64,000 nt of DNA from Helicobacter cetorum. GTDB lineage: Bacteria; Campylobacterota; Campylobacteria; Campylobacterales; DZAY01. The stretch spans positions 1 to 64,000 of the forward strand of contig DZAY01000005.1 in assembly GCA_022729735.1 (NCBI GenBank). Reading direction: 5' to 3'. Both the position numbers and the translations under genes were made by a program. Shown here in pieces: positions 1 through 64,000 of the stretch. A model generated the notes under the pieces. It worked only from the letters and a program-made list of their open reading frames with translations. It was not told the DNA's origin and made no database searches. The first letter of the stretch is position 1; each line of letters starts with the position of its first letter.

Positions 1-154
1 TTTGATTGTTGAGAATATCTTGATTGATTTTATTACCTATTTCCCAATACATCATGGTCATTGAGCTATTTACGGCAACAGCAACATTATTTTTGGTTTG
101 TTCGATAAGGTTTTTAATTTGTTCAAAAAGGTTACTATTGGTTAATTTATTCAT
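1..154 (-). CDS. YhcG/DUF1016-family protein, N-terminal fragment (runs off left edge)
   Basis: This gene is absent from the ORF track because it is cut by the window edge. Reading the minus strand from position 154 gives 51 open codons starting MNKLTNSNLFEQIKNL and including VAVAVNSSMTMMYWEIG. That pattern, an AVN.....YWEIG helix, is typical of the DUF1016 N-terminal domain of the YhcG family, whose C-terminal half is a PDDEXK-type nuclease domain. Its ATG overlaps the hsdS stop codon as ATGA, so it is translationally coupled to the restriction genes. YhcG proteins are often found beside type I restriction systems; the cellular role is not settled. The nuclease domain would lie outside the window, so only the N-terminus is supported. 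Confidence 0.8.
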   Translation of the reverse strand, partial: MNKLTNSNLFEQIKNLIEQTKNNVAVAVNSSMTMMYWEIGNKINQDILNNQ

Positions 155-1443
155 TGACTTACCTCTTTTGTCGGGAAAAGTTGTTGCATTAGCCCTTTTT
201 TATGCTCTTTGAGAGCTTGTAGCTTTTTGGTTTGTTGGGTTATTTGCTCATCAAGCGAACTCAAACAATCGGCGTTTTTTTGTTGTTCGTTTGGTTTTGG
301 TAATTTAATACTAAGTTTAGAAATATCTTTGTTATAAATGTGCTTTACTGTTGTCCCTGAAACTAACTTTATAATTTCTTTTTTACTAAGATTTAAAAAA
401 TATGACACAAACAAAGAATTAACTTCTTTTTTTGGTCTTAAAAGATTTACATCACCACCAATAATAATTCCATCTTCAAAGATTGCACTTGCCGTTGCTA
501 ATCCTTCAGGTGTAACATCTGAGCTTGGCATTAAAATATCATTTTTTTGACTAAATTGACCATTTTCAATATTTGTATATGATTTGATTTCAGTTATTTT
601 TTCTTTATAGATAGTGAATAATTCACCATAATGAATACATTTATTTAAGCCATTTTCAATAATATCTGCTTTTGAAAATACACTGCCTCGCAAAAAATTA
701 AATAAATTGCCTAATTCTTTCTCCTCCCACTCCCCATCATTTACAAATTCAGGGAATCGAAGTCGTGGGATACTCTCGCCCTCTCGTGGGAAAAGGTTTT
801 GCAAAAGTCCTTTTTTGTGCTTCTTGAGTAGTTCTACTTTTTTGCTTTGAGCAGAGATAAGAGAATCAAGCGAACTCAAACAATCGGCAATTTTTTGTTG
901 TTCGTGGAGTTTTGGAATAAAAATATTTACTTGTTTTAAGTCAGTTTTATTAATTTTTGGATGCCCACTTCCAGAAATTGCTTTTGAAATATGTTTTTGA
1001 CCTTTTTCACTACTTAAAAAATAATATGGAAACGAATTATATATATGTGATTTAAATTTCATCATTATCATATTTGGAGCTAATGTTGCTGGGAAATTTA
1101 TTTTAGGCATTTGCCATACTTCTCCAACATTAGCTCCAATATTTGCAATTAATAATTCTTGACCATTTAAAGCAGATTTTTTTAAAAATTCATAGCTTGA
1201 TTTATCAATATATTTTTGTTCAGAATGTCCTAATCCTAATCTTAAATCCATAAGTCTCACATATATTGCAAAATTTTTAAAATTAACAACATTAACATTT
1301 TCTCTTAAAGATTGAAAGCTTCCATTTGCCACAAAATCTGTCATTATTAAAATAATATTGTTTAGTGTCGTCTCTTCCCACTCTCCACTATTCGCAAACT
1401 CTGGGAATCTCATTTTTGGTATATTTTTCATTTTCTCACTCAT
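151..1443 (-). CDS. hsdS: Type I restriction-modification specificity subunit HsdS
   Basis: HsdS determines the DNA target of a type I restriction-modification complex. The 430-residue protein shows the usual two-half build: each half opens with a near-identical RFPEF...GEWEE segment (about residues 11-24 and 228-241) before a target-recognition domain. Each half closes with a conserved helix containing EQQK.ADCLSSLD (about 178-218 and 383-423) that spaces the two domains. The length is normal for the family. It overlaps the upstream hsdR by 8 bases and the downstream YhcG-like gene by 4, so the three form one operon. The two recognition domains differ in sequence, so a bipartite asymmetric target is expected (inference). 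Confidence 0.93.
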   Translation of the reverse strand: MSEKMKNIPKMRFPEFANSGEWEETTLNNIILIMTDFVANGSFQSLRENVNVVNFKNFAIYVRLMDLRLGLGHSEQKYIDKSSYEFLKKSALNGQELLIANIGANVGEVWQMPKINFPATLAPNMIMMKFKSHIYNSFPYYFLSSEKGQKHISKAISGSGHPKINKTDLKQVNIFIPKLHEQQKIADCLSSLDSLISAQSKKVELLKKHKKGLLQNLFPREGESIPRLRFPEFVNDGEWEEKELGNLFNFLRGSVFSKADIIENGLNKCIHYGELFTIYKEKITEIKSYTNIENGQFSQKNDILMPSSDVTPEGLATASAIFEDGIIIGGDVNLLRPKKEVNSLFVSYFLNLSKKEIIKLVSGTTVKHIYNKDISKLSIKLPKPNEQQKNADCLSSLDEQITQQTKKLQALKEHKKGLMQQLFPTKEVSQ

Positions 1444-4405
1444 AAGCTTTTAATCCTGAAATCTCTTGCCCTTTGGCTAATTTTTTAAGCAATGGAATTA
1501 AATCTTGCATTAACTCTTCCTCTTTTTGTTTTCGCTGTTTCCAATTTAATTTTAAAGGAGCTAAAAGGTCAGTCAAAAGTTCGCCATCAAAAATCATCCT
1601 ATTTATAATAATTTCTATAAACTTATGAAACTCTTTTTTATCTATTGCATGTTTTTGTGCTATCTCTTCAAGTTTGATATTTGATTTATTTGCTTTAAAC
1701 TCTTCATAACCTTTTTTTATATCCTCTTCATTTAGTTTTGAATTTGGTTGCAAGACTTCAATATACTCTCTAATATCCTCTTTTTCATCGATAAACTTTG
1801 AATCACTTTCGATAATTCCCAAAAGTTCATCTTTTGTCATTTTTCGCTTTTTAGACTCTTGTGTATAGTTTGAAATCAATCTCATGATAAAATCATAATC
1901 TATCAAAGCAGAAGCAAAAAGGACAAATTCAAAATCTAATTGATTTAGTTCATTTTGTTGGTCAAGTTTTGGTGTTTTTTCTATTATCTGTTTGGCTGTT
2001 TCAAGATACATACTTTTAAAAGCTCTAATCGTATCTTGTGGGATTATCTGCTCAATTTTGTTTTTATTATCTTCTGTTAAATCTGTATATTGTTCTAATT
2101 GTGTTTTTAATCGCTGTATCTCTTTAAATAGATTTATAAACTGTCCTTTTGCTTCATGTCCTTTTAGGTTACTTATTTGTTCTGGTTTAAATGCTAAACC
2201 TTGAGAATTCATAAATGAAGCCAATTTTTTTACACCAATTTGGAGATTTTCAATAACAGCTGGAGCAGAATCTACGAGCCATATCTCTTTTATTTGTTTA
2301 GAAGATTTACCTGAAAAAGTGGTTATTGCTTCCTCAACCTCTTTTTGTTGTCCTCTAAAATCTAATATATTTCCATACGGTTTTGTATCGTTTAAGACTC
2401 TATTGGTTCTACTAAAAGCTTGAATAAGTCCATGATATTTTAGATTTTTATCTACATAAAGAGTATTTAAATATTGTGAGTCAAAACCTGTTAAAAGCAT
2501 ATCTACAACTATTGTTATATCAATCTTATCTTTATGAGGATAATCTCTATTTGGATATTTTTGTTTTTTAATTCGCTCTTGCACATCTTGATAATAACGG
2601 TCAAAATTTGCAATATTATGATTTGTTTTAAATTGATTGTTATAATCTTCTAAAATTGATTTTAAAGCCTCTTTTTTCTCATTTGGATTTACTTCATTAT
2701 CTGCTTTTTCTTGAATTAAATCTTCTTGAAGTTGTTTTATATCTTTTTTACTTTTATCATCATCTATAACACTAATAGGAGGAGAGAATACAGAAGCGAT
2801 ATTTAAAGGTTTATACTCTTCATCTAATTTCTGTTTTTCTGCTTGAATGGTTTTAAATAGTTTATAATATAAAATAGCATCATTAATTGATGCAGTTGCA
2901 AAGATAGCATTAAATTTACGATTTGAAGTTGCTCCGTCATGTTTATCCAAAATAGCTTCTACAATAGCTTTTTTTGTGATACTCTCTTTGGCTTCAATCT
3001 GTTTATCTGGTTTATAATATTCGATATGAAATTTTAAAACATTTTCATCATCGATAGCATTTGTGATAGTGTATGAGTGTAGCTCTTTTTGAAATATATC
3101 AATAGTAGTTTTTAAAGTTAATTCTTCTCCATTTATCTGTTTAGATGTTGCATTTTCTTCAAATATTGGTGTTCCTGTAAAGCCAAATAGTTGAGCTTTT
3201 GGAAAAAACTCTTTTATAGCTTTGTGATTTTCTCCAAACTGTGAGCGGTGACACTCATCAAAGATAAAAACTATCCTTTTATCACTAATTGATTTTAGTT
3301 GTTCTTTGTATTTTTTTTCATTACTATCATTTAGAGCAACTCCTAATTTTTGAATAGTTGTAACTATAACTTTATTTGTGTAATCAGTAGAAAGTAACCT
3401 TTTTACAAGAGTATCTGTATTTGTGTTTTCTTCAACACACTTTTCTTGAAAACGGTTAAACTCATCTCTTGTTTGTTTATCTAAATCTTTTCTATCAACT
3501 ACAAAAAGGCACTTTTCTATGTCAGGATTATCTTTTAAAAGTGTTGAAGCTTTAAACGATGTGAGAGTTTTACCACTTCCAGTTGTATGCCAAATGTAGC
3601 CATTTCCACAGTTTTGATGGATACAATCAACTATCGCTTTTACTGCATATATCTGATATGGTCTCATCATGAGTAGTTTTTGTTCGCTTGAAACTAACAC
3701 CATATAACGGCTAATCATTTCAGCTAAAGTGCATTTATTTAAAAAACTATCACTAAAAGCATTAAGCCCTGTAATTTTGTTATTATCGTAATCTGCAAAT
3801 TTATAAATAGGCAAAAATCTCTCATCTGCATTAAAAGTAAAATGACGGTTATTATTATTTGCAAAATACATTGTATTTGTTTGATTGCTTACGATAAAAA
3901 TTTGTATAAAAGAGAGAAGTGTTTTTGTGTAGCCATTACCAACATCATTTTTATAATCTATGATTTGTTGCATAGCTCTTCTTGGATTTATTTGTAAAGT
4001 TTTAAGTTCTATTTGAACTACTGGAACACCATTAAGAAGTAAAATAACATCATAACGATGATAAGAGTTATCTGTATTTATTCGTAGTTGATTTATAACC
4101 TCAAAACTATTTTTACACCACTCTTTAATATTTACAAGTGTGTAATGAAGAGTTTTGTTATCATCTCTAATAAAACTATTTTTTTCTCTTAAAAGTTTTG
4201 CAGAATTAAAAACATCAGCAGTTATAATAGTATCTAAGAGCCTTGCAAATTCGCTATCACTTAAATTTACAAAATTTAGCTCTTCAAATTTTTGTCTGAA
4301 ATTTTGATTTAATGAGTTTTTGTCTCTAATATCAGGACGATAGATATATTTTAAATCGATTAATTTATTTATAAAATCTTGTTCTATTTGGTTCTCTTTT
4401 ATCAT
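1436..4405 (-). CDS. hsdR: Type I restriction enzyme endonuclease/translocase subunit HsdR
   Basis: HsdR is the ATP-driven DNA translocase and nuclease of type I restriction systems. The N-terminus carries a PD-(D/E)xK-like nuclease motif (YDVILLLNG...QIELK, about residues 120-140). Superfamily 2 helicase motifs follow: HTTGSGKT near 280, FDECHRS near 390, FTGTP near 418, and the late motifs TGFDSQ and QAFSRTNRV around 650-680. The ORF track starts at a TTG at 4429 with no clear ribosome site; the ATG at 4405 (MIKENQIEQDF) is more likely, though its ribosome site is also weak. It is about 989 residues, normal for HsdR. It precedes hsdS; no hsdM is present on either side within the window. Confidence 0.93.
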   Translation of the reverse strand: MIKENQIEQDFINKLIDLKYIYRPDIRDKNSLNQNFRQKFEELNFVNLSDSEFARLLDTIITADVFNSAKLLREKNSFIRDDNKTLHYTLVNIKEWCKNSFEVINQLRINTDNSYHRYDVILLLNGVPVVQIELKTLQINPRRAMQQIIDYKNDVGNGYTKTLLSFIQIFIVSNQTNTMYFANNNNRHFTFNADERFLPIYKFADYDNNKITGLNAFSDSFLNKCTLAEMISRYMVLVSSEQKLLMMRPYQIYAVKAIVDCIHQNCGNGYIWHTTGSGKTLTSFKASTLLKDNPDIEKCLFVVDRKDLDKQTRDEFNRFQEKCVEENTNTDTLVKRLLSTDYTNKVIVTTIQKLGVALNDSNEKKYKEQLKSISDKRIVFIFDECHRSQFGENHKAIKEFFPKAQLFGFTGTPIFEENATSKQINGEELTLKTTIDIFQKELHSYTITNAIDDENVLKFHIEYYKPDKQIEAKESITKKAIVEAILDKHDGATSNRKFNAIFATASINDAILYYKLFKTIQAEKQKLDEEYKPLNIASVFSPPISVIDDDKSKKDIKQLQEDLIQEKADNEVNPNEKKEALKSILEDYNNQFKTNHNIANFDRYYQDVQERIKKQKYPNRDYPHKDKIDITIVVDMLLTGFDSQYLNTLYVDKNLKYHGLIQAFSRTNRVLNDTKPYGNILDFRGQQKEVEEAITTFSGKSSKQIKEIWLVDSAPAVIENLQIGVKKLASFMNSQGLAFKPEQISNLKGHEAKGQFINLFKEIQRLKTQLEQYTDLTEDNKNKIEQIIPQDTIRAFKSMYLETAKQIIEKTPKLDQQNELNQLDFEFVLFASALIDYDFIMRLISNYTQESKKRKMTKDELLGIIESDSKFIDEKEDIREYIEVLQPNSKLNEEDIKKGYEEFKANKSNIKLEEIAQKHAIDKKEFHKFIEIIINRMIFDGELLTDLLAPLKLNWKQRKQKEEELMQDLIPLLKKLAKGQEISGLKAYE

Positions 4406-4520
4406 GTTTTTAAATTCTTTCTTAAACAAAATATTTTGATGATTATATCTTAAAAGTATTATATTTTTAAAAAAAAGTGTGATTTCTAATTATTTGATTA
4501 AGCATTCAAATTATCAAACT

Positions 4521-4559
4521 CAAGTTAAAGAGTGGGAGAAGTTAGAGCAAAAGCTCTAA
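4521..4559 (+). pseudogene. Possible relic of the 3' end of a DUF1703-type ATPase/PDDEXK gene
   Basis: In the gap between hsdR and the serine-rich gene the plus strand reads QVKEWEKLEQKL then TAA. The last codons of the frameshifted ATPase gene at 11655 read IKEFMWEKLERKL then TAA. The DNA similarity (GTGGGAGAAGTTAGAGC against GTGGGAAAAGTTAGAGC) continues past the stop codon into AAACTTAA. This looks like the surviving end of a second copy, most of which was lost when the restriction or surface genes arrived. The match is short, so a small dispersed repeat with a hairpin is the alternative. Confidence 0.45.
4542..4559 (-). terminator. Hairpin downstream of the serine-rich gene
   Basis: TTAGAGC-AAAA-GCTCTAA is a perfect 7-bp stem with a 4-base loop lying just 3' of the stop codon of the minus-strand serine-rich gene. 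No strong U-tract follows on either strand, so terminator activity is uncertain. A sister hairpin is found at 11638-11655. Confidence 0.35.
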
Positions 4560-4561
4560 AC

Positions 4562-7180
4562 TTAAAACTCTATCTTATCGCTTTTCTTCATTGCTGTTTG
4601 GATAGATATTTGAGGTCTATTATTTACCAAATTTACTTCTATTTTAGAGCCATTTTCAAAGCTATTTTTAGAAGTTTGTCTTATTTTACTATTAACTTCA
4701 AATTGTGATTTTGTTTCGCCACTATTATCAGTTTCGATATTAACTTTTGTTGTATCATCAATTTGTGCAGTAGTTGTAACTCCGTTTTCGCTAATTATCG
4801 TTTCAGCTCCTGCGATTTTTACTTCAGCAATAGACTCTTCACCATTTATAGAAACTGTGTGAATCATAAAGCCATCTGAATTAGTTTGGGCTGTTGAATT
4901 TTCATAGCTCGTTACAACAGTTCCATCATTTTTGATTTCCGTCGTTGCTCCAACTACATTAGCCTCGGCTTTTGCAATTTTTTCTTCTCCAGTTGTTTTA
5001 TCAATCGTTTTCATAATATGCACAGCTTTACCATCAGCTTTGCCATCAACTACGATTTCAATTTTTTTACTTTCACTCTCAACAACTCCTTTTGTCTGAA
5101 CTGTGCCATCTTCTTTGATTATTACAGTTGAGTTTGGAACTTCTGAACTTGCTTTTGTAGATTTTCCATTATTTGATATTTCGTGAGAAACTTTTCCATC
5201 AGAATTTACCGAAGTTTTTACATCATTTAAGCTCACTTCCACAGTTCCATCAGATTTTATATCAACTTTTGAACCAACAGCTAAAGAGCCAATTGTTGAT
5301 GTTGTTTCAACTCCAGAACTATTTTTCATTGTGATTGTATTTAGAGTTGTGCCGTTTTCTTTAATTGTAGAATTTACTTTTATTTCACTATTTTCTACTT
5401 TTGCTGACATATTTATAATAGCATTATTGCCATCTTTTGTGCTTGTAATTACAGTATTCGAAACTTCAGAATTTATAACTTTTCGCTCTTCAATAACTCC
5501 ATCTTTGCTATATTGCACAGTAATTGATTTTGTGCCATCAGAATTGTTTTCAATTTTATCTAATATATTTGTAAGTTTAAATCCTGTCTCAAGATTATCC
5601 ATTGTAACCGTTTGTCCAGCTCCTGTTGTATCTAAAATTTCAATACTGTTTGCTGGAGTTTGTGGAGTTGGTGTTGTTGGATTTTGAGTTGTTGGCTCAA
5701 TATATACTGGATTATAATTATAGTCTGGAATATAAACACTACTTAAAGAACTACTACTTGAACTTGATAAACTTGAAGATGAACTTGCAACACTTGAAGA
5801 TGAACTTGCAACACTTGAAGATGACAAGCTACTTAACGAACTTGATGAACTTTCACTTGACAAACTCACACTTGAACTACTACTAATTATAGTTTCACTT
5901 GAATTAGTCGAACTTGATGAACTTTCAATGCTTGACGAACTTGAAATGCTTGAGCTTGAACTATTTGTTTCACTTGATGAACTTGAACTACTTGATGAAC
6001 TTGAACTAATTGGTAGAGTTACACATTTTGCACTATTTGTTGTATTTATATCTAAATTATTAATAGTGAAATTAGTCTCATCAGCTAAAATTTTTACATT
6101 CAGTTCGCAAGTTTCATAAGTTGTTGTGCCATTTGCTTTGACATTTACTACATAATTTCCAGCTGTTTCAACATTTTTGAATTGCAAAACATTTAGAGCT
6201 GAAATTTGAAATTTTGCACTATCATTTCCATCAACAATTTCATAATTATTTCCACTCATATAATCACTAATAGTAATAACATCTGTTTCGCCATTTACAA
6301 TCATTGGATTTAAGAAATCAATAGCAACTCCACCAGGGTCTTTTATAACTCCATTTGCAACTCCATCATCATCAAACTCGCCACCATCGACTAAATCAAA
6401 GTTGATTTGAACTTGATTATTTGATAAGTTTTTTGTAGATTTAGCTATATTTTTCCAAACACCACTACTATTTTTTTTGTAATATGTAAATGTTTTTATA
6501 CTTTTATCAACAACAATACTCATATTTGCAGTGCCACCAACTGGCACATTTCCTACATCAAAGCTCAATAGTCCAAGTGGAAGTTTCACACCTTTTGGAA
6601 GAGTAGTTGTAGATGATGATTCAAAATTTGTAATTGAGTAACCAACATTTGTAGAGAGTGTAACTTGTTGATTATTTGCTGTGATTGTTTGAGTATGAAT
6701 ATTTACATAATTAACGGTTACATTCATATCTTTTGATACAATTATTTTACCATCACTCACTTTTAGATTTAAATTTACAACACCATATTTATTGCTTTTT
6801 GGAGAAACTGTAAAGTTCAAATCTTTATTGTGATAGTTTGTATAATTTATAGGATTTGTCAAACTTGGAGTTATGGTTATAATTTCACTATCATTCATAT
6901 CGATTGTTACATTTAAATCATTTCTATCAATATCAGTAATACTATTTAATGTGATATTAAAATCTGCAAAATTCATATCTTTTGTAATATTGCTTAGAGT
7001 CTGTGTAAATGTTGGGGAGCTATTAGCTACTAAATAGTGAGGTATAGAGCCAGTGTGTGGAAGTGAAGCATCGGTTGAAACTTCACTATCGGGTATAAAA
7101 GTAAGCTGTTGTGCTGTTGGATTAGCAAAACTTACTGTTGTAACCATTAGAGATGTTAAAGCTAAATCTATTTTTTTCAT
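4562..7180 (-). CDS. Secreted serine-rich surface protein with C-terminal repeats
   Basis: I do not recognise a named family. The protein (about 872 residues) opens with a signal peptide (MKKIDLALTSLMVTTVSFA). The N-terminal 370 residues are beta-rich and include a cadherin/Ig-like stretch (DRNDLNVTIDMNDSEIITITP). A serine-dominated linker of about 90 residues follows, then about 330 residues of related beta units built around phrases such as KEDGTVQTKG, KNDGTVVTSY and SENGVTTTAQ. The overall form fits a cell-surface or released stalk-like protein. The ATG at 7180 has AGGATAA upstream; the track's start is the GTG one codon earlier. It lies 9 bases after the beta-helix gene stop, so the two are co-transcribed. 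No C-terminal anchor or autotransporter barrel is visible. Confidence 0.7.
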   Translation of the reverse strand: MKKIDLALTSLMVTTVSFANPTAQQLTFIPDSEVSTDASLPHTGSIPHYLVANSSPTFTQTLSNITKDMNFADFNITLNSITDIDRNDLNVTIDMNDSEIITITPSLTNPINYTNYHNKDLNFTVSPKSNKYGVVNLNLKVSDGKIIVSKDMNVTVNYVNIHTQTITANNQQVTLSTNVGYSITNFESSSTTTLPKGVKLPLGLLSFDVGNVPVGGTANMSIVVDKSIKTFTYYKKNSSGVWKNIAKSTKNLSNNQVQINFDLVDGGEFDDDGVANGVIKDPGGVAIDFLNPMIVNGETDVITISDYMSGNNYEIVDGNDSAKFQISALNVLQFKNVETAGNYVVNVKANGTTTYETCELNVKILADETNFTINNLDINTTNSAKCVTLPISSSSSSSSSSSSETNSSSSSISSSSSIESSSSSTNSSETIISSSSSVSLSSESSSSSLSSLSSSSVASSSSSVASSSSSLSSSSSSSLSSVYIPDYNYNPVYIEPTTQNPTTPTPQTPANSIEILDTTGAGQTVTMDNLETGFKLTNILDKIENNSDGTKSITVQYSKDGVIEERKVINSEVSNTVITSTKDGNNAIINMSAKVENSEIKVNSTIKENGTTLNTITMKNSSGVETTSTIGSLAVGSKVDIKSDGTVEVSLNDVKTSVNSDGKVSHEISNNGKSTKASSEVPNSTVIIKEDGTVQTKGVVESESKKIEIVVDGKADGKAVHIMKTIDKTTGEEKIAKAEANVVGATTEIKNDGTVVTSYENSTAQTNSDGFMIHTVSINGEESIAEVKIAGAETIISENGVTTTAQIDDTTKVNIETDNSGETKSQFEVNSKIRQTSKNSFENGSKIEVNLVNNRPQISIQTAMKKSDKIEF
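5738..6007 (-). repeat. Serine-rich coding tract
   Basis: About 90 codons of the serine-rich gene, nearly all serine. The DNA mixes AGT and TCA codons rather than one triplet, and includes a 21-bp unit (GATGAACTTGCAACACTTGAA on the plus strand) repeated in tandem near 5773-5825, encoding SSSSVAS. Such tracts can change length by recombination or slippage. Confidence 0.8.
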
Positions 7181-7189
7181 CACTTATCC

Positions 7190-9694
7190 TTAATTACAGT
7201 AATGTTTTAGCCACATTGCACTGTTTGATGGTATCTCATCTACACTGTTCCAGCTATTATCAATTGAATTTAAATAGAATATTTTTGTATATCCAGAGCA
7301 ACTATTAGGAGTTATATTATCTCTTGTAAAATCACTCCATTTCATAGGATGTTTTACAGCTACCAAATGCCAACTATCTGATGATAATCCTTTGTAATAT
7401 GCTAACTGTTCTGTTTTGTTTTTTATATCATTTGTTCTATCACTACTACCTTTTACCCAAATAGTATCAGAGTTACCAAATATCCAAAGTCCTGTTTTTG
7501 GTGTAATATTTGATGGTGTAGGAGTCCAATTTGAGCCACTAAAGTTATAAATATCAGTTAAAACAGTTCCATCACCATTTTTAATATCAGCACTATTAGC
7601 ACTATATCCATTTTTAATAGATTTCATATTCCATTTAGATTTAGCAACTCCCATTATTTCCAAAGTTTCTAAATCAGTTGTGTTATAACCACTATCTATT
7701 AGAGTTTTGTCGCTATTGGCACCATGACACTCACTAAGATTTCCAAATACATTTCCACCTAAAGAGTTAAAGAAATTATCCATTGAAGTATTAAAATCAT
7801 TATGGCAATCATTCGCTCCACTTATCGTGCTATTGTTTGCAATTACAGAGTTTTTTATAGTTATTAGTCCTTGTCCAGAGATACTATTTTGAGATTTTTT
7901 ATTTATATGAAGACCACCAGCACCACTTATTGTAGTTTGATTATTTACTATTTTTGAGTTATAGATATCAATAATCGTTCTTTGTGATGGATTATCCCCA
8001 ATATCTGCATATATAGCCCCACCATAACTCGCTCTATTTCCAGTCATTGTAGATTCAAATAGCTCTGTATGATATTTCGTATTCTCGCCATTATCCCAAA
8101 TAGATATAGCTCCACCATAAGTGGCATTATTATCTTTAAGAAGAGAGTTTTTAAATATAGCTCTACTAAATGGTCTGTAACCGCCTGAAGCCAAATAAGC
8201 AACACCACCTCTATCAATTGCATAGTTTCTAATAAAAGTAGAATCGTTTGCTACAAATATGCCTTCGCTATCTTCGCTCACAAAAAAAATAACTCCGCCA
8301 TGCTTGGTAGCATTATTCTCTTCAAAGTGTGAGTTATTTACAATAAGAGGAACATCACTATCATCTGGCCTAATGTAAAAGACACCACCACCTTCAGAAG
8401 TATGTGTCGAGTAATTTTTCGTGAAGTTTGAATCATTTATGACAGTCTTCACTGCCCCATCGTAACTTTCTAAATATATTACTCCACCTTTTCCACCATT
8501 ATTCCCAGTTGCTACCACTCTATTTATCTCCACATCCATTGAGCCTTCAGCATTAGCTTTTAAGTATAAAGCACCGCCTGAGCTACCCGATAAGACTCTG
8601 TTATCTGTAAAATTACAATCATTTATCAATAGCTTCTGATGACCTGCTCCTTTTGTTCGCACTCTCATTACTCCGCCATCATTGTCACTACTATTACTTT
8701 CAGTAAAACTGGAGTTTTCAAATATATATTTTAAATTTCCTCTCATGTTTAAGTCAAAAACACCACCTCCATATTTTGTAGCATTCTTGATAAAAGTTGA
8801 GCCACCAACATAAAGCGAACTGTAAGAATCGCTGTCATGAATAAACATAACTCCACCATCATTACTACCTATATTTAACTCAAACTTACTATTTGTGATA
8901 TTTGTATCTATAAAACCTTTGTTTGGTTTAAGATAAAACACGGCAGCTTTGCCATCACCAACATGAAATGTTTTATTATTTGTGAAGTTTGAATCGCTAA
9001 CTTTGATATATGTATCTCTTGCACTATCGTTAAACAAAACACCACCCTTGACTTGTGAAGAGTTATTGTAAAGTTGTGAGTTTGCTATTGTAATGTAGTT
9101 ATATCTGCCAATATTAAAGTTGCTATTGTTGTAGCCACCTTCTAATCCGTGAATAAATATTACACCACCACTAATTTTATTATTCCCATCATATTCAAGT
9201 TCAAGTATTGTTGTATTATTTTCACTCAAAATCGAATTTGAGATATTAAGGTCAGCATCATATAGATATATCGCCCCACCTCTCGCTCCACTATTGTGAG
9301 ATAGATTTGAATCTATGATAGTAATCCTTGAGTTGTAAGCACCTATTGCACTACCATTTCCATCATCTGTATTTTGAGTAGCATTTTTTATTGTGATATT
9401 TGAAAATGTAACATTAGAATCAACTACACTAAAGATATAACTTGTATTTGGATTTACCGTTACATCTGCTTGTGCTTGAATTATATCTGTTTGATGATTT
9501 GCTCCTTGAAATGTTAAATTTTTACCTGAAATATTAACCTCTGTTGCAGTAATCGTGCCATTAATAGTAATTGTATCACCACTTGTTGCACTTGCAACTG
9601 CTCCTGCTAAATCATCTCCCGTAACTGTAACTGTTGCTGAATGCAGTAAATTTGTCATTAACAAACTTGAAACAACTATCGAAACTCTACTCAT
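7190..9694 (-). CDS. Secreted right-handed beta-helix protein with PMP-like repeats
   Basis: A predicted extracellular beta-helix protein of about 834 residues. The track start at 9763 lies inside the promoter; the ATG at 9694 (MSRVSIVVSSLLMTNLLHSA) gives a clean signal peptide and has AAGGG upstream, so I choose it. From about residue 60 to 640 it has at least ten repeats combining an F..N or L..N turn with a GG(A/V)(I/M/L) strand (for example NNATYGGAI, NRASYGGAIYA), as in chlamydial polymorphic membrane proteins. There is no C-terminal barrel. Instead the last 110 residues form a tryptophan-rich domain ending MWLKHYCN, which recurs in the truncated gene at the right edge of the window. First gene of a two-gene operon. 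Confidence 0.72.
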   Translation of the reverse strand: MSRVSIVVSSLLMTNLLHSATVTVTGDDLAGAVASATSGDTITINGTITATEVNISGKNLTFQGANHQTDIIQAQADVTVNPNTSYIFSVVDSNVTFSNITIKNATQNTDDGNGSAIGAYNSRITIIDSNLSHNSGARGGAIYLYDADLNISNSILSENNTTILELEYDGNNKISGGVIFIHGLEGGYNNSNFNIGRYNYITIANSQLYNNSSQVKGGVLFNDSARDTYIKVSDSNFTNNKTFHVGDGKAAVFYLKPNKGFIDTNITNSKFELNIGSNDGGVMFIHDSDSYSSLYVGGSTFIKNATKYGGGVFDLNMRGNLKYIFENSSFTESNSSDNDGGVMRVRTKGAGHQKLLINDCNFTDNRVLSGSSGGALYLKANAEGSMDVEINRVVATGNNGGKGGVIYLESYDGAVKTVINDSNFTKNYSTHTSEGGGVFYIRPDDSDVPLIVNNSHFEENNATKHGGVIFFVSEDSEGIFVANDSTFIRNYAIDRGGVAYLASGGYRPFSRAIFKNSLLKDNNATYGGAISIWDNGENTKYHTELFESTMTGNRASYGGAIYADIGDNPSQRTIIDIYNSKIVNNQTTISGAGGLHINKKSQNSISGQGLITIKNSVIANNSTISGANDCHNDFNTSMDNFFNSLGGNVFGNLSECHGANSDKTLIDSGYNTTDLETLEIMGVAKSKWNMKSIKNGYSANSADIKNGDGTVLTDIYNFSGSNWTPTPSNITPKTGLWIFGNSDTIWVKGSSDRTNDIKNKTEQLAYYKGLSSDSWHLVAVKHPMKWSDFTRDNITPNSCSGYTKIFYLNSIDNSWNSVDEIPSNSAMWLKHYCN

Positions 9695-9742
9695 TTGAAC
9701 CCTTTTTTTTAAATTTATGTCGCTTTTATATCGCATAAAGTT

Positions 9743-9782
9743 ATTATAGCATATAAAATTCAACTTTTTTGCATATAAAATT
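9743..9782 (-). promoter_or_regulatory. Promoter of the beta-helix/serine-rich operon with paired direct repeats
   Basis: On the minus strand TGCTATAAT (9751-9743) is an extended -10 element about 50 bases before the beta-helix ATG. The 12-mer AATTTTATATGC occurs twice, 22 bp apart (9760-9749 and 9782-9771), with the proximal copy running into the -10. No good -35 is present. Two identical sites two helical turns apart and overlapping the promoter suggest an operator (inference). Confidence 0.5.
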
Positions 9783-9863
9783 AATTTTATATTTTAGTTT
9801 AAATTTTAAAAAAATATTAGATTTAAAATATACTGTATTCAAAATACGAGCTTTGAAGAACTT

Positions 9864-9929
9864 TTGGTCGCGAAATGGTCGCGGATTGGTAACGAAAAAG
9901 TCGCGGATTGGTCTCGGAATGGTAATGCT
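9864..9929. repeat. Six tandem imperfect 11-bp GC-rich repeats
   Basis: Six consecutive 11-bp units: TTGGTCGCGAA, ATGGTCGCGGA, TTGGTAACGAA, AAAGTCGCGGA, TTGGTCTCGGA, ATGGTAATGCT, with consensus (T/A)TGGTCGCGGA. They are strikingly GC-rich for this contig and lie in the intergenic gap between the beta-helix promoter and the ATPase pseudogene. The 11-bp period is close to one DNA turn, and as it is not a multiple of three it is unlikely to be selected as protein. The 81-codon ORF across it (9769-10014) is probably spurious. Confidence 0.7.
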
Positions 9930-10102
9930 TGTAAAATTTAGTAAGTTTTATATTTTGTTTTATATATTAATTTATAAAAATAATATTTTTTTAATAAAAT
10001 GCTTTAGCAAATGAAATAAAAAATTTAAATATAGCAAAGCTAGAAAGATGTCGATATAAAAAATGTAGTGTGAATTAGGAATTTTTAAGATAAAGACAAG
10101 AT

Positions 10103-11655
10103 ATGAAAAAACTCCCAATAGGAATTCAAACATTTCAAGATATTAGAGATAAAAATGAAAATTATGTTTATATTGATAAAACAGAAATTGCATTAAAGTT
10201 AATAACTAATGGCAGATATTACTTTTTATCTCGCCCAAGAAGATTTGGAAAGTCTCTATTTCTATCAACTCTAAAAGCAATATTTCAAGGTAAAAAAGAG
10301 CTATTTGAAGAGCTTTATATTTATGATAAGTGGGATTGGAATACAAAATATCCTGTAATTCATATAAGTTTTGGAAGTGGGGTTTTAGATACTCAAGAGA
10401 AGATACAAGATAAGATAGAAAAAAACTTTAAAGATGCTCAAGAGTTATTAGATATAAAATGCGAAAAACTTAATAATATGGCTATATGCTTTTTAGAATT
10501 AATACAAAAAGCTTACGAAAAATATAATAAAAAAGTTGTAATTTTAGTAGATGAGTATGATAAACCAATATTAGATAATATCGATAATATTGAAATGGCA
10601 AAAGTTGCGAGAGAAGAGCTTAAAAATATTTATTCAGTTATAAAAGATAGTGATGAGTATATCAAGTTTGCATTTTTAATAGGAGTTAGTAAGTTTTCTA
10701 AAGCTTCTATATTTAGTGGATTAAATAATTTAGAAGATATAAGTTTAAACAAAAGATATGGAAATATTTGTGGCTATACTCAAAAAGATTTAGAGAGTTG
10801 CTTTGATGACTATTTTGATGATGTGGATATGAATAGAGTAAAAGATTGGTATAACGGTTATAATTTTTTAGGAGATAGTCTTTATAATCCTTTTGATATT
10901 TTGCTATTTTTAAGCAATGATAAAACTTTTGATAACTACTGGTTTGCAACAGGAACCCCAACATTTTTGATGAAATTAATAGAAAAAAACAGCTACTTTT
11001 TACCAAGTTTAGCAAATTTGATAGTTGATAAAAAGCTCTTAGATAGTTTTGATATAGAAAATCTTGATTTAGAAGTTATTTTATATCAAGCTGGATATTT
11101 GACTATTGAAAAAACAGAAATAACACCATTTGAGACAATTAATTATAAACTAAAACTACCACAAATAAAGAGGTTAAACTATCATTTAATGATTTCATAA
11201 TTGATAGACTATTTGGTGATAGAGATAAAAATAGTAAAAAAATAGATATTTATAAAGCCTTATTTGATAAAGATTTAGAAACCTTTAAAATTTCATTAAT
11301 ATCGCTGTTTGCTTCAATTCCATATAATGACTATACAAACAATCAAATGCAAAATAGTGAAGGATTTTATGCGACTGTAATTTATGTTTATTTGCAAAGT
11401 TTAGGGCTTGAAATAATTGGCGAAGATGTAACAAATAGAGGTCGAATTGATTTAACAATCAAATTCTTAAATAGCATTTATATTTTAGAGTTTAAAATAA
11501 CAAATGAAGAACCATTAGCACAAATAAAGTCTAAAAAATATTATGAAAAATATTTAAATGAAAACAAAGATATATTTTTGATTGGAATTAAGTTTGATAA
11601 ATTTGATAAAAATATAAAAGAGTTTATGTGGGAAAAGTTAGAGCGAAAGCTCTAA
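10103..11655 (+). pseudogene. AAA-ATPase-like/PDDEXK (DUF1703-type) protein, frameshifted
   Basis: The first ORF (365 aa) begins LPIGIQTFQDIRDKNENYVYIDKT and has RPRRFGKS, the Walker-A-like motif of the AAA-ATPase-like family (PF09820), plus LVDEYDKP as Walker B. It should be followed by a PDDEXK_9 nuclease-like domain. The reading frame is lost near 11166-11172 (ACCACAAATAAAG). Restoring one A in that run gives PQNKEVKLSFNDFIIDRLFGD, continuous with the 102-aa ORF at 11347-11655 that carries IDLTIKFLN..YILEFKI (D...EFK active-site pattern). So this is one gene of about 517 codons broken by a single-base deletion, or a sequencing error. The family is widespread and its role is unknown. Confidence 0.85.
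11638..11655. terminator. Hairpin at the convergent ends of the ATPase pseudogene and fliK
   Basis: TTAGAGC-GAAA-GCTCTAA is a perfect 7-bp stem with a GAAA tetraloop made by the last codons and stop of the ATPase gene. It sits 35 bases beyond the minus-strand fliK-like stop. On the plus strand a run of six T's follows only after 16 bases; on the minus strand CTTTT follows directly. It could act as a terminator for either gene but is not a textbook case. Confidence 0.35.
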
Positions 11656-11689
11656 AACTTAATCTCATCTTTTTTAATTCATAAAAAAA

Positions 11690-12928
11690 TCAAATATATT
11701 GTGGTATTACAACTTCTAAACTCTCTATTTCTTCTTCAAATTCACTATTTGCAACATACTCTCTAAAAGCTCTTTCTTGATGTTGATTACTTCCTCCACC
11801 ATTTTGATTTGAGTTAAAGTTCATAGATACATCAGCAAAGCCCATATTTATAAGTGAGTTTTTAAACTCCATAGAGTTTTGCATAAATAGTTGCATTGCA
11901 TTTGGATTTGAGTTTAAATTTAGCACTAAACTATTTCCACGACTAAGAATTGTTACATCTACATCACCTAAATTTGATGGTGAAAGTTCCATTACAAATT
12001 TCATAATAGGTGGTTTATATATATCAATTTTTTCTTTTAAATCTGTTACAAATTTTTTGACTGTTTCTTTAGAATCTCTAATTTTTTGTTCAATACTATC
12101 TTTTGATAAAGCTACAACTTCACTCTCTTTTTTGATATTTTCTACACTTTTTACATCAATTTGTGACTTAGTGTTATCTACTAAAATATGATTATCATTA
12201 GTTACTTCTCTTGGAATTAAAGGTGATAAAATCGTATTACTATTTTCTACTGTTTTTATTTCAGCTTTTAGAGCTTCGCTAAATGGTTCATTTTGCTTCA
12301 AGTCAGCTCTGATTTTTGATTCTATATTTTTTAATAGTTCAGATAAAGCACTCTCTTTTGAAACTTTTTTATCACTTTTATCATTTTTTTCACCTACTTG
12401 TTTTATATTTTTATCATCTTTTGCTGGTGTGATTTGTGAAATTTGCTCTTTTGTTGGCTGTTTTATATCTTTTTGCAAACTATCTAAAATAGCAAATTTT
12501 TCTTCAGTTGAAACTCTATTTATTTTAGTTTCTATATTTTGAGCAGTGTTTTGATTAATATTTTGAGTTTGCAGAACTTCTCTAATTGCATCAACCTCTT
12601 TAATAGTTGATAAAGATATATTTTTTACATTTAATCCTCTATTTTGAGCAATATTTATAAGCTCATCTATATTTTTAGCACTTTTAAACTCATCTAAACT
12701 CTTAAATTTAGACAAAAAATCGCTTAATTCACTCTTTGATGATTTAAATTTATTTAAAATATCACTTTCACTATTTATAACACCAGCAAAATTTGGTAAA
12801 TTACTCTTAACCTCATCTGAATTTCCCATTAAACTATTTAATAAGTTAGAAAATGTATCATCACTTAAATCTGTTTTTTGAGTTTTATTTGCTGTGGCTT
12901 TTGTATTTTTGAGTAAATCAATTAACAT
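11690..12928 (-). CDS. fliK: FliK-like flagellar hook-length control protein
   Basis: FliK is secreted through the flagellar export gate and measures hook length. The conserved C-terminal domain is visible at about residues 310-390: MELSPSNLGDVDVTI, then NSLVLNLNSNP and FKNSLINMGFADVSM, matching the Flg_hook (PF02120) pattern of L.P..LG.V.V. The N-terminal 300 residues are polar, repetitive and poorly conserved, as expected. The track start at 13012 would overlap the divergent promoter; the ATG at 12928 (MLIDLLKNTKA) with GGGGA upstream fits better. It is alone on this strand with no other flagellar structural gene nearby. A FliK-like domain protein outside flagella is the less likely alternative. 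Confidence 0.8.
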   Translation of the reverse strand: MLIDLLKNTKATANKTQKTDLSDDTFSNLLNSLMGNSDEVKSNLPNFAGVINSESDILNKFKSSKSELSDFLSKFKSLDEFKSAKNIDELINIAQNRGLNVKNISLSTIKEVDAIREVLQTQNINQNTAQNIETKINRVSTEEKFAILDSLQKDIKQPTKEQISQITPAKDDKNIKQVGEKNDKSDKKVSKESALSELLKNIESKIRADLKQNEPFSEALKAEIKTVENSNTILSPLIPREVTNDNHILVDNTKSQIDVKSVENIKKESEVVALSKDSIEQKIRDSKETVKKFVTDLKEKIDIYKPPIMKFVMELSPSNLGDVDVTILSRGNSLVLNLNSNPNAMQLFMQNSMEFKNSLINMGFADVSMNFNSNQNGGGSNQHQERAFREYVANSEFEEEIESLEVVIPQYI

Positions 12929-13032
12929 AATTGTCCCCATTTTTAGCAGAAAACAAGCAAATTTTATTCCTTTTACTGTTTTGTCAAAATTTTGTGATAA
13001 AATTAAATCCATTTATAAAAAAGGGGGCATTT

Positions 13033-13503
13033 ATGGGATTTAATTTAGATGAGTTTAAAAGAGGTGTAGCAAAGTTTGTAGATAGTGCATCAAAAAAGAT
13101 AAAACAATATACACCAGAGAGTTTTTCTAAAGAGAAAAAGTTTATAAATAGTGTCGTTGCAAGTTTGGCTTTGATGGCTGTTGCAGATAAAAAAGTTGAA
13201 ACAAGTGAAGTTGTAAAATCATTGGATATTATAAATAGTATGCAAGAGATAAGAGAGCTTGAAATGCAAAAAGATGCAATTGAACTATTTGATATACATA
13301 TTGAAAAACTCACTTCTGTAATTGATAGTGATGTGAAATTCCAAATGGAAGTTGGAAAAGTTTTAGCTGACATTGAAAAGGTAAAATCATATCCAGAGTA
13401 TATTCCAATTATTAAATCTATCCTTGATAATATCTCTATGAGTGATGGTTATATTGCACAAGCAGAAGTAGAGATGAAAAATAAAATTTTATCGCTACTT
13501 TGA
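13033..13503 (+). CDS. TerB-like domain protein
   Basis: A 156-residue, probably cytoplasmic, all-helical protein. The core FINSVVASLALMAVADKKV followed by EL..QKDAIELF and a second acidic pattern ISMSDGYIAQAEVEM resembles the tellurite-resistance TerB family (PF05099), whose members carry acidic metal-binding turns. The track begins at 12931, but ATG 13033 (MGFNLDEFKRG) preceded by AAGGGGG is clearly the start. It stands alone, divergent from fliK and closed by a strong hairpin terminator. TerB domains occur in stress and envelope-associated proteins; there are no other ter genes here, so tellurite resistance itself is not implied. Confidence 0.7.
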   Translation: MGFNLDEFKRGVAKFVDSASKKIKQYTPESFSKEKKFINSVVASLALMAVADKKVETSEVVKSLDIINSMQEIRELEMQKDAIELFDIHIEKLTSVIDSDVKFQMEVGKVLADIEKVKSYPEYIPIIKSILDNISMSDGYIAQAEVEMKNKILSLL

Positions 13504-13504
13504 T

Positions 13505-13542
13505 AAATTATGTGAAGTTAAATTCAACTTCACATAATTTTC
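13505..13542 (+). terminator. Strong Rho-independent terminator after the TerB-like gene
   Basis: AAATTATGTGAAGTT and AACTTCACATAATTT form a perfect 15-bp stem around a 6-base loop (AAATTC), followed by TTTTCTCTT. It begins immediately after the TerB stop codon and separates that gene from the chemosensory operon. Confidence 0.85.
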
Positions 13543-13609
13543 TCTTATAAAGTTGTTATTAGTTTATTTATTATAAACTTTTTATAAAATTTTTATGTTA
13601 GAGGAACAA

Positions 13610-13981
13610 ATGATGCAAAAAACTATTATGGTTGTAGATGATTCTCCAATGATGAGACTGGCTGTAAAAAATGCTTTGGAAGAGTATGGGTTTAAAATTA
13701 TTGAAGCTGGAGATGGTAAAGAAGCACTTTCAAAACTGGAATTAGCTCCTATTAATTTAATCATTTGTGATTTAAATATGCCTGAAATGGATGGATTAAC
13801 TTTTGTAAAAACATATAGAGCCATACCAAAATATCAATATATACCTGTATTAATGCTAACAACTGAAACTTCACAAAGTAAAAAAGAAGAAGGCAAAATG
13901 GCTGGAGTTAGAGCTTGGATGGTTAAACCTTTTAATAAAGAGGTTTTAATATCAGCTATCCAAAAATTAACAGCTATATAA
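13610..13981 (+). CDS. cheY: CheY-like single-domain response regulator
   Basis: A stand-alone receiver domain that would carry a phosphoryl signal from CheA to its target. Visible features are the acidic pocket (VVDDSP), the phospho-acceptor in LIICDLNMPEMDG (about D54), the switch threonine in MLTTE and the conserved lysine in MVKPF. ATG 13610 is preferred over the upstream ATG at 13595 because AGAGG lies five bases before it. First gene of the chemosensory operon, 11 bases before the STAS gene. A second stand-alone receiver (20557) lies in the same operon, so which one contacts the flagellar motor, if either, cannot be read from sequence. Confidence 0.9.
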   Translation: MMQKTIMVVDDSPMMRLAVKNALEEYGFKIIEAGDGKEALSKLELAPINLIICDLNMPEMDGLTFVKTYRAIPKYQYIPVLMLTTETSQSKKEEGKMAGVRAWMVKPFNKEVLISAIQKLTAI

Positions 13982-13992
13982 AGTAGCAAAAA

Positions 13993-14283
13993 GTGGTAAT
14001 AGTAAAAGATGAGAGTTTAATTATCTCTCCTGATGATGAATTGACAATTAAAACTGTGCAAGTTTTTTATGATGAGTTGTCTCAATTTTTAGCAACTGAT
14101 TATAAAAAAGTTTTGCTAAATTTAATAGGTGTAATTAATATTGATAGTGCTGGGTTTCAACTATTAGTTGCCCTCAAAAAAGAGGTTGTTGCGATTGGAA
14201 AGTCGTTTGAAATTATTGGTATATCAAGTGAAGTAGATGACACTATTTCACTATATGGTGCTAATAAATTTTTTGAAAATTAA
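13993..14283 (+). CDS. STAS-domain protein (anti-sigma-factor-antagonist type)
   Basis: A 96-residue single STAS domain. The central INIDSAGFQLLVALKKE corresponds to the conserved loop and helix of SpoIIAA-like proteins, with the serine that is phosphorylated in classical family members. It starts at GTG with little Shine-Dalgarno signal, so translation may depend on coupling to cheY 11 bases upstream. STAS proteins in chemosensory operons usually belong to pathways that control something besides, or in addition to, flagellar rotation; no partner anti-sigma kinase of the RsbW type is seen in the window. Confidence 0.85.
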   Translation: MVIVKDESLIISPDDELTIKTVQVFYDELSQFLATDYKKVLLNLIGVINIDSAGFQLLVALKKEVVAIGKSFEIIGISSEVDDTISLYGANKFFEN

Positions 14284-14295
14284 AAGGTAAAAGAG

Positions 14296-16320
14296 ATGTT
14301 TTTTACTGATGAACAACTAATTGAAGCTATAAAACAGTTTAAAGAAGAGAGCATAGATTTATTAGATGGTATGGAATCTGCTCTGCTTGAAATTCAAGAA
14401 AATGGAATGTCAAATGATAGAATAAATGCTGTATTTAGAGCAGCACATACTCTAAAGGGTTCTGCAAGTATGCTTAAGTTAGAACATTTAGTAGAATTTA
14501 CACATACAGCTGAAAATCTATTAGATGATATTAGAAATGGCAATATATCAATCACAGATGATATGATTAATAGTTTTTTGAAATGTAAAGACCATTTACA
14601 AAATTTGGTTATGTTTTATGCTTCAAATTTAAATCATGAGTTAGATGAGCATACAAAATCGCTTAGCAAACTATTAATAGATGAACTTCAAACTTATGGA
14701 GCAAAAAAGCAAGAAAAAGAGGTAATAACTCTCAAAAAAGTTGAAAAAGAGTCCCAAAATAGTGGTTATGATATAAATGTAATATTTGGCGAACATCTTT
14801 TTAAAGTTGGTATGGAGCCAATACACTTTATAAAATTTTTGGCAACTCTTGGAACTATTGAAGAGTTAAATATAAATTTAGACAAAATTGAGAGATTTAG
14901 AGATTACAATCCCACATCTTGCAAAATTGAAGCTTTTATCAAAATAAAAACAGATGCAACAGTTGATACGATTGAAGATGTTTTTGAATTTATAAGAGAT
15001 GATATAACTTTAAGTATAAAACCATGGAGCAATATAAAAACAGATAAAAAAGTTGTAGAAGTTATTGAACATACTCAACCAATTCAAAGAGCAATAAATC
15101 AACCTTCAGATGAGCATCAAAATCCAATTATTTCAAGCACACTGCGAGTTGAAAGCGAAAAAATCGATACTCTTATAAATTTGATTGGTGAAATGGTAAT
15201 AGCTAATGCAAATGTTGTGCAAAAGTCATTGGAGCTGAATAATGATGAGATGATAGAATCTGTGCAAATTGTATCTCATATGTTAGAAGAGATACGAGAA
15301 AGTGCTATGAAAATTAGAATGGTGCAAATTGGAGAAACTTTTAATAAATATAAAAGAATTGTTCATGATATTAGCAAACAGCTTGGAAAAGATGTAGAGT
15401 TAATAATTAGTGGTGGCGAAACTGAACTTGATAAAACTCTTGTAGAAAAGATTAATGACCCATTAGTTCATATTGTAAGAAATGCTATGGACCACGGGAT
15501 TGAATCTGTAAATGAAAGAGTTCAAAATGGGAAGAAACCAAAAGGAAGATTGTCTCTAAATGCTTTTCACGATGCAGGAACAATTGCTATTGAGATTTCA
15601 GATGATGGCAAAGGTTTAGATGAAGAAAAAATTTTAGAAAAAGCTATTAGTAAAGGTTTGATAGAACCAAATACAAAGTTATCCCAAAAAGATATTTTTA
15701 ATCTAATATTTGAAGCAGGTTTTTCAACAGCAGAGCAGGTTACAAATATATCTGGTCGTGGTGTTGGAATGGATGTTGTTAGAAGAAATATTCAAGCATT
15801 AAGAGGTATTGTTGATATTAAAAGTGCTAAAGATAAAGGTAGCACTTTTACAATCAGATTGCCACTTACTTTAGCTATTATTGATGGTTTTTTAATTAGA
15901 GTTGGAAATACTTATTATGTTATTCCACTTGAAATGGTTATAGAGTGTGTTGAATTGCCAAATAATAATAGTGAAAAAATGAGTGGTAATGATTATATAA
16001 ATTTGAGAGGTTCTATTTTACCGATTTTAAGCATTAGAGAGTTTTTTGGTGAAGATTTACCAAAAGAGAGTTCAAGAGATAATGTAGTTGTTGTAAGATA
16101 TGGAGAAAAAAAGTTTGGACTTATTGTCGAAGAGCTTTTAGGAGAGTTTCAAACAGTAATAAAACCTCTTGGAAAAATATTTAAAGGTGTAAAAGGTATT
16201 GGTGGCTCGACGATATTGGGAAATGGACAAGTAGCATTGATACTTGATTTACCAATGTTAATACACTATTTACTATCAAATACATCTCAAAATACAAGTG
16301 ATGAAGTAAAAGTTTCTTAA
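14296..16320 (+). CDS. cheA: Chemotaxis histidine kinase CheA
   Basis: The central kinase of the operon, 674 residues. Domain order: HPt (P1) with phospho-acceptor H51 in RAAHTLKGSA; a P2-like segment at about 155-240; dimerisation domain from about 280 (STLRVESEKIDTLINLIGEM); HATPase with NAMDHGIES, DDGKGLD and GRGVGMDVV (about 395-520); and a CheW-like P5 domain to about 665. There is no C-terminal receiver, unlike the CheA-REC fusion of Helicobacter and Campylobacter, which fits the presence of separate CheY-like genes on both sides. The operon includes its own receptor, couplers and adaptation enzymes. Confidence 0.96.
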   Translation: MFFTDEQLIEAIKQFKEESIDLLDGMESALLEIQENGMSNDRINAVFRAAHTLKGSASMLKLEHLVEFTHTAENLLDDIRNGNISITDDMINSFLKCKDHLQNLVMFYASNLNHELDEHTKSLSKLLIDELQTYGAKKQEKEVITLKKVEKESQNSGYDINVIFGEHLFKVGMEPIHFIKFLATLGTIEELNINLDKIERFRDYNPTSCKIEAFIKIKTDATVDTIEDVFEFIRDDITLSIKPWSNIKTDKKVVEVIEHTQPIQRAINQPSDEHQNPIISSTLRVESEKIDTLINLIGEMVIANANVVQKSLELNNDEMIESVQIVSHMLEEIRESAMKIRMVQIGETFNKYKRIVHDISKQLGKDVELIISGGETELDKTLVEKINDPLVHIVRNAMDHGIESVNERVQNGKKPKGRLSLNAFHDAGTIAIEISDDGKGLDEEKILEKAISKGLIEPNTKLSQKDIFNLIFEAGFSTAEQVTNISGRGVGMDVVRRNIQALRGIVDIKSAKDKGSTFTIRLPLTLAIIDGFLIRVGNTYYVIPLEMVIECVELPNNNSEKMSGNDYINLRGSILPILSIREFFGEDLPKESSRDNVVVVRYGEKKFGLIVEELLGEFQTVIKPLGKIFKGVKGIGGSTILGNGQVALILDLPMLIHYLLSNTSQNTSDEVKVS

Positions 16321-16342
16321 AATACCAAAAAAAGGATGTGAA

Positions 16343-18266
16343 ATGTCGTTTGCTAATATGGGAATAAAAAAACAGCTAACAACACTTGTTGGAGTTGCTG
16401 TTGTTGGTTTAATTTTGGTTGTAATTGTAAGTGTTATACAGATGAAAACAATATTTGAAAAAGCTAATTTTAATACAGTTAATGTCATTCCAAGTATGTC
16501 AGTTCTTAATAATGTAACTGATAATGTTGGTAAAATGCGAATTAGAGTATTAAGACATATGATGATTGATGATGTTGCTATAAAAATAAAACTTGAAAGT
16601 GAAGTTAAAGAGTTTCAATCAGAAATTGATAAAGAGTTTAAAAAGTATGACACTAGTATGATTTTTGATGATGAAGATAGACGACTATTAGCAAACAATA
16701 TTACGATACTTAATGAATATATAGATTTAGCAAAAAAGATAATGGAGTTATCAAGACAAAATAAAAAAGAAGAGATGGAAATAGTATATGAGGCAATTCA
16801 ACCAGTAGCAAGTAAATTAGCAAGAGCAATTGCTGACCACTATGAATATAATGATAGAATGGCAAAAAAGATGTCAGAAGAAGCAAACCAAGCAGAAAAT
16901 AGTGCTATGATTATGGAGCTTGTAATATCACTAATTATCGCTATTTTGGTAATTGTAATAGGTATTTATGTAGTTCAAAATATCATAAAATCAGTTAATG
17001 AAGTTTTGAATGTTGCAAATAGAATTGCAGAAGGTGATATGTCTGCTAAACTTGTAGTTGATAGAAATGATGAGATTGGTCAATTAAAAAGTGCAATGAT
17101 TAGTATGCTAAATACTGTAAAAACTGTGCAAATAGAGATTAATAAATTAATAGAGTCTGCTAAAAATGGTGAGCTTTCTGCAAAAGCAAATGCTGAAGGT
17201 TTAAAGGGTGAGTGGAAGAGTCAAATTGATGGAATTAATTTAATGCTTGATACTTATATATAGTGCTGTTGTAAAAGATGGAGTAAGTGCATTAATAAAA
17301 CTATCAGATGGTGATTTAACAACAAGAATAAATCGTGATTACAAAGGTGATTATGATGTATTTAAACAGTCTGTAAATAAACTTTCAGAGCGATTACAAA
17401 ATATTGTGCTTGAAATACTTAGCTCAAGTAACCAAATAGCTGGAGCAAGTGAGCAAGTAAGTGGAACTGCTCAAAGTTTATCAAATGGTGCAACAGAGAT
17501 GGCAAGTAATTTAGAAGAGACTACAAGTGCGATAGAAGAAATGACAGGCTCAATAAATCAAAATGCTCAAAATGCAAGAACTACAAATGAGTTAGCAACA
17601 AAAGCAAGTATAATGGCTGAAGATGGTGGAAGAGCAGTAAATCAAACAGTAGATGCTATGAAAGAGATTGCTGCAAAAATTGGAATAGTTGGAGATATTG
17701 CATATCAAACAAATTTATTGGCATTAAATGCAGCAATAGAAGCAGCAAGAGCTGGGGAACACGGTAAAGGATTTGCTGTTGTAGCTGCTGAAGTTAGAAA
17801 ACTTGCCGTTAGAAGTCAATCAGCAGCACAAGAGATAAAAACAATTACAGCAAATAGTGTGCAAGTATCAGAAAAAGCTGGTGAATTACTAAAAGAGATG
17901 GTTCCACAAATCAAGAAAACAGCAGATTTAATTCAAGAAATCGCATCAGCAAGTTCTGAACAAGATAGTGGAATTATGCAAATAAATACAGCAATGTCTC
18001 AATTAGACCAAGTAACACAACAAAATGCTGCTGGAAGTGAAGAGTTAGCAAGTGCATCAGAAGAAATGAGCGCTCAAGCACAACAGTTACTACAAATGAT
18101 GGAATTTTTCAAGGTAGATGATGGAAGTATGAGTAAAAAAAATAGATATGTTTCACCAAATGAAAACAGAAATACATCTAAAAATGTTGCTCCAAAAGCA
18201 ATACCTAACAATACCCATTTTGCAAAATCGATACCAATTGATAAACATGGATTTGAAAAGTTTTGA
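16343..18266 (+). pseudogene. Methyl-accepting chemotaxis receptor, split by a frameshift
   Basis: Two overlapping ORFs (306 and 339 aa) make one receptor of about 640 residues. The first holds TM1 (about 15-32), a helical four-helix-bundle-type sensor domain, TM2 (about 193-212) and a HAMP domain. The second continues with a HAMP-like segment ([19 protein letters not shown]) and the signalling hairpin with tip [21 protein letters not shown]. The break is near 17251-17256: removing one T from GATACTTATATATAG joins LMLDT directly to [19 protein letters not shown] precedes the ATG. No C-terminal CheR-tethering pentapeptide is visible. It is the only receptor in the operon. Either a recent inactivation or a sequencing error. 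Confidence 0.9.
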
Positions 18267-18287
18267 TAAAAATAATTAGGAAAACTT

Positions 18288-18803
18288 ATGGATGATGAGA
18301 TAAATATGATAGAAGGTGCTGTAAATGAGCAGTATCAGCACCTAACATTTACCGTTCAAGAAGAGATATTTGCTATTAGTGTTTTGAATATAAAAGAGGT
18401 TATTGAATACTCTACAATTACAAGAGTTCCTCAAATGCCAACTTTTATTGTTGGAGTTACAAACATCAGAGGAAATGTAATTGCTGTGATGGATTTATCT
18501 AATAGACTATCTTTGGGGCATACATCAAAAGATAAAAAAACTTGCATAATAGTAGAAACTCATGATGATAGTGATAGTTTTGAAATAGGATTAATTGTTG
18601 ATAGTATTGACCAAGTTTATACACTTCCACCAGATATAGTAGAAGAGTCTCCAGAATTTGGTGCAAGAGTTAGAAAAGAGTTTATTAAATGTATGGCAAA
18701 AATTGGGAATGGGTTTGTATCGGTATTAGATTTATCCACACTATTAAATGTGAGCGAACTCTCAAAAAATAGTAAATTTGTAAAATCAACTAAGGAAAGC
18801 TAA
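18288..18803 (+). CDS. cheW: Chemotaxis coupling protein CheW
   Basis: CheW bridges receptors and CheA. The 171-residue protein shows the typical CheW fold sequence: LTFTVQEEIFAISVLNIKEV, then VPQMPTFIVGVTNIRGNVIAVMDLS and EIGLIVDSIDQV. SD AGGAAA precedes the ATG, and the stop overlaps the cheV start (TAATG). It is slightly longer than a minimal CheW because of extra residues at both ends. It would couple the operon's own receptor to CheA. Confidence 0.94.
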   Translation: MDDEINMIEGAVNEQYQHLTFTVQEEIFAISVLNIKEVIEYSTITRVPQMPTFIVGVTNIRGNVIAVMDLSNRLSLGHTSKDKKTCIIVETHDDSDSFEIGLIVDSIDQVYTLPPDIVEESPEFGARVRKEFIKCMAKIGNGFVSVLDLSTLLNVSELSKNSKFVKSTKES

Positions 18804-19747
18804 TGCAAGAGTCACAAAAAGAGTTAAATCAGCCATTAGTAAATTATGAAGAAGATGATGATTTAATTGGATTAATCACAAGTAATGCAGATGCGAGTGG
18901 GCAGTATGTAATTTTTAGAAATGCTAAAGATAAACTTTATGCAATTAATGTAGCAAAAGTTGAAGAGTTAATCGCATGTAGTGAAATAGATATTTCAGAG
19001 AGTTCAAATAAAAACTCTCTTATCTTTGGTGTTGCAAAGGTTAGAGGAAATGTAATTCCTATCATAATTTTTGATAAATGGTTAGGTGATTATGATAATA
19101 GTTGCGAATATGAGCTTGTTATGATTTGTCAATATGGTGGTGAGCGATTAGGAATTATTATAAAAAATGTGCTTGGAATTTTGAGTATTGATAGCAAAAC
19201 TATGATTGATAACTCTGATAAAGATGATAAAACCAGCTTTATTACAGAAATTACACTTGGTGGAGTTCGTGGATTATGTTTTGTATTTGATTCTGATAAG
19301 CTACTTTTGGAAGTTTTTCCAAAAATCGAACAAAATGAGAGTGCTAAAAAAGATAATTTAACCATGAATAGAAAATTAAAAGGCAAACTTTTATCAGCTG
19401 ATGATAGTATGGTAATACGAACTGCTTTAGGAAATGTTTATGATAAGCTTGGAATTGATTATGAGATGTTTAAAGATGGTGCTCTACTTTTAAAAAGACT
19501 CTTTGAACTACCACCTGAAACTGTATCAATAATTGTTACAGACCTTGAAATGCCTGTTATGGATGGAATAAAACTAATTGAAGCCATCAAAGAAAACTCA
19601 ATTTATAGTGATATTCCAATAGTTGTAAATACAAATATGGCAAATGGAAGTGTATCTGAAAAGTGTTATGGACTTGGTGTGAATTATATTATTTCAAAAT
19701 TAGATGTTGAAGAGTTAAGCAATACTATAAAAAAATATGCAAGATAA
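18803..19747 (+). CDS. cheV: CheV: CheW-receiver fusion coupling protein
   Basis: A 314-residue protein with an N-terminal CheW-like domain (about 30-175, including FGVAKVRGNVIPIIIFDKW) and a C-terminal receiver (about 192-314) with ADDSMVIR, phospho-acceptor in VTDLEMPVMDG and the conserved lysine in IISKLD. CheV proteins act as phosphorylation-tunable couplers or phosphate sinks. The start overlaps the cheW stop and the end overlaps cheR by 11 bases. It is the second coupler for the single receptor in this operon. Confidence 0.92.
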   Translation: MQESQKELNQPLVNYEEDDDLIGLITSNADASGQYVIFRNAKDKLYAINVAKVEELIACSEIDISESSNKNSLIFGVAKVRGNVIPIIIFDKWLGDYDNSCEYELVMICQYGGERLGIIIKNVLGILSIDSKTMIDNSDKDDKTSFITEITLGGVRGLCFVFDSDKLLLEVFPKIEQNESAKKDNLTMNRKLKGKLLSADDSMVIRTALGNVYDKLGIDYEMFKDGALLLKRLFELPPETVSIIVTDLEMPVMDGIKLIEAIKENSIYSDIPIVVNTNMANGSVSEKCYGLGVNYIISKLDVEELSNTIKKYAR

Positions 19748-20564
19748 TATGAAAAATATTCTATTAACTACCAAAGAGTTTGAACTTTTTAAAGAGTTAA
19801 TCCATACTCTAACTGGCATTCATATGAAACCTGAAAAGAGGGTTTTAATAGAGAGCCGACTTGCAAAACGGATTAGACATTTTGAGTTAAATAGTTATAG
19901 AGAATATTATGATTTTATTTTGCAAGATAGCAAAGAACAACAAAATTTTATAGATATAATAACAACTAATGAGACAAGTTTTTTTAGAGAAGCTCACCAT
20001 TTTGAATTTTTAAAAAGTGAAGTTTTACCAACTAAAAACTCTATGGTTAGAATTTGGAGTGCTGCTTGTAGTATTGGTGCTGAAGCATATAGTGCTGGTA
20101 TGATTTGTGATGAATATTTATCAACACGAAATATTAAGTTTGAAATATTATGCACTGATATAAATATAGATGTGATAAAAACTGCACAAATGGGACTTTT
20201 CCCATCAAAATTTGCATCTCAAATTCCTCAAAAATATCTTAAAAGATATTGCTTAAAAGGCAAAGGAGATTATGCAGGAAGTTTTGTAATTACTAATGAG
20301 TTAAAATCAAACTATCTATTTAAAAGAGCAAATTTGCTTGAGCCATTAAGCAGTGAGTTTGGTGAATTTGATGTAATATTTTTACGAAACATGTTAATCT
20401 ATTTTGATACTTTGGAAAAAAAAGTAATTGTTGATAATGTTGTATCTAAACTAAAAAAAGGTGGTTATCTATTTATTGGACACTCTGAAAGTTTGAAAAA
20501 TATCACAAGCTGTGTCGAACAAGTAAAACCAACAATATATATAAAAGGAGTTTGTTGTGGCTAA
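19737..20564 (+). CDS. cheR: Chemoreceptor glutamate methyltransferase CheR
   Basis: CheR uses S-adenosylmethionine to methylate receptor glutamates during adaptation. The N-terminal helical domain (FELFKELIHTLTGIHMKPEKR) and the SAM-binding Rossmann domain with VRIWSAACSIGAEAYS, TNETSFFRE and ILCTDINIDVI are clear; VIFLRNMLIYFD is the late motif. The usual G.STGEEPYS loop reads A.SIGAEAYS, a mild departure that keeps the second glutamate. The start at 19737 overlaps cheV; an in-frame ATG at 19749 is an alternative. Paired with cheB and cheD downstream, giving a full adaptation set. Confidence 0.94.
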   Translation: MQDNMKNILLTTKEFELFKELIHTLTGIHMKPEKRVLIESRLAKRIRHFELNSYREYYDFILQDSKEQQNFIDIITTNETSFFREAHHFEFLKSEVLPTKNSMVRIWSAACSIGAEAYSAGMICDEYLSTRNIKFEILCTDINIDVIKTAQMGLFPSKFASQIPQKYLKRYCLKGKGDYAGSFVITNELKSNYLFKRANLLEPLSSEFGEFDVIFLRNMLIYFDTLEKKVIVDNVVSKLKKGGYLFIGHSESLKNITSCVEQVKPTIYIKGVCCG

Positions 20565-20967
20565 AAAAGTTATATTTTTAGATGATAGTAGGTCGGTATT
20601 AAAAACTATTTCATACTCTATTTCTGAATTGGTAGAAAATGGTGTTATTGAAATTGCAATGATTGAAGATAGTGAAGCTTTTGCTAATGGTTTAAAAGAT
20701 AACTCAATTGAGTTTGATATTTTATTTTGTGATATAAATATGCCAAATATTAGTGGTTATGATATTACAAAAATTGCAAGAAGCATAGACAAATATAAAA
20801 CTAAAATGATTATAGCTTTGACTACTGAAATAAGTGAAGAGAGTAAAAGGCTTGGAAAAGAAGCTGGTTTTAATGGTTGGATTACAAAAATTAGCTCTCC
20901 TGAAGTTATGAAAAGCACAATCACAAATACAATTAAAGCTATCAATGCAAAAGAGGCAAAACAGTGA
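20557..20967 (+). CDS. CheY-like single-domain response regulator (second copy)
   Basis: A 136-residue receiver domain with FLDDSRSVLK, phospho-acceptor in ILFCDINMPNISG and the switch residue and lysine in ALTTE and WITKI. GTG start with AAGGAG upstream, overlapping the cheR end by eight bases; its stop overlaps the next gene's GTG. It diverges clearly from the first CheY of the operon. Its place directly before the degenerate kinase suggests the two might interact (inference), but it could equally be a phosphate sink for CheA. Confidence 0.9.
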   Translation: MAKKVIFLDDSRSVLKTISYSISELVENGVIEIAMIEDSEAFANGLKDNSIEFDILFCDINMPNISGYDITKIARSIDKYKTKMIIALTTEISEESKRLGKEAGFNGWITKISSPEVMKSTITNTIKAINAKEAKQ

Positions 20968-21794
20968 TAGAGAAAAACTATACAAAAATTTTGAATAAAA
21001 ACTATACTAATGATTGCTTTGCGCAGATTGAAAAACTGAATGCAAAATTAATAGAATCTGAAAAATCAAGAACAAGATTTTTATCAATTTTGCGAAATGA
21101 GCTTGATAATCCTTTGGTTGCTATGGTATCTCTATTAAGTCAATTGGCAAAAAAATTTCAAAATAAAAATGATGAAGATTATGAAATTTTACATTTAGTT
21201 CATATGGATGCACTAAAACTAAATTTTCAACTCTCAAATATTATTGCTATGGCATCAGTTGAAACTGGTGTTTTAGAAAAAAACACAACAGCATTTAATA
21301 TAAATTCTATGTTAATTGATATTGATATAGCATTAAGTCATGTTGTTGAAAAAAAAGATATAAAAGTAAATAAAAGTATATCTTCTCTAAATGATGGGGA
21401 AGTTTTTAATGATAGAGATAAGATTTATATAATTTTAATAAATATTATTGCAAATGCTTATGAATATAGCAAACCAAATACAGCAGTAAATATTTCTATT
21501 AAAGAGAGTGAAAATAGATTAATATTTTCTGTAAGTAATATTGGTGAAGAGATAAAAGATGAGGGTGCAATATTTGATGCTTTTTATCAACAAAAGCAAG
21601 GTTTTGGCAGAGCTCATCAAGGACTTGGAATTGGATTATCTATTACAAGTGCATTTGTAGATTTTTTGGGTGGGAATATTAGTGTAACAAGAGATGGTGA
21701 ATATAATATATTTACTATTGATATTCCTACATTTTCATCAAATGGCGAAGTATCATTTTATGGCGAACTTGATTCATTTATGTTTGATAACTAA
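20964..21794 (+). CDS. Histidine-kinase-like protein lacking the phospho-accepting histidine
   Basis: A 276-residue cytoplasmic protein built as a HisKA-type helical region (about 30-105) plus HATPase domain (about 135-255: ANAYEYSKPN as N box, GLGIGLSI as G2 box). In the H box the usual S-H-E-L-R-T-P-L reads RNELDNPL, so N45 stands where the phosphorylated histidine should be. The G1 box reads VSNIGEEI, a variant also seen in active kinases. No membrane or PAS domain. It lies between a CheY-like gene and cheD, overlapping the former, so it belongs to the chemosensory operon. It may be a phosphatase, a scaffold, or a partner kinase; autophosphorylation at the normal site is not possible as read. 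Confidence 0.8.
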   Translation: MIEKNYTKILNKNYTNDCFAQIEKLNAKLIESEKSRTRFLSILRNELDNPLVAMVSLLSQLAKKFQNKNDEDYEILHLVHMDALKLNFQLSNIIAMASVETGVLEKNTTAFNINSMLIDIDIALSHVVEKKDIKVNKSISSLNDGEVFNDRDKIYIILINIIANAYEYSKPNTAVNISIKESENRLIFSVSNIGEEIKDEGAIFDAFYQQKQGFGRAHQGLGIGLSITSAFVDFLGGNISVTRDGEYNIFTIDIPTFSSNGEVSFYGELDSFMFDN

Positions 21795-21796
21795 TA

Positions 21797-22258
21797 ATGG
21801 AACAAAAAATTATCTATTCTGAACAGCTATATGTAGCTGTAAATAAGACAGAAATAGTAACGGTTTTAGGTAGTTGTGTTGCTGTTTGTCTATTTTGCAC
21901 AAAAACAAAAATAGGTGGAATGAACCATTATCTTTTACCATTTTGGAATGGAAACGGCTTGAAAAGTTTGAAATATGGAAATATATCAACGGAAAGATTG
22001 ATTGAAGGAATGTTAGCTGAAGGTGCAGAGTTAAGACGAATTGAGGCAAAAATTTTTGGTGGAGCTGTTTTAAATATAAATGAAGAGCTATCAGTTGGCT
22101 CTCGAAATGTCCAAATTGCTATGAAAATTTTAAATGATTATAGAATTCCAATTGTTGCATCTGATATTGGAGGAAACAGAGGTAGAAAAATAATTTTTAG
22201 TAATGAAGATGGTAGTGCATATCTAAAATATAGCTCAAATAGTATTGAGAAAAAATGA
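21797..22258 (+). CDS. cheD: Chemoreceptor glutamine deamidase CheD
   Basis: CheD deamidates receptor glutamines and, in some species, binds CheC or CheY. The 153-residue protein carries the catalytic cysteine in VLGSCVAVCLF, the histidine in GGMNHYLLP and the late FGGAVL and GNRGRKIIF patterns of the family. It starts two bases after the kinase-like gene and its stop overlaps the cheB start (ATGA). There is no cheC in the window. With the operon receptor frameshifted, its substrate here may be receptors encoded elsewhere. Confidence 0.93.
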   Translation: MEQKIIYSEQLYVAVNKTEIVTVLGSCVAVCLFCTKTKIGGMNHYLLPFWNGNGLKSLKYGNISTERLIEGMLAEGAELRRIEAKIFGGAVLNINEELSVGSRNVQIAMKILNDYRIPIVASDIGGNRGRKIIFSNEDGSAYLKYSSNSIEKK

Positions 22259-23322
22259 TAAATCTTTTTATAATAGATGATAGTGCAACAGCAAGAATTG
22301 CAATAGCAAATATAGTAGAAAAAGAGCCTGACATAACACTTTTAGGTGTTGCACCAGACCCTATTTTTGCACTTGAAAAGTTTAAAAAAAAGGGTTGGCC
22401 AGATGTTATAATTCTTGATATTGAAATGCCACGAATGGATGGAATTGCTTTTTTAAAAAAGTTAATGATAATTCATCCAATTCCTGTAATTATTTGTAGC
22501 TCTGTTGTCCAACATGGCTCACCAAAATCTATTAAAGCTATGAGTCTTGGTGCGGTTGATATTGTAATAAAACCTACATATCAAATTAAAGATTTTTTTG
22601 AAGAGAAGAGAGAAGATTTTTTACAAACGATTAGAGCTGCTTCAAAATCAAAACTAAAAAATATCTCAAAAACAGAAATTTTCATAAATCAAGTCGAAGA
22701 AAAAATGAGTGCTGATGTTATAATTCCAGCAATAAATAAAAGTATCAATTATAATTTAGAAGAAAAATATGTAGCTATTGGTAGTAGCACAGGAGGGGTT
22801 CAAATTTTAGAAGCTATTATTACAAAACTTCCAAAAATGAGTGTTCCAATTTTGATAGTTCAACATATGCCAGAAGGTTTCACTTCTGCTTTTACAAATA
22901 GATTAAATAGACTTAGTAAATTACATGTAAAAGAGGCTGTAAGTGGTGATAAATTGACAAAAGGCTCTGTTTATATTGCTCGTGGTGGAGTTCATATGAT
23001 GATAAAAAATCGTGGAAATGGATTGTTTATTGAAATAAAAGATGGACCAAAAGTTTCAAGACATAAACCAAGTGTTGATGTATTATTTCGCTCGTGTGCA
23101 AATGAATCTCCACAAAATTGTGTAGCATTTATATTAACTGGAATGGGAGATGATGGAGCAATGGGAATGAAAGAATTATTTGATAAAGGTGCAACTACTT
23201 ATGCACAAGATGAAAAAAGCTCAATAGTATATGGAATGCCAAAAGAAGCAGTTATGCTTGGTGGAGTAAAAAAGTCTGTAAATATAGAAGAGATAGTTGG
23301 ATTAATTACAAATTTAAATTGA
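22255..23322 (+). CDS. cheB: Chemoreceptor methylesterase CheB
   Basis: CheB removes methyl groups from receptors when its receiver is phosphorylated by CheA. The 355-residue protein has the receiver (IDDSATARI, ILDIEMPRMDG, about 1-115), a linker, and the esterase domain with GSSTGGVQIL, VQHMPEGFT and LTGMGDDGAMG marking the catalytic Ser-His-Asp set. ATG overlaps the cheD stop. Full length and intact, which argues that the operon remains functional despite the frameshift in its receptor. Confidence 0.96.
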   Translation: MINLFIIDDSATARIAIANIVEKEPDITLLGVAPDPIFALEKFKKKGWPDVIILDIEMPRMDGIAFLKKLMIIHPIPVIICSSVVQHGSPKSIKAMSLGAVDIVIKPTYQIKDFFEEKREDFLQTIRAASKSKLKNISKTEIFINQVEEKMSADVIIPAINKSINYNLEEKYVAIGSSTGGVQILEAIITKLPKMSVPILIVQHMPEGFTSAFTNRLNRLSKLHVKEAVSGDKLTKGSVYIARGGVHMMIKNRGNGLFIEIKDGPKVSRHKPSVDVLFRSCANESPQNCVAFILTGMGDDGAMGMKELFDKGATTYAQDEKSSIVYGMPKEAVMLGGVKKSVNIEEIVGLITNLN

Positions 23323-23334
23323 TAAAGGAAAATC

Positions 23335-24351
23335 ATGACACTTGCAGAAATAAAACCATTTACAAAAGATTTATCACTTTTAATCGTTGAAGATGAAGAG
23401 ACTATTAGAAAGTCTTTGGTAGATATATTTTCAATGGTATTTGCATATGTCGGAGAAGCATCTAATGGAGCTGATGGACTTAAACTTTTTTTTGATAGCG
23501 AGAAGAGTTTTGATATAATATTTACTGATATAGGTATGCCAAATATGAGTGGCATTGAGATGATAAAAGAGATTAGAAAAAAAAATTCGCTTGTACCAAT
23601 TATTGTCTTATCTGCATTAAACGATTCAAATCTTTTAATAGAGCTTATTAATATTGGTGTTGATAGCTTTATAACAAAACCATTTACACCACATAGCAAT
23701 TTGAATATGATATATAGATTGGCATCAAGAGTTAGTGATGCTAAATTAATAGATTGTTATATAAAAAAAATAGAAGAGCAAAATATAGCACTTATGCAAA
23801 AAGATAGCGAATTAAATAAATATAATAATAAGATAAAAGAGCAAACTATTGAAACTACTCAAGAAGAGATAAAATATGAGCCAAAACAAGAGATAGATAA
23901 TTCAGATTATTATGATAATTTACCTGATGATGATAGAACAGAGTTAATAGAGTTAGTTGAAGAGCTTGAAGGATATGTGCTTTTATCATTTCAAAATGGT
24001 GTTATAAATGATATTTATATTGACCATTTAGCTCTTAGTTTTTATAAATTTGGACATATTCTATTTAGATTTCCGATATTTACAAATCTTGGCTCAGCTA
24101 TATTCAATCTTTCAACAACTATTAATGAATATAAGAGTGAGTTTGTAAATAAACAAGATTTTATACTCCCATTTTTAGAAAATTTAATTTTTGTTTTGAG
24201 TAAATATGTAGAAGATGTATGGAAAAAACCAGCAAAAAATCCAAACTTTTATGATGCTTCAATTATAAATGATATTGAAACATTTTTGACACTTGTTAAG
24301 GGAGAACAAGAAAACAGTGGAAACAGTGAAGATTTATTAGAGTTTTTTTAA
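23335..24351 (+). CDS. Response regulator with an unrecognised C-terminal helical domain
   Basis: The N-terminal receiver (about 10-130) has IVEDEETI, phospho-acceptor in FTDIGMPNMSG and the lysine in ITKPF. A coiled or acidic linker (about 140-195) leads to a C-terminal domain of about 140 residues (ELIELVEELEGYVLLSF onward) that I do not recognise: it is helical, has no DNA-binding helix-turn-helix, GGDEF, EAL or HD-GYP motifs. SD AAAGGA precedes the ATG. It is the last gene of the chemosensory operon and so a candidate output protein that binds another protein rather than DNA (inference). Confidence 0.75.
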   Translation: MTLAEIKPFTKDLSLLIVEDEETIRKSLVDIFSMVFAYVGEASNGADGLKLFFDSEKSFDIIFTDIGMPNMSGIEMIKEIRKKNSLVPIIVLSALNDSNLLIELINIGVDSFITKPFTPHSNLNMIYRLASRVSDAKLIDCYIKKIEEQNIALMQKDSELNKYNNKIKEQTIETTQEEIKYEPKQEIDNSDYYDNLPDDDRTELIELVEELEGYVLLSFQNGVINDIYIDHLALSFYKFGHILFRFPIFTNLGSAIFNLSTTINEYKSEFVNKQDFILPFLENLIFVLSKYVEDVWKKPAKNPNFYDASIINDIETFLTLVKGEQENSGNSEDLLEFF

Positions 24352-24386
24352 TTTGAAAAACCAAAAGTTAAAATATGGAGTTAAAA

Positions 24387-24471
24387 ATGCAAAAAGATGA
24401 AGTCATAAATAAAATTTGTTTTAGAAATGATTGAAAATATTGAAAAAATTATTAATAGACATAAATATTAA
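24387..24471 (+). pseudogene. Possible remnant of a very small gene
   Basis: GGAG followed by ATG starts MQKDEVINK, stopping after 15 codons; shifting the frame by one base near 24412 continues through LEMIENIEKIINRHKY to a stop at 24471. The good ribosome site and amphipathic helix suggest a small or formerly larger helical protein, now frameshifted. It may be chance; nothing similar is seen elsewhere in the window. Confidence 0.25.
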
Positions 24472-24506
24472 ATATAAAAATGGAATTAGATAATGAAAGG
24501 TAATTT

Positions 24507-26045
24507 TTGAATTTATTAATAGTTTTTATAATTATAGTAGCAATATTGATAATTTTTATAAAACTAAAAGAGTTTAAAAATATAAAAATTTTAAAACAGA
24601 TATTAGCACTTTCTGTTGATGGTATTCATATAATATCGGAAGATGGAAAACTTATATTATGTAGTGACTCTTTTGCAAAAATGCTTGGTTATGAAATAAA
24701 TGAGATAAATAAATTGAGTGTATTTGATTTTGATATTGGTCTAAGTAAAGAAATTATGTATGAACGATTAAAAAAAACAGCAGATGGTGAAGTTACTTTT
24801 GAGACTCAACATACAAAAAAAGATGGCACTATAATTGATGTTGAAATTTATATGAAAGGATTTATCCTTGATAATAAAAGATGCTTTTTTGCTTCATCAA
24901 GAGATATTAGTGATAGAAAAAGAAAAGCAGAAGAGTTAGAAAGAATTAATTATGAGTTTGAAATAGCTCAAGAAATAGCAAATTTGGGAAGTTGGGTTTG
25001 GTATATAAATGAGCAAAAGTTTAAAGGTTCAAAAGAAACAAAAAGATTATACAAATATGATAGAGATGATGAGGTAACATTTGAAACTCATTTAAATATA
25101 ATTCATAAAGACGATAGAGAAGCTGTAAAAAATAGATTTGCAGAAGCTTTTAATAGTGGAATTTATGACTCTACTCATAGAGTTATTATAAATAATGAAA
25201 TTAAATGGATGAGAGAAAAAGCAAAATTTATAAAAGATAAAGATGGAGATTATTTCAAAGCTTATGGAATAGGACAAGATATTACAGAGTTAAAACAAAA
25301 TGATGAAAAAATATTAAAACTCAATAATGAGCTTATTACAAAAAGTAAAATGGCTCAACTTGGAGAGATGCTTAGAATTATTGCACACCAATGGAAACAA
25401 CCACTTAGTATAATATCATCTCAAGCAACAGTGCTATTTTATGAAAAAGAGTTTTCAGGGACATATAGCGAAATAAATGTGCAAAATTTTTTGAATGAAG
25501 TCATAAAACAGATAGAGTATTTAAGTCAAACTATTGATGATTTTAGACATTTCAATAATCCAAATAAAAAACCAACTTTGATAAATTTAAAAAATACAAT
25601 TGAAAATAGTTTGGAAATTTTAGAATATGATATACATAGATTTGATATAAAAATTAAAAAAAATTTAAATATATCAACATCTATATTAATGAATGATAAT
25701 GAGTTTATGCAAGTTATTATTAATTTAATCAAAAATTCTAAAGATGAGTTTGTTTCAAAATCAATTTCCAATCGATATGTAATAATTAATGGCTATGAAG
25801 ATAGCAATTATATAATTGTGGAATTTATAGACAATGGAGGTGGAATAAAAGATAATATTTTGCCTCATATATTTGATATATTTTTTACTACAAAAAATAG
25901 TCAAAACGGAACAGGACTTGGACTTGATTTATGTAAAACAATTATTGAAAACCATATGAATGGGACAATTGTAGCTGATAATATTGAAACAGAGTATGGA
26001 TTTGGAGCAAGATTTACAATAAAAATTCCAAAGAAAGATAGTTAA
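24507..26045 (+). CDS. PAS-domain sensor histidine kinase
   Basis: A 512-residue membrane-tethered kinase. One N-terminal membrane helix (about 3-20) is followed by two PAS domains (about 30-140, with ISEDGKLILCSDSFAKMLGY, and about 150-260). A coiled linker, a DHp domain with phospho-acceptor in IIAHQWKQPLS, and a HATPase domain with IKNSKDEF, FIDNGGGIKD and GTGLGLDLCK follow. The AHQW(R/K)QPL form of the H box is very common in Campylobacterota. Translation appears to start at TTG 24507 with AAAGG six bases upstream. It has no cognate regulator directly beside it; the REC protein 155 bases upstream is the nearest. Confidence 0.9.
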   Translation: MNLLIVFIIIVAILIIFIKLKEFKNIKILKQILALSVDGIHIISEDGKLILCSDSFAKMLGYEINEINKLSVFDFDIGLSKEIMYERLKKTADGEVTFETQHTKKDGTIIDVEIYMKGFILDNKRCFFASSRDISDRKRKAEELERINYEFEIAQEIANLGSWVWYINEQKFKGSKETKRLYKYDRDDEVTFETHLNIIHKDDREAVKNRFAEAFNSGIYDSTHRVIINNEIKWMREKAKFIKDKDGDYFKAYGIGQDITELKQNDEKILKLNNELITKSKMAQLGEMLRIIAHQWKQPLSIISSQATVLFYEKEFSGTYSEINVQNFLNEVIKQIEYLSQTIDDFRHFNNPNKKPTLINLKNTIENSLEILEYDIHRFDIKIKKNLNISTSILMNDNEFMQVIINLIKNSKDEFVSKSISNRYVIINGYEDSNYIIVEFIDNGGGIKDNILPHIFDIFFTTKNSQNGTGLGLDLCKTIIENHMNGTIVADNIETEYGFGARFTIKIPKKDS

Positions 26046-26084
26046 AAAATTAATAAATTTCCATTTTGTATTAAAAAAGGTTTA

Positions 26085-26090
26085 TATAAT
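26085..26090 (+). promoter_or_regulatory. Possible -10 element upstream of typA
   Basis: TATAAT lies 45 bases before the typA TTG start, within the short gap after the sensor kinase gene. A convincing -35 is not seen, as is common in this phylum. The call rests on the perfect hexamer and position only. Confidence 0.3.
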
Positions 26091-26134
26091 TATAAAAGTA
26101 TGTTAAAATTGCAAAATTTTTTTAGGAGTTAATT

Positions 26135-27937
26135 TTGCAAAATATTAGAAATATTGCCGTTATTGCCCATGTTGATCATGGTAAAACAACATTAGTTGAT
26201 GGATTGTTAAGACAATCAGGAACATTTAAAGCACATCAAGAGGTTTCAGAAAGAGTTATGGATAGCAATGATATTGAAAAAGAGCGAGGAATTACTATCT
26301 TAGCTAAAAACACTGCTATTGTGTATCAAGATACAAAGATAAATATTATCGATACTCCAGGCCATGCTGATTTTGGTGGAGAAGTTGAACGAGTTTTAAA
26401 AATGGTTGATGGTGTATTACTTTTAGTTGATGCTTATGAAGGTGTTATGCCTCAAACAAAGTTTGTTGTAAAAAAAGCATTAGCTTTAGGAATTAGACCA
26501 ATTTTGGTTGTAAATAAGATTGATAAACCTTCAGCAGAACCAGAGCGAGTTGTAAATGAGATATTTGACCTATTTGTAGCACTTGGTGCAACAGATGAGC
26601 AGTTAGATTTTCCAGTAGTATATGCTTCAGGAATTGGTGGATTTGCGAAATTAAATGTTGATGATGAGTCTGATAACTTAATTCCAATGTTTGATGTAAT
26701 TTTAAGTCATGTTCCAAAACCTTCAGGCTCTCCAGATGATTCAACTCAAATGCAAGTATTTACACTTGATTATGATAACTATGTAGGTAGAATTGGAATT
26801 TCAAGAATATTTAATGGAAAAGTGAAAAAAAATCAACAAATTATGCTTGCAAAAGCTGATGGTGAAGTAGTTGCTGGAAAAGTTACAAAATTAATCGGAT
26901 TTTTGGGAATTGATAGATTTGATATAGAAGAAGCAGAAGCTGGAGATATTGTAGCAATTGCTGGATTTGAAACTATGGATATTGGAGATAGTTTAGTTTG
27001 TCCAAATAATATTTTACCACTTGACCCACTACATATTGAAGAGCCAACTCTATCTGTAATTTTTGCTGTAAATGATTCACCATTAGCAGGAACAGAAGGA
27101 AAACATGTAACTTCATCAAAAATAAAAGATAGATTACAAAAAGAAGCACAAAAAAATATTGCAATGAAATTTGAAGACCTTGGCGAAGGTAAATTTAGAG
27201 TTAGTGGAAGAGGCGAGTTACAAATCACAATTTTAGCTGAAAATTTACGAAGAGAAGATTTTGAGTTTAGTATTTCGCGACCAGAAGTTATTACAAAAAC
27301 TGAAGGAAATCTAAAATTAGAACCATTTGAGTATTTAGTTGTAGATGTTCCATCTGACTATTCTGGAACAGTAATTGAAAAACTTGGCAAGAGAAAAGCA
27401 GAAATGAAATCTATGACTCCTATGGTTGATAATAGTGTAAGAATTGAATTTGAGATTCCTGCAAGAGGTTTAATTGGATTTAGAAGTGAATTTTTGACAG
27501 ATACAAAAGGTGAGGGTGTATTAAATCACTCATTTTTAGAGTTTAGACCATATGTTGGAACTGTTGAAAGTAGAAAAAATGGTGCATTAATTTCTATGGA
27601 AAATGGTGTAGCTATCGCATTTTCTTTGGGAAATATTCAAGAAAGAGGCTCTCTATTTGTAAAACCTCAAGATAAAATTTATGTTGGAATGGTAATTGGT
27701 GAGCATAGTAGAGCAAATGATTTAGAAGTAAATCCTGTTAAAGCTAAACATTTAACAAATATGAGAGCTTCTGGTTCTGATGATGCAATTAAACTTGTTC
27801 CACCACGAGATATGAATTTAGAGAGAGCTTTGGAGTGGATTGAAGATGATGAAATTTTGGAAATTACTCCAAAAACTATTAGAGTTAGAAAAAAATATCT
27901 TGACCCAAATATGAGAAAACGAATGCAAAAAAATTAA
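26135..27937 (+). CDS. typA: Ribosome-associated GTPase TypA/BipA
   Basis: TypA is an EF-G-like translational GTPase that binds ribosomes and affects 50S assembly and stress adaptation. The 600-residue protein has [10 protein letters not shown] (G1), RGITI (G2), [10 protein letters not shown] (G3) and NKIDKP (G4), then beta-barrel, EF-G III/V-like domains and the TypA-specific C-terminal domain ([24 protein letters not shown]). TTG start with AGGAG at good spacing. Length is normal. The nitroreductase pseudogene follows after 16 bases, probably co-transcribed. Confidence 0.97.
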
Positions 27938-27953
27938 TCATAATGGAGTAGTC

Positions 27954-28572
27954 ATGAGAGATAGTTTAAAAAAAGCTTTTGAATTTAGACATGCCTGCAA
28001 ACTATTTGATAGTGAAAAGAAGATTTCTAAAGAAGATTTAGATTTTATTTTAGAAACTTCTGCTCTATCTCCATCATCTTTTGGAATGGAAGGAAGTAGA
28101 TTAATAATCGTTCAATCTCAAGATTTAAAAGAACAATTACAAATTACAACCACTATGTTGGAATCAACCACAAATTAGTAGTTGTAGTGATTTAATCGTT
28201 ATAACATCTCTAACAAAAGATTTAGAACCAAATAGTGAATATGTCAAAAACATGTTTAAAAGAAGAGATTTTCCAAATGATATGTATGAAGCTTATCTTA
28301 AAAGATATGAAGATTTTATGCAAGAGCGAGATTTAGCATGTTGGTCTTCTAAACAGAGCTATATTTTGGCTACATCTATTATGATTAGTGCATCATACAT
28401 TGGAATTGACTCTTGTCCAATTGAAGGTTTTAATCAAGCAGAAGTTGAAGAGTGTTTAGAAATAGATACAAAAAAATCTCAAATTTCTCTATTAATTGCT
28501 CTTGGATATAGAATAAAAGAGCAACCAAGCAGATATAGATTAGATATTAATGATTTGATTGAGTATAGGTGA
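27954..28572 (+). pseudogene. NAD(P)H-dependent nitroreductase family protein, frameshifted
   Basis: Two ORFs together match a flavin-dependent nitroreductase of about 205 residues. The first (75 codons) has FEFRHACKLFDSEKKIS and ALSPSSFGMEGSR, the FMN-binding start of the family; the second (28252-28572) has ATSIMISASYIGIDSCPIEGF and the closing ALGYR. Between them the frame carrying CWNQPQISSCSDLIVITS is open. Deleting one base near 28154-28156 (ACCACTATGTTGG) joins them. SD GGAG precedes the ATG. This is the third single-base break in the window; real loss or sequence error cannot be decided here. Confidence 0.88.
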
Positions 28573-28662
28573 TTAATTTTTAACATATTAAGTCTCTATA
28601 ATTTATCAAATGTTAATTGATTTTTATATAAAATGCTTTCAAAATTTTTAAAAGGTTGAAAT

Positions 28663-29343
28663 ATGGAAGGAAATTTATTTCTATTTCTTGGTCTAATCTC
28701 ACACGACCACACATTTATATACCTGTCACACACTATTTTAGTGGCTGGATTAGTGCTATTTTTAGCTAAAGTTGCAGTTAGTTCTCTTCAACTCGTTCCA
28801 AAAGGAGCTCAAAATATTTTAGAAGCTTATCTAAAATTTGTAGTTACAATGGGTGCTGATGTTATGGGAGAAGAGAATGCTAAAAAATATATGCCATTGA
28901 TTGCTACAATTGGACTAATGGTATTTATCTCTAATATGATTGGTATTATTCCAGGATTTGAATCACCAACAGCAAATATTAATTTTACTTTGACTTTGGC
29001 TCTTATAGTATTTATCTACTATAACTATCAAGGTATCAAAAAGAATGGTTTTGTAAGCTATTTCGCACACTTTGCTGGACCTATGAAAATTCTTGCTCCT
29101 CTAATGTTTCCAATTGAGATAATTTCTCACTTATCAAGAATTGTATCTCTGTCCTTCCGACTTTTTGGAAATATCAAAGGTGATGACCTATTCTTAGCAG
29201 TTCTATTAATGCTTGCTCCGTGGATTGTGCCACTACCAGCTTTTGGAACACTACTATTTTTTGGTATATTACAAGCATTTATATTTATGATACTCACTTA
29301 TGTATATATAGGTGGAGCTATTATGATGGAAGATAATCACTAA
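28663..29343 (+). CDS. atpB: ATP synthase F0 subunit a (AtpB)
   Basis: Subunit a forms the proton half-channels against the c-ring in the inner membrane. The 226-residue protein has five to six hydrophobic helices and the essential arginine in [15 protein letters not shown], plus the [14 protein letters not shown] segment. SD AAAAGG precedes the ATG. As in other Campylobacterota, atpB stands apart from the main atp operon; no other ATP synthase gene is present here. A short intergenic region with TATAAT-like and TATAAA-like sequences precedes it and probably holds its promoter. Confidence 0.96.
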
Positions 29344-29346
29344 AAT

Positions 29347-29628
29347 ATGTTTAGACAAAATGCCCTTGAGATACTAATTAATGTTCTCTTGGGTTTTGCT
29401 TGGGGAATTTCTCTACTTGGAGCAATTGTTTCATTTGACCTCTTTTATGGCTTTGGCTTAGTTACTGCTATTGTTGCTTCTCTTATTGGCTCACTTTTTG
29501 GAATTTTTATGGTTTTAAGTTTAGAATTTATGCTACTTCAAATTGAGCGAAACAAGAAACTCGATAAACAAAATGAGAATTTAGAAAAAATTTTACATAA
29601 GTTAGATGAAAAGTTATCTAATAACTGA
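29347..29628 (+). CDS. Small inner-membrane protein with coiled-coil tail
   Basis: I do not recognise a named family. The 93-residue product has two hydrophobic helices (about 8-28 and 33-57) and a charged coiled-coil C-terminus (QIERNKKLDKQNENLEKIL). It starts three bases after atpB and overlaps the ThiE-like gene by 23 bases, so it is co-expressed with subunit a. Its place invites comparison with AtpI/AtpZ-type assembly factors, but I see no diagnostic motif, so this is only a positional hint. Confidence 0.6.
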   Translation: MFRQNALEILINVLLGFAWGISLLGAIVSFDLFYGFGLVTAIVASLIGSLFGIFMVLSLEFMLLQIERNKKLDKQNENLEKILHKLDEKLSNN

Positions 29629-30160
29629 CCCACATTATTATAGTAGTTCTTCAGATATTTTTAAATCCAAACTACAAAAAGCTTTAAAAGATTTCAGAGT
29701 AGATTATGCTCTATTTAGAGATAAAAAATCACTAAACAGAGTTGAGTTAGCAGAAGTTTTTATAAATTGTTTAAAAAATTCTAATACAAAATCTTTAATA
29801 CATACAGACATAAACTTAGCAAAAAAATTAAATGCTTTTGGTGTTCATTTAGATTCTAATTCATTTGATAAAATATCAAATGTAAAAGAGTTAGGACTAT
29901 TTTGCATAATCAGCACTCATACAATTTCTGAAGCAAAATTGGCTTATGAAATGGGAGCTGATGCAATAACTTTTAGTCCAATATTTGAAACTCCAAATAA
30001 GGGCAAACCTCAAGGTTTAGAGAAGTTAAAACAAATAGTTGATACAATTCCCATAAAGCTATTTGCTCTTGGTGGAATTATTGGCATTCACGAAATTGAG
30101 TTATTAAATGGAGTTAATCCTTACGGATTTGCTTCGATTAGATATTTTATAAAGGAATAA
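29606..30160 (+). CDS. ThiE/TenI-like thiamine phosphate synthase family protein
   Basis: A 184-residue TIM-barrel protein of the ThiE/TenI family. Visible family traits are the FRDKKS strand near the N-terminus, [11 protein letters not shown] (ThiE GVHLGQ.D position), the [20 protein letters not shown] phosphate-loop region and FALGGII near the end. The canonical H-L-G-Q-x-D reads H-L-D-S-N-S and the diphosphate-site residues are only partly kept. So thiazole-phosphate coupling activity is uncertain and a TenI-like role is possible. It overlaps the membrane-protein gene and is two bases from gatB. No other thiamine genes are nearby. Confidence 0.75.
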
Positions 30161-30162
30161 AA

Positions 30163-31587
30163 ATGTTTGAAACAGTTATTGGATTAGAAGTGCATGTTCA
30201 GCTAAATACAAAAACAAAAATATTTTGTGGTTGTGCTACAAGTTTTGGAGATGAGCCAAACAAAAATACCTGCCCTGTATGTTTGGGACTTCCTGGGGCT
30301 TTGCCTGTATTAAATAAGGAAGTTGTGAAAAAAGCTATTAGTTTTGGAACTGCTGTAAATGCAAAAATTAATAGAGAGTCTATTTTTGCAAGAAAAAACT
30401 ACTTTTATCCAGATTTACCAAAAGCTTATCAAATATCTCAATTTGAACTCCCAATTGTTGGAGAAGGTGAGCTATTTATAGATTTTGAAGATGGAAATAG
30501 GAAACGAATTAGAGTTACAAGAGCTCATTTAGAAGAAGATGCGGGAAAAAATATTCATGATGGAGATGAAAGTTTAGTAGATTTAAATAGAGCTTGCACA
30601 CCACTATTAGAAATAGTAAGTCATCCAGATATGAGTAATGCAACTGAAGCGATACTTTATCTAAAAAAACTGCACTCAATTGTGAGATATTTAGGAATTA
30701 GTGATGCAAATATGCAAGAAGGCTCTTTTAGATGTGATGCAAATGTATCTATTAGACCAAAAGGTGATGAAAAACTATATACAAGAGTTGAAATTAAAAA
30801 TTTAAATAGTTTCAAATTTATCCAAAAAGCAATTGAGTTTGAAGTTGAGAGACAAATAAATGCTTGGGAAGATGGTATTTATAGCAAGGAAGTAGTGCAA
30901 GAGACAAGACTATTTGATACTATAAAAGGTGTTACAAGAAGTATGAGGGGCAAAGAAGAGAGTGCAGATTATAGATATTTTCCTGACCCTGATTTATTGC
31001 CACTAATTATTCCAGATGATTTAATGCAAGAAGCGATAGTTATTCCAGAATTGCCCGACCAAAAACGAGAGAGATTTGTAAAAGAGTTTGGACTAAAAGA
31101 GTATGATGCAACAGTTTTGACATCAACAATTGAGATGGCAAACTTTTTTGAAGAGATGTTAAAAGATGGAATTGAGCCAAAGAATGGTGTAAGTTGGCTA
31201 ACAGTTGAGCTTCAAGGCAGACTTAAAAATGGTTTAACTATTGAAACTTCTCCAATAAATGCTAAAACTTTAGCAACACTAATTAAGCGAATTGAAGATA
31301 AAACTATAAGTGGAAAAGCTGGTAAAGATGTGCTTGATTATTTAATGGAAAATTCGCTTAGTGTTGATGAAGCAATCGAAAAATTGGGATTAAAACAGGT
31401 TAGTGATGAAGGTGCAATTATTGCGATTATTGATGAAGTAATTTCTAAAAATATGGATAAAGTTGAGCAATACAGAGCAGGAAAAGTGCAACTACTTGGA
31501 TTTTTTGTTGGACAAATTATTAAACTTAGTGGTGGTAAAGCCAATCCAAATTTAGTAAATGAGTTAGTAAAGCAGAAACTAAGCTAA
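30163..31587 (+). CDS. gatB: Aspartyl/glutamyl-tRNA amidotransferase subunit B (GatB)
   Basis: GatB is the kinase/tRNA-binding subunit of GatCAB, which converts Glu-tRNA(Gln) and Asp-tRNA(Asn) to the amidated forms. The 474-residue protein begins with the typical [18 protein letters not shown], with the [11 protein letters not shown] zinc site after it. The cradle core includes [17 protein letters not shown], and the helical and YqeY-like C-terminal domains complete it. SD AAGGAA precedes ATG. Full length. gpsA overlaps its end by one base. Confidence 0.97.
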
Positions 31588-32471
31588 TGGTTGGTGTTTT
31601 TGGTGCTGGTAAATGGGGAAGTGCTTTAGCTTTTGCTCTCTCATTTAAACAAAATGTAAAAATTAGTTCAAAAACTAAGAGAGAGCTAAATAATTTTACA
31701 ACTTTAGAAGATGTTTTAGATTGCAAATATTTAATAGTTGCTATCTCTTCTCAAGAGATAAAGAGTTGGTTTCAAAATAGTTTTAAATTTAAAAATCAAA
31801 AAATTTTGATAGCAAGTAAGGGAATAGATGTAAAAGAGGGGAAATTTTTAAATCAAATTATTGAAGAGTTTGTTCCAAAAGAGAATTTAGCATTTTTGTC
31901 TGGTCCCTCTTTTGCAAAAGAGGTAATGCAAGGTTTACCAACGGCTCTTGTAGTTAGCTCTACAAATTTAGAGTTAGCAAAAGAGTTTTCTACTCTCTTT
32001 CCAAAATTTATTAAATGTTATAGTGATGATGATGTAATTGGTGCTGAAATTTGTGGAGCTTATAAAAATGTTTTAGCTATTGCTTCTGGAATTTGTGATG
32101 GATTGGAGCTTGGAAATAATGCAAGAGCATCTTTGATTGCAAGAGGACTTGTTGAAATGGAGCGATTTGGTCTATTTTTTGGAGCAAAAGTTGATACATT
32201 TTTGGGTTTAAGTGGTGCTGGTGACCTATTTTTAACTGCGAGTTCAAATTTGAGTAGAAATTATAGAGTTGGATTTAAATTAGCAAAAAGAGAAAAATTG
32301 GAAAATATATTATATGAGATTGGCGAAGTTGCCGAAGGTGTTGTAACTGCAAAAGCGATTAAAAAAATTTCAGAGCGAGAAAAAATCTACACTCCAATAG
32401 TTAATGAAGTGTATAATATTCTGAATGGTAAAGAGCCAAAAGATAGCTTAAGTGATTTACTTCAAAGATAA
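31587..32471 (+). CDS. gpsA: Glycerol-3-phosphate dehydrogenase [NAD(P)+] GpsA
   Basis: GpsA makes sn-glycerol-3-phosphate for phospholipids from dihydroxyacetone phosphate. The 294-residue protein starts with the dinucleotide-binding VGVFGAGKWGSALA and has LSGPSFAKEV and the catalytic-lysine helix CGAYKNVLAIASGICDGL, then NARASLIARGLVEM and LSGAGDLFLT. All are diagnostic. It is slightly short at the N-terminal third compared with enteric GpsA (about 330-340), normal for Campylobacterota. Start overlaps the gatB stop; it ends two bases from the convergent DUF502 gene. Confidence 0.96.
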   Translation: MVGVFGAGKWGSALAFALSFKQNVKISSKTKRELNNFTTLEDVLDCKYLIVAISSQEIKSWFQNSFKFKNQKILIASKGIDVKEGKFLNQIIEEFVPKENLAFLSGPSFAKEVMQGLPTALVVSSTNLELAKEFSTLFPKFIKCYSDDDVIGAEICGAYKNVLAIASGICDGLELGNNARASLIARGLVEMERFGLFFGAKVDTFLGLSGAGDLFLTASSNLSRNYRVGFKLAKREKLENILYEIGEVAEGVVTAKAIKKISEREKIYTPIVNEVYNILNGKEPKDSLSDLLQR

Positions 32472-32473
32472 AT

Positions 32474-33070
32474 CTATTTTATATATTGGATTATTCCACT
32501 TTTAGCACTATCACTTACAACAACTCCCATTGACACAATAGTCTTTAGTGCATCATCTATACTAATATCTAAAATATCAACATCTTTTTTGTGCATAATT
32601 ACTACAAATCCATTTGTAGGATTTGGAGCAGTTGGAATAAATATTACATAATAGTCATTTGAAACTTTTGCTGTGATAAATCCTAATGATTTTGCATTTG
32701 AGTTTGGAAAATCAACCATAACTACATCTTTAAATGAGCTACCATCTCGCTTAAATATTAAATTTATACTATCTTGTAAAAATCTATAAATTGTTTTAAT
32801 AAATGGAATCTTATCGACAAGTCTTTCTAATAAAGTTATCATAAAAAACTTACCATTTTTTTCAACTACATATCCAATAATCATTAAAGCAGTAACACCT
32901 AAAACAATTAAAATTGCTAAAACTGTATAACCACCATCTAAATATTCTGCTGTGCTAATGAGTAGATAGTAACCAAACTTAATAGCCCATAAAATTATCT
33001 GAATAATGATAAAAAGAGGAATTATTGCTAAAATTCCTATCCATAAATATTTAAAAAGAGTCTTAAACAT
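32474..33070 (-). CDS. DUF502-family inner-membrane protein
   Basis: A 198-residue protein with two N-terminal membrane helices (about 7-30 and 47-69) and a soluble domain containing IPFIKTIYRFLQDS, VVMVDFPN...SLGFITAK and IFIPTAPNPTNGFVVIM, the conserved phrases of DUF502. The function of the family is unknown. ATG is preceded by AAGGATTTAAA. It is the only minus-strand gene between 26 and 50 kb, convergent with gpsA and divergent from the FTR-rhodanese gene, whose promoters must share the 100-base gap. Confidence 0.9.
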   Translation of the reverse strand: MFKTLFKYLWIGILAIIPLFIIIQIILWAIKFGYYLLISTAEYLDGGYTVLAILIVLGVTALMIIGYVVEKNGKFFMITLLERLVDKIPFIKTIYRFLQDSINLIFKRDGSSFKDVVMVDFPNSNAKSLGFITAKVSNDYYVIFIPTAPNPTNGFVVIMHKKDVDILDISIDDALKTIVSMGVVVSDSAKSGIIQYIK

Positions 33071-33168
33071 TTTAAATCCTTGAGAGAGTGTTTTAAATAG
33101 TGATATTTTACCTTATATTTAGCTCTTTTTGATATTATTTTGTAAAAAATTAAATAAAGGATTCTTGT

Positions 33169-33900
33169 TTGAGTGGTATTAATAAAATAGACCCTGAGTC
33201 TTTGGAATTTAAAAACGAGTTAGAGAAGACTCTAAAATTTACAGATAAGGTTTTGAAACAGTTTAATTTAGCTTATAATGTAGATGTAGAGATTGTAAAA
33301 TCTGTGCAATTTGGATTAACAAGAAATAAGTTAATTTATGACAAAAGGTATTGTCCATGTTTTTTTGTAACACAAACTGAAGAAGATAGAATTTGTCCTT
33401 GCAAACCTGCTTTAGAAATTGAAATTCCAAATGAAGGAAAATGTCATTGTGGAATATTCTGCACACCTGAAATAGCAAAACATGATGCTTTAGAAGAGAG
33501 TTTAGAAGAAGTGGTTCATACTCACTCAAGAGGATTGACAAAAGAAGAGTGTGAAGTGCTTTTAGCAAAAGAGCAGTTTGATTCAGAAGAGTTAGAAGCT
33601 TTAATTGAAGCGAGAAATTTAGGTATGGTTAAGTTTATTTTAGTTGATGTGCGAGAGTGGATGGAAAATAAATCATTTAAAATCAAAGGCACAGATTATC
33701 TTGTTCCAACTACAAGTTTTTATCAATCGATAGAACAGTTAGAAAATGTGAAAGATGAAAAAATTATAGTTTATTGTCATGTTGGTAGTAGAAGTGCATA
33801 TTGTCAAAGAATATTGAATGATTTAAAATATTCAAATGGAAAAGTTGGAAATTTAGCGCATGGTATTGTTGGATATTATGGAGAAATTGAGAGAGGATAA
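33169..33900 (+). CDS. Ferredoxin:thioredoxin reductase catalytic domain fused to rhodanese
   Basis: Residues about 45-105 carry the cysteine pattern of FTR catalytic subunits: CPC (62-64), CPC (76-78), CHC (92-94) and C98, ligands and redox partners of a 4Fe-4S centre. Residues about 130-240 form a rhodanese domain (FILVDVREWMEN, and active cysteine in VYCHVGSRSAYC). FTR domains reduce disulfides with ferredoxin electrons; rhodaneses carry persulfide sulfur. The fusion suggests a persulfide or disulfide reductase handling intracellular sulfur (inference). TTG start with AAAGG upstream. First gene of the long plus-strand operon running to 50.8 kb. Confidence 0.88.
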   Translation: MSGINKIDPESLEFKNELEKTLKFTDKVLKQFNLAYNVDVEIVKSVQFGLTRNKLIYDKRYCPCFFVTQTEEDRICPCKPALEIEIPNEGKCHCGIFCTPEIAKHDALEESLEEVVHTHSRGLTKEECEVLLAKEQFDSEELEALIEARNLGMVKFILVDVREWMENKSFKIKGTDYLVPTTSFYQSIEQLENVKDEKIIVYCHVGSRSAYCQRILNDLKYSNGKVGNLAHGIVGYYGEIERG

Positions 33901-33902
33901 GA

Positions 33903-34349
33903 ATGAAAGTATTATTAATAAAAGATGTAAAAGGGCTTGGAAAAGCTGGTGAGATAAAAGAGGTTAAAGATGGTTATGGGAATAACTTTTTAATTGGCAA
34001 AGGGTTTGCAAAATTAGCAACAGATGCAGTTATAAAGCAGTTTCAAGCAAAAGAGAGAGCAAAAGTAGAAGCAGAAGCAAAAGAGATTGAAAATTTAAAA
34101 AATTTAAAATCAAAAATAGAAGAATTAAAAATTTCAGTTACCAAAAAAGTTGGTGCAAATGGAGCATTGTATGGAGCTATCACAAAAGAAGATATTGCAA
34201 CTACTCTATTAGCTCAACATAAATTAGAAATTGATAAAAAGTGTATTGAGTTAAAAGAGCCTATTAAATCAACAGGACTTTATGAAATTGATTTAAAATT
34301 AGGACATGGAATTCACTCTAAACTATCTCTTGATGTAATGGCTGAATAA
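33903..34349 (+). CDS. rplI: 50S ribosomal protein L9 (bL9)
   Basis: L9 binds 23S rRNA and extends from the large subunit near L1. The 148-residue protein has the N-terminal domain [21 protein letters not shown]...NFLIGKGFA, the long connecting helix ([16 protein letters not shown]) and the C-terminal RNA-binding domain ([13 protein letters not shown]). SD GAGGAT precedes ATG. It starts two bases after the FTR-rhodanese gene and overlaps the hslV start by one base. Confidence 0.97.
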
Positions 34350-34882
34350 TGTTTGATGCAACTACCATTTTAGCTTACAAAGGTGAAAAACTATCTGTCA
34401 TTGGTGGTGATGGACAAGTTACATTGGGAAATACTGTATTTAAAAATAATGCTACAAAAATTAGAACTCTATATCAAGGCAAAGTATTAGCTGGATTTGC
34501 GGGAAGCACAGCTGATGCTTTTAACCTATTTGATATGTTTGAAAAAATTTTAGAAAATAGAAAAGGTGATTTACTAAAATCTGTAATAGATTTCTCTAAA
34601 GAGTGGCGAAAAGATAAACTACTTAGAAGATTAGAAGCTATGATGATAGTTTTAGATAGAAATAATCTATTTATTTTGAGTGGAACAGGTGATGTGATTG
34701 AGCCAGAAGATGGAAAAATAGCAGCAATTGGAAGTGGTGGCTCTTATGCACTCTCATCAGCAAGGGCATTAGATAAATTTGCAAATATAAATGAAGAGAC
34801 TTTGGTTAAAGAAAGCTTAAAAATTGCAGGTGAAATTTGTATCTACACAAATACAAATATTAAAATATTAACTTTAGAATAG
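34349..34882 (+). CDS. hslV: ATP-dependent protease peptidase subunit HslV
   Basis: HslV is the proteasome-beta-like peptidase of the HslUV protease. The 177-residue product begins [12 protein letters not shown]; cleavage exposes the catalytic threonine of [19 protein letters not shown] and [11 protein letters not shown] are characteristic. Directly followed by hslU. The order rplI-hslV-hslU-era is a familiar Campylobacterota arrangement. Confidence 0.97.
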
Positions 34883-34891
34883 AGGAAAAAT

Positions 34892-36223
34892 ATGTTAAAT
34901 ATGACTCCAAAAGAGATTGTAAAATATTTAGATGAGTATATTATCGGGCAAAAAGATGCCAAAAAAACGGTAGCAATTGCTCTTAGAAATAGATACAGAA
35001 GAATGCAATTAGCAGAAGATTTGCAAGATGAAATAATGCCAAAGAATATATTAATGATTGGCTCAACAGGTGTTGGAAAAACAGAAATAGCAAGAAGACT
35101 TGCTAAAATGCTTGGATTTCCATTTGTAAAAGTTGAAGCAAGTAAATATACAGAAGTTGGATTTGTAGGTAGAGATGTTGAATCGATGGTTAGAGATTTA
35201 GTTTATGAGTCTTTAAGATTAGTAAAAGATGAACATAGAGAAAAAAATAGAGATGGAATTGATGATTATGTAATCAAAAAAATTGTTGAAAAGCTACTTC
35301 CTCCACTTCCAAAAGGTGCAAGTGAAGAGAAAAAAGAGGAGTATTCAAGAAGCTTTGAGAAGATGAGAGTTAAAGTTTTAAATGGTGAACTTGACCACTT
35401 GAAAATTGAAATAGAAACTCCAAAGCGAAATGTAGATTTAGGTGATTCTAATCTTCCACCAGAAATAATAAAAGTTCAAGAGTCTTTAGCAAAAGTATTT
35501 GTAAATAGCTCAAAAGATGATATGAAAAAAGAGGTAACTATAAAAGATGCAAAAGAGTTACTAAAAAATGAAGCGAGTGAAAAAATTCTTGATACTGAAG
35601 CTATGAAAATTGAGGCTTTAAAAAAAGCTGAAGTAGGTGGAATTATATTTATTGATGAGATAGATAAGATAGCCGTTAGCTCGAAATCTCAAGGCAGAAA
35701 TGACCCAAGCAAAGAAGGAGTGCAAAGAGATTTACTTCCAATTGTTGAAGGTAGCACAGTTAGCACAAAATTTGGTTCTATAAAAACAGACCATATTTTA
35801 TTTATTTCAGCAGGAGCATTTCATGTTAGCAAACCAAGCGATTTAATACCAGAACTTCAAGGTAGATTTCCGTTGAGAGTTGAGTTAAACTCTTTAGATG
35901 AAAATGCTTTGTATGAGATTTTAACAAAACCTAAAAATTCACTTCTAAAGCAGTATCAAGCACTCTTAAAAGTTGAAAATGTAGATTTAGTATTTGAAGA
36001 TAGTGCGATTAAAGCAATTGCAAAACTGTCACAATTAGCAAATGAAAAGACTGAAGATATTGGAGCAAGACGACTTCATACAGTTGTAGAAAAAGTGTTA
36101 GAAGATATTAGTTTTAATGCAGATGAGCATAGTGGAGAAGTTATAAAAGTTAGTGAAGAGTTGGTGCATTCTAAGCTTGATAAATTGGTAGAAAATGAAG
36201 ATGTTGCAAGGTATATTTTATGA
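34892..36223 (+). CDS. hslU: ATP-dependent protease ATPase subunit HslU
   Basis: HslU is the AAA+ unfoldase that feeds HslV. The 443-residue protein has MTPKEIVKYLDEYIIGQ at the start, Walker A GSTGVGKTEIARRLAK, the pore loop region YTEVGFVGRDVESMVRDL, an I-domain (about 110-240), Walker B IIFIDEIDKIA and the sensor-2 arginine in GARRLHTVVEKVLEDISF. SD GAGGAAAA precedes ATG. Its stop overlaps the era start (ATGA). Confidence 0.97.
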   Translation: MLNMTPKEIVKYLDEYIIGQKDAKKTVAIALRNRYRRMQLAEDLQDEIMPKNILMIGSTGVGKTEIARRLAKMLGFPFVKVEASKYTEVGFVGRDVESMVRDLVYESLRLVKDEHREKNRDGIDDYVIKKIVEKLLPPLPKGASEEKKEEYSRSFEKMRVKVLNGELDHLKIEIETPKRNVDLGDSNLPPEIIKVQESLAKVFVNSSKDDMKKEVTIKDAKELLKNEASEKILDTEAMKIEALKKAEVGGIIFIDEIDKIAVSSKSQGRNDPSKEGVQRDLLPIVEGSTVSTKFGSIKTDHILFISAGAFHVSKPSDLIPELQGRFPLRVELNSLDENALYEILTKPKNSLLKQYQALLKVENVDLVFEDSAIKAIAKLSQLANEKTEDIGARRLHTVVEKVLEDISFNADEHSGEVIKVSEELVHSKLDKLVENEDVARYIL

Positions 36224-37095
36224 GTAGAGCTGGATTTGTTGCAACTGTTGGGAGACCAAATGCAGGAAAAAGCACACTTTTAAACTATTTAGTTCAAGAA
36301 AAAGTTGCAATGGTATCTCATAAACAGAATGCTACAAGAAAGCGACTAAATATTATTGTAATGGATGGAGAAAATCAGCTAATTTTTGTTGATACTCCAG
36401 GATTGCATAAAAGAGAAAAACTATTAAATCAATTTATGTTGCAAGAAGCTTTAAATGCAATAAGCGATTGTGATTTGATACTATTTTTATCGCCAATTAG
36501 TGATAGTTTAGAACATTATGAAGAGTTTTTAAGTTTAAGCAAAGATAAACCTCATATTGTTTTAATTACAAAGTGTGATGGATTTAGTAGTGAAGAGATT
36601 GCAAAAAAACTTCAAGAGTTTGAAAAATATAGTGATAAATTTTTAGAAATTTTACCTTTTAGTATAAAAAGAGATAAATATCGAGAAACTTTGATAAAAA
36701 CTGTTTCAAAATATCTACCAAATGCACCACACTTTTATGACCCAGAAATCTTAACAGATAGCCATTTGAGGGAACTTTATAAAGAGTTTATTAGAGAATC
36801 TTTATTTGATAATTTAAGTGATGAACTACCTTATGAGAGTGATGTAATAATTGATAAGATTGAAGAGGGTGAGAGATTAGATAGAGTGTTTGCTACAATT
36901 ATTGTTGAAAAAAGCTCACAAAAAATGGTTGTAATTGGTGAAGGTGGAAAAACTATTAAGCGAATTGGAAAGAGTGCGAGAGAAAAAATAGAAGCTTTAA
37001 GTGGTAAAAAAATATATTTAGAGCTATTTGTTTCAATCAAAAAAGGTTGGAGTAAAGATAAGGCTTCATTAAAAGATTTAGGATATGAGATTTAG
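36220..37095 (+). CDS. era: GTPase Era
   Basis: Era is a GTPase needed for 16S rRNA processing and 30S maturation. The 291-residue protein has G1 GRPNAGKST, G3 DTPGLH, G4 TKCD and a C-terminal KH RNA-binding domain (VVIGEGGKTIKRIGKSAREKIE). Start overlaps hslU by four bases. The shape-determining hydrolase genes follow immediately. Confidence 0.97.
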   Translation: MSRAGFVATVGRPNAGKSTLLNYLVQEKVAMVSHKQNATRKRLNIIVMDGENQLIFVDTPGLHKREKLLNQFMLQEALNAISDCDLILFLSPISDSLEHYEEFLSLSKDKPHIVLITKCDGFSSEEIAKKLQEFEKYSDKFLEILPFSIKRDKYRETLIKTVSKYLPNAPHFYDPEILTDSHLRELYKEFIRESLFDNLSDELPYESDVIIDKIEEGERLDRVFATIIVEKSSQKMVVIGEGGKTIKRIGKSAREKIEALSGKKIYLELFVSIKKGWSKDKASLKDLGYEI

Positions 37096-37106
37096 GAGTA
37101 AAATTG

Positions 37107-38102
37107 ATGATTATTAGGGCTTTAGCAATATGTTTAATTTCTTTATCGCTATCTTTAGCGAATGATGATGGAATGGTTGAGTTAGTCAATGATTATAGAT
37201 TAAATGGCTTAGGTGATATTGTTTCAAAGTTAGAAAAAAAGTTTGAAAAAGAGTTGCAATCTCCAAAATATTGGAACTCATATATAAAATCAAAAGATAC
37301 AACTTGGGGCTATTATGAGACAATTGAAAATGTATTTGTTTGCTCTAAAGAGACAAATAAGTTCCATTTTTATAAATTAAAAAATAATAAATATGAGTTG
37401 GATAGCGATATTTTTGCTTTTGTTGGTGAAAATCGTGGAAATAAATTATCAGAAGGAGATTTGAGAACTCCTGTTGGTGCTTATGTATTGACAAAAAAAC
37501 TCTCAACTGTTGATCAATTTTATGGACCATTAGCATTTGTAACATCATATCCAAATATGTATGATAGAATTAACAATAGAAATGGTAGTGGAATATGGAT
37601 ACATGGTTTGCCAATTAATGGTGATAGACCATTTTATACAAAAGGTTGCATTGCTTTGGATAATAACTATATGGTAAAACTTTCAAAAGATATTGATATT
37701 GATAAAACAATTCTTTTATCATATGAAAATCATCCAGTAGAAGCAGAAAAAGCTGACATAGCACTTGTATTAGCAACTTTATATCAATGGAGAGTAGCTT
37801 GGAGAGATAATGATTTAAAAAAATATTTAAGTTATTATAGTGAAGAGGAGTTTAAAAGAGCAGATGGTATGAGTTTTAGAGATTTTGTGAAATATAAAGA
37901 TAGAATTTTTTCAAAAAATGAGAAAAAAAGTATTACATTTACAAATATAGATGTTGCTCCTTATCCTACAAACTGTAATAAAAAGATTTTTAGAGTTACC
38001 TATTTTCAAGATTATAGAGCTTCAACTTATGCTTCAAAAAGTGTAAAAGAGTTATATTTTTTGGTTAAAGATGGAAAAGCTAAAATCTTGGTTGAGCAAT
38101 GA
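37107..38102 (+). CDS. pgp2: Pgp2/Csd6-like L,D-carboxypeptidase (YkuD fold, NTF2-like tail)
   Basis: Pgp2 of Campylobacter and Csd6 of Helicobacter trim peptidoglycan tetrapeptides to tripeptides and are needed for helical cell shape. The 331-residue protein has a signal peptide (about 1-18), an N-terminal dimerisation region, a YkuD catalytic core with the H-G...T-K-G-C-I-A pattern (WIHGLPINGDRPF, then TKGCIAL) giving His and nucleophile Cys, and a C-terminal NTF2-like domain (about 225-331), the same order as Csd6. The track starts at TTG 37104; ATG 37107 with AGGAG upstream is more likely. The stop overlaps the pgp1 start (ATGA). The pair predicts a curved or helical cell, or at least remodelled peptidoglycan. 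Confidence 0.88.
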   Translation: MIIRALAICLISLSLSLANDDGMVELVNDYRLNGLGDIVSKLEKKFEKELQSPKYWNSYIKSKDTTWGYYETIENVFVCSKETNKFHFYKLKNNKYELDSDIFAFVGENRGNKLSEGDLRTPVGAYVLTKKLSTVDQFYGPLAFVTSYPNMYDRINNRNGSGIWIHGLPINGDRPFYTKGCIALDNNYMVKLSKDIDIDKTILLSYENHPVEAEKADIALVLATLYQWRVAWRDNDLKKYLSYYSEEEFKRADGMSFRDFVKYKDRIFSKNEKKSITFTNIDVAPYPTNCNKKIFRVTYFQDYRASTYASKSVKELYFLVKDGKAKILVEQ

Positions 38103-39394
38103 AAAAAGTAGTTACTCTTTTACTAATCTCTCTTTCTCTTTTTGGTGCAGAATTACACTTTGATACATTTAAAAAATTAAGTGGTGTAGGACATACACTA
38201 CTAATTATTGGTGGAATTCACGGAGATGAACCAGGTGGATATTTCGCACCATCAGTAATAGTTACACACTACAAAGTTAAAAAAGGAAATTTAGTAATTA
38301 TTCCAAATCTAAATGCTGATAGTATAGTTGCAAATCAGCGAGGCATATATGGTGATATGAATAGAAAATTTGCAAATGTAGATAGTAAAGACCCAGATTA
38401 TAAAATTGTAAATGATATTAAAAATATGATATTGGATAAAAATGTAGATTTAATTTTAAATCTTCATGATGGAAGAGGATTTTTTAGAAATAGTTGGCAA
38501 AATTCTATTTTTAATCCTTCAGCTTGGGGACAAGCATATATAATTGACCAAAAAGAGATAAATAATAGTAAGTTTGGAAATTTGGATGCTATTGTTCAAA
38601 GAGTTATTGAAAATTTAAATAAAAACTTAGAAAAAGAGCATCATATATTTAATATTAAAAACACAGAAACAAAATTTAAAGATGAAGAGATGAAACATTC
38701 ACTCACATATTTTGCAATTACAAATAATAGACCTGCTTTAGCTATTGAAACGAGTAAAAATATAGAAGAGCTTTGTCAAAAAGTGTTGTATCAATTGAGG
38801 TCAATAGAAGAGTTTATGAAGATTATGGAGATTGAATATGAGAGAGATTTTGAGCTAAACTTAAACTCTATTAAAAAAATTATTTATGATTTTGGCACTT
38901 TAAATATAAATGGAAATATTGAGCTTGATTTAAATAGTGTAAGAAAAAATCTTAATTTTATCCCATTAAATAACAATAATAAAAATGATTTTAGCTTTAG
39001 TAGTCCAATTGGAAAAGTTAAAAAAGATGGTGATAATTATAATATTTATATTGGAAATATATTAATTACAACTCTAAAAGCTCAATATTTTTATCCAAAT
39101 TGCGATTTAAGCGAGGTGGAGTTTATCATTGATGGTAAAAATCAAAAAGTTAAAGTTGGCTCAACTATAAATGTAAAAAAGGATTTTTTAATTAAAGATA
39201 TTAAAGATATTAAAGGTATTAGAGTTAATGTAATAGGTTTTGTAACTCAAAATAGAGTTTCTCAAGATAATGTATTAATTGAAAAAGGTGATATTTTGAG
39301 CCGTTTCTCATTAGATGAAAATAGTAAAACTTACAGAGTAGAGTTTTATAAAGAAAATAACTTTTGTGGGATGATAAATGTTAAATTTGAGTAG
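38099..39394 (+). CDS. pgp1: Pgp1/Csd4-like D,L-carboxypeptidase (M14-type)
   Basis: Pgp1/Csd4 cleaves peptidoglycan tripeptides to dipeptides and sets helical shape. The 431-residue periplasmic protein has a signal peptide (about 1-17) and the M14-like zinc site GGIHGDEPGG (H41, E44) with the third ligand in LILNLHDGRGF; NQRGIYGDMNRKF is also typical. Helicobacter pylori Csd4 is known for a glutamine at the first ligand position; here it is the usual histidine. Two C-terminal all-beta domains follow (about 245-431), as in Csd4. It overlaps pgp2 by four bases and the first pilus gene by 17, so shape and pilus genes form one transcript. Confidence 0.88.
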   Translation: MKKVVTLLLISLSLFGAELHFDTFKKLSGVGHTLLIIGGIHGDEPGGYFAPSVIVTHYKVKKGNLVIIPNLNADSIVANQRGIYGDMNRKFANVDSKDPDYKIVNDIKNMILDKNVDLILNLHDGRGFFRNSWQNSIFNPSAWGQAYIIDQKEINNSKFGNLDAIVQRVIENLNKNLEKEHHIFNIKNTETKFKDEEMKHSLTYFAITNNRPALAIETSKNIEELCQKVLYQLRSIEEFMKIMEIEYERDFELNLNSIKKIIYDFGTLNINGNIELDLNSVRKNLNFIPLNNNNKNDFSFSSPIGKVKKDGDNYNIYIGNILITTLKAQYFYPNCDLSEVEFIIDGKNQKVKVGSTINVKKDFLIKDIKDIKGIRVNVIGFVTQNRVSQDNVLIEKGDILSRFSLDENSKTYRVEFYKENNFCGMINVKFE

Positions 39395-40952
39395 TTTAAA
39401 ACTTAAAATGCCAACACTAAAACAACAAAGTAGTGTTGGAAGTTTATTTAAAAGTATTGCTTATCTTCCATTAATAAAAGAGAGTGATACAGTTAGCTCA
39501 AAAGATGTTTTAACATTTGATGGAGATAAGTTTGCTATTAAAAAAGATAAATTTAAAAAAGATGAATTTATTGTTGCAAATATTTCAAGTAAATTTATAA
39601 TAAACAGCTCTATTGAATTAGAAATTGATGATGAATCTCTACTTGGAGATATTTTGGAATTGAAAGCTTATGAAGAGCTTGGATTAGAACAAAATGTAGA
39701 ATATGTGCTTAAATATTCACTAAAAAGTAAATCAGATGATTTAAAGCGAGAGTATGATGTATTTGCACTAAGCCATAATATAATTCATAATGAAACAAAA
39801 AATTATCTCCCAAAAGTTCCATCAATTGATTATATTAGTTCATCTCCATTTTTATTCAAAACTTTGTATGAACTAAAAAAACTTGACTCTAATAAAGCGC
39901 ACTGTTTTATATATTTTGGTGTTGATGATGCTTTTTTAGCTATTTATAAAAATGGAGCATTTTTATATTTTAAAAGTATCGATTTCTCAATTAAACAACT
40001 ATATGATAAATTTTTTAACTATTTCATTGGACAAATGGATTTTGAAGATTTTATAGCAATTATTTCGACTGATGGATTGAAAAATAGTGATGTAAAATAT
40101 AAAAATGGACTAAGTGAGTTATATGATGAAATGAATAGATACCTATTTGATATACTTATTTATGCAAAAAGACTTCACTCTTTAAATGATATTGATACAA
40201 TATTTCTTGATGGAGATTTTGGAATAGAGAGTGATTTTTATGACTCATTTGGCTCATTTAGTATGAGTGTTGTATCAAAATTCAATTTTGATTACGGTTT
40301 TGAAACCCCAAATGAGATTACTCATATCTCTAAACTTGCACTACTTTATGCAAATGAGGCTCTATATAGAAGTGTAGAATACTCTTTATATAACTTTACA
40401 ATATATAAAAGACCAGACCCGTTTTTTAAAACAGAGTTTGGAAAATTTGTGGGAGTTATTTTAATATCTACATCTCTTATGAGTATATATCCAATATATA
40501 CAGGTTGGCTGTTAAAAGTTGAAAGTGATACAAATGTTAAACTTTTAAAAGAGTTAAAAGAACTATCAGACAAAAAAGTCTATTATGAGCAAAAAATTGC
40601 AGAGTTTAATAATCAAAAAAGTGAATTACTAAAAAAACAAAATAGTGCAGTGCTTGACTACAACTACTATAACTCTATTTTAGATGAGTTAAACAAAGGC
40701 TTTAATAAGGGGTTAAATAAAACTCAACTTATGGTAAATTTTGTAAAAGAGTTAAATAGTGCAAATGTATTTACAATTTCAATAAATATAAAAGATGAAG
40801 AGTTAGAAGCTCTTGTATATTCTATTAGTGAAGATGAGATAGCAAATTTAATTAAAAATTTAAGAGCTAAAGGGTTTGATATTGATATTAAAAAGATTTA
40901 TAAAGATAGTGATGAAAGCTTTAAAAGCAAACTAAAAGTGAAACTACTATGA
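39378..40952 (+). CDS. PilM/PilN-like (MshI-type) pilus inner-membrane protein
   Basis: A 524-residue protein with a long cytoplasmic N-terminal part (about 1-345) of the actin-like PilM/GspL class (CFIYFGVDDAFLAIYKNGAFLYFKS...), one membrane helix (about 355-375), a coiled coil (LLKELKELSDKKVYYEQKIAEFNNQ) and a periplasmic ferredoxin-like domain at the end. It therefore joins what are separate PilM and PilN proteins in type IV pili and corresponds to MshI in the MSHA system. It starts inside the end of pgp1 and overlaps the PilO-like gene by four bases. Confidence 0.7.
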   Translation: MLNLSSLKLKMPTLKQQSSVGSLFKSIAYLPLIKESDTVSSKDVLTFDGDKFAIKKDKFKKDEFIVANISSKFIINSSIELEIDDESLLGDILELKAYEELGLEQNVEYVLKYSLKSKSDDLKREYDVFALSHNIIHNETKNYLPKVPSIDYISSSPFLFKTLYELKKLDSNKAHCFIYFGVDDAFLAIYKNGAFLYFKSIDFSIKQLYDKFFNYFIGQMDFEDFIAIISTDGLKNSDVKYKNGLSELYDEMNRYLFDILIYAKRLHSLNDIDTIFLDGDFGIESDFYDSFGSFSMSVVSKFNFDYGFETPNEITHISKLALLYANEALYRSVEYSLYNFTIYKRPDPFFKTEFGKFVGVILISTSLMSIYPIYTGWLLKVESDTNVKLLKELKELSDKKVYYEQKIAEFNNQKSELLKKQNSAVLDYNYYNSILDELNKGFNKGLNKTQLMVNFVKELNSANVFTISINIKDEELEALVYSISEDEIANLIKNLRAKGFDIDIKKIYKDSDESFKSKLKVKLL

Positions 40953-41578
40953 AAACTTTGACATTTAGCGAGAGATTTAATAACTCAATAAAAAGTAAAA
41001 AAAAGAGCGAACAAGCAATTATATTTGTATTACCAATCATAATAGCTATATCTTTATCTACATATCTTATTATGCCAACAATGGATAAAAGATTAAAAGA
41101 AGCACAAAAGAGAAATGCTCAAATAGAGTCTCAAATTTCAACGGTTAAAACATATTTATACTCTATTGGTGCTTTGAGTGGAATAGATGTAGAAAAAGAG
41201 TTAGGTATAAAATTAAGTGAAATTGAAAATGACATTTTAAAAAATAATTTAGAAAAAGATAAACTTAGGTATTCACTTTTGGAATTGAATTCAAATCAGA
41301 GTGATTGGACAAATCTACTAAACACTCTTGCAAATAGAGCCTTAGAGCTTAATCTAAAAACTAATGTAATTTCAAAAGATAATATTGATAGTAATTTGAC
41401 TTATCTTAAAGAGCGAGAGTTTGATTTTGTTGGTAGTGGAGATTTTAAAGATATTATAAGATTTATGAATTTTATAGAGTTACAAACAGGATTGGTAAAA
41501 ATAAAAAGCATAAATTTAGATTATAAAGATGAAATTAATTTCAGAATTAAAATCACCATCATGGAGCTTATTATATGA
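40949..41578 (+). CDS. PilO/MshJ-like pilus inner-membrane protein
   Basis: A 209-residue bitopic protein: short cytoplasmic N-terminus, membrane helix (about 25-44, AIIFVLPIIIAISLSTYLIM), coiled coil (about 50-105) and a C-terminal ferredoxin-like domain ending NFRIKITIMELII. This layout and its position after the PilM/N-like gene match PilO or MshJ, which form the inner-membrane alignment complex that links the ATPase platform to the secretin. Both its ends overlap neighbours by four bases. Confidence 0.72.
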   Translation: MKTLTFSERFNNSIKSKKKSEQAIIFVLPIIIAISLSTYLIMPTMDKRLKEAQKRNAQIESQISTVKTYLYSIGALSGIDVEKELGIKLSEIENDILKNNLEKDKLRYSLLELNSNQSDWTNLLNTLANRALELNLKTNVISKDNIDSNLTYLKEREFDFVGSGDFKDIIRFMNFIELQTGLVKIKSINLDYKDEINFRIKITIMELII

Positions 41579-42009
41579 AAAAAACTGTAATTTTTTTAAT
41601 ATCTATTTTAAATATTTTCGCAGAGCCACTATTTGTAGTTCCAAAAATGGATATTGATAAAAATATAGATGATATATTTGACCCATTTCCTCAAAAAATT
41701 ATAGAAGAAAACTCTACTGATTATAGTCAAGATGGAACGGAAATTGCTCCACCTATTGATATTGTTCAAACACTAAAGTTTGAAGCAAAAATTGATAATA
41801 GAGTGTTGCTTAGTGGCAAGTGGTATAAAAAAGATGATAACATCTCAACTTATAAGATTGTAGATATTAATAAAACCGATGTTCGCCTCTTAAACAGCGA
41901 AACCAATGAGACACTTTATATATCAGTTTTTGCAAAACAAGATAATATAAAAAGTAGGATTTTAGATGAAAATAAAACTCTTAATCTTAATGTCTATCAT
42001 GGTAAGTAG
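41575..42009 (+). CDS. PilP/MshK-like periplasmic pilus assembly protein
   Basis: A 144-residue secreted protein with a signal peptide (about 1-17) and one small beta domain (VLLSGKWYKKDDNISTYKIVDINKTDVRLLN) of the kind found in PilP and MshK, where it bridges the PilN/O complex to the secretin. No lipobox cysteine is visible. The secretin gene starts 44 bases before its end, in another frame, an unusually long overlap. Confidence 0.65.
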   Translation: MKKTVIFLISILNIFAEPLFVVPKMDIDKNIDDIFDPFPQKIIEENSTDYSQDGTEIAPPIDIVQTLKFEAKIDNRVLLSGKWYKKDDNISTYKIVDINKTDVRLLNSETNETLYISVFAKQDNIKSRILDENKTLNLNVYHGK

Positions 42010-43609
42010 TTTAGGTGCAAATAGTTGTCAATCAAGACTTTTTACTATCGATAGCAAAGATTTAACTATTAGCAAATTTTTAAACTATATGGCACAAGAG
42101 TGTTCATTAGGAGTTCTCTATAAAGATAGATATGCAAAAGATTTAGCAGAGAGTAGTAATTTAAATCTTTATCTTAAAGATGTAACTCTAAATGAGCTTT
42201 TAGAAATTACTTTGAAAGAGAATAAACTTGCTTATGAATTTAATAATAAAATAATAAAAGTTAGCTATGAAGTGTCAAAAACATTTACACTTGACTATAT
42301 TAGTGGCACAAGAACTGGTAAAAGCACAACAAACATCGACCTTTCATCAGGAGTTGGAACAACTAATGTAGCTACTGCTAATAGTGGTAGTGGTGGAACT
42401 GCTGGTGGAGGTTCAAATATTAATATTGAGTCAGGAAGTGATTTTAATGTTTGGACACAAATAAAAACAGATATTGAAGAGATTTTGAAAAGTTCAAACT
42501 CTGATGGAAATATGAGTGGTTATCAACCAACTGTATTTATAAATGAAGGTGCAGGATTTATAAATGTAACTGGAAATATTGAGCAGATAGATAGAATAGA
42601 ACACTATATAAATGAAATTTCAAAAAAATTAACAAATCAAGTATTAATAGATGTGACAATTTTGAATGTTACACTAAATCATAACCAAAAAACTGGTATA
42701 GATTGGGGACAGTTACAAAGCATTTTAAATGTTGGTGTTGATTACTCATTAGGATATGGAGATAGTAGAAAAAGAGATGGAAATAAAGAAACAGTTGGTA
42801 TTGTGAATAATGGAAATGGTGGTTCAAATAGTTTAAGCCTTTCTTTAAGTGATGCACCAACACCATCAACAGGATTAGATGGCACAACTTCAACTACAGC
42901 AGGTGGCAGTGAAATACAATCTGAATTTAATGCAAATCCAGCTCTTTTGAATGGACAAAAAGTTTATGATGCAAAATCTATATTAAATAGTTCATCTTTT
43001 GCAATTAGTGGAAATGTAAATTTTAATGAAGTGATTAGATTTCTAAAAACTCAAGGAGATGTAAAAAGTGTATCAAATCCTAAAGTATTAACTCTAAATA
43101 ATCAACCAGCAATTATAAGTGTTGGTGAGCAGATATTTTATAGAACAATACAAGTTACATCAACAACAACACAAGCGACTCAAACAAATACAGCCACATC
43201 AATAGAAAATGTATTTACAGGAGTTTTGCTTGATATTACTCCAACGATTACTAATTCAAATGAGATTATTTTAAAAATTAATCCATCAATTAGCTCACCA
43301 AGAAATGATATAGCATTTAATGGAAATATTAGAGAAATGCCACCAGATATATCAAAAAAACAGCTTAACTCTGTGGTAAAAGTTAAAGATGAAGATAAGA
43401 TTATAATTGGAGGACTTATAAATACAACTCTTCAAGATGATGAGTCAAAAGTCCCATTTTTAGGAGATATTCCTTTAGTTGGAAATCTATTTAGACAAGA
43501 TACAAAAGGTGAAGTAATATCAGAATTAGTAATTATAATTACTCCACATATTATAAAAAGTGATAAAGCTCCATCTTTAAAAGATTTAGGTTATAACAAT
43601 GTCGAATAG
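41966..43609 (+). CDS. mshL: MshL-like outer-membrane secretin
   Basis: The pilus outer-membrane channel, 547 residues. A signal peptide (about 1-18) precedes a secretin N-terminal STN-like domain (about 25-95), a Gly/Ser/Thr-rich stretch (about 115-155), an N-domain (about 160-225, VFINEGAGFINVTGN) and the C-terminal secretin beta-domain (about 330-540) with KSVSNPKVLTLNNQPAIISVG and KVPFLGDIPLVGNLFRQD, the diagnostic late motifs. The start inside the PilP-like gene is supported by the signal peptide. It overlaps the ATPase gene by 11 bases. Confidence 0.92.
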   Translation: MKIKLLILMSIMVSSLGANSCQSRLFTIDSKDLTISKFLNYMAQECSLGVLYKDRYAKDLAESSNLNLYLKDVTLNELLEITLKENKLAYEFNNKIIKVSYEVSKTFTLDYISGTRTGKSTTNIDLSSGVGTTNVATANSGSGGTAGGGSNINIESGSDFNVWTQIKTDIEEILKSSNSDGNMSGYQPTVFINEGAGFINVTGNIEQIDRIEHYINEISKKLTNQVLIDVTILNVTLNHNQKTGIDWGQLQSILNVGVDYSLGYGDSRKRDGNKETVGIVNNGNGGSNSLSLSLSDAPTPSTGLDGTTSTTAGGSEIQSEFNANPALLNGQKVYDAKSILNSSSFAISGNVNFNEVIRFLKTQGDVKSVSNPKVLTLNNQPAIISVGEQIFYRTIQVTSTTTQATQTNTATSIENVFTGVLLDITPTITNSNEIILKINPSISSPRNDIAFNGNIREMPPDISKKQLNSVVKVKDEDKIIIGGLINTTLQDDESKVPFLGDIPLVGNLFRQDTKGEVISELVIIITPHIIKSDKAPSLKDLGYNNVE

Positions 43610-44420
43610 TAATAAATTTGAAAAAGCAAAGGATTGTTTTGCAGATGCTGAAGGTGTAAGGTTTATAAATTTAGATACATCTGTTTTGGCATTTGAAAAA
43701 TTGGCTGAAAGTGTTGAAAATAGTCATATCAAAATGACTCTATTAAGTGGTCTCCCTGGAACTGGCAAAAGTGTATTATTGGAAAAAATATATGAGAGAT
43801 ACAAAGAAAATATGAATATTTTGCTTGTAAAAATACCATTTGACTCAATAGAATCTCTACTTTGGCAAATAAATAATATGTTTATATTTTTGGCAGATAG
43901 AGATATAGATGAGATGAAAAGTTTTACATTGATGCTTGATAAAATTGCAAATGGATTAAATGATAAACAGATTATAATTCTTTTAGATGAAGCACAAATA
44001 TATGCAGAAAAAGAGTTAGAATATATTAGACTTTTATCTGATACCAAAAAATTTAAATTTATATTAGCTCTTCATGAGTTAAAAAATGAGACAGTAATTG
44101 TTAGAGAATATTTCAAATCAAGAATTTGGCAAATAATCAAACTTGAAAACTTATCAAGAAGTGAAGTTCATGTATATATTGAAAAAAAACTATTGGCATA
44201 TAGTTTATATGATGTTATAGTTCTGTTTTCAAAAACAAATTATAGTTTGATTTATAAATTAACTCATGGTAATCTTAGAAACATAAATAAATTGCTCTTT
44301 TTAGTATTTAATATAGTTGATTATTACTCAAAACATGATGGAACAAAGGTAGATATGGCTAAAATTCCAAATAAAATTATTGAAATGGCGGCAATTGAGT
44401 TAGGATTTATAAATGGGTAG
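43599..44420 (+). CDS. mshM: MshM/ExeA-like AAA+ ATPase
   Basis: A 273-residue AAA+ ATPase with Walker A LLSGLPGTGKSVLLEK (about 47-62), Walker B IILLDEAQIY (about 126-135) and a helical C-terminal region (KLTHGNLRNINKLLFL). ExeA/MshM proteins help assemble the secretin in the envelope. It lacks a C-terminal peptidoglycan-binding domain and any membrane helix, as MshM does. Overlaps mshL upstream and the MshN-like gene downstream by eight bases. Confidence 0.85.
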   Translation: MSNSNKFEKAKDCFADAEGVRFINLDTSVLAFEKLAESVENSHIKMTLLSGLPGTGKSVLLEKIYERYKENMNILLVKIPFDSIESLLWQINNMFIFLADRDIDEMKSFTLMLDKIANGLNDKQIIILLDEAQIYAEKELEYIRLLSDTKKFKFILALHELKNETVIVREYFKSRIWQIIKLENLSRSEVHVYIEKKLLAYSLYDVIVLFSKTNYSLIYKLTHGNLRNINKLLFLVFNIVDYYSKHDGTKVDMAKIPNKIIEMAAIELGFING

Positions 44421-45144
44421 ATATTCAGAATTAGAAAATAGATGGTTAAAATATAAGATAAAAACTCTTATTTATAAACTAATAATACCTCTGTTTGTTA
44501 TACTTATTTTACTTTTAATATACTTCTTTATAAAAGATGGAGTAGATACTAATCAAACTATTATTGAAACAAATACCACAACTCCAGAAAGTTCATATAG
44601 CTCTACTTCAATATCACCAGAATTAAATAAAACATTAAAAGCAGATTTTGGATTTGTAGATAGAATAAAAGATAAAGTTCAAAAAGAAGGACTTGCTCCA
44701 CCACCTCCACCAACAACAAAAATAGATTTACCTCCACCAATAGTTATACCTGCAAGTAGTAGTAGCAGTAGTAGCTCTCAAAAATCTTCAAGTAGCTCTA
44801 CAATGGGGTTTAATCTTCAATCTAAAGAGATGAATACAAAAGCAGATAAATTAGAGCTATTAGAGAGTAAATTCAAACAGAGCAATGATATAAAAGATGC
44901 TTTAGAGCTTTCAAGAGAGTTTTACAAAGTCAAAAACTATCCAAAAGCTCTAAATTGGGCAATTATTGCAAATGGTATTGATAGTAAAAATGCTGATAGT
45001 TGGATTATGTTTGCTAAATCTAAATATAAAATTGGAGATAGAGGAAAAGCTATTGAAGCTTTGGAAATATTTTCTAAAACAAGCAATTCAACAAGAGATG
45101 TTCTATTAGTGCTTGAAGCTATGAAAAGAGGAATTTTAGAATAA
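44413..45144 (+). CDS. MshN-like TPR pilus protein
   Basis: A 243-residue bitopic protein with one membrane helix (about 19-43), a proline- and serine-rich periplasmic linker (PPPPP and two serine runs, about 95-130) and a TPR-like C-terminal domain (ALNWAIIANGIDSKNADSWIMFAKSKYKIGDRGKAIEAL). This build and its position after the ExeA-type ATPase correspond to MshN. The serine run is encoded largely by AGT/AGC triplets near 44752-44800 and could vary in length. Its stop codon overlaps the next gene's start by one base. Confidence 0.7.
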   Translation: MGRYSELENRWLKYKIKTLIYKLIIPLFVILILLLIYFFIKDGVDTNQTIIETNTTTPESSYSSTSISPELNKTLKADFGFVDRIKDKVQKEGLAPPPPPTTKIDLPPPIVIPASSSSSSSSQKSSSSSTMGFNLQSKEMNTKADKLELLESKFKQSNDIKDALELSREFYKVKNYPKALNWAIIANGIDSKNADSWIMFAKSKYKIGDRGKAIEALEIFSKTSNSTRDVLLVLEAMKRGILE

Positions 45145-45677
45145 TGAGACCAGTTTTACTTATTTTTATATTTTCACTCACACTATTTGCAAATACAAGA
45201 GATTCTATTATGCAAATGTATAGCAGTGAAAATTATGAAAAAGCTTGTTTAGTTGGTAGTAGATTATTTGAAAAATATCCAGATGAAGATTTTATATCAA
45301 TGGTGGGATTTGCTTGTTTATATTCTGATTATGTAGATAAATTGATAATTCCTATTACAAAATTGAGAGATACAGAAGGTGGGCGAAAAAATTCTGCATT
45401 TTTTGCAATTGCACTAATGCAAAAAAAACTGTTATATTCTGCACTAATTGATAATATTGATATATTTGGAATTTCTATTCCAAGTATTGATTATGTTTTA
45501 TCAAAAATTTTTAATAAATATGTGCGAAAAGAGTTTATTTTAGAAAATGGAACATATATTATAAAAGATGGAGATTTGGAATACAAAATGAGAGTTGTTC
45601 AAAGTGGAGGTTACAAAAAAATTCAAGTTGATATATTTAAAAACTCTAAATTTATAAAAACTCACTACTATTGGTAA
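45144..45677 (+). CDS. Periplasmic protein of unknown function in the pilus operon
   Basis: I do not recognise a family. The 177-residue product has a signal peptide (about 1-17, MRPVLLIFIFSLTLFA), a helical-repeat-like first half (SENYEKACLVGSRLFEKYPDEDFISMVGFACLYSDYVD, TPR-like) and a short beta-rich end (EYKMRVVQSGGYKKIQVDIF). It lies between MshN-like and MshE-like genes with one-base and four-base spacing, so it is probably a periplasmic pilus assembly factor. It has no obvious equivalent in the Vibrio msh locus. Confidence 0.6.
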   Translation: MRPVLLIFIFSLTLFANTRDSIMQMYSSENYEKACLVGSRLFEKYPDEDFISMVGFACLYSDYVDKLIIPITKLRDTEGGRKNSAFFAIALMQKKLLYSALIDNIDIFGISIPSIDYVLSKIFNKYVRKEFILENGTYIIKDGDLEYKMRVVQSGGYKKIQVDIFKNSKFIKTHYYW

Positions 45678-45681
45678 GATT

Positions 45682-47460
45682 ATGGCAGAAATAACACAAC
45701 CTCAACAACCTGTAAAAATGAGAATAGGTGATAGATTAGTTCAAGCTGGATTAATCACCAATGAGCAGTTAATGCAAGCTTTGGGAGTGCAAAAAACTTT
45801 AACTGTTAGAAAAAAAATTATTAGAGTATTGGCAGATTTAGGTTTTATTGATGAAGATAAACTTATGGAATTCTTTGCCGAGCAAGGACGACTTGGCAAC
45901 TTAAATCTTGACTCAATTATTGAAGATTTTCCTGCTAATGAAGATGAAATACTTAAAAAGCTTAGTGGTGCATTAAAATTAGAGTTTATAGATTTGGAAA
46001 ACATAGATATAGATTCTAAAATTGCTACATCTGTTCCATTTGCTCAACTAAAAAAATTCTTAGCAATTCCAATTAATGAAAGTGAATTTAATATCTTAGT
46101 TGCATTTCGAGACCCATTAGATTTTAATGCTCAAGAGTTAATACAAAGGTCATTTAAGCGAAAACCTATAAAAGTTGTTGTTGCAAAGCGAGAACAAATT
46201 TTAAAATATTTAACTAAATTAGAAACAAATTTGAGTGTTTTGGATTTAGTTGTCAAAATTCGTCAAGAAATTTCACTAAATACTAATACAGAAAACATAG
46301 GTAAATCTACAAGTATTTTAAAGTTAATAGAGGTGATTTTAAAAAGTGCAATTACAAGTAGAGCAAGTGATATTCATATAGAGCCAACAATTAATGGTTG
46401 TATTGTAAGGCATAGAATTGATGGACTTTTGCAAGAGAGTTTTTCATTTGATGAAGATATTTTCCCGCCACTATCTTCAAGAATTAAACTCTTAGCATCA
46501 CTTGATATTGCAGAAAAACGAAAACCTCAAGATGGAAGATTTAGTGCAAAAATAGCAAATAAAGATTTTGATTTTAGGATTTCAACTCTTCCAACACTTT
46601 TGGGTGAATCGATAGTTATTAGGATACTTGATAAGTCAAAAATTATGATTAAATTAGAAGATTTAGGATTAAGTGAAAGCACATTTAAACGACTAAAAAA
46701 AGCGATGTCTTCACCACATGGAATGATTTTTGTAACAGGACCAACAGGAAGTGGTAAAACAACAACTCTTTATGCAGCTCTAAGTGCAATAAAAAGTGTA
46801 TCTAAAAAAATTCTAACAGTTGAAGACCCAGTTGAATATCAATTACCAATGGTTCAACAAATTGGTGTAAATGAAAAAGTTGGATTAACTTTTGCAACGG
46901 TTTTAAGAAGTATATTAAGACAAGACCCAGATATTATAATGATAGGTGAGGTTAGGGATACAGAAACCTTAAGAATTGCTATTCAAGCTGCATTAACAGG
47001 ACATTTAGTTTTTTCTACACTTCACACAAACGATGCAATTAGTGCAATTACAAGACTACTTGATATGGGAATTGAGAGTTACTTTGTAAGTAGTTCAGTT
47101 GTTGCAATCCAAGCACAAAGATTAATTCGGAGATTATGTGTGCATTGTAAAAAACCGACAGATTTAGCTGATAATGTATATGAAGAGATAAAAGATTATA
47201 TTCCAAAAGAGCATCAATTTTATAAAGCAATAGGATGTGATAAATGCTCAAATACAGGATATTTTGGGCGAGATATGGTTACTGAAATTTTACTTATAAA
47301 TGATAAAATATCTCACTATATAGCACAAAGAGCAGATATAACTTTAATCAAAGAAGAAGCATTTAGAGATGGGTTTAAAACAATGTTTGAAGATGGTGTA
47401 TTAAAAGCTTCAAAAGGTATTACAACGATGGAAGAAGTTTATAGGGTTACAAAATTATAA
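45682..47460 (+). CDS. mshE: MshE-like pilus extension ATPase with N-terminal MshEN domain
   Basis: The 592-residue cytoplasmic GspE/PilB-family motor. Residues about 14-70 form an MshEN domain: the first 24-residue cyclic-di-GMP motif reads RIGDRLVQAGLITNEQLMQ..GVQ (14-37), close to consensus, while the second (45-68) has KII where RLG is expected. The ATPase core has GPTGSGKTTTLYA, the Asp and His boxes, Walker B IMIGEVRD and a tetracysteine zinc site (CVHCKKP, CDKCSNTG). Pilus extension may thus respond to cyclic-di-GMP (inference from MshE of Vibrio). mshG starts on its last base. Confidence 0.92.
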   Translation: MAEITQPQQPVKMRIGDRLVQAGLITNEQLMQALGVQKTLTVRKKIIRVLADLGFIDEDKLMEFFAEQGRLGNLNLDSIIEDFPANEDEILKKLSGALKLEFIDLENIDIDSKIATSVPFAQLKKFLAIPINESEFNILVAFRDPLDFNAQELIQRSFKRKPIKVVVAKREQILKYLTKLETNLSVLDLVVKIRQEISLNTNTENIGKSTSILKLIEVILKSAITSRASDIHIEPTINGCIVRHRIDGLLQESFSFDEDIFPPLSSRIKLLASLDIAEKRKPQDGRFSAKIANKDFDFRISTLPTLLGESIVIRILDKSKIMIKLEDLGLSESTFKRLKKAMSSPHGMIFVTGPTGSGKTTTLYAALSAIKSVSKKILTVEDPVEYQLPMVQQIGVNEKVGLTFATVLRSILRQDPDIIMIGEVRDTETLRIAIQAALTGHLVFSTLHTNDAISAITRLLDMGIESYFVSSSVVAIQAQRLIRRLCVHCKKPTDLADNVYEEIKDYIPKEHQFYKAIGCDKCSNTGYFGRDMVTEILLINDKISHYIAQRADITLIKEEAFRDGFKTMFEDGVLKASKGITTMEEVYRVTKL

Positions 47461-48704
47461 TGAGATATTTTGATGTTACAGTCTTAATTAAAGGCAAAAA
47501 AGAGATAGTTAAAATTAAAGCAGAAAGTCGTCAAGATGCTATTTCAATTGCAAAAAATAGAGTTGTTGGAATTCCATTAAGAGCAATTGAGGGCAATCCA
47601 TCTTTGATGAACTTATATGATGAGCATATAGGTAATATCAAAAATAAAATTATTCCAAAAAAAAATATAAAAATAGAAACTATAATTGGAGCTATGCGAC
47701 AATTAGCTGTAATGACTGGAGCTGGAATATCTATTCATCAATCAATCCAAAATATAATTGATATGACAAATGAAAAAGATTTTAAAGAGATTATGCAGAC
47801 AGCTTATGATGGAATAAACTCTGGAAAAAGTTTAAGTGAAGCTCTTTTACCATACAAAAAAGAGCTTGGAAATTTGACAATTTCTATGATAGATTTGGGT
47901 GAAAAGACAGGAAATTTACCAGAATCACTTGCAATGCTTACAAAAACTTTAGAAGATTTAAAAGAGAATAGAGATAAATTTAAAAAAGCTCTAAGGTATC
48001 CATTGATTACTTTAACTGCTATGGCAATCGCATTTGTTATTCTAATTTTATTGGTTGTGCCAAAATTTAAAGCAATTTTTGCATCATTTAAAGCAGAACT
48101 GCCAATGCCAACAAAAGTTTTACTTGCAATAGAACATGCTTTATCAAATTATGGATTGCTTATTTTAGGATTTTTTGTAGCCCTATATTTTGCATTTAAA
48201 TATATGTATGGAGCTAATGAAAATTTTAAAAATAGTGTAGATAGATACACTCTAAAGCTCTATTTAATTGGTGATATTATCTATTTATCTTCATTAAATC
48301 TATTCATGATTTCAATATCACAATTAGCAAAAGCAGGAATTCCATTAACTGATGCTCTAAATTCTGGAATTAGTATGGTTGATAATAAATATTTAAGAGA
48401 TAAACTTTCACTAATTTCAGCTTCAATTCAAAAAGGTGGAGATTTAACAACAGGTTTTAAAGATAGCGAACTATTTGAAAATATGATTATTCAAATGGTT
48501 CATGCTGGAGAAATTAGTGGTAGTTTAGATGAACTGCTTGGCAAAGGGGCTCAATATTATAAGATGAGATTTGATAATATTTTGGATAACATCTCATCAT
48601 ATATTGAGCCTTTAATGTTGGCATTTATCGCAGGATTGGTGCTTTTATTAGCATTAGGAATTTTCTTACCTATGTGGGATTTATCATCAGCTGTTAAAAA
48701 GTAA
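47460..48704 (+). CDS. mshG: MshG/GspF-like inner-membrane platform protein
   Basis: A 414-residue polytopic protein with two T2SSF domains (about 70-195 and 275-395), three membrane helices near 185, 225 and 385, and the conserved MRQLAVMTGAGISIHQSI and LAKAGIPLTDALNSGI signatures. It is the rotor/platform on which the extension ATPase acts. Length is normal for GspF/PilC. It follows mshE without a gap and precedes aroE by 12 bases. Confidence 0.92.
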   Translation: MRYFDVTVLIKGKKEIVKIKAESRQDAISIAKNRVVGIPLRAIEGNPSLMNLYDEHIGNIKNKIIPKKNIKIETIIGAMRQLAVMTGAGISIHQSIQNIIDMTNEKDFKEIMQTAYDGINSGKSLSEALLPYKKELGNLTISMIDLGEKTGNLPESLAMLTKTLEDLKENRDKFKKALRYPLITLTAMAIAFVILILLVVPKFKAIFASFKAELPMPTKVLLAIEHALSNYGLLILGFFVALYFAFKYMYGANENFKNSVDRYTLKLYLIGDIIYLSSLNLFMISISQLAKAGIPLTDALNSGISMVDNKYLRDKLSLISASIQKGGDLTTGFKDSELFENMIIQMVHAGEISGSLDELLGKGAQYYKMRFDNILDNISSYIEPLMLAFIAGLVLLLALGIFLPMWDLSSAVKK

Positions 48705-48715
48705 AAAGGAGTGAT

Positions 48716-49513
48716 ATGAAAACATTTGCAGTAATTGGAAATCCAATTTCTCACTCTCTCTCTCCACAAATGCAAAATTATGCAATTTCAAAATTAAAAA
48801 TTGAAGCTATGTATCTTAGATATTTGTTAGAAGATGGGAATAGATTAAAAGAAAAGTTTTTAAAGCTTAAATTAGATGGAGCAAATATTACACTTCCATA
48901 TAAAGAGTTTGCATATAATTTAGTTGATGAGGTTAGAGGCGATGCAATTGGAATGAAATCTGTAAATACAGTAGTTTTAGAAGATGGCAGATTAATTGGC
49001 TACAATAGTGATGGCTTTGGATTTATGAAATCTATTGAAGAGTTTGAAGCAAAAAATATACTGCTACTTGGTGCAGGTGGCACGGCAAGGAGTATTGCTT
49101 ATATCTTAAAATCAAATGAAATTGATGTAACTATTTTAAATCGCTCAAAAGAGCGATTAAGCTATTTTAAAGAATTTAAAGTTGCAACTTTTGAAGATTT
49201 TAACAGTTTTGAAGATTTTGATTTAGTTGTAAATAGCACTTCAGCAGGGCTTAAAGATAGCTACCTTCCAGCTCCAATTGATATATTAAATAGAGTTTTT
49301 GAAAGAGGTGCTAATGCTTTTGATGTAATTTATGGCAAAAAAACCCCATTTTTAGAGTTAGCAACAGCTCATAATAGAAAAATTAAAGATGGAGCTTCTA
49401 TGTTAATTTATCAAGGAGCTATGTCTCTTAATCTATTTTTAAATTCACAATTTAGTGTTGAGGAGATTGCAAAACTGCTAAGAGATGGACTTTCTAAAGA
49501 AGCCCTGCTTTGA
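48716..49513 (+). CDS. aroE: Shikimate dehydrogenase AroE
   Basis: AroE reduces 3-dehydroshikimate with NADPH in aromatic amino acid synthesis. The 265-residue protein has GNPISHSLSPQMQNY (shikimate binding), the catalytic lysine in NITLPYKE, GYNSDGFGF, the NADP loop LLGAGGTARSIAY with NRSKERL, and the closing GASMLIYQGAMSLNLF. SD AAGGAG precedes ATG. Carried at the tail of the pilus operon; the link to the pilus is genomic, not functional. Confidence 0.96.
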   Translation: MKTFAVIGNPISHSLSPQMQNYAISKLKIEAMYLRYLLEDGNRLKEKFLKLKLDGANITLPYKEFAYNLVDEVRGDAIGMKSVNTVVLEDGRLIGYNSDGFGFMKSIEEFEAKNILLLGAGGTARSIAYILKSNEIDVTILNRSKERLSYFKEFKVATFEDFNSFEDFDLVVNSTSAGLKDSYLPAPIDILNRVFERGANAFDVIYGKKTPFLELATAHNRKIKDGASMLIYQGAMSLNLFLNSQFSVEEIAKLLRDGLSKEALL

Positions 49514-50265
49514 GCTATAATCCAGATATTTTAAATTATAAACCAATTTTAAAATTAGATGAGATTGAAATTTTAGAAGATATAAATAGTCAAATCTCTT
49601 TGAAAAAATTTTTATCAAATAAAAATTTAGTAGAAAAATTTGGTTTTGATTTTATATATACAAGTGCAAAAATAGAAGGTAATACTTACTCTAAAGCTGA
49701 TGCAATTACACTTTTAGATTATGGACGAACTGCTGGAGGAAAAAGCTTTAGCGATGCAAAAATGTTAATAAATTTAAATAAAGCTTTTAAATTTATTTTA
49801 CATGGTGATTGTGAAATTAATAAATTAAAACTTAGACAAATTCATACTATTTTAGCTGATGAGCTTATAGATGATATAGATTTAGGTTCTGTACGAAAAA
49901 GAGGAGTTTTGATTAAAGGTAGTAATTACACTCCTTTAGCTGATTTTATTACTTTAGAGAGTGAGCTTGATAGATTAATCTCTATTTATAAAACTATTCA
50001 AAATCCATTTGATAAAGCTTTGTATCTTCATAATAATCTTGCTTATTTACAATATTTTATCGATGTAAATAAACGAACTGCAAGAGTGGTTTTGAATTTA
50101 TCGTTAAAATGTGATGATAAAATGATTTTAATACCAGATGAAGAAAAAATAGAGTTATATATTGATGGCATTTTAGACTATTATGAGAGTGGAAATAGTC
50201 AAAAATCAAAAGAGTTTTTTATTATAAGTTATCAAAAAGTTGCAAATCTTGCAAAAGGTTTTTAG
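49510..50265 (+). CDS. Fic-domain-like protein with degenerate active site
   Basis: A 251-residue protein of the Fic fold. A class II-type inhibitory motif TSAKIEGN (51-58) is intact in the N-terminal helix. The active-site loop, normally H-P-F-x-(D/E)-G-N-(G/K)-R-x-x-R, reads QYFIDVNKRTAR (181-192): the catalytic histidine is glutamine and the first glycine is valine, while Asn, Lys, Arg and the final Arg remain. Fic enzymes usually transfer AMP to target proteins; without the histidine normal catalysis is unlikely. It starts at TTG overlapping the aroE stop, and the next gene follows with no gap. Confidence 0.8.
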   Translation: MSYNPDILNYKPILKLDEIEILEDINSQISLKKFLSNKNLVEKFGFDFIYTSAKIEGNTYSKADAITLLDYGRTAGGKSFSDAKMLINLNKAFKFILHGDCEINKLKLRQIHTILADELIDDIDLGSVRKRGVLIKGSNYTPLADFITLESELDRLISIYKTIQNPFDKALYLHNNLAYLQYFIDVNKRTARVVLNLSLKCDDKMILIPDEEKIELYIDGILDYYESGNSQKSKEFFIISYQKVANLAKGF

Positions 50266-50823
50266 ATGATAGATTTAATTGCTATAAAATTAATTGAAGC
50301 ATTAGGTGGTTTTTTATTTGAAAATTATATAAATAAAATGGCTGAAATATCATTAGAAAATGCTCCAAGTTGGTATGAAAATGTGGTTGATGAGAGTAAA
50401 ATATATGTTTTTTATGCAGAGTCTGGAGGAGTTGATATAATTCCAAAAGCAAAAAACAGAACAAGAGAACTTATGATAGAAAAGATTGATAATATAATTG
50501 AGATAGTTATATATGATAATTTTAGAGATATTCAAAGTGGAGCTGAAAATAGATTAATTCAAGAGTGGAAAGTTGATAATAATTTACCTATTTTTGTAGA
50601 TAAATCTATAACTTATGACAAGATAGAGCAAGTTGGAGCAAGAGAAGAAGGTTTTTTTACAAAAAAAAGAGATGCAATGGTATTTATTAGAGCATATATT
50701 CCCAAAAAAGTAGTTTTTGAATATCAAAAAGAGAGAATTATAAATTTAAAAAATGGGTTATTAAAAGAAAAATCAGATAGTGCATTTGATGAGTTAGAAG
50801 ATGAAATAAAAGAGTTTGAATAA
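50266..50823 (+). CDS. Hypothetical protein, last gene of the long operon
   Basis: I do not recognise a family with confidence. The 185-residue product has no clear signal peptide; it begins with a moderately hydrophobic helix (IDLIAIKLIEALGGFLF), then a mixed alpha/beta middle (APSWYENVVDESKIYVFYAESGG) faintly like LPP20-type lipoprotein domains, and a very acidic tail (DELEDEIKEFE). It starts directly after the Fic-like stop codon, suggesting coupled expression and perhaps partnership with it. It ends three bases from the convergent sensor kinase gene. Confidence 0.55.
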   Translation: MIDLIAIKLIEALGGFLFENYINKMAEISLENAPSWYENVVDESKIYVFYAESGGVDIIPKAKNRTRELMIEKIDNIIEIVIYDNFRDIQSGAENRLIQEWKVDNNLPIFVDKSITYDKIEQVGAREEGFFTKKRDAMVFIRAYIPKKVVFEYQKERIINLKNGLLKEKSDSAFDELEDEIKEFE

Positions 50824-50826
50824 AAA

Positions 50827-53430
50827 TTATTTTTCTAATTTCAAAATTTCTACAATATCTCTATCAATTTCCAATAAATCAAATGTATTAATATCAATTA
50901 ATAGTTTATTAAATAGCTCTTGTAGTGATTTATTATCTTTAATTAAACTCTCTATTTCTGCTGAAACATTTATATAATCATCAAATTCAGAACTTTCTCG
51001 TAAAAGTCTTAATTTTTGAATTAGAGGTTGTATCTTTTCTATGTCTTGAGCAGTTATTTCAACTTTTTCTAAAATTTTTATATCATCTTTTTGATATTTG
51101 AGATATTTTTTTAACTCATTTAAAATATCATCTAATTTTGATGGTTTGGAGATATAACCATCAAATTTCAAAAGACTATTTTTTATATCAATTACAGAAG
51201 CAGTCAGTGCGATAATTGGCACATCTAAAAACTCTTTTATCTTTTCTGTGGCTTCATAACCATCCATAACAGGCATTCTAATATCCATAAGTATCAATTC
51301 TGGTAAAAACTCTCTTGCTTTAGCAATAGCATCAGCTCCATCAACAGCTTCTAATGTTTGAATATTAAACATTTTTAAAGTATCTACAAATATTTCTCTA
51401 TTAAAATCAATATCATCAACAACCAATACTTTTTGATTTAAAAACTTAATATAATCTTTAGATTTGGAATTATTCTCTTTTACCTCATCATCTCGCTTTT
51501 TTACTTCTTTAATATCTTTTAGCACAATTGTAAATACAGAACCTTCTCCGATTTTACTCTCAACATATATTTCACCATTCATAATAGATAATAGTTTTTT
51601 GGTAATGGCAAGTCCCAATCCAGTGCCTTCATACTTTCTACTATTTTTATTCTCTTTTTGCACAAAGACATCAAATATTGAAACTTTATCACTATCTAAA
51701 ATTCCAATTCCACTATCTGCAACTTTAATTACCAAATTTGTTTCATCAAACAAAGCTACAACATTTATAAATCCACTCTCTGTAAATTTAACACCATTTC
51801 CTATTATATTTATTAAAATTTGTCTCAATCTACTCTCATCTAATAGTAAATATTTAGGAATTGAATCATCAATATTTATATCAAATTTAATCCCTTTTTG
51901 CCCACATTTATAATCAAAAATTGTTTTTAAATCAAATATTAAATTTCTTATATCCACACTATGTAAATTCAGTGTAAGTTTTCCTGTATCAAGTTTGGAA
52001 AAATCTAAAATATCATTTATTAAATTCAAAAGATTTTTAGAGCTAATTTGAATAGACTCTACATAATTTTTTTGTATTTGAGATAACTCACCTTTTGATA
52101 ATAGTTCGCTAAATCCTATGATTGCATTCATTGGAGTTTTTATCTCATGAGTTAAATTTGTAAAAAATTGAGATTTAATTAAATTTGCTTTTTCTGCTTC
52201 TTCTTTGGCATATTTAAGAGCTTCTTGAGTTAATTTTATATCAGTAATATCTTGATTTGTTCCAACAACTCTAACCTTTTCTTCACTCTCTACCAATCTA
52301 CCTTTGGCTTGTATATATTTTATTTCACCATTTATTACTATTTTAAACTCAAAATTACAACTTTCACAACCATCAGTTTCTATTTTTTTCAATAAATCTA
52401 ATACATATCGCTTATCATCTTTATGCACTTTTTCTAAAAATTCACTTAATGAGTAAAAACTTTTCTCTTCTAAGTTGTATATTCTTCTCATCTCTTCAGA
52501 AATTTTAATCTGATTTCCATCCAAAGTAGATTCAAAACTTCCAAAATGTGCTATTTTTTGAGCCTCTTCAAGTGAGTTTTTTGTCTCTTCTATTACTTGA
52601 TGGCTCATTTTTTCATCTGTAATATCATACATTATCCAAACAACACCACCATTTAAATTATTACTATCAAGAGCTTTCCCAAAAATTCTAACCCAAAGAA
52701 CTTTTGCACTTTTTGTTTTGAGCTGATAATCAATTTCTACACAATCACCATTGATTAATTTATCATAATAGTTTTTAAAAAAGTTTCCAAAATGGTAACT
52801 ATCTAAATGTATAAGCTCCACACTATTTCCAATAATCTCACTTTCACTATACTCAAATGTATCCAAAAATTTTTGATTTACTTTAGAAAAAAATCTTCCA
52901 TTAATCAAAAATATGATTGACATTTGTGTATTATTAAAAATTGCTTCAAGCTCTGTATTTTTATGTTGTAACTCTACATCTTTATGTTTTAACTCTGTAA
53001 TATCTGTAAAAATTGATAAAATCACCTCTTTAGAGTGATAATAAAATCGCATTGCTGTTAAAACTGCCCACTTATCTGTTTCTCCACCCATACTTTTTAC
53101 TCGTAAAGGATAATTTACAATATATTTCTTATCTCTGATACTATCAAATATATCTTTTCTTGCTTTTGCATCTTCATAAAAATCTTTTGTGCAGTAGTTT
53201 GAAAGCTCTGTTTTGTTTGTATTTACTATATTAAAAAATCTTTTAGCTGGTCCATTTGCTTTTATAAAAGTTCCACTTTCCAAATCTGTAATTACAACAG
53301 GGAGAGGATTTATTTCAAAAAGCAGTCTAAAGTTATCAATATCTCTTTTATATTTAACTCTCTCAAAATAGATATATAATCCCACAAAAAATATATTTAG
53401 TGCTATTGAGAAAGCTAAAACAATATCCAT
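50827..53430 (-). CDS. Hybrid sensor histidine kinase with PAS domains and receiver
   Basis: An 867-residue membrane-bound hybrid kinase: one N-terminal membrane helix (about 3-21), three PAS-type domains (about 35-150, 160-280, 295-405), HisKA with phospho-acceptor in NLTHEIKTPMNAIIG (about 425), HATPase (DSGIGILD, GTGLGLAITKKL, about 535-645) and a receiver with VVDDIDFNREIF and phospho-acceptor in LILMDIRMPVMDG (about 670-790). The remaining 80 residues are helical and may be a degenerate HPt-like tail without a clear histidine. It follows queC by two bases on the same strand. No DNA-binding partner is encoded next to it. Confidence 0.92.
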   Translation of the reverse strand: MDIVLAFSIALNIFFVGLYIYFERVKYKRDIDNFRLLFEINPLPVVITDLESGTFIKANGPAKRFFNIVNTNKTELSNYCTKDFYEDAKARKDIFDSIRDKKYIVNYPLRVKSMGGETDKWAVLTAMRFYYHSKEVILSIFTDITELKHKDVELQHKNTELEAIFNNTQMSIIFLINGRFFSKVNQKFLDTFEYSESEIIGNSVELIHLDSYHFGNFFKNYYDKLINGDCVEIDYQLKTKSAKVLWVRIFGKALDSNNLNGGVVWIMYDITDEKMSHQVIEETKNSLEEAQKIAHFGSFESTLDGNQIKISEEMRRIYNLEEKSFYSLSEFLEKVHKDDKRYVLDLLKKIETDGCESCNFEFKIVINGEIKYIQAKGRLVESEEKVRVVGTNQDITDIKLTQEALKYAKEEAEKANLIKSQFFTNLTHEIKTPMNAIIGFSELLSKGELSQIQKNYVESIQISSKNLLNLINDILDFSKLDTGKLTLNLHSVDIRNLIFDLKTIFDYKCGQKGIKFDINIDDSIPKYLLLDESRLRQILINIIGNGVKFTESGFINVVALFDETNLVIKVADSGIGILDSDKVSIFDVFVQKENKNSRKYEGTGLGLAITKKLLSIMNGEIYVESKIGEGSVFTIVLKDIKEVKKRDDEVKENNSKSKDYIKFLNQKVLVVDDIDFNREIFVDTLKMFNIQTLEAVDGADAIAKAREFLPELILMDIRMPVMDGYEATEKIKEFLDVPIIALTASVIDIKNSLLKFDGYISKPSKLDDILNELKKYLKYQKDDIKILEKVEITAQDIEKIQPLIQKLRLLRESSEFDDYINVSAEIESLIKDNKSLQELFNKLLIDINTFDLLEIDRDIVEILKLEK

Positions 53431-53432
53431 AA

Positions 53433-54101
53433 CTACTCCTTGTATGCTATTTTGTCCTCTATATTGGCTTCTTTAAAACCTTTTAATCTCAATCTACAAC
53501 TATCACAAACTCCACAAGCCTTATCTTCATCTAAATAACAACTCCAAGTTAGCTCTAATGGAACTCTTAATTTTATCGCTTCTTTGACTATATCTCTCTT
53601 TTTTAGATTAATTAAAGGTGTAGCAATTTTAAGTTTTGTAGCATATTTTGTTCCAATATTTATGGACTTTTCAAAACTATTTATAAACTCTGCTCTACAA
53701 TCAGGATAACCACTACTATCTTCTTCAACAACTCCAATAAAAATTGCTTCAGCTTTTTCTTTTTCAGCAACTGCTGTTGCAATACTTAAAAATATTCCAT
53801 TTCTAAATGGCACATAAGTAACTGGAATAACTCCTTCTATAATTCCATCAGTTGGGACTTCTATATTTATATCGGTCAAAGCAGAATGTCCAATAGCTTT
53901 AAAAAAATCTAAATCTATTTCTATCTTTTTTGCACCAAGAGTATCAGAAATTGCTCTAAAAGCTTCTAACTCTTTTTTCATTGTTCGTTGAAAATAGTTA
54001 AAATGGAGTGTTATTATTTCGTAATTTTGCTCTTTTGCAATATATGCACAAAGAGAACTATCCATTCCACCACTTAATATACAAATTGCTTTTTTTTTCA
54101 T
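53433..54101 (-). CDS. queC: 7-cyano-7-deazaguanine synthase QueC
   Basis: QueC converts 7-carboxy-7-deazaguanine to preQ0 in queuosine synthesis. The 222-residue protein has the PP-loop [15 protein letters not shown] and the zinc site in [17 protein letters not shown], both diagnostic; [11 protein letters not shown] is also typical. SD AAAGGA precedes ATG. It lies 82 bases after the last prepilin gene; a 7-bp stem (ATAACCT/AGGTTAT) occurs in that gap. No other queuosine genes are seen. Confidence 0.96.
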
Positions 54102-54183
54102 AAATTGTCCTTTCAGCTTGACTTAAAATATTTAAATAACCTTGATTTCGGATAAGAAGTAGAAAGAGGTTATATTAATCAAA

Positions 54184-54855
54184 TTAATTCTCCTCTATAA
54201 CCAATCCTGTAATTGGCTTTATTATTATGCTTTTTTGAGTTCCAGAGCTGTGAGTTAGTGTTATTTTGCAATCAGAAGTGATTAAAGATGATGTGTTATA
54301 AGGATTTGTTGATGTGTTGTTTTTGTATGGTCTGCCAAGTTCATCAAAAAATATTCTTCTACTTTGATTTATTCCTTGGTTATTGGTGCAAGATGAAGAA
54401 AATTTTATATCTGTAATACCAAAATTGTATAGTTGCATTCTTTTATTAACTCTATCATCATCAATAGATAATATACCACTTTGACCACCACTTAAATATT
54501 TATCTCTATTTTGAGAATCTTTAGGATTTAAAATATCAATTGCTATATTATCTCCTATATTTACATCTCCATCTTGATTTAAACTATCTTGATATATAGA
54601 AAAAGCCCAAACATCTGTCACATCAACACTTCTATTAAAATTTAACTGCCATCTATCCTTAAACCATTCTGGATTATTTTTATCATACATATCTTGAGAT
54701 AGTGCTAAATGCTGTGTGTATCTTAAATAATATACAACCTCATCAACTGCTTCTTGTAACTCATCTCCATCAAATTTAAATGAAATAAAACTTGCTAAAA
54801 TACCTCCAATAATAATTACAAATATTAACTCTATCATTGTAAATGCTTTTTTCAT
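54184..54855 (-). CDS. Prepilin-like (GspH/MshC-type) protein
   Basis: A 223-residue type IV prepilin or pseudopilin. The N-terminus MKKAFTMIELIFVIIIGGIL is a class III signal with the conserved glutamate at mature position 5 and a hydrophobic helix; the residue before the cleavage site is alanine rather than glycine, as in its neighbours. The globular part has a disulfide candidate pair (C...C in SSSCTNNQG and SDCKITL). The size and layout suggest a minor, GspH-like pilin rather than the main subunit. Its ATG overlaps the stop of the preceding gene by four bases. Last gene of the mshQ operon. Confidence 0.75.
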   Translation of the reverse strand: MKKAFTMIELIFVIIIGGILASFISFKFDGDELQEAVDEVVYYLRYTQHLALSQDMYDKNNPEWFKDRWQLNFNRSVDVTDVWAFSIYQDSLNQDGDVNIGDNIAIDILNPKDSQNRDKYLSGGQSGILSIDDDRVNKRMQLYNFGITDIKFSSSCTNNQGINQSRRIFFDELGRPYKNNTSTNPYNTSSLITSDCKITLTHSSGTQKSIIIKPITGLVIEEN

Positions 54856-55232
54856 GGTTTTTGCACCGTTCTTCTATGAAATCTAATTGGCTCATTAGTT
54901 ATACACTCTCTTGTAGTAACTATTACATCAATAACTGCCGTCCCATTTGTCTCTGGAGTATCACCAATATATTGATAAGTTATATTTATATCAAATACAT
55001 CACTTACATTTATATCTGAAAAAGTTAAATTTTCAGTTGAATAATTATGCTCACTCATTCTAAAAATTGCATATTCTGTGGCACTTCTTGCTAATAGTTC
55101 TGCTTGTGTTCTTAAATATGTGTCTTGTGTTTGCTTTGTGATAATTGATGAGATAGTCATAATATATGTGCCAAATAGAGCAATTACAACCATAATAATA
55201 ATTGCCAAAAGTATTCCAAAACTTTTTCTCAA
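54852..55232 (-). CDS. Small prepilin-like/PilX- or MshP-like protein
   Basis: The track begins at 55253, but TTG 55232 is a better start: it overlaps the previous stop (TTTTGA), has GAGAGG eight bases before it and yields MRKSFGILLAIIIMVVIALFG, a short leader followed by one hydrophobic helix. This resembles MshP/PilX-type proteins, which lack the glutamate of true pilins. The 126-residue product has two cysteine-free beta-rich segments and ends in RRTVQKP. Order after the MshO-like gene supports an MshP-like role. Confidence 0.62.
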   Translation of the reverse strand: MRKSFGILLAIIIMVVIALFGTYIMTISSIITKQTQDTYLRTQAELLARSATEYAIFRMSEHNYSTENLTFSDINVSDVFDINITYQYIGDTPETNGTAVIDVIVTTRECITNEPIRFHRRTVQKP

Positions 55233-56176
55233 AATATTGCCCTCTCTTTGCAAACAGTAGCATTTATATCTTCATACTCTGGCAAACAGTGGTTTATACA
55301 GACTCTAATTCTCATAACTCCACTCTCTTGAATAAATCTAAATGATTCCACATTTGTGGCTAAAGGCTCTTGTTTTGTATTTATATCACTATATTTTTCT
55401 CCATTCCACGGACGATAGTCATAATAAAGAGTTAAATTGTAATCGTTGTCATTATTTGGATTGATATTTTTATCCATTCGCAGAGCATAAGCACTATCAA
55501 CTAAATAGTATTGTTCAAAAAGTGCTGTATCTTCTAAGTTTTTACTTCTATCAATATTGAAATTATCATTATTAATTACTGTAATATCAAAAATTCCTGT
55601 TGCATTATTATCAAATTTATAACCAAAACCAGCAATTAAATCATTTCCAAAGTAGTAACCTCTATAATCTTTATCTGTAAATACAAGAGCCACTTTTTTG
55701 TTTGTAAAAACATCAATATCATTAAATATTGCTCCATCTATATCTTGCACAACTGATAGATTTGTATCTGGTGAATAAATAGTATGAAATTTAAAAACAG
55801 TATCATATATAGATGAGTTCATATTTATATATCCACTCCACCCAAGAGTAACAGTTACTCCATCATTTGATATACCTCTTTGAGACTCATAAGCTATCCC
55901 TATCCACTCAAGTGTATCGTAAGTATCATCAACAGCTTCAATAGATTTATAATTTGCTCCATTTATTGAGCCAACTACACTATTTTTTATTCTATATTGC
56001 AATCTACTTGCTATCTGTTCGGTTATAACTTTTGTTTGAAACTCAAGCTCATTTGTGATTTTTGAAGTTAAATATTTTTCATAAATTCCAATTACAATAT
56101 TAAAAGATATTGCACTAACTATTCCCAATACTACAATTACAAATATCATCTCTAAGAGTGAAAAAGCTTTTCTCAT
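55229..56176 (-). CDS. Large minor prepilin-like protein (MshO-type)
   Basis: A 315-residue protein with the class III prepilin start MRKAFSLLEMIFVIVVLGIVSAI (conserved glutamate, alanine before the cleavage site) followed by a long helix and a large beta-rich globular domain. Size and operon position match MshO or GspJ-like minor pilins, which initiate assembly at the pilus tip. It overlaps the upstream gene by four bases and the downstream TTG start by two. Confidence 0.72.
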   Translation of the reverse strand: MRKAFSLLEMIFVIVVLGIVSAISFNIVIGIYEKYLTSKITNELEFQTKVITEQIASRLQYRIKNSVVGSINGANYKSIEAVDDTYDTLEWIGIAYESQRGISNDGVTVTLGWSGYINMNSSIYDTVFKFHTIYSPDTNLSVVQDIDGAIFNDIDVFTNKKVALVFTDKDYRGYYFGNDLIAGFGYKFDNNATGIFDITVINNDNFNIDRSKNLEDTALFEQYYLVDSAYALRMDKNINPNNDNDYNLTLYYDYRPWNGEKYSDINTKQEPLATNVESFRFIQESGVMRIRVCINHCLPEYEDINATVCKERAIF

Positions 56177-56832
56177 TGCACTTTCCTAATCTCAACTACT
56201 CCAATATTTCCTGCTACATAGTTTAGCTCTGCTATTAGCTCTTTTTTACAATCATAAGATTTAATGCTAATTTGCTTTAAATTTGTTGAAACACTGCTAT
56301 TTTCATACCAATTAGTTTTATTACTGTCTGTATAGTCATCTTTTATATATTTAACTGTTACATTTATATCATATCCATTTAACTCTTCACCATAACCATT
56401 AAATGAGCTTATACTTGTTTTTGGTGCAGTTGGAATTAATATTGGTATTGGAGATAAATTTGGTGGTGTTGGATTATTTACAGCTTGAGCTACTGTGCAA
56501 GTTCTAAATAAACTTTCACCAATTCCAGCTACATTTTCAAATATACTTCTCTCTCCTAAAGTAGCATTAATATCACTATTTAACATATTTTGACATGTTG
56601 AGTTAATAACAGTTAATATTTTATTTACATTTTCATTTTTATTTTCATCATCCCATGGAAATGATAATATTATATTCATTAAAGCTATTGAGTGAAATAT
56701 TGCTTGTTGCTTGATAGCTTCTTCATCACTTTTATTTGCTTCTGTCATAAGAAATGGAATTGTTAGCATAGATATAGATATTATAACTATGCTAAATACA
56801 AGTTCAATTAGTGAAAAAGCTCTTTTTACCAT
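56173..56832 (-). CDS. Minor prepilin-like protein (MshD/GspI-type)
   Basis: A 219-residue protein with prepilin start MVKRAFSLIELVFSIVIISISMLTIPFL, again with glutamate at mature position 5 and alanine before cleavage. The C-terminal part contains four cysteines (NSTCQNML, RTCTVAQ, SYDCKKE) and a proline-rich loop (NNPTPPNLSPIPIL). Most likely a minor pilin. Its start overlaps the end of the giant mshQ-like gene by seven bases. Confidence 0.7.
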   Translation of the reverse strand: MVKRAFSLIELVFSIVIISISMLTIPFLMTEANKSDEEAIKQQAIFHSIALMNIILSFPWDDENKNENVNKILTVINSTCQNMLNSDINATLGERSIFENVAGIGESLFRTCTVAQAVNNPTPPNLSPIPILIPTAPKTSISSFNGYGEELNGYDINVTVKYIKDDYTDSNKTNWYENSSVSTNLKQISIKSYDCKKELIAELNYVAGNIGVVEIRKVQ

Positions 56833-59800
56833 TGCATTCTAATAGATGAATTTACATCTTGTTTTTTTACTTTAACAGTATCATCTACAGTTTTACCACT
56901 TCCACCCCAATCATTAGTTAGACTACTGATAAACTCCAATGAGAATGTTGGATGATTTAGTGGAGATTGTGAAGTAGCAAATTCTATATATGCTCCTCCA
57001 AATTTTGTATAATATAGATACTCTGGTATTGATAAATGGACTATCTCTTTATGTTTTTCATTAGTTCCACTATATGAGAAGTTTCGAGTTATATCACCAT
57101 TATTAAATGGTATCGGAGCTAATGAAGTTCCACTCATATTTTCATTTGGTTTTAGATTAATAGCTTTTACTTCTGAAACACTATCTTTAGAATTTATATA
57201 CCAACCAATATCATTTGGACTAACACTAAATCCACTTATTCCCATTTCAACCTTATTACAAGTTTTGCAATATATTTCAGAGTAAATTTTTGCATCAACA
57301 CTTTTATCATAAATAGTTACATCTTTACCTTTTACTCTACCATAATAGAATGTTGCATTTTTATCTGGATTTGTTGTTACATTTCCTTCTACCAAACTAT
57401 TATCTTTAATTGTAAAGTTAATATCAACTTGAGTTCCATTTATAAACCTTGGCTCAAGTAAAGTATTATAAGCTCTACTATAATTAAATCTATAATCATT
57501 TAAATTAAGTGTTGTTTCACCATCAATAAAGCTTAAATCTTCATTGTTAAAACTTAAATTATCATCTACATGAATTGGATTATCTGGAATATTAAAGATA
57601 TTACTTAATGTAATATTCTCTTCATACAATCCATTTGAGTAGTTTTTGGTTATTTCATTTAGATGGTTTATAGCTTTAATCTTGAGTGATAAGTTTCTAA
57701 CTAATGCACTCATATTTAAATCATTAGAATAGTATGTAAAGTTAGCATCTGAAAAGTTATTATCTAAATATGGTTGATTTATAAATGTAACTTCAAACTG
57801 TTTTGGAGTGAATTTAACCATATTTGAGTTAGCACATATATCACATCCAACTTTTCCTTCACTATCTTTAGCATTACTACAACTATTAGAAACACAATCA
57901 TTTGGTTGGTCTATTTCAGTCCATTTTTTATCAGTAAGATTTAAATCAATATATCCAATATCAGAGTAGTTAAAATCAACCAAAGTTACTGCTGTGCCAT
58001 TTATTGTAAATGGAGAGCCTTTTACAAAATTTCCATTTAAAGAGTTATCTATATCAATTTTATTTGGCATATATTTATTGTAAATAATAGTTAAATTAGT
58101 ATCTCCTTGAATATATCCGTTATCAGAAGCACTAAATTGTAACTCACTATGTGTTAATCCTGCAATATATGAAGACCTTAAAAACAGCATCGTTAAGCTA
58201 TATGGTTTAATTGCAAAGCTATCTAAATTTTCTTCACCTTTTTTATCATCAATAACTTCTGCATCTTGTTTATTAATTAGTGCATCTTCTTCACTAATCA
58301 ATCTCCACTCCAATATAGGCTGAAGATGTTTATAACTTTCATTTATTGCTGGAATAGTAAATGTATATGATGTGTGGTCTTTATTTATAACTTCCCAACT
58401 GCTAAAAGGCACAACTACTGTATTGCCATTTGTTACATCTACTATTTTGACTCTTACTTGATAATTTTTATCTCCAATTGTTTCTGGATTTACCGCAGTT
58501 ATAGTTAAATCAAAAGCTTCTCCAGCAGTTTTTGTTGTAATACTATTATTATGTTCGCCACTTCTAAGAGGATTTAATATATCAAAATCTGTCAAAGTTG
58601 GTGGAACTAACTTTATATCATCACCACTTTCTATCTCTATTCCTTCAAAACTATTTCCACCAATCACATTTTCACTAAAATCTGTTTGATATGTAGCTTT
58701 GAAATCTGTTGTATCTTCGCTTTTTGCTCTTATAGTATATGTGAAAGTCTCTTCACCATATTTATTAAGCGACAGAGAATTAGGAACATTATCACTATTT
58801 ACTAACTCAAATTTATCTTCATCTAATAATATATCAACAATATTTATATTGGTTAAATCATAATCATGTTGATTTTTTATAGTTACACTAACTGTTATTG
58901 TTTCTCCAACTTCAGCTGGATTATCAGTAGTAATATCATTTCCATCTCTATCTTTTAAGTTTGTTGTAAATAGTAAAGGCTCTTTTAGTGCTGAAGTTGC
59001 AACAACTCCTACAAAATATTTATCGCTATTATCTACACTAAAATCAATCTCATTTAATAAAGTAAAGTTTAAAACAATTTTATTATCTGATGCTTCTTCA
59101 AATTTATTTAGATAGCTTTGTGTATCGACTAACATTTTATCATCACCACCACTATTACCACCATAACCAAATATTGTTGTATTTGCATCTTTGAGATTGA
59201 AATTTTTTGTAGAGTTTCGCTCAAATATTCCATTTGTCTCATTTTTTTCACTTCTATTTGCAATACCAACAAATCCATCTTGAATAGCAACATTTCTAAT
59301 TTTTTTGATAGTTGAATTATCTTCATAAGCAACTACCAAAATCCATCCAGCAAATCCACTACTATACTCTATTCCACTTATTGAATAATCTCCTGAACTA
59401 TTTATCTCATTTGTTACATCAAGTGAGCCTTGATAAGCTAAATTATTACTATCTATAACTATATTTGTATTTGGATAAGTTACAGAATTGCTTTTAAAAG
59501 TTATACTGTCTGCTGTTTTATAAAGTATATCATCTCTATAATTACTTAAATATCCATACCAATATAGTCTTGCATACTCTATTTTTGCATTAGTTGGAAT
59601 ATTGCTTATAGAGATAATTCCACTTGTTCCACTAAATACTTTATAATCTCCTTGTAAATTTTTTGAAAAAATAGTATCAAATGGTTTTGGTTTAGCCATC
59701 AATCCTATATTTATAGTTTTAAAATCATCTTTTTTAGCTGATGGTATAAATGAAACATCTGAAGTTAGTTTTACATAATTTGTTATATTACTACCAATCT

Positions 59801-62800
59801 CTTTACCTTTTACATCTATTTTGATAGTTGTAGTATCTACACTTATATCTCCAAGTGGTATAGTTATATTTCCATCTGCTATATCTTCTGGAGCTATATT
59901 TATATATGTTGAACCTCCATCTATACTGTATTTGATAGATTCTATATTTGTCTCATTTAAATCTACTAATAGTTTAGAGTTAGTAAGTGTATGAGATGAT
60001 AATTTTGAAATATCTACAATCAAAGAAAACTCTGTATCAATTGGAATAACTCCATTATCACCAATCCCAACTCCATTACTATCTTCCATTTTTAGAGATA
60101 GCATTACATCAGCTTCCAAACCTTCTCCAACAATAATTCTTTGAGGATTACTTTTTCCAAGTGTTTTTGTATCAAGTGAGCTTTTTGCTTCTACTTGTGA
60201 ATAGAAATCTCTATCACTATTTGGAGATTTTATAGTAAAGCTAAATTCAGAGAAATTTCCATCTTTATTTATAGTTCCATTTAATTGACACTCTAAATTA
60301 TTACTAATTGTATATGGAGGAGGTGGAGGACAATCCCAACCATTAGCTGTAACTAAACCAGTAAATACAAAACCGTCTAAAAGACTTACAGAAATTTTTG
60401 GATTATCTTCATTAAAAGGAGCTTTATTAGTTAATTTAACTGTATAGTTTATAGTCTTATTATAGCCAACACTTACATCTCCATTACTATTTTTTGGAGT
60501 TACATTAGCTTCTACTGAAAATTTAGATACATATATAGTTGTATTTATAAATGCATTATCCACACACTTTGGAACTACATTATTGAAATTCATTTTTAAA
60601 GTATCACTCACATAATTTACCATATATGTATTATTAATCTCTCCATTTTGAGGATAAGAGATAATATCAGAGTTATATTTGTATTCTGCTTTTCCATTTA
60701 CAGCTATTTGACCACCATTTGTAGCATTAGCTCCAGTTCCAACTCTAACTTTTAATTTATATTCACTATCCACATAATCAACTTCATCATCACCAACTGC
60801 ATTTGTTTTTTGGACACCATTTAAATAAGTTCCATTAGTTTTGTTATATCCAAGTGGTGCATCAAATATTTTATCTATTTGAACTTTTGATGCCTCTTCT
60901 GTTCCTATATTTGATACATTTACTTCAAATACTAATCTATCTCCTAAAAAGATAGATGTATTTTCATCAACAATCAAATCATTTTTATAAATTGTTTCAA
61001 GATAACAAACTTTTGGAGAGTATAGCTCTGTTGCGAATGCAACCATTCCAGGATAATATTGGTCGCCAGATGTTTCAAGTCTTATCGTTGTTGAAGTTTG
61101 AGAATTACTAATAATATTAGAACCAGTCGTTCCAACACTAAACACATCTATATCAATTCCCATATTATTATTTAAAGTTGGATTTCTTGGAGTTCCATTA
61201 TTTATAGACGAGTTAAATACATTATTTATATTTGAAGCATCTACATTTTGAAAATTGCCAATTTTATCAGTAAGTTGAAATTTATCATCTCTATATGGTA
61301 AATCGCCTTCACCTGCAAATACAAAAAGTTCTGAATTTACATTTCCACTTGCTGGAGTTAAAAATCCACTTATATTAATATCTACCCTTCTATATCCTGT
61401 GCTATCTTGAACATTTTTATATCCTGTAAATAGAGATAAGTTTTTATAACTATCTTGTAAATCTTCATAAGCAACAGTTAATGCCCAAGCACCATAGTAG
61501 TTTGTTTGTCCCTCATCAACATATAAGTCTGCAACTGTATAAGTTCCACTATCTTTAATTAAATTTGTAATGTTTTTATAACATTGATATGATTCTCCAT
61601 TATAAAAACATTTTCCACCATCTAAAGCATCAATTTCAGTGTAATTTGGGGATAATGGTGTTTTTAGTTTTAATCTATTAATATTAGTTCGCTCTTCCAC
61701 ACATATATTACTCCAAGTTCTACAAGTTCCATTAGACCAATATCTTGTACATTGAGTTTCTGTTCTTATACATTCTGAAATATTTTCAGTTCTACCTTGC
61801 CAACTAAGCAAAGCATATTTAATTTTTGCATCTGGTCTTAATACCAAATCTGCACTACTTGAATTAAATGTTGAGCTATTATTATCAACATCTACATAAT
61901 AAGTCCTTACATCATTATTTGCTTTTGTAGAGTTTGGCACACAATTGCCACCACTTTTTTCACATAAAACCACATTACCTATTAATTTTATATTTCCATA
62001 TAAATTGCTATTATAAACTAATCTAAAATCTTCATATCCAGTTTGTAGATTTGAAGTAGCTTTATTTATAGTTATAATCATAATATCATTTACACTTCCA
62101 TAACCATCACTTACATTAAAATTAAAACTATCATTACTATCATCTCCATAAGTGTGAAGATACTCTATTTTTCCATCATCAATATCTTTTTGAGTGAAAT
62201 TTTGACTTGTTGAAGTTATAGCTACACCACTATAATATATGACACCTTTTGTAGGAAGTGCTGTAATTGTATATACTAATTGCGAAGTATTTTCTTCATT
62301 ATCAGTAGCTTTTAGATTAGAGTTTGTAACTATTTTTCTCTCATTTTGATTAACTGTTATAGATTTATTTATGATTTGTGGAAGTGAATTTATTTTGATA
62401 CCCAAACTCGATGACACAATATTAAAACCATCAGTTAGATTAAAATACAATCTACTAAGTGAAATAGTTCCATTACTAACAAAAGTAACTCTTCCATAAT
62501 CTATATCACTTTGAGTGAATGTTCCTCCAACTCCTAAATTAACTCCATTTAGCTTGATAGTTCCATTTGTAGGTAAAGTCGTAATAGTATAAACTAATTG
62601 TGCTGGATACTCTTCAGCATCAGTTGCTGGTAAATTTAAATTTATAATCTTTGCACTCTCATTTACATTTACAAATAGATTAACAGGAGTAATAACTGGT
62701 GCATCATTTATAGGATTTACATAAATTTGCATAGTTCCAAGTGGTGATGAGCTTAATGTTCCATCAGTTACACCAAAATTAAAACTATCGCTTGTTGTCT

Positions 62801-63725
62801 CACTACCATCATGTTTATAGCTTATATTTCCATCATTTATATCTTTTTGAGTAAATGTGCTATTTGTATCTAATAAAACTCCATTTTTATATAAATTTCC
62901 ATGTATCGGCAAAGAGTTTAAATGATATACTAACTCTTCTGGTTTTTGTTCTTTATCAGTCGTATTTAACTCTGTACCTTTTATAACTTTTGTTGTATTT
63001 TCATCTATTCTCATTTCGCTAATTTTAATTTCTGGTGGAGTAATATTTGCACACTCATTCACATTCAAATTCAAAAGAGCATTGCTATCATATTCTACAT
63101 TTCCTCCACCGTTTATTCTTATTTCTTTTCCTGAAACAATAGCACCTTTAACTGTTCTATTTACATGTATATTAGCATTAGGTGCATATATAAAAGCATT
63201 AAGAGGAGATGATGTTTGCACTGCAAAATTATTTGTACCAAGATATATTATAACAAGCTTAGATGATTCTGTGTTATCAAACTTCCCATCTAATGTAATA
63301 TTTCCATTGATGTAAATTATAGTAGTACTACTTCCTGTTAGATGAACGGTTTTACCACCATTTAACTGAAAGTTTGAAAAATAGTGTGTGCCGTCTGTGA
63401 GATATAAATCAGTATCATTTTGATGAGCAAGGTCTGGGAAATTTGTATAACTACCAGAACTATTTAATTCAAGTGCTTCAACATTCATATTGCTTTTATA
63501 ACACTCTAAACCATCACATCTTGAATTTAAATTATTCCCAGAAAGATTTGTAGTATCTAATACTCTATCTCCTGTTGAAGTTAATGTTCCATCTATATAA
63601 ATAGTTCCACCAGATAGATTTGATACAGCATTACTAAAAACCAAGGAGCATTGAGGTGAAGCAATAGCACCCATATTAAACCCAAAAACTATTAACCCAA
63701 AAACAATACGAATAAAATTTTTCAT
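56826..63725 (-). CDS. Giant MshQ-like pilus-associated adhesin
   Basis: A 2299-residue secreted protein. After a signal peptide (about 1-22) comes the MshQ-type N-terminal domain (about 25-225). Three CSPG/cadherin-like repeats (about 235-555) share LVYTIT.LPT.G and FTQ.DID.G. Two copies of a large module (about 560-950 and 1350-1640) follow, each with AKI.YA.L.W and AW.L.VAYED-like signatures and a DUF11-like Ig domain. The end (about 1780-2299) is a DUF6701-type MshQ domain (FTPKQFEVTF, FYYGRVKGKD, GISGFSVSPNDIGWYIN). AAAAAAGG precedes ATG. First gene of the second pilus operon; likely tip or shaft adhesin (inference). About twice the length of Vibrio MshQ-class proteins, largely through the duplicated module and repeats. 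Confidence 0.85.
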   Translation of the reverse strand: MKNFIRIVFGLIVFGFNMGAIASPQCSLVFSNAVSNLSGGTIYIDGTLTSTGDRVLDTTNLSGNNLNSRCDGLECYKSNMNVEALELNSSGSYTNFPDLAHQNDTDLYLTDGTHYFSNFQLNGGKTVHLTGSSTTIIYINGNITLDGKFDNTESSKLVIIYLGTNNFAVQTSSPLNAFIYAPNANIHVNRTVKGAIVSGKEIRINGGGNVEYDSNALLNLNVNECANITPPEIKISEMRIDENTTKVIKGTELNTTDKEQKPEELVYHLNSLPIHGNLYKNGVLLDTNSTFTQKDINDGNISYKHDGSETTSDSFNFGVTDGTLSSSPLGTMQIYVNPINDAPVITPVNLFVNVNESAKIINLNLPATDAEEYPAQLVYTITTLPTNGTIKLNGVNLGVGGTFTQSDIDYGRVTFVSNGTISLSRLYFNLTDGFNIVSSSLGIKINSLPQIINKSITVNQNERKIVTNSNLKATDNEENTSQLVYTITALPTKGVIYYSGVAITSTSQNFTQKDIDDGKIEYLHTYGDDSNDSFNFNVSDGYGSVNDIMIITINKATSNLQTGYEDFRLVYNSNLYGNIKLIGNVVLCEKSGGNCVPNSTKANNDVRTYYVDVDNNSSTFNSSSADLVLRPDAKIKYALLSWQGRTENISECIRTETQCTRYWSNGTCRTWSNICVEERTNINRLKLKTPLSPNYTEIDALDGGKCFYNGESYQCYKNITNLIKDSGTYTVADLYVDEGQTNYYGAWALTVAYEDLQDSYKNLSLFTGYKNVQDSTGYRRVDINISGFLTPASGNVNSELFVFAGEGDLPYRDDKFQLTDKIGNFQNVDASNINNVFNSSINNGTPRNPTLNNNMGIDIDVFSVGTTGSNIISNSQTSTTIRLETSGDQYYPGMVAFATELYSPKVCYLETIYKNDLIVDENTSIFLGDRLVFEVNVSNIGTEEASKVQIDKIFDAPLGYNKTNGTYLNGVQKTNAVGDDEVDYVDSEYKLKVRVGTGANATNGGQIAVNGKAEYKYNSDIISYPQNGEINNTYMVNYVSDTLKMNFNNVVPKCVDNAFINTTIYVSKFSVEANVTPKNSNGDVSVGYNKTINYTVKLTNKAPFNEDNPKISVSLLDGFVFTGLVTANGWDCPPPPPYTISNNLECQLNGTINKDGNFSEFSFTIKSPNSDRDFYSQVEAKSSLDTKTLGKSNPQRIIVGEGLEADVMLSLKMEDSNGVGIGDNGVIPIDTEFSLIVDISKLSSHTLTNSKLLVDLNETNIESIKYSIDGGSTYINIAPEDIADGNITIPLGDISVDTTTIKIDVKGKEIGSNITNYVKLTSDVSFIPSAKKDDFKTINIGLMAKPKPFDTIFSKNLQGDYKVFSGTSGIISISNIPTNAKIEYARLYWYGYLSNYRDDILYKTADSITFKSNSVTYPNTNIVIDSNNLAYQGSLDVTNEINSSGDYSISGIEYSSGFAGWILVVAYEDNSTIKKIRNVAIQDGFVGIANRSEKNETNGIFERNSTKNFNLKDANTTIFGYGGNSGGDDKMLVDTQSYLNKFEEASDNKIVLNFTLLNEIDFSVDNSDKYFVGVVATSALKEPLLFTTNLKDRDGNDITTDNPAEVGETITVSVTIKNQHDYDLTNINIVDILLDEDKFELVNSDNVPNSLSLNKYGEETFTYTIRAKSEDTTDFKATYQTDFSENVIGGNSFEGIEIESGDDIKLVPPTLTDFDILNPLRSGEHNNSITTKTAGEAFDLTITAVNPETIGDKNYQVRVKIVDVTNGNTVVVPFSSWEVINKDHTSYTFTIPAINESYKHLQPILEWRLISEEDALINKQDAEVIDDKKGEENLDSFAIKPYSLTMLFLRSSYIAGLTHSELQFSASDNGYIQGDTNLTIIYNKYMPNKIDIDNSLNGNFVKGSPFTINGTAVTLVDFNYSDIGYIDLNLTDKKWTEIDQPNDCVSNSCSNAKDSEGKVGCDICANSNMVKFTPKQFEVTFINQPYLDNNFSDANFTYYSNDLNMSALVRNLSLKIKAINHLNEITKNYSNGLYEENITLSNIFNIPDNPIHVDDNLSFNNEDLSFIDGETTLNLNDYRFNYSRAYNTLLEPRFINGTQVDINFTIKDNSLVEGNVTTNPDKNATFYYGRVKGKDVTIYDKSVDAKIYSEIYCKTCNKVEMGISGFSVSPNDIGWYINSKDSVSEVKAINLKPNENMSGTSLAPIPFNNGDITRNFSYSGTNEKHKEIVHLSIPEYLYYTKFGGAYIEFATSQSPLNHPTFSLEFISSLTNDWGGSGKTVDDTVKVKKQDVNSSIRMQW

Positions 63726-63765
63726 AGTTTAGCCTTTTTTTAACTTATCAATCTTGATATTTTTA

Positions 63766-63793
63766 ATAATACTTAAATAAACACTTATTGCAA
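63766..63793 (-). promoter_or_regulatory. Promoter candidate for the mshQ-prepilin operon
   Basis: On the minus strand TTGCAA (63793-63788) and TATTAT (63771-63766) are separated by 16 bases and end about 40 bases before the mshQ-like ATG. This is a reasonable sigma-70-type match in the 149-base gap after the truncated upstream gene; AT-rich composition makes chance matches common. Confidence 0.4.
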
Positions 63794-63874
63794 CAAATAC
63801 AAATCTAATATATTTTACTCTTTTTTTTATAAAATATAGTATCTATTTTATAATTTTTAGTAAGTTAATTTCTT

Positions 63875-64000
63875 TTAGAAACAGTTATGTTTCAACCAAA
63901 ATGAACTATTTTTTGAAATATTAGAATTGCTCCATCTATTACTAATACTATCATAATAAAAATATTGAGAAAAATCTCCTAATTTACAACTACTTGGAAG
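63875..64000 (-). CDS. C-terminal end of a secreted surface protein (cut by right edge)
   Basis: Not in the ORF track. The minus strand is open from the right edge for 41 codons to TAA at 63877-63875. The tail has FYYDSISNRWSNS and ends FWLKHNCF, closely matching FYLNSIDNSWNS and MWLKHYCN at the C-terminus of the beta-helix protein at 7190, including the spaced cysteine 34-35 residues before the last one. So this is the end of a protein sharing the same tryptophan-rich C-terminal domain. It lies directly upstream of the mshQ-like gene on the same strand. What precedes the domain lies outside the window. Confidence 0.72.
   Translation of the reverse strand, partial: LPSSCKLGDFSQYFYYDSISNRWSNSNISKNSSFWLKHNCF

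Follow-up and report, generated by a model that had tools for sequence, protein, structure and literature searches.

Do two proteins encoded at opposite ends of one stretch of DNA end in the same domain, and if so, what does that domain do? The stretch, which we call the window, is the first 64,000 nts of Helicobacter cetorum contig DZAY01000005.1. An initial annotation proposed that the truncated gene at its right edge and a beta-helix protein 54 kb away share a tryptophan-rich C-terminal sequence with paired cysteines. It took this tail for a sorting, anchoring or secretion signal, placed directly upstream of a pilus adhesin operon.

A shared tail at the two ends of the window

The minus strand of 64000-63875 translates to LPSSCKLGDFSQYFYYDSISNRWSNSNISKNSSFWLKHNCF followed by a stop. 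A gene for a 1622-aa protein has its 3' end in this segment (63875-64000, minus strand), which contains the stop codon and the second half of a module that we name Cys-type. Beyond the window, the gene extends to contig position 68744 (L004:3876-8744), and the N-terminus of its product looks like a signal peptide. The other protein is the product of gene A (7190-9763, minus strand), an exported beta-helix protein of 857 aa when read from a TTG, or 834 aa if the start is the ATG at 9694.

The edge fragment aligns with the extreme C-terminus of the 857-aa protein at 45% identity over 40 residues (BLASTP E 1e-7), with a local score of 89, while 2000 shuffles give a mean of 31.8, a standard deviation of 4.5 and a maximum of 57. 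The full shared domain is about 150 residues long; over 111 of them the two proteins are 38% identical (E 3e-19), and each matches the full profile built from our alignment A1, gene A through its two-unit module at 7196-7636 on the minus strand (E 5e-68). The proposed relationship is thus confirmed, and so is the cysteine pair. In the 1622-aa gene the two codons are at 63986-63988 and, for the penultimate residue, at 63881-63883 (both minus strand, located by sequence), and both cysteines are invariant in 16/16 Cys-type members.

Composition of the module

The tail consists of two tandem W-rich units, each roughly of the form W-x-[LM] ... [WY]-x-[YF] ... W ... G-x-W-[IV]. In Cys-type modules both cysteines are in unit 2, the last of them one to eight residues before the stop (16/16), and the signature W-[VLIA]-[KRI]-[QH]-x(1-2)-C is found near the stop in all but one of the 16. 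A disulfide probably closes unit 2 of this type. A second group of modules is Cys-free. The duplication of the unit is evident in these (z 7.7-8.6), and a pairwise comparison of the two units of the window protein detects no similarity (z 0.3). A profile made from Cys-free units only, with the Cys-type sequences left out, identifies unit 1, with 11-23 bits, in 9/10 of the Cys-type proteins known at that point, the best shuffle reaching 5.1. Compared as whole modules, the Cys-type and Cys-free groups align with an hhalign probability of 98.8 (E 1.2e-16).

The module is unlisted in protein-family catalogues. It has no credible match in Pfam, NCBIfam, PHROGs or PDB sequences (15-20 modules were scanned against Pfam and NCBIfam), and a literature search returned no description of it. 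Segments of the form W-x-L-x-G ... G-x-W-I are probably present in annotated proteins of other phyla. Two AlphaFold models from three-sequence inputs have pLDDT values of 55 and 46, too low to infer a fold.

Distribution and position within proteins

The family counts come from two samples of about 400 genomes, almost all of them from the window's own order. In the phylum, 11 of the 397 sampled genomes have the module (E<=1e-4). It has multiplied in the window genome, which has at least 15 modules, in G210, a contig of which matches JADGEE010000003.1 (Campylobacteraceae bacterium isolate BB28), and in G397 (same family). Many of the sampled genomes resemble metagenome assemblies; contamination of the window genome is estimated at 7.4%. 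Collections of plasmids, phages and viral contigs, through which alone other phyla were covered, contain no module.

The initial annotation expected more members of the family. We find 16 Cys-type proteins in 8 genomes belonging to three families of the order (f1, which is that of the window, f14 and f23). Three of them are in the window genome, the third copy being the tail of a 1195-aa protein on contig C58. All 16 are exported and carry the module exactly at the C-terminus, behind bodies that vary from beta-helix to RCC1-like, FG-GAP and Ig-like while the module and a partner stay constant. We encountered neither an internal domain nor a cytoplasmic carrier.

The wider family is less uniform in its placement. 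In a profile tally of about 69 open frames, 47 matches are C-terminal, 18 are directly behind a signal peptide and 4 were flagged as internal; the tally is approximate, as it takes in some contig-edge fragments and duplicate fragments of one gene. On inspection the four flagged frames are partial matches that are terminal as well. In L116 and L144 the unit profile extends to the C-terminus; L109 and L145 have their first unit directly behind the signal peptide. In all inspected frames the two-unit module is at a protein end, never internal. About 20 proteins carry it behind the signal peptide, so the family as a whole cannot be a strictly C-terminal signal. N-terminal carriers include C11 peptidases, beta-propellers, a Cthe_2159-like protein and an MtrC/MtrF-like multihaem cytochrome (L135:1-1860) in which the module immediately follows the signal peptide. 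One protein of 177 aa consists of a signal peptide and the module alone. In L045:2586-14506 two giant genes (1631 and 2337 aa) are adjacent; their passengers differ, their C-terminal halves are near-identical and close with four W units, as would result from passenger swapping or from a recent duplication.

A partner gene accompanies the Cys-type module

The initial annotation did not include the gene paired with the tail. In 15/15 unfused cases, the gene immediately downstream of the Cys-type gene encodes a protein that is exported and has a long linker; the sixteenth case, the 1622-aa protein, is a fusion. Families f1 and f14 have 10 Cys-type genes, and in 9/9 of the unfused ones the partner, gene B, starts 3-15 nts downstream of gene A. 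Outside the window, complete B proteins combine a signal peptide with a linker rich in P/T/S, a stretch of repeats and a conserved segment resembling FDGKRTIxLxxGxAxI, and they usually close with a Cys-free module. In L079:1-1188 a short Cys-containing motif occurs three times at the start of gene B, with P/T linkers between the copies. Passenger and partner also occur in cis: the 1622-aa protein combines in one chain a Ser linker, B-like repeats, the segment FDGKRTIKLKSG and the Cys module, and in L045, L086 and L095 a passenger is fused to a B region and a Cys-free module.

Family f23 has a different partner. The gene that follows 6/6 of its Cys-type genes, on the same strand and after gaps of about 50-160 nts (hand-counted from coordinates), encodes a protein with a lipobox (ATGC, VSGC, VSGC, ATGC, ISGC, FSAC). 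No homology between this protein and gene B was detected, and the comparison does not support common descent of the two kinds of partner, nor a docking peptide common to both (z about 2 or less). The strongest case for a partner requirement of the Cys-type module is, in our view, that the same arrangement recurs with two unrelated partners. Similarities among A modules and among B N-termini are correlated (Mantel r 0.83); this is partly co-inheritance, and joint inheritance alone can produce it.

Of the A-B cassettes, 5/9 adjoin a response regulator of the OmpR type (L005:4937-7489, L080:704-3228, L156:1659-4158, L078:2710-3426 and L044:5275-7686), in most cases together with a 7TMR-DISM histidine kinase, which hints at regulated expression.

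The A-B pair of the window and its neighbourhood

In the window, gene B (4562-7183, minus strand) is 9 nts downstream of gene A and encodes a signal peptide, a choice-of-anchor U domain (NF041766, 75 bits with a cut-off of 32), a Ser-rich linker and repeats. It has no profile match to the C-terminal module of its relatives, and with its G210 counterpart it has in common the first 49 or so residues only, at 48% identity. In our reading this partner has either been truncated or diverged. About 130 nts past its stop begins a type I restriction operon (151-4429, with hsdS and hsdR by sequence), which lies directly beyond the module-less gene and is possibly an insertion that truncated it. The G210 counterpart of gene A itself is broken into several frames (L041:2438-5199, the same as L098:3764-6456), by decay or by assembly error.

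The proposed link of the tail to the pilus turns out to be one of position alone: no other cassette adjoins pilus genes, which rules out a pilus-specific tail. The pilus locus itself (39378-48704 and 54184-63725) has an MSHA-type-like gene order, with N_methyl matches just below the cut-off. We take its genes to encode a secretin, an ATPase and a membrane protein and, further on, four pseudopilin-like proteins and a 2299-aa cadherin-like protein. HlyD-like and ABC-transporter genes (L004:8799-11538) lie a short way upstream of the 1622-aa gene, and none were seen at the other cassettes that we read.

A proposed terminal module for docking

Rather than a cleaved sorting signal, we think that the tail is a folded module for docking or anchoring that works with a tether. 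The Cys-type module would be the C-terminal plug of an exported passenger A whose body is free to vary. The tether would be supplied by gene B, whose exported product has a long P/T/S linker and ends in a related Cys-free module; in the second lineage a lipoprotein would take this role. B would then hold A at the outer cell envelope, most likely non-covalently. We give an even chance to this reading of the tail as a terminal docking module held by B. What the sequences show directly is the homology, the terminal position, the cysteine pair, the paired genes, the lipoboxes and the fusions; the disulfide, the location at the surface, the contact of A with B and the anchoring are inferred. Four observations lead us to this reading: the module occurs at either end of proteins, as expected for a binding module rather than for a transport signal; its last residues belong to the conserved domain; no sorting enzyme was found; and as partners we see lipoproteins or proteins with a module of their own. 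Against it, the window's B lacks the C-terminal module that a simple module-module contact would need, and no docking peptide common to the two kinds of partner emerged. What survives of the initial proposal, then, is a C-terminal domain on exported carriers. A cleaved or strictly C-terminal sorting signal is not supported, given the N-terminal carriers, the final residues, which are a Trp and a Cys conserved within the domain, and a genome in which neither sortase nor exosortase was found.

The tail could instead be a true C-terminal secretion signal, cleaved or not, read by a dedicated outer-membrane transporter, with B as an accessory or surface receptor. Type IX and type XI secretion are precedents for an outer-membrane transporter that recognises the tail of its cargo, and the strict C-terminal placement of the Cys-type module on exported proteins with unrelated bodies, always next to a neighbour gene, agrees with such a role. 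The homologous Cys-free module also occurs at the N-terminus, however, no Pfam or NCBIfam model of a secretion tail matched, and the missing sortase and exosortase count against it too, so that we think this fairly unlikely. We also rate as unlikely an ordinary ligand-binding domain, for example a glycan-binding one, that has no role in localisation, the gene pair then being a two-chain adhesin or sensor. The W-rich units, carriers such as proteases, beta-propellers and the MtrC-like cytochrome, and the stand-alone 177-aa protein all fit such a domain, but ligand binding does not need a terminal position in all of the roughly 69 frames or a constant pairing with a linker protein or lipoprotein.

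It is very improbable that a C11 (clostripain) protease with an N-terminal module processes the proteins with a C-terminal one. The window genome has two such proteases, and in L140:1667-11086 one of them immediately precedes the gene for a 2365-aa protein that ends in the module, yet G210, which is 99% complete and has many module proteins, is without a C11 peptidase, and this rules out a universal processor.

To return to the docking module, we propose, as a tentative extension, an undescribed two-gene system for surface display. In it, the Cys-locked module would be an address and the B product, whether a tether with a module of its own or a lipoprotein, the receptor dedicated to it. Passengers would be freely exchangeable and in some cases fused to their tether. 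If true, this gives a rule to predict the surface-displayed proteins of these little-studied bacteria. The signature of the module is clear enough that it could be curated as a new protein-family entry.

Comparison with known systems

Sortase (PF04203) is absent from the genome and present in 3 control genomes, and exosortase (PF09721) is absent from the genome and present in 1 control genome. A search for SprA (TIGR04189) found no match in the genome, nor did it in the control genomes. The C-terminal domain of type IX secretion, about 100 residues long, is common to unrelated exported proteins of one genome. The window-type tail is likewise C-terminal on unrelated exported proteins. It differs in that its relatives are also N-terminal, it bears no sign of cleavage, and a partner gene takes the place of a conserved machine; no type IX model matched any of the 15-20 modules scanned in Pfam and NCBIfam.

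The GW modules of Listeria and other cell-wall-binding repeats are tandem W-containing units of surface proteins and probably bind non-covalently. Like GW modules, the tail consists of tandem W repeats at either protein end. Unlike them, it has no Pfam match and another order of motifs, its units come in pairs or fours, its host is diderm, and it has a Cys-type form with a partner gene. The choice-of-anchor U domain, named by NCBI for the varied anchors in whose company it is found, occurs in the window's gene B. Here it is part of the partner, whereas the tail matches no anchor model.

Finally, two papers on type XI secretion (Slam/DUF560; PMC8406197, PMC12282271) describe surface proteins and lipoproteins of diderms that are encoded beside a helper. 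The carriers of the tail resemble this system in being encoded beside a partner. The adjacent partners have no Pfam match to the DUF560 outer-membrane protein, and the neighbour here is instead a linker protein or a lipoprotein, where type XI secretion has an outer-membrane barrel.
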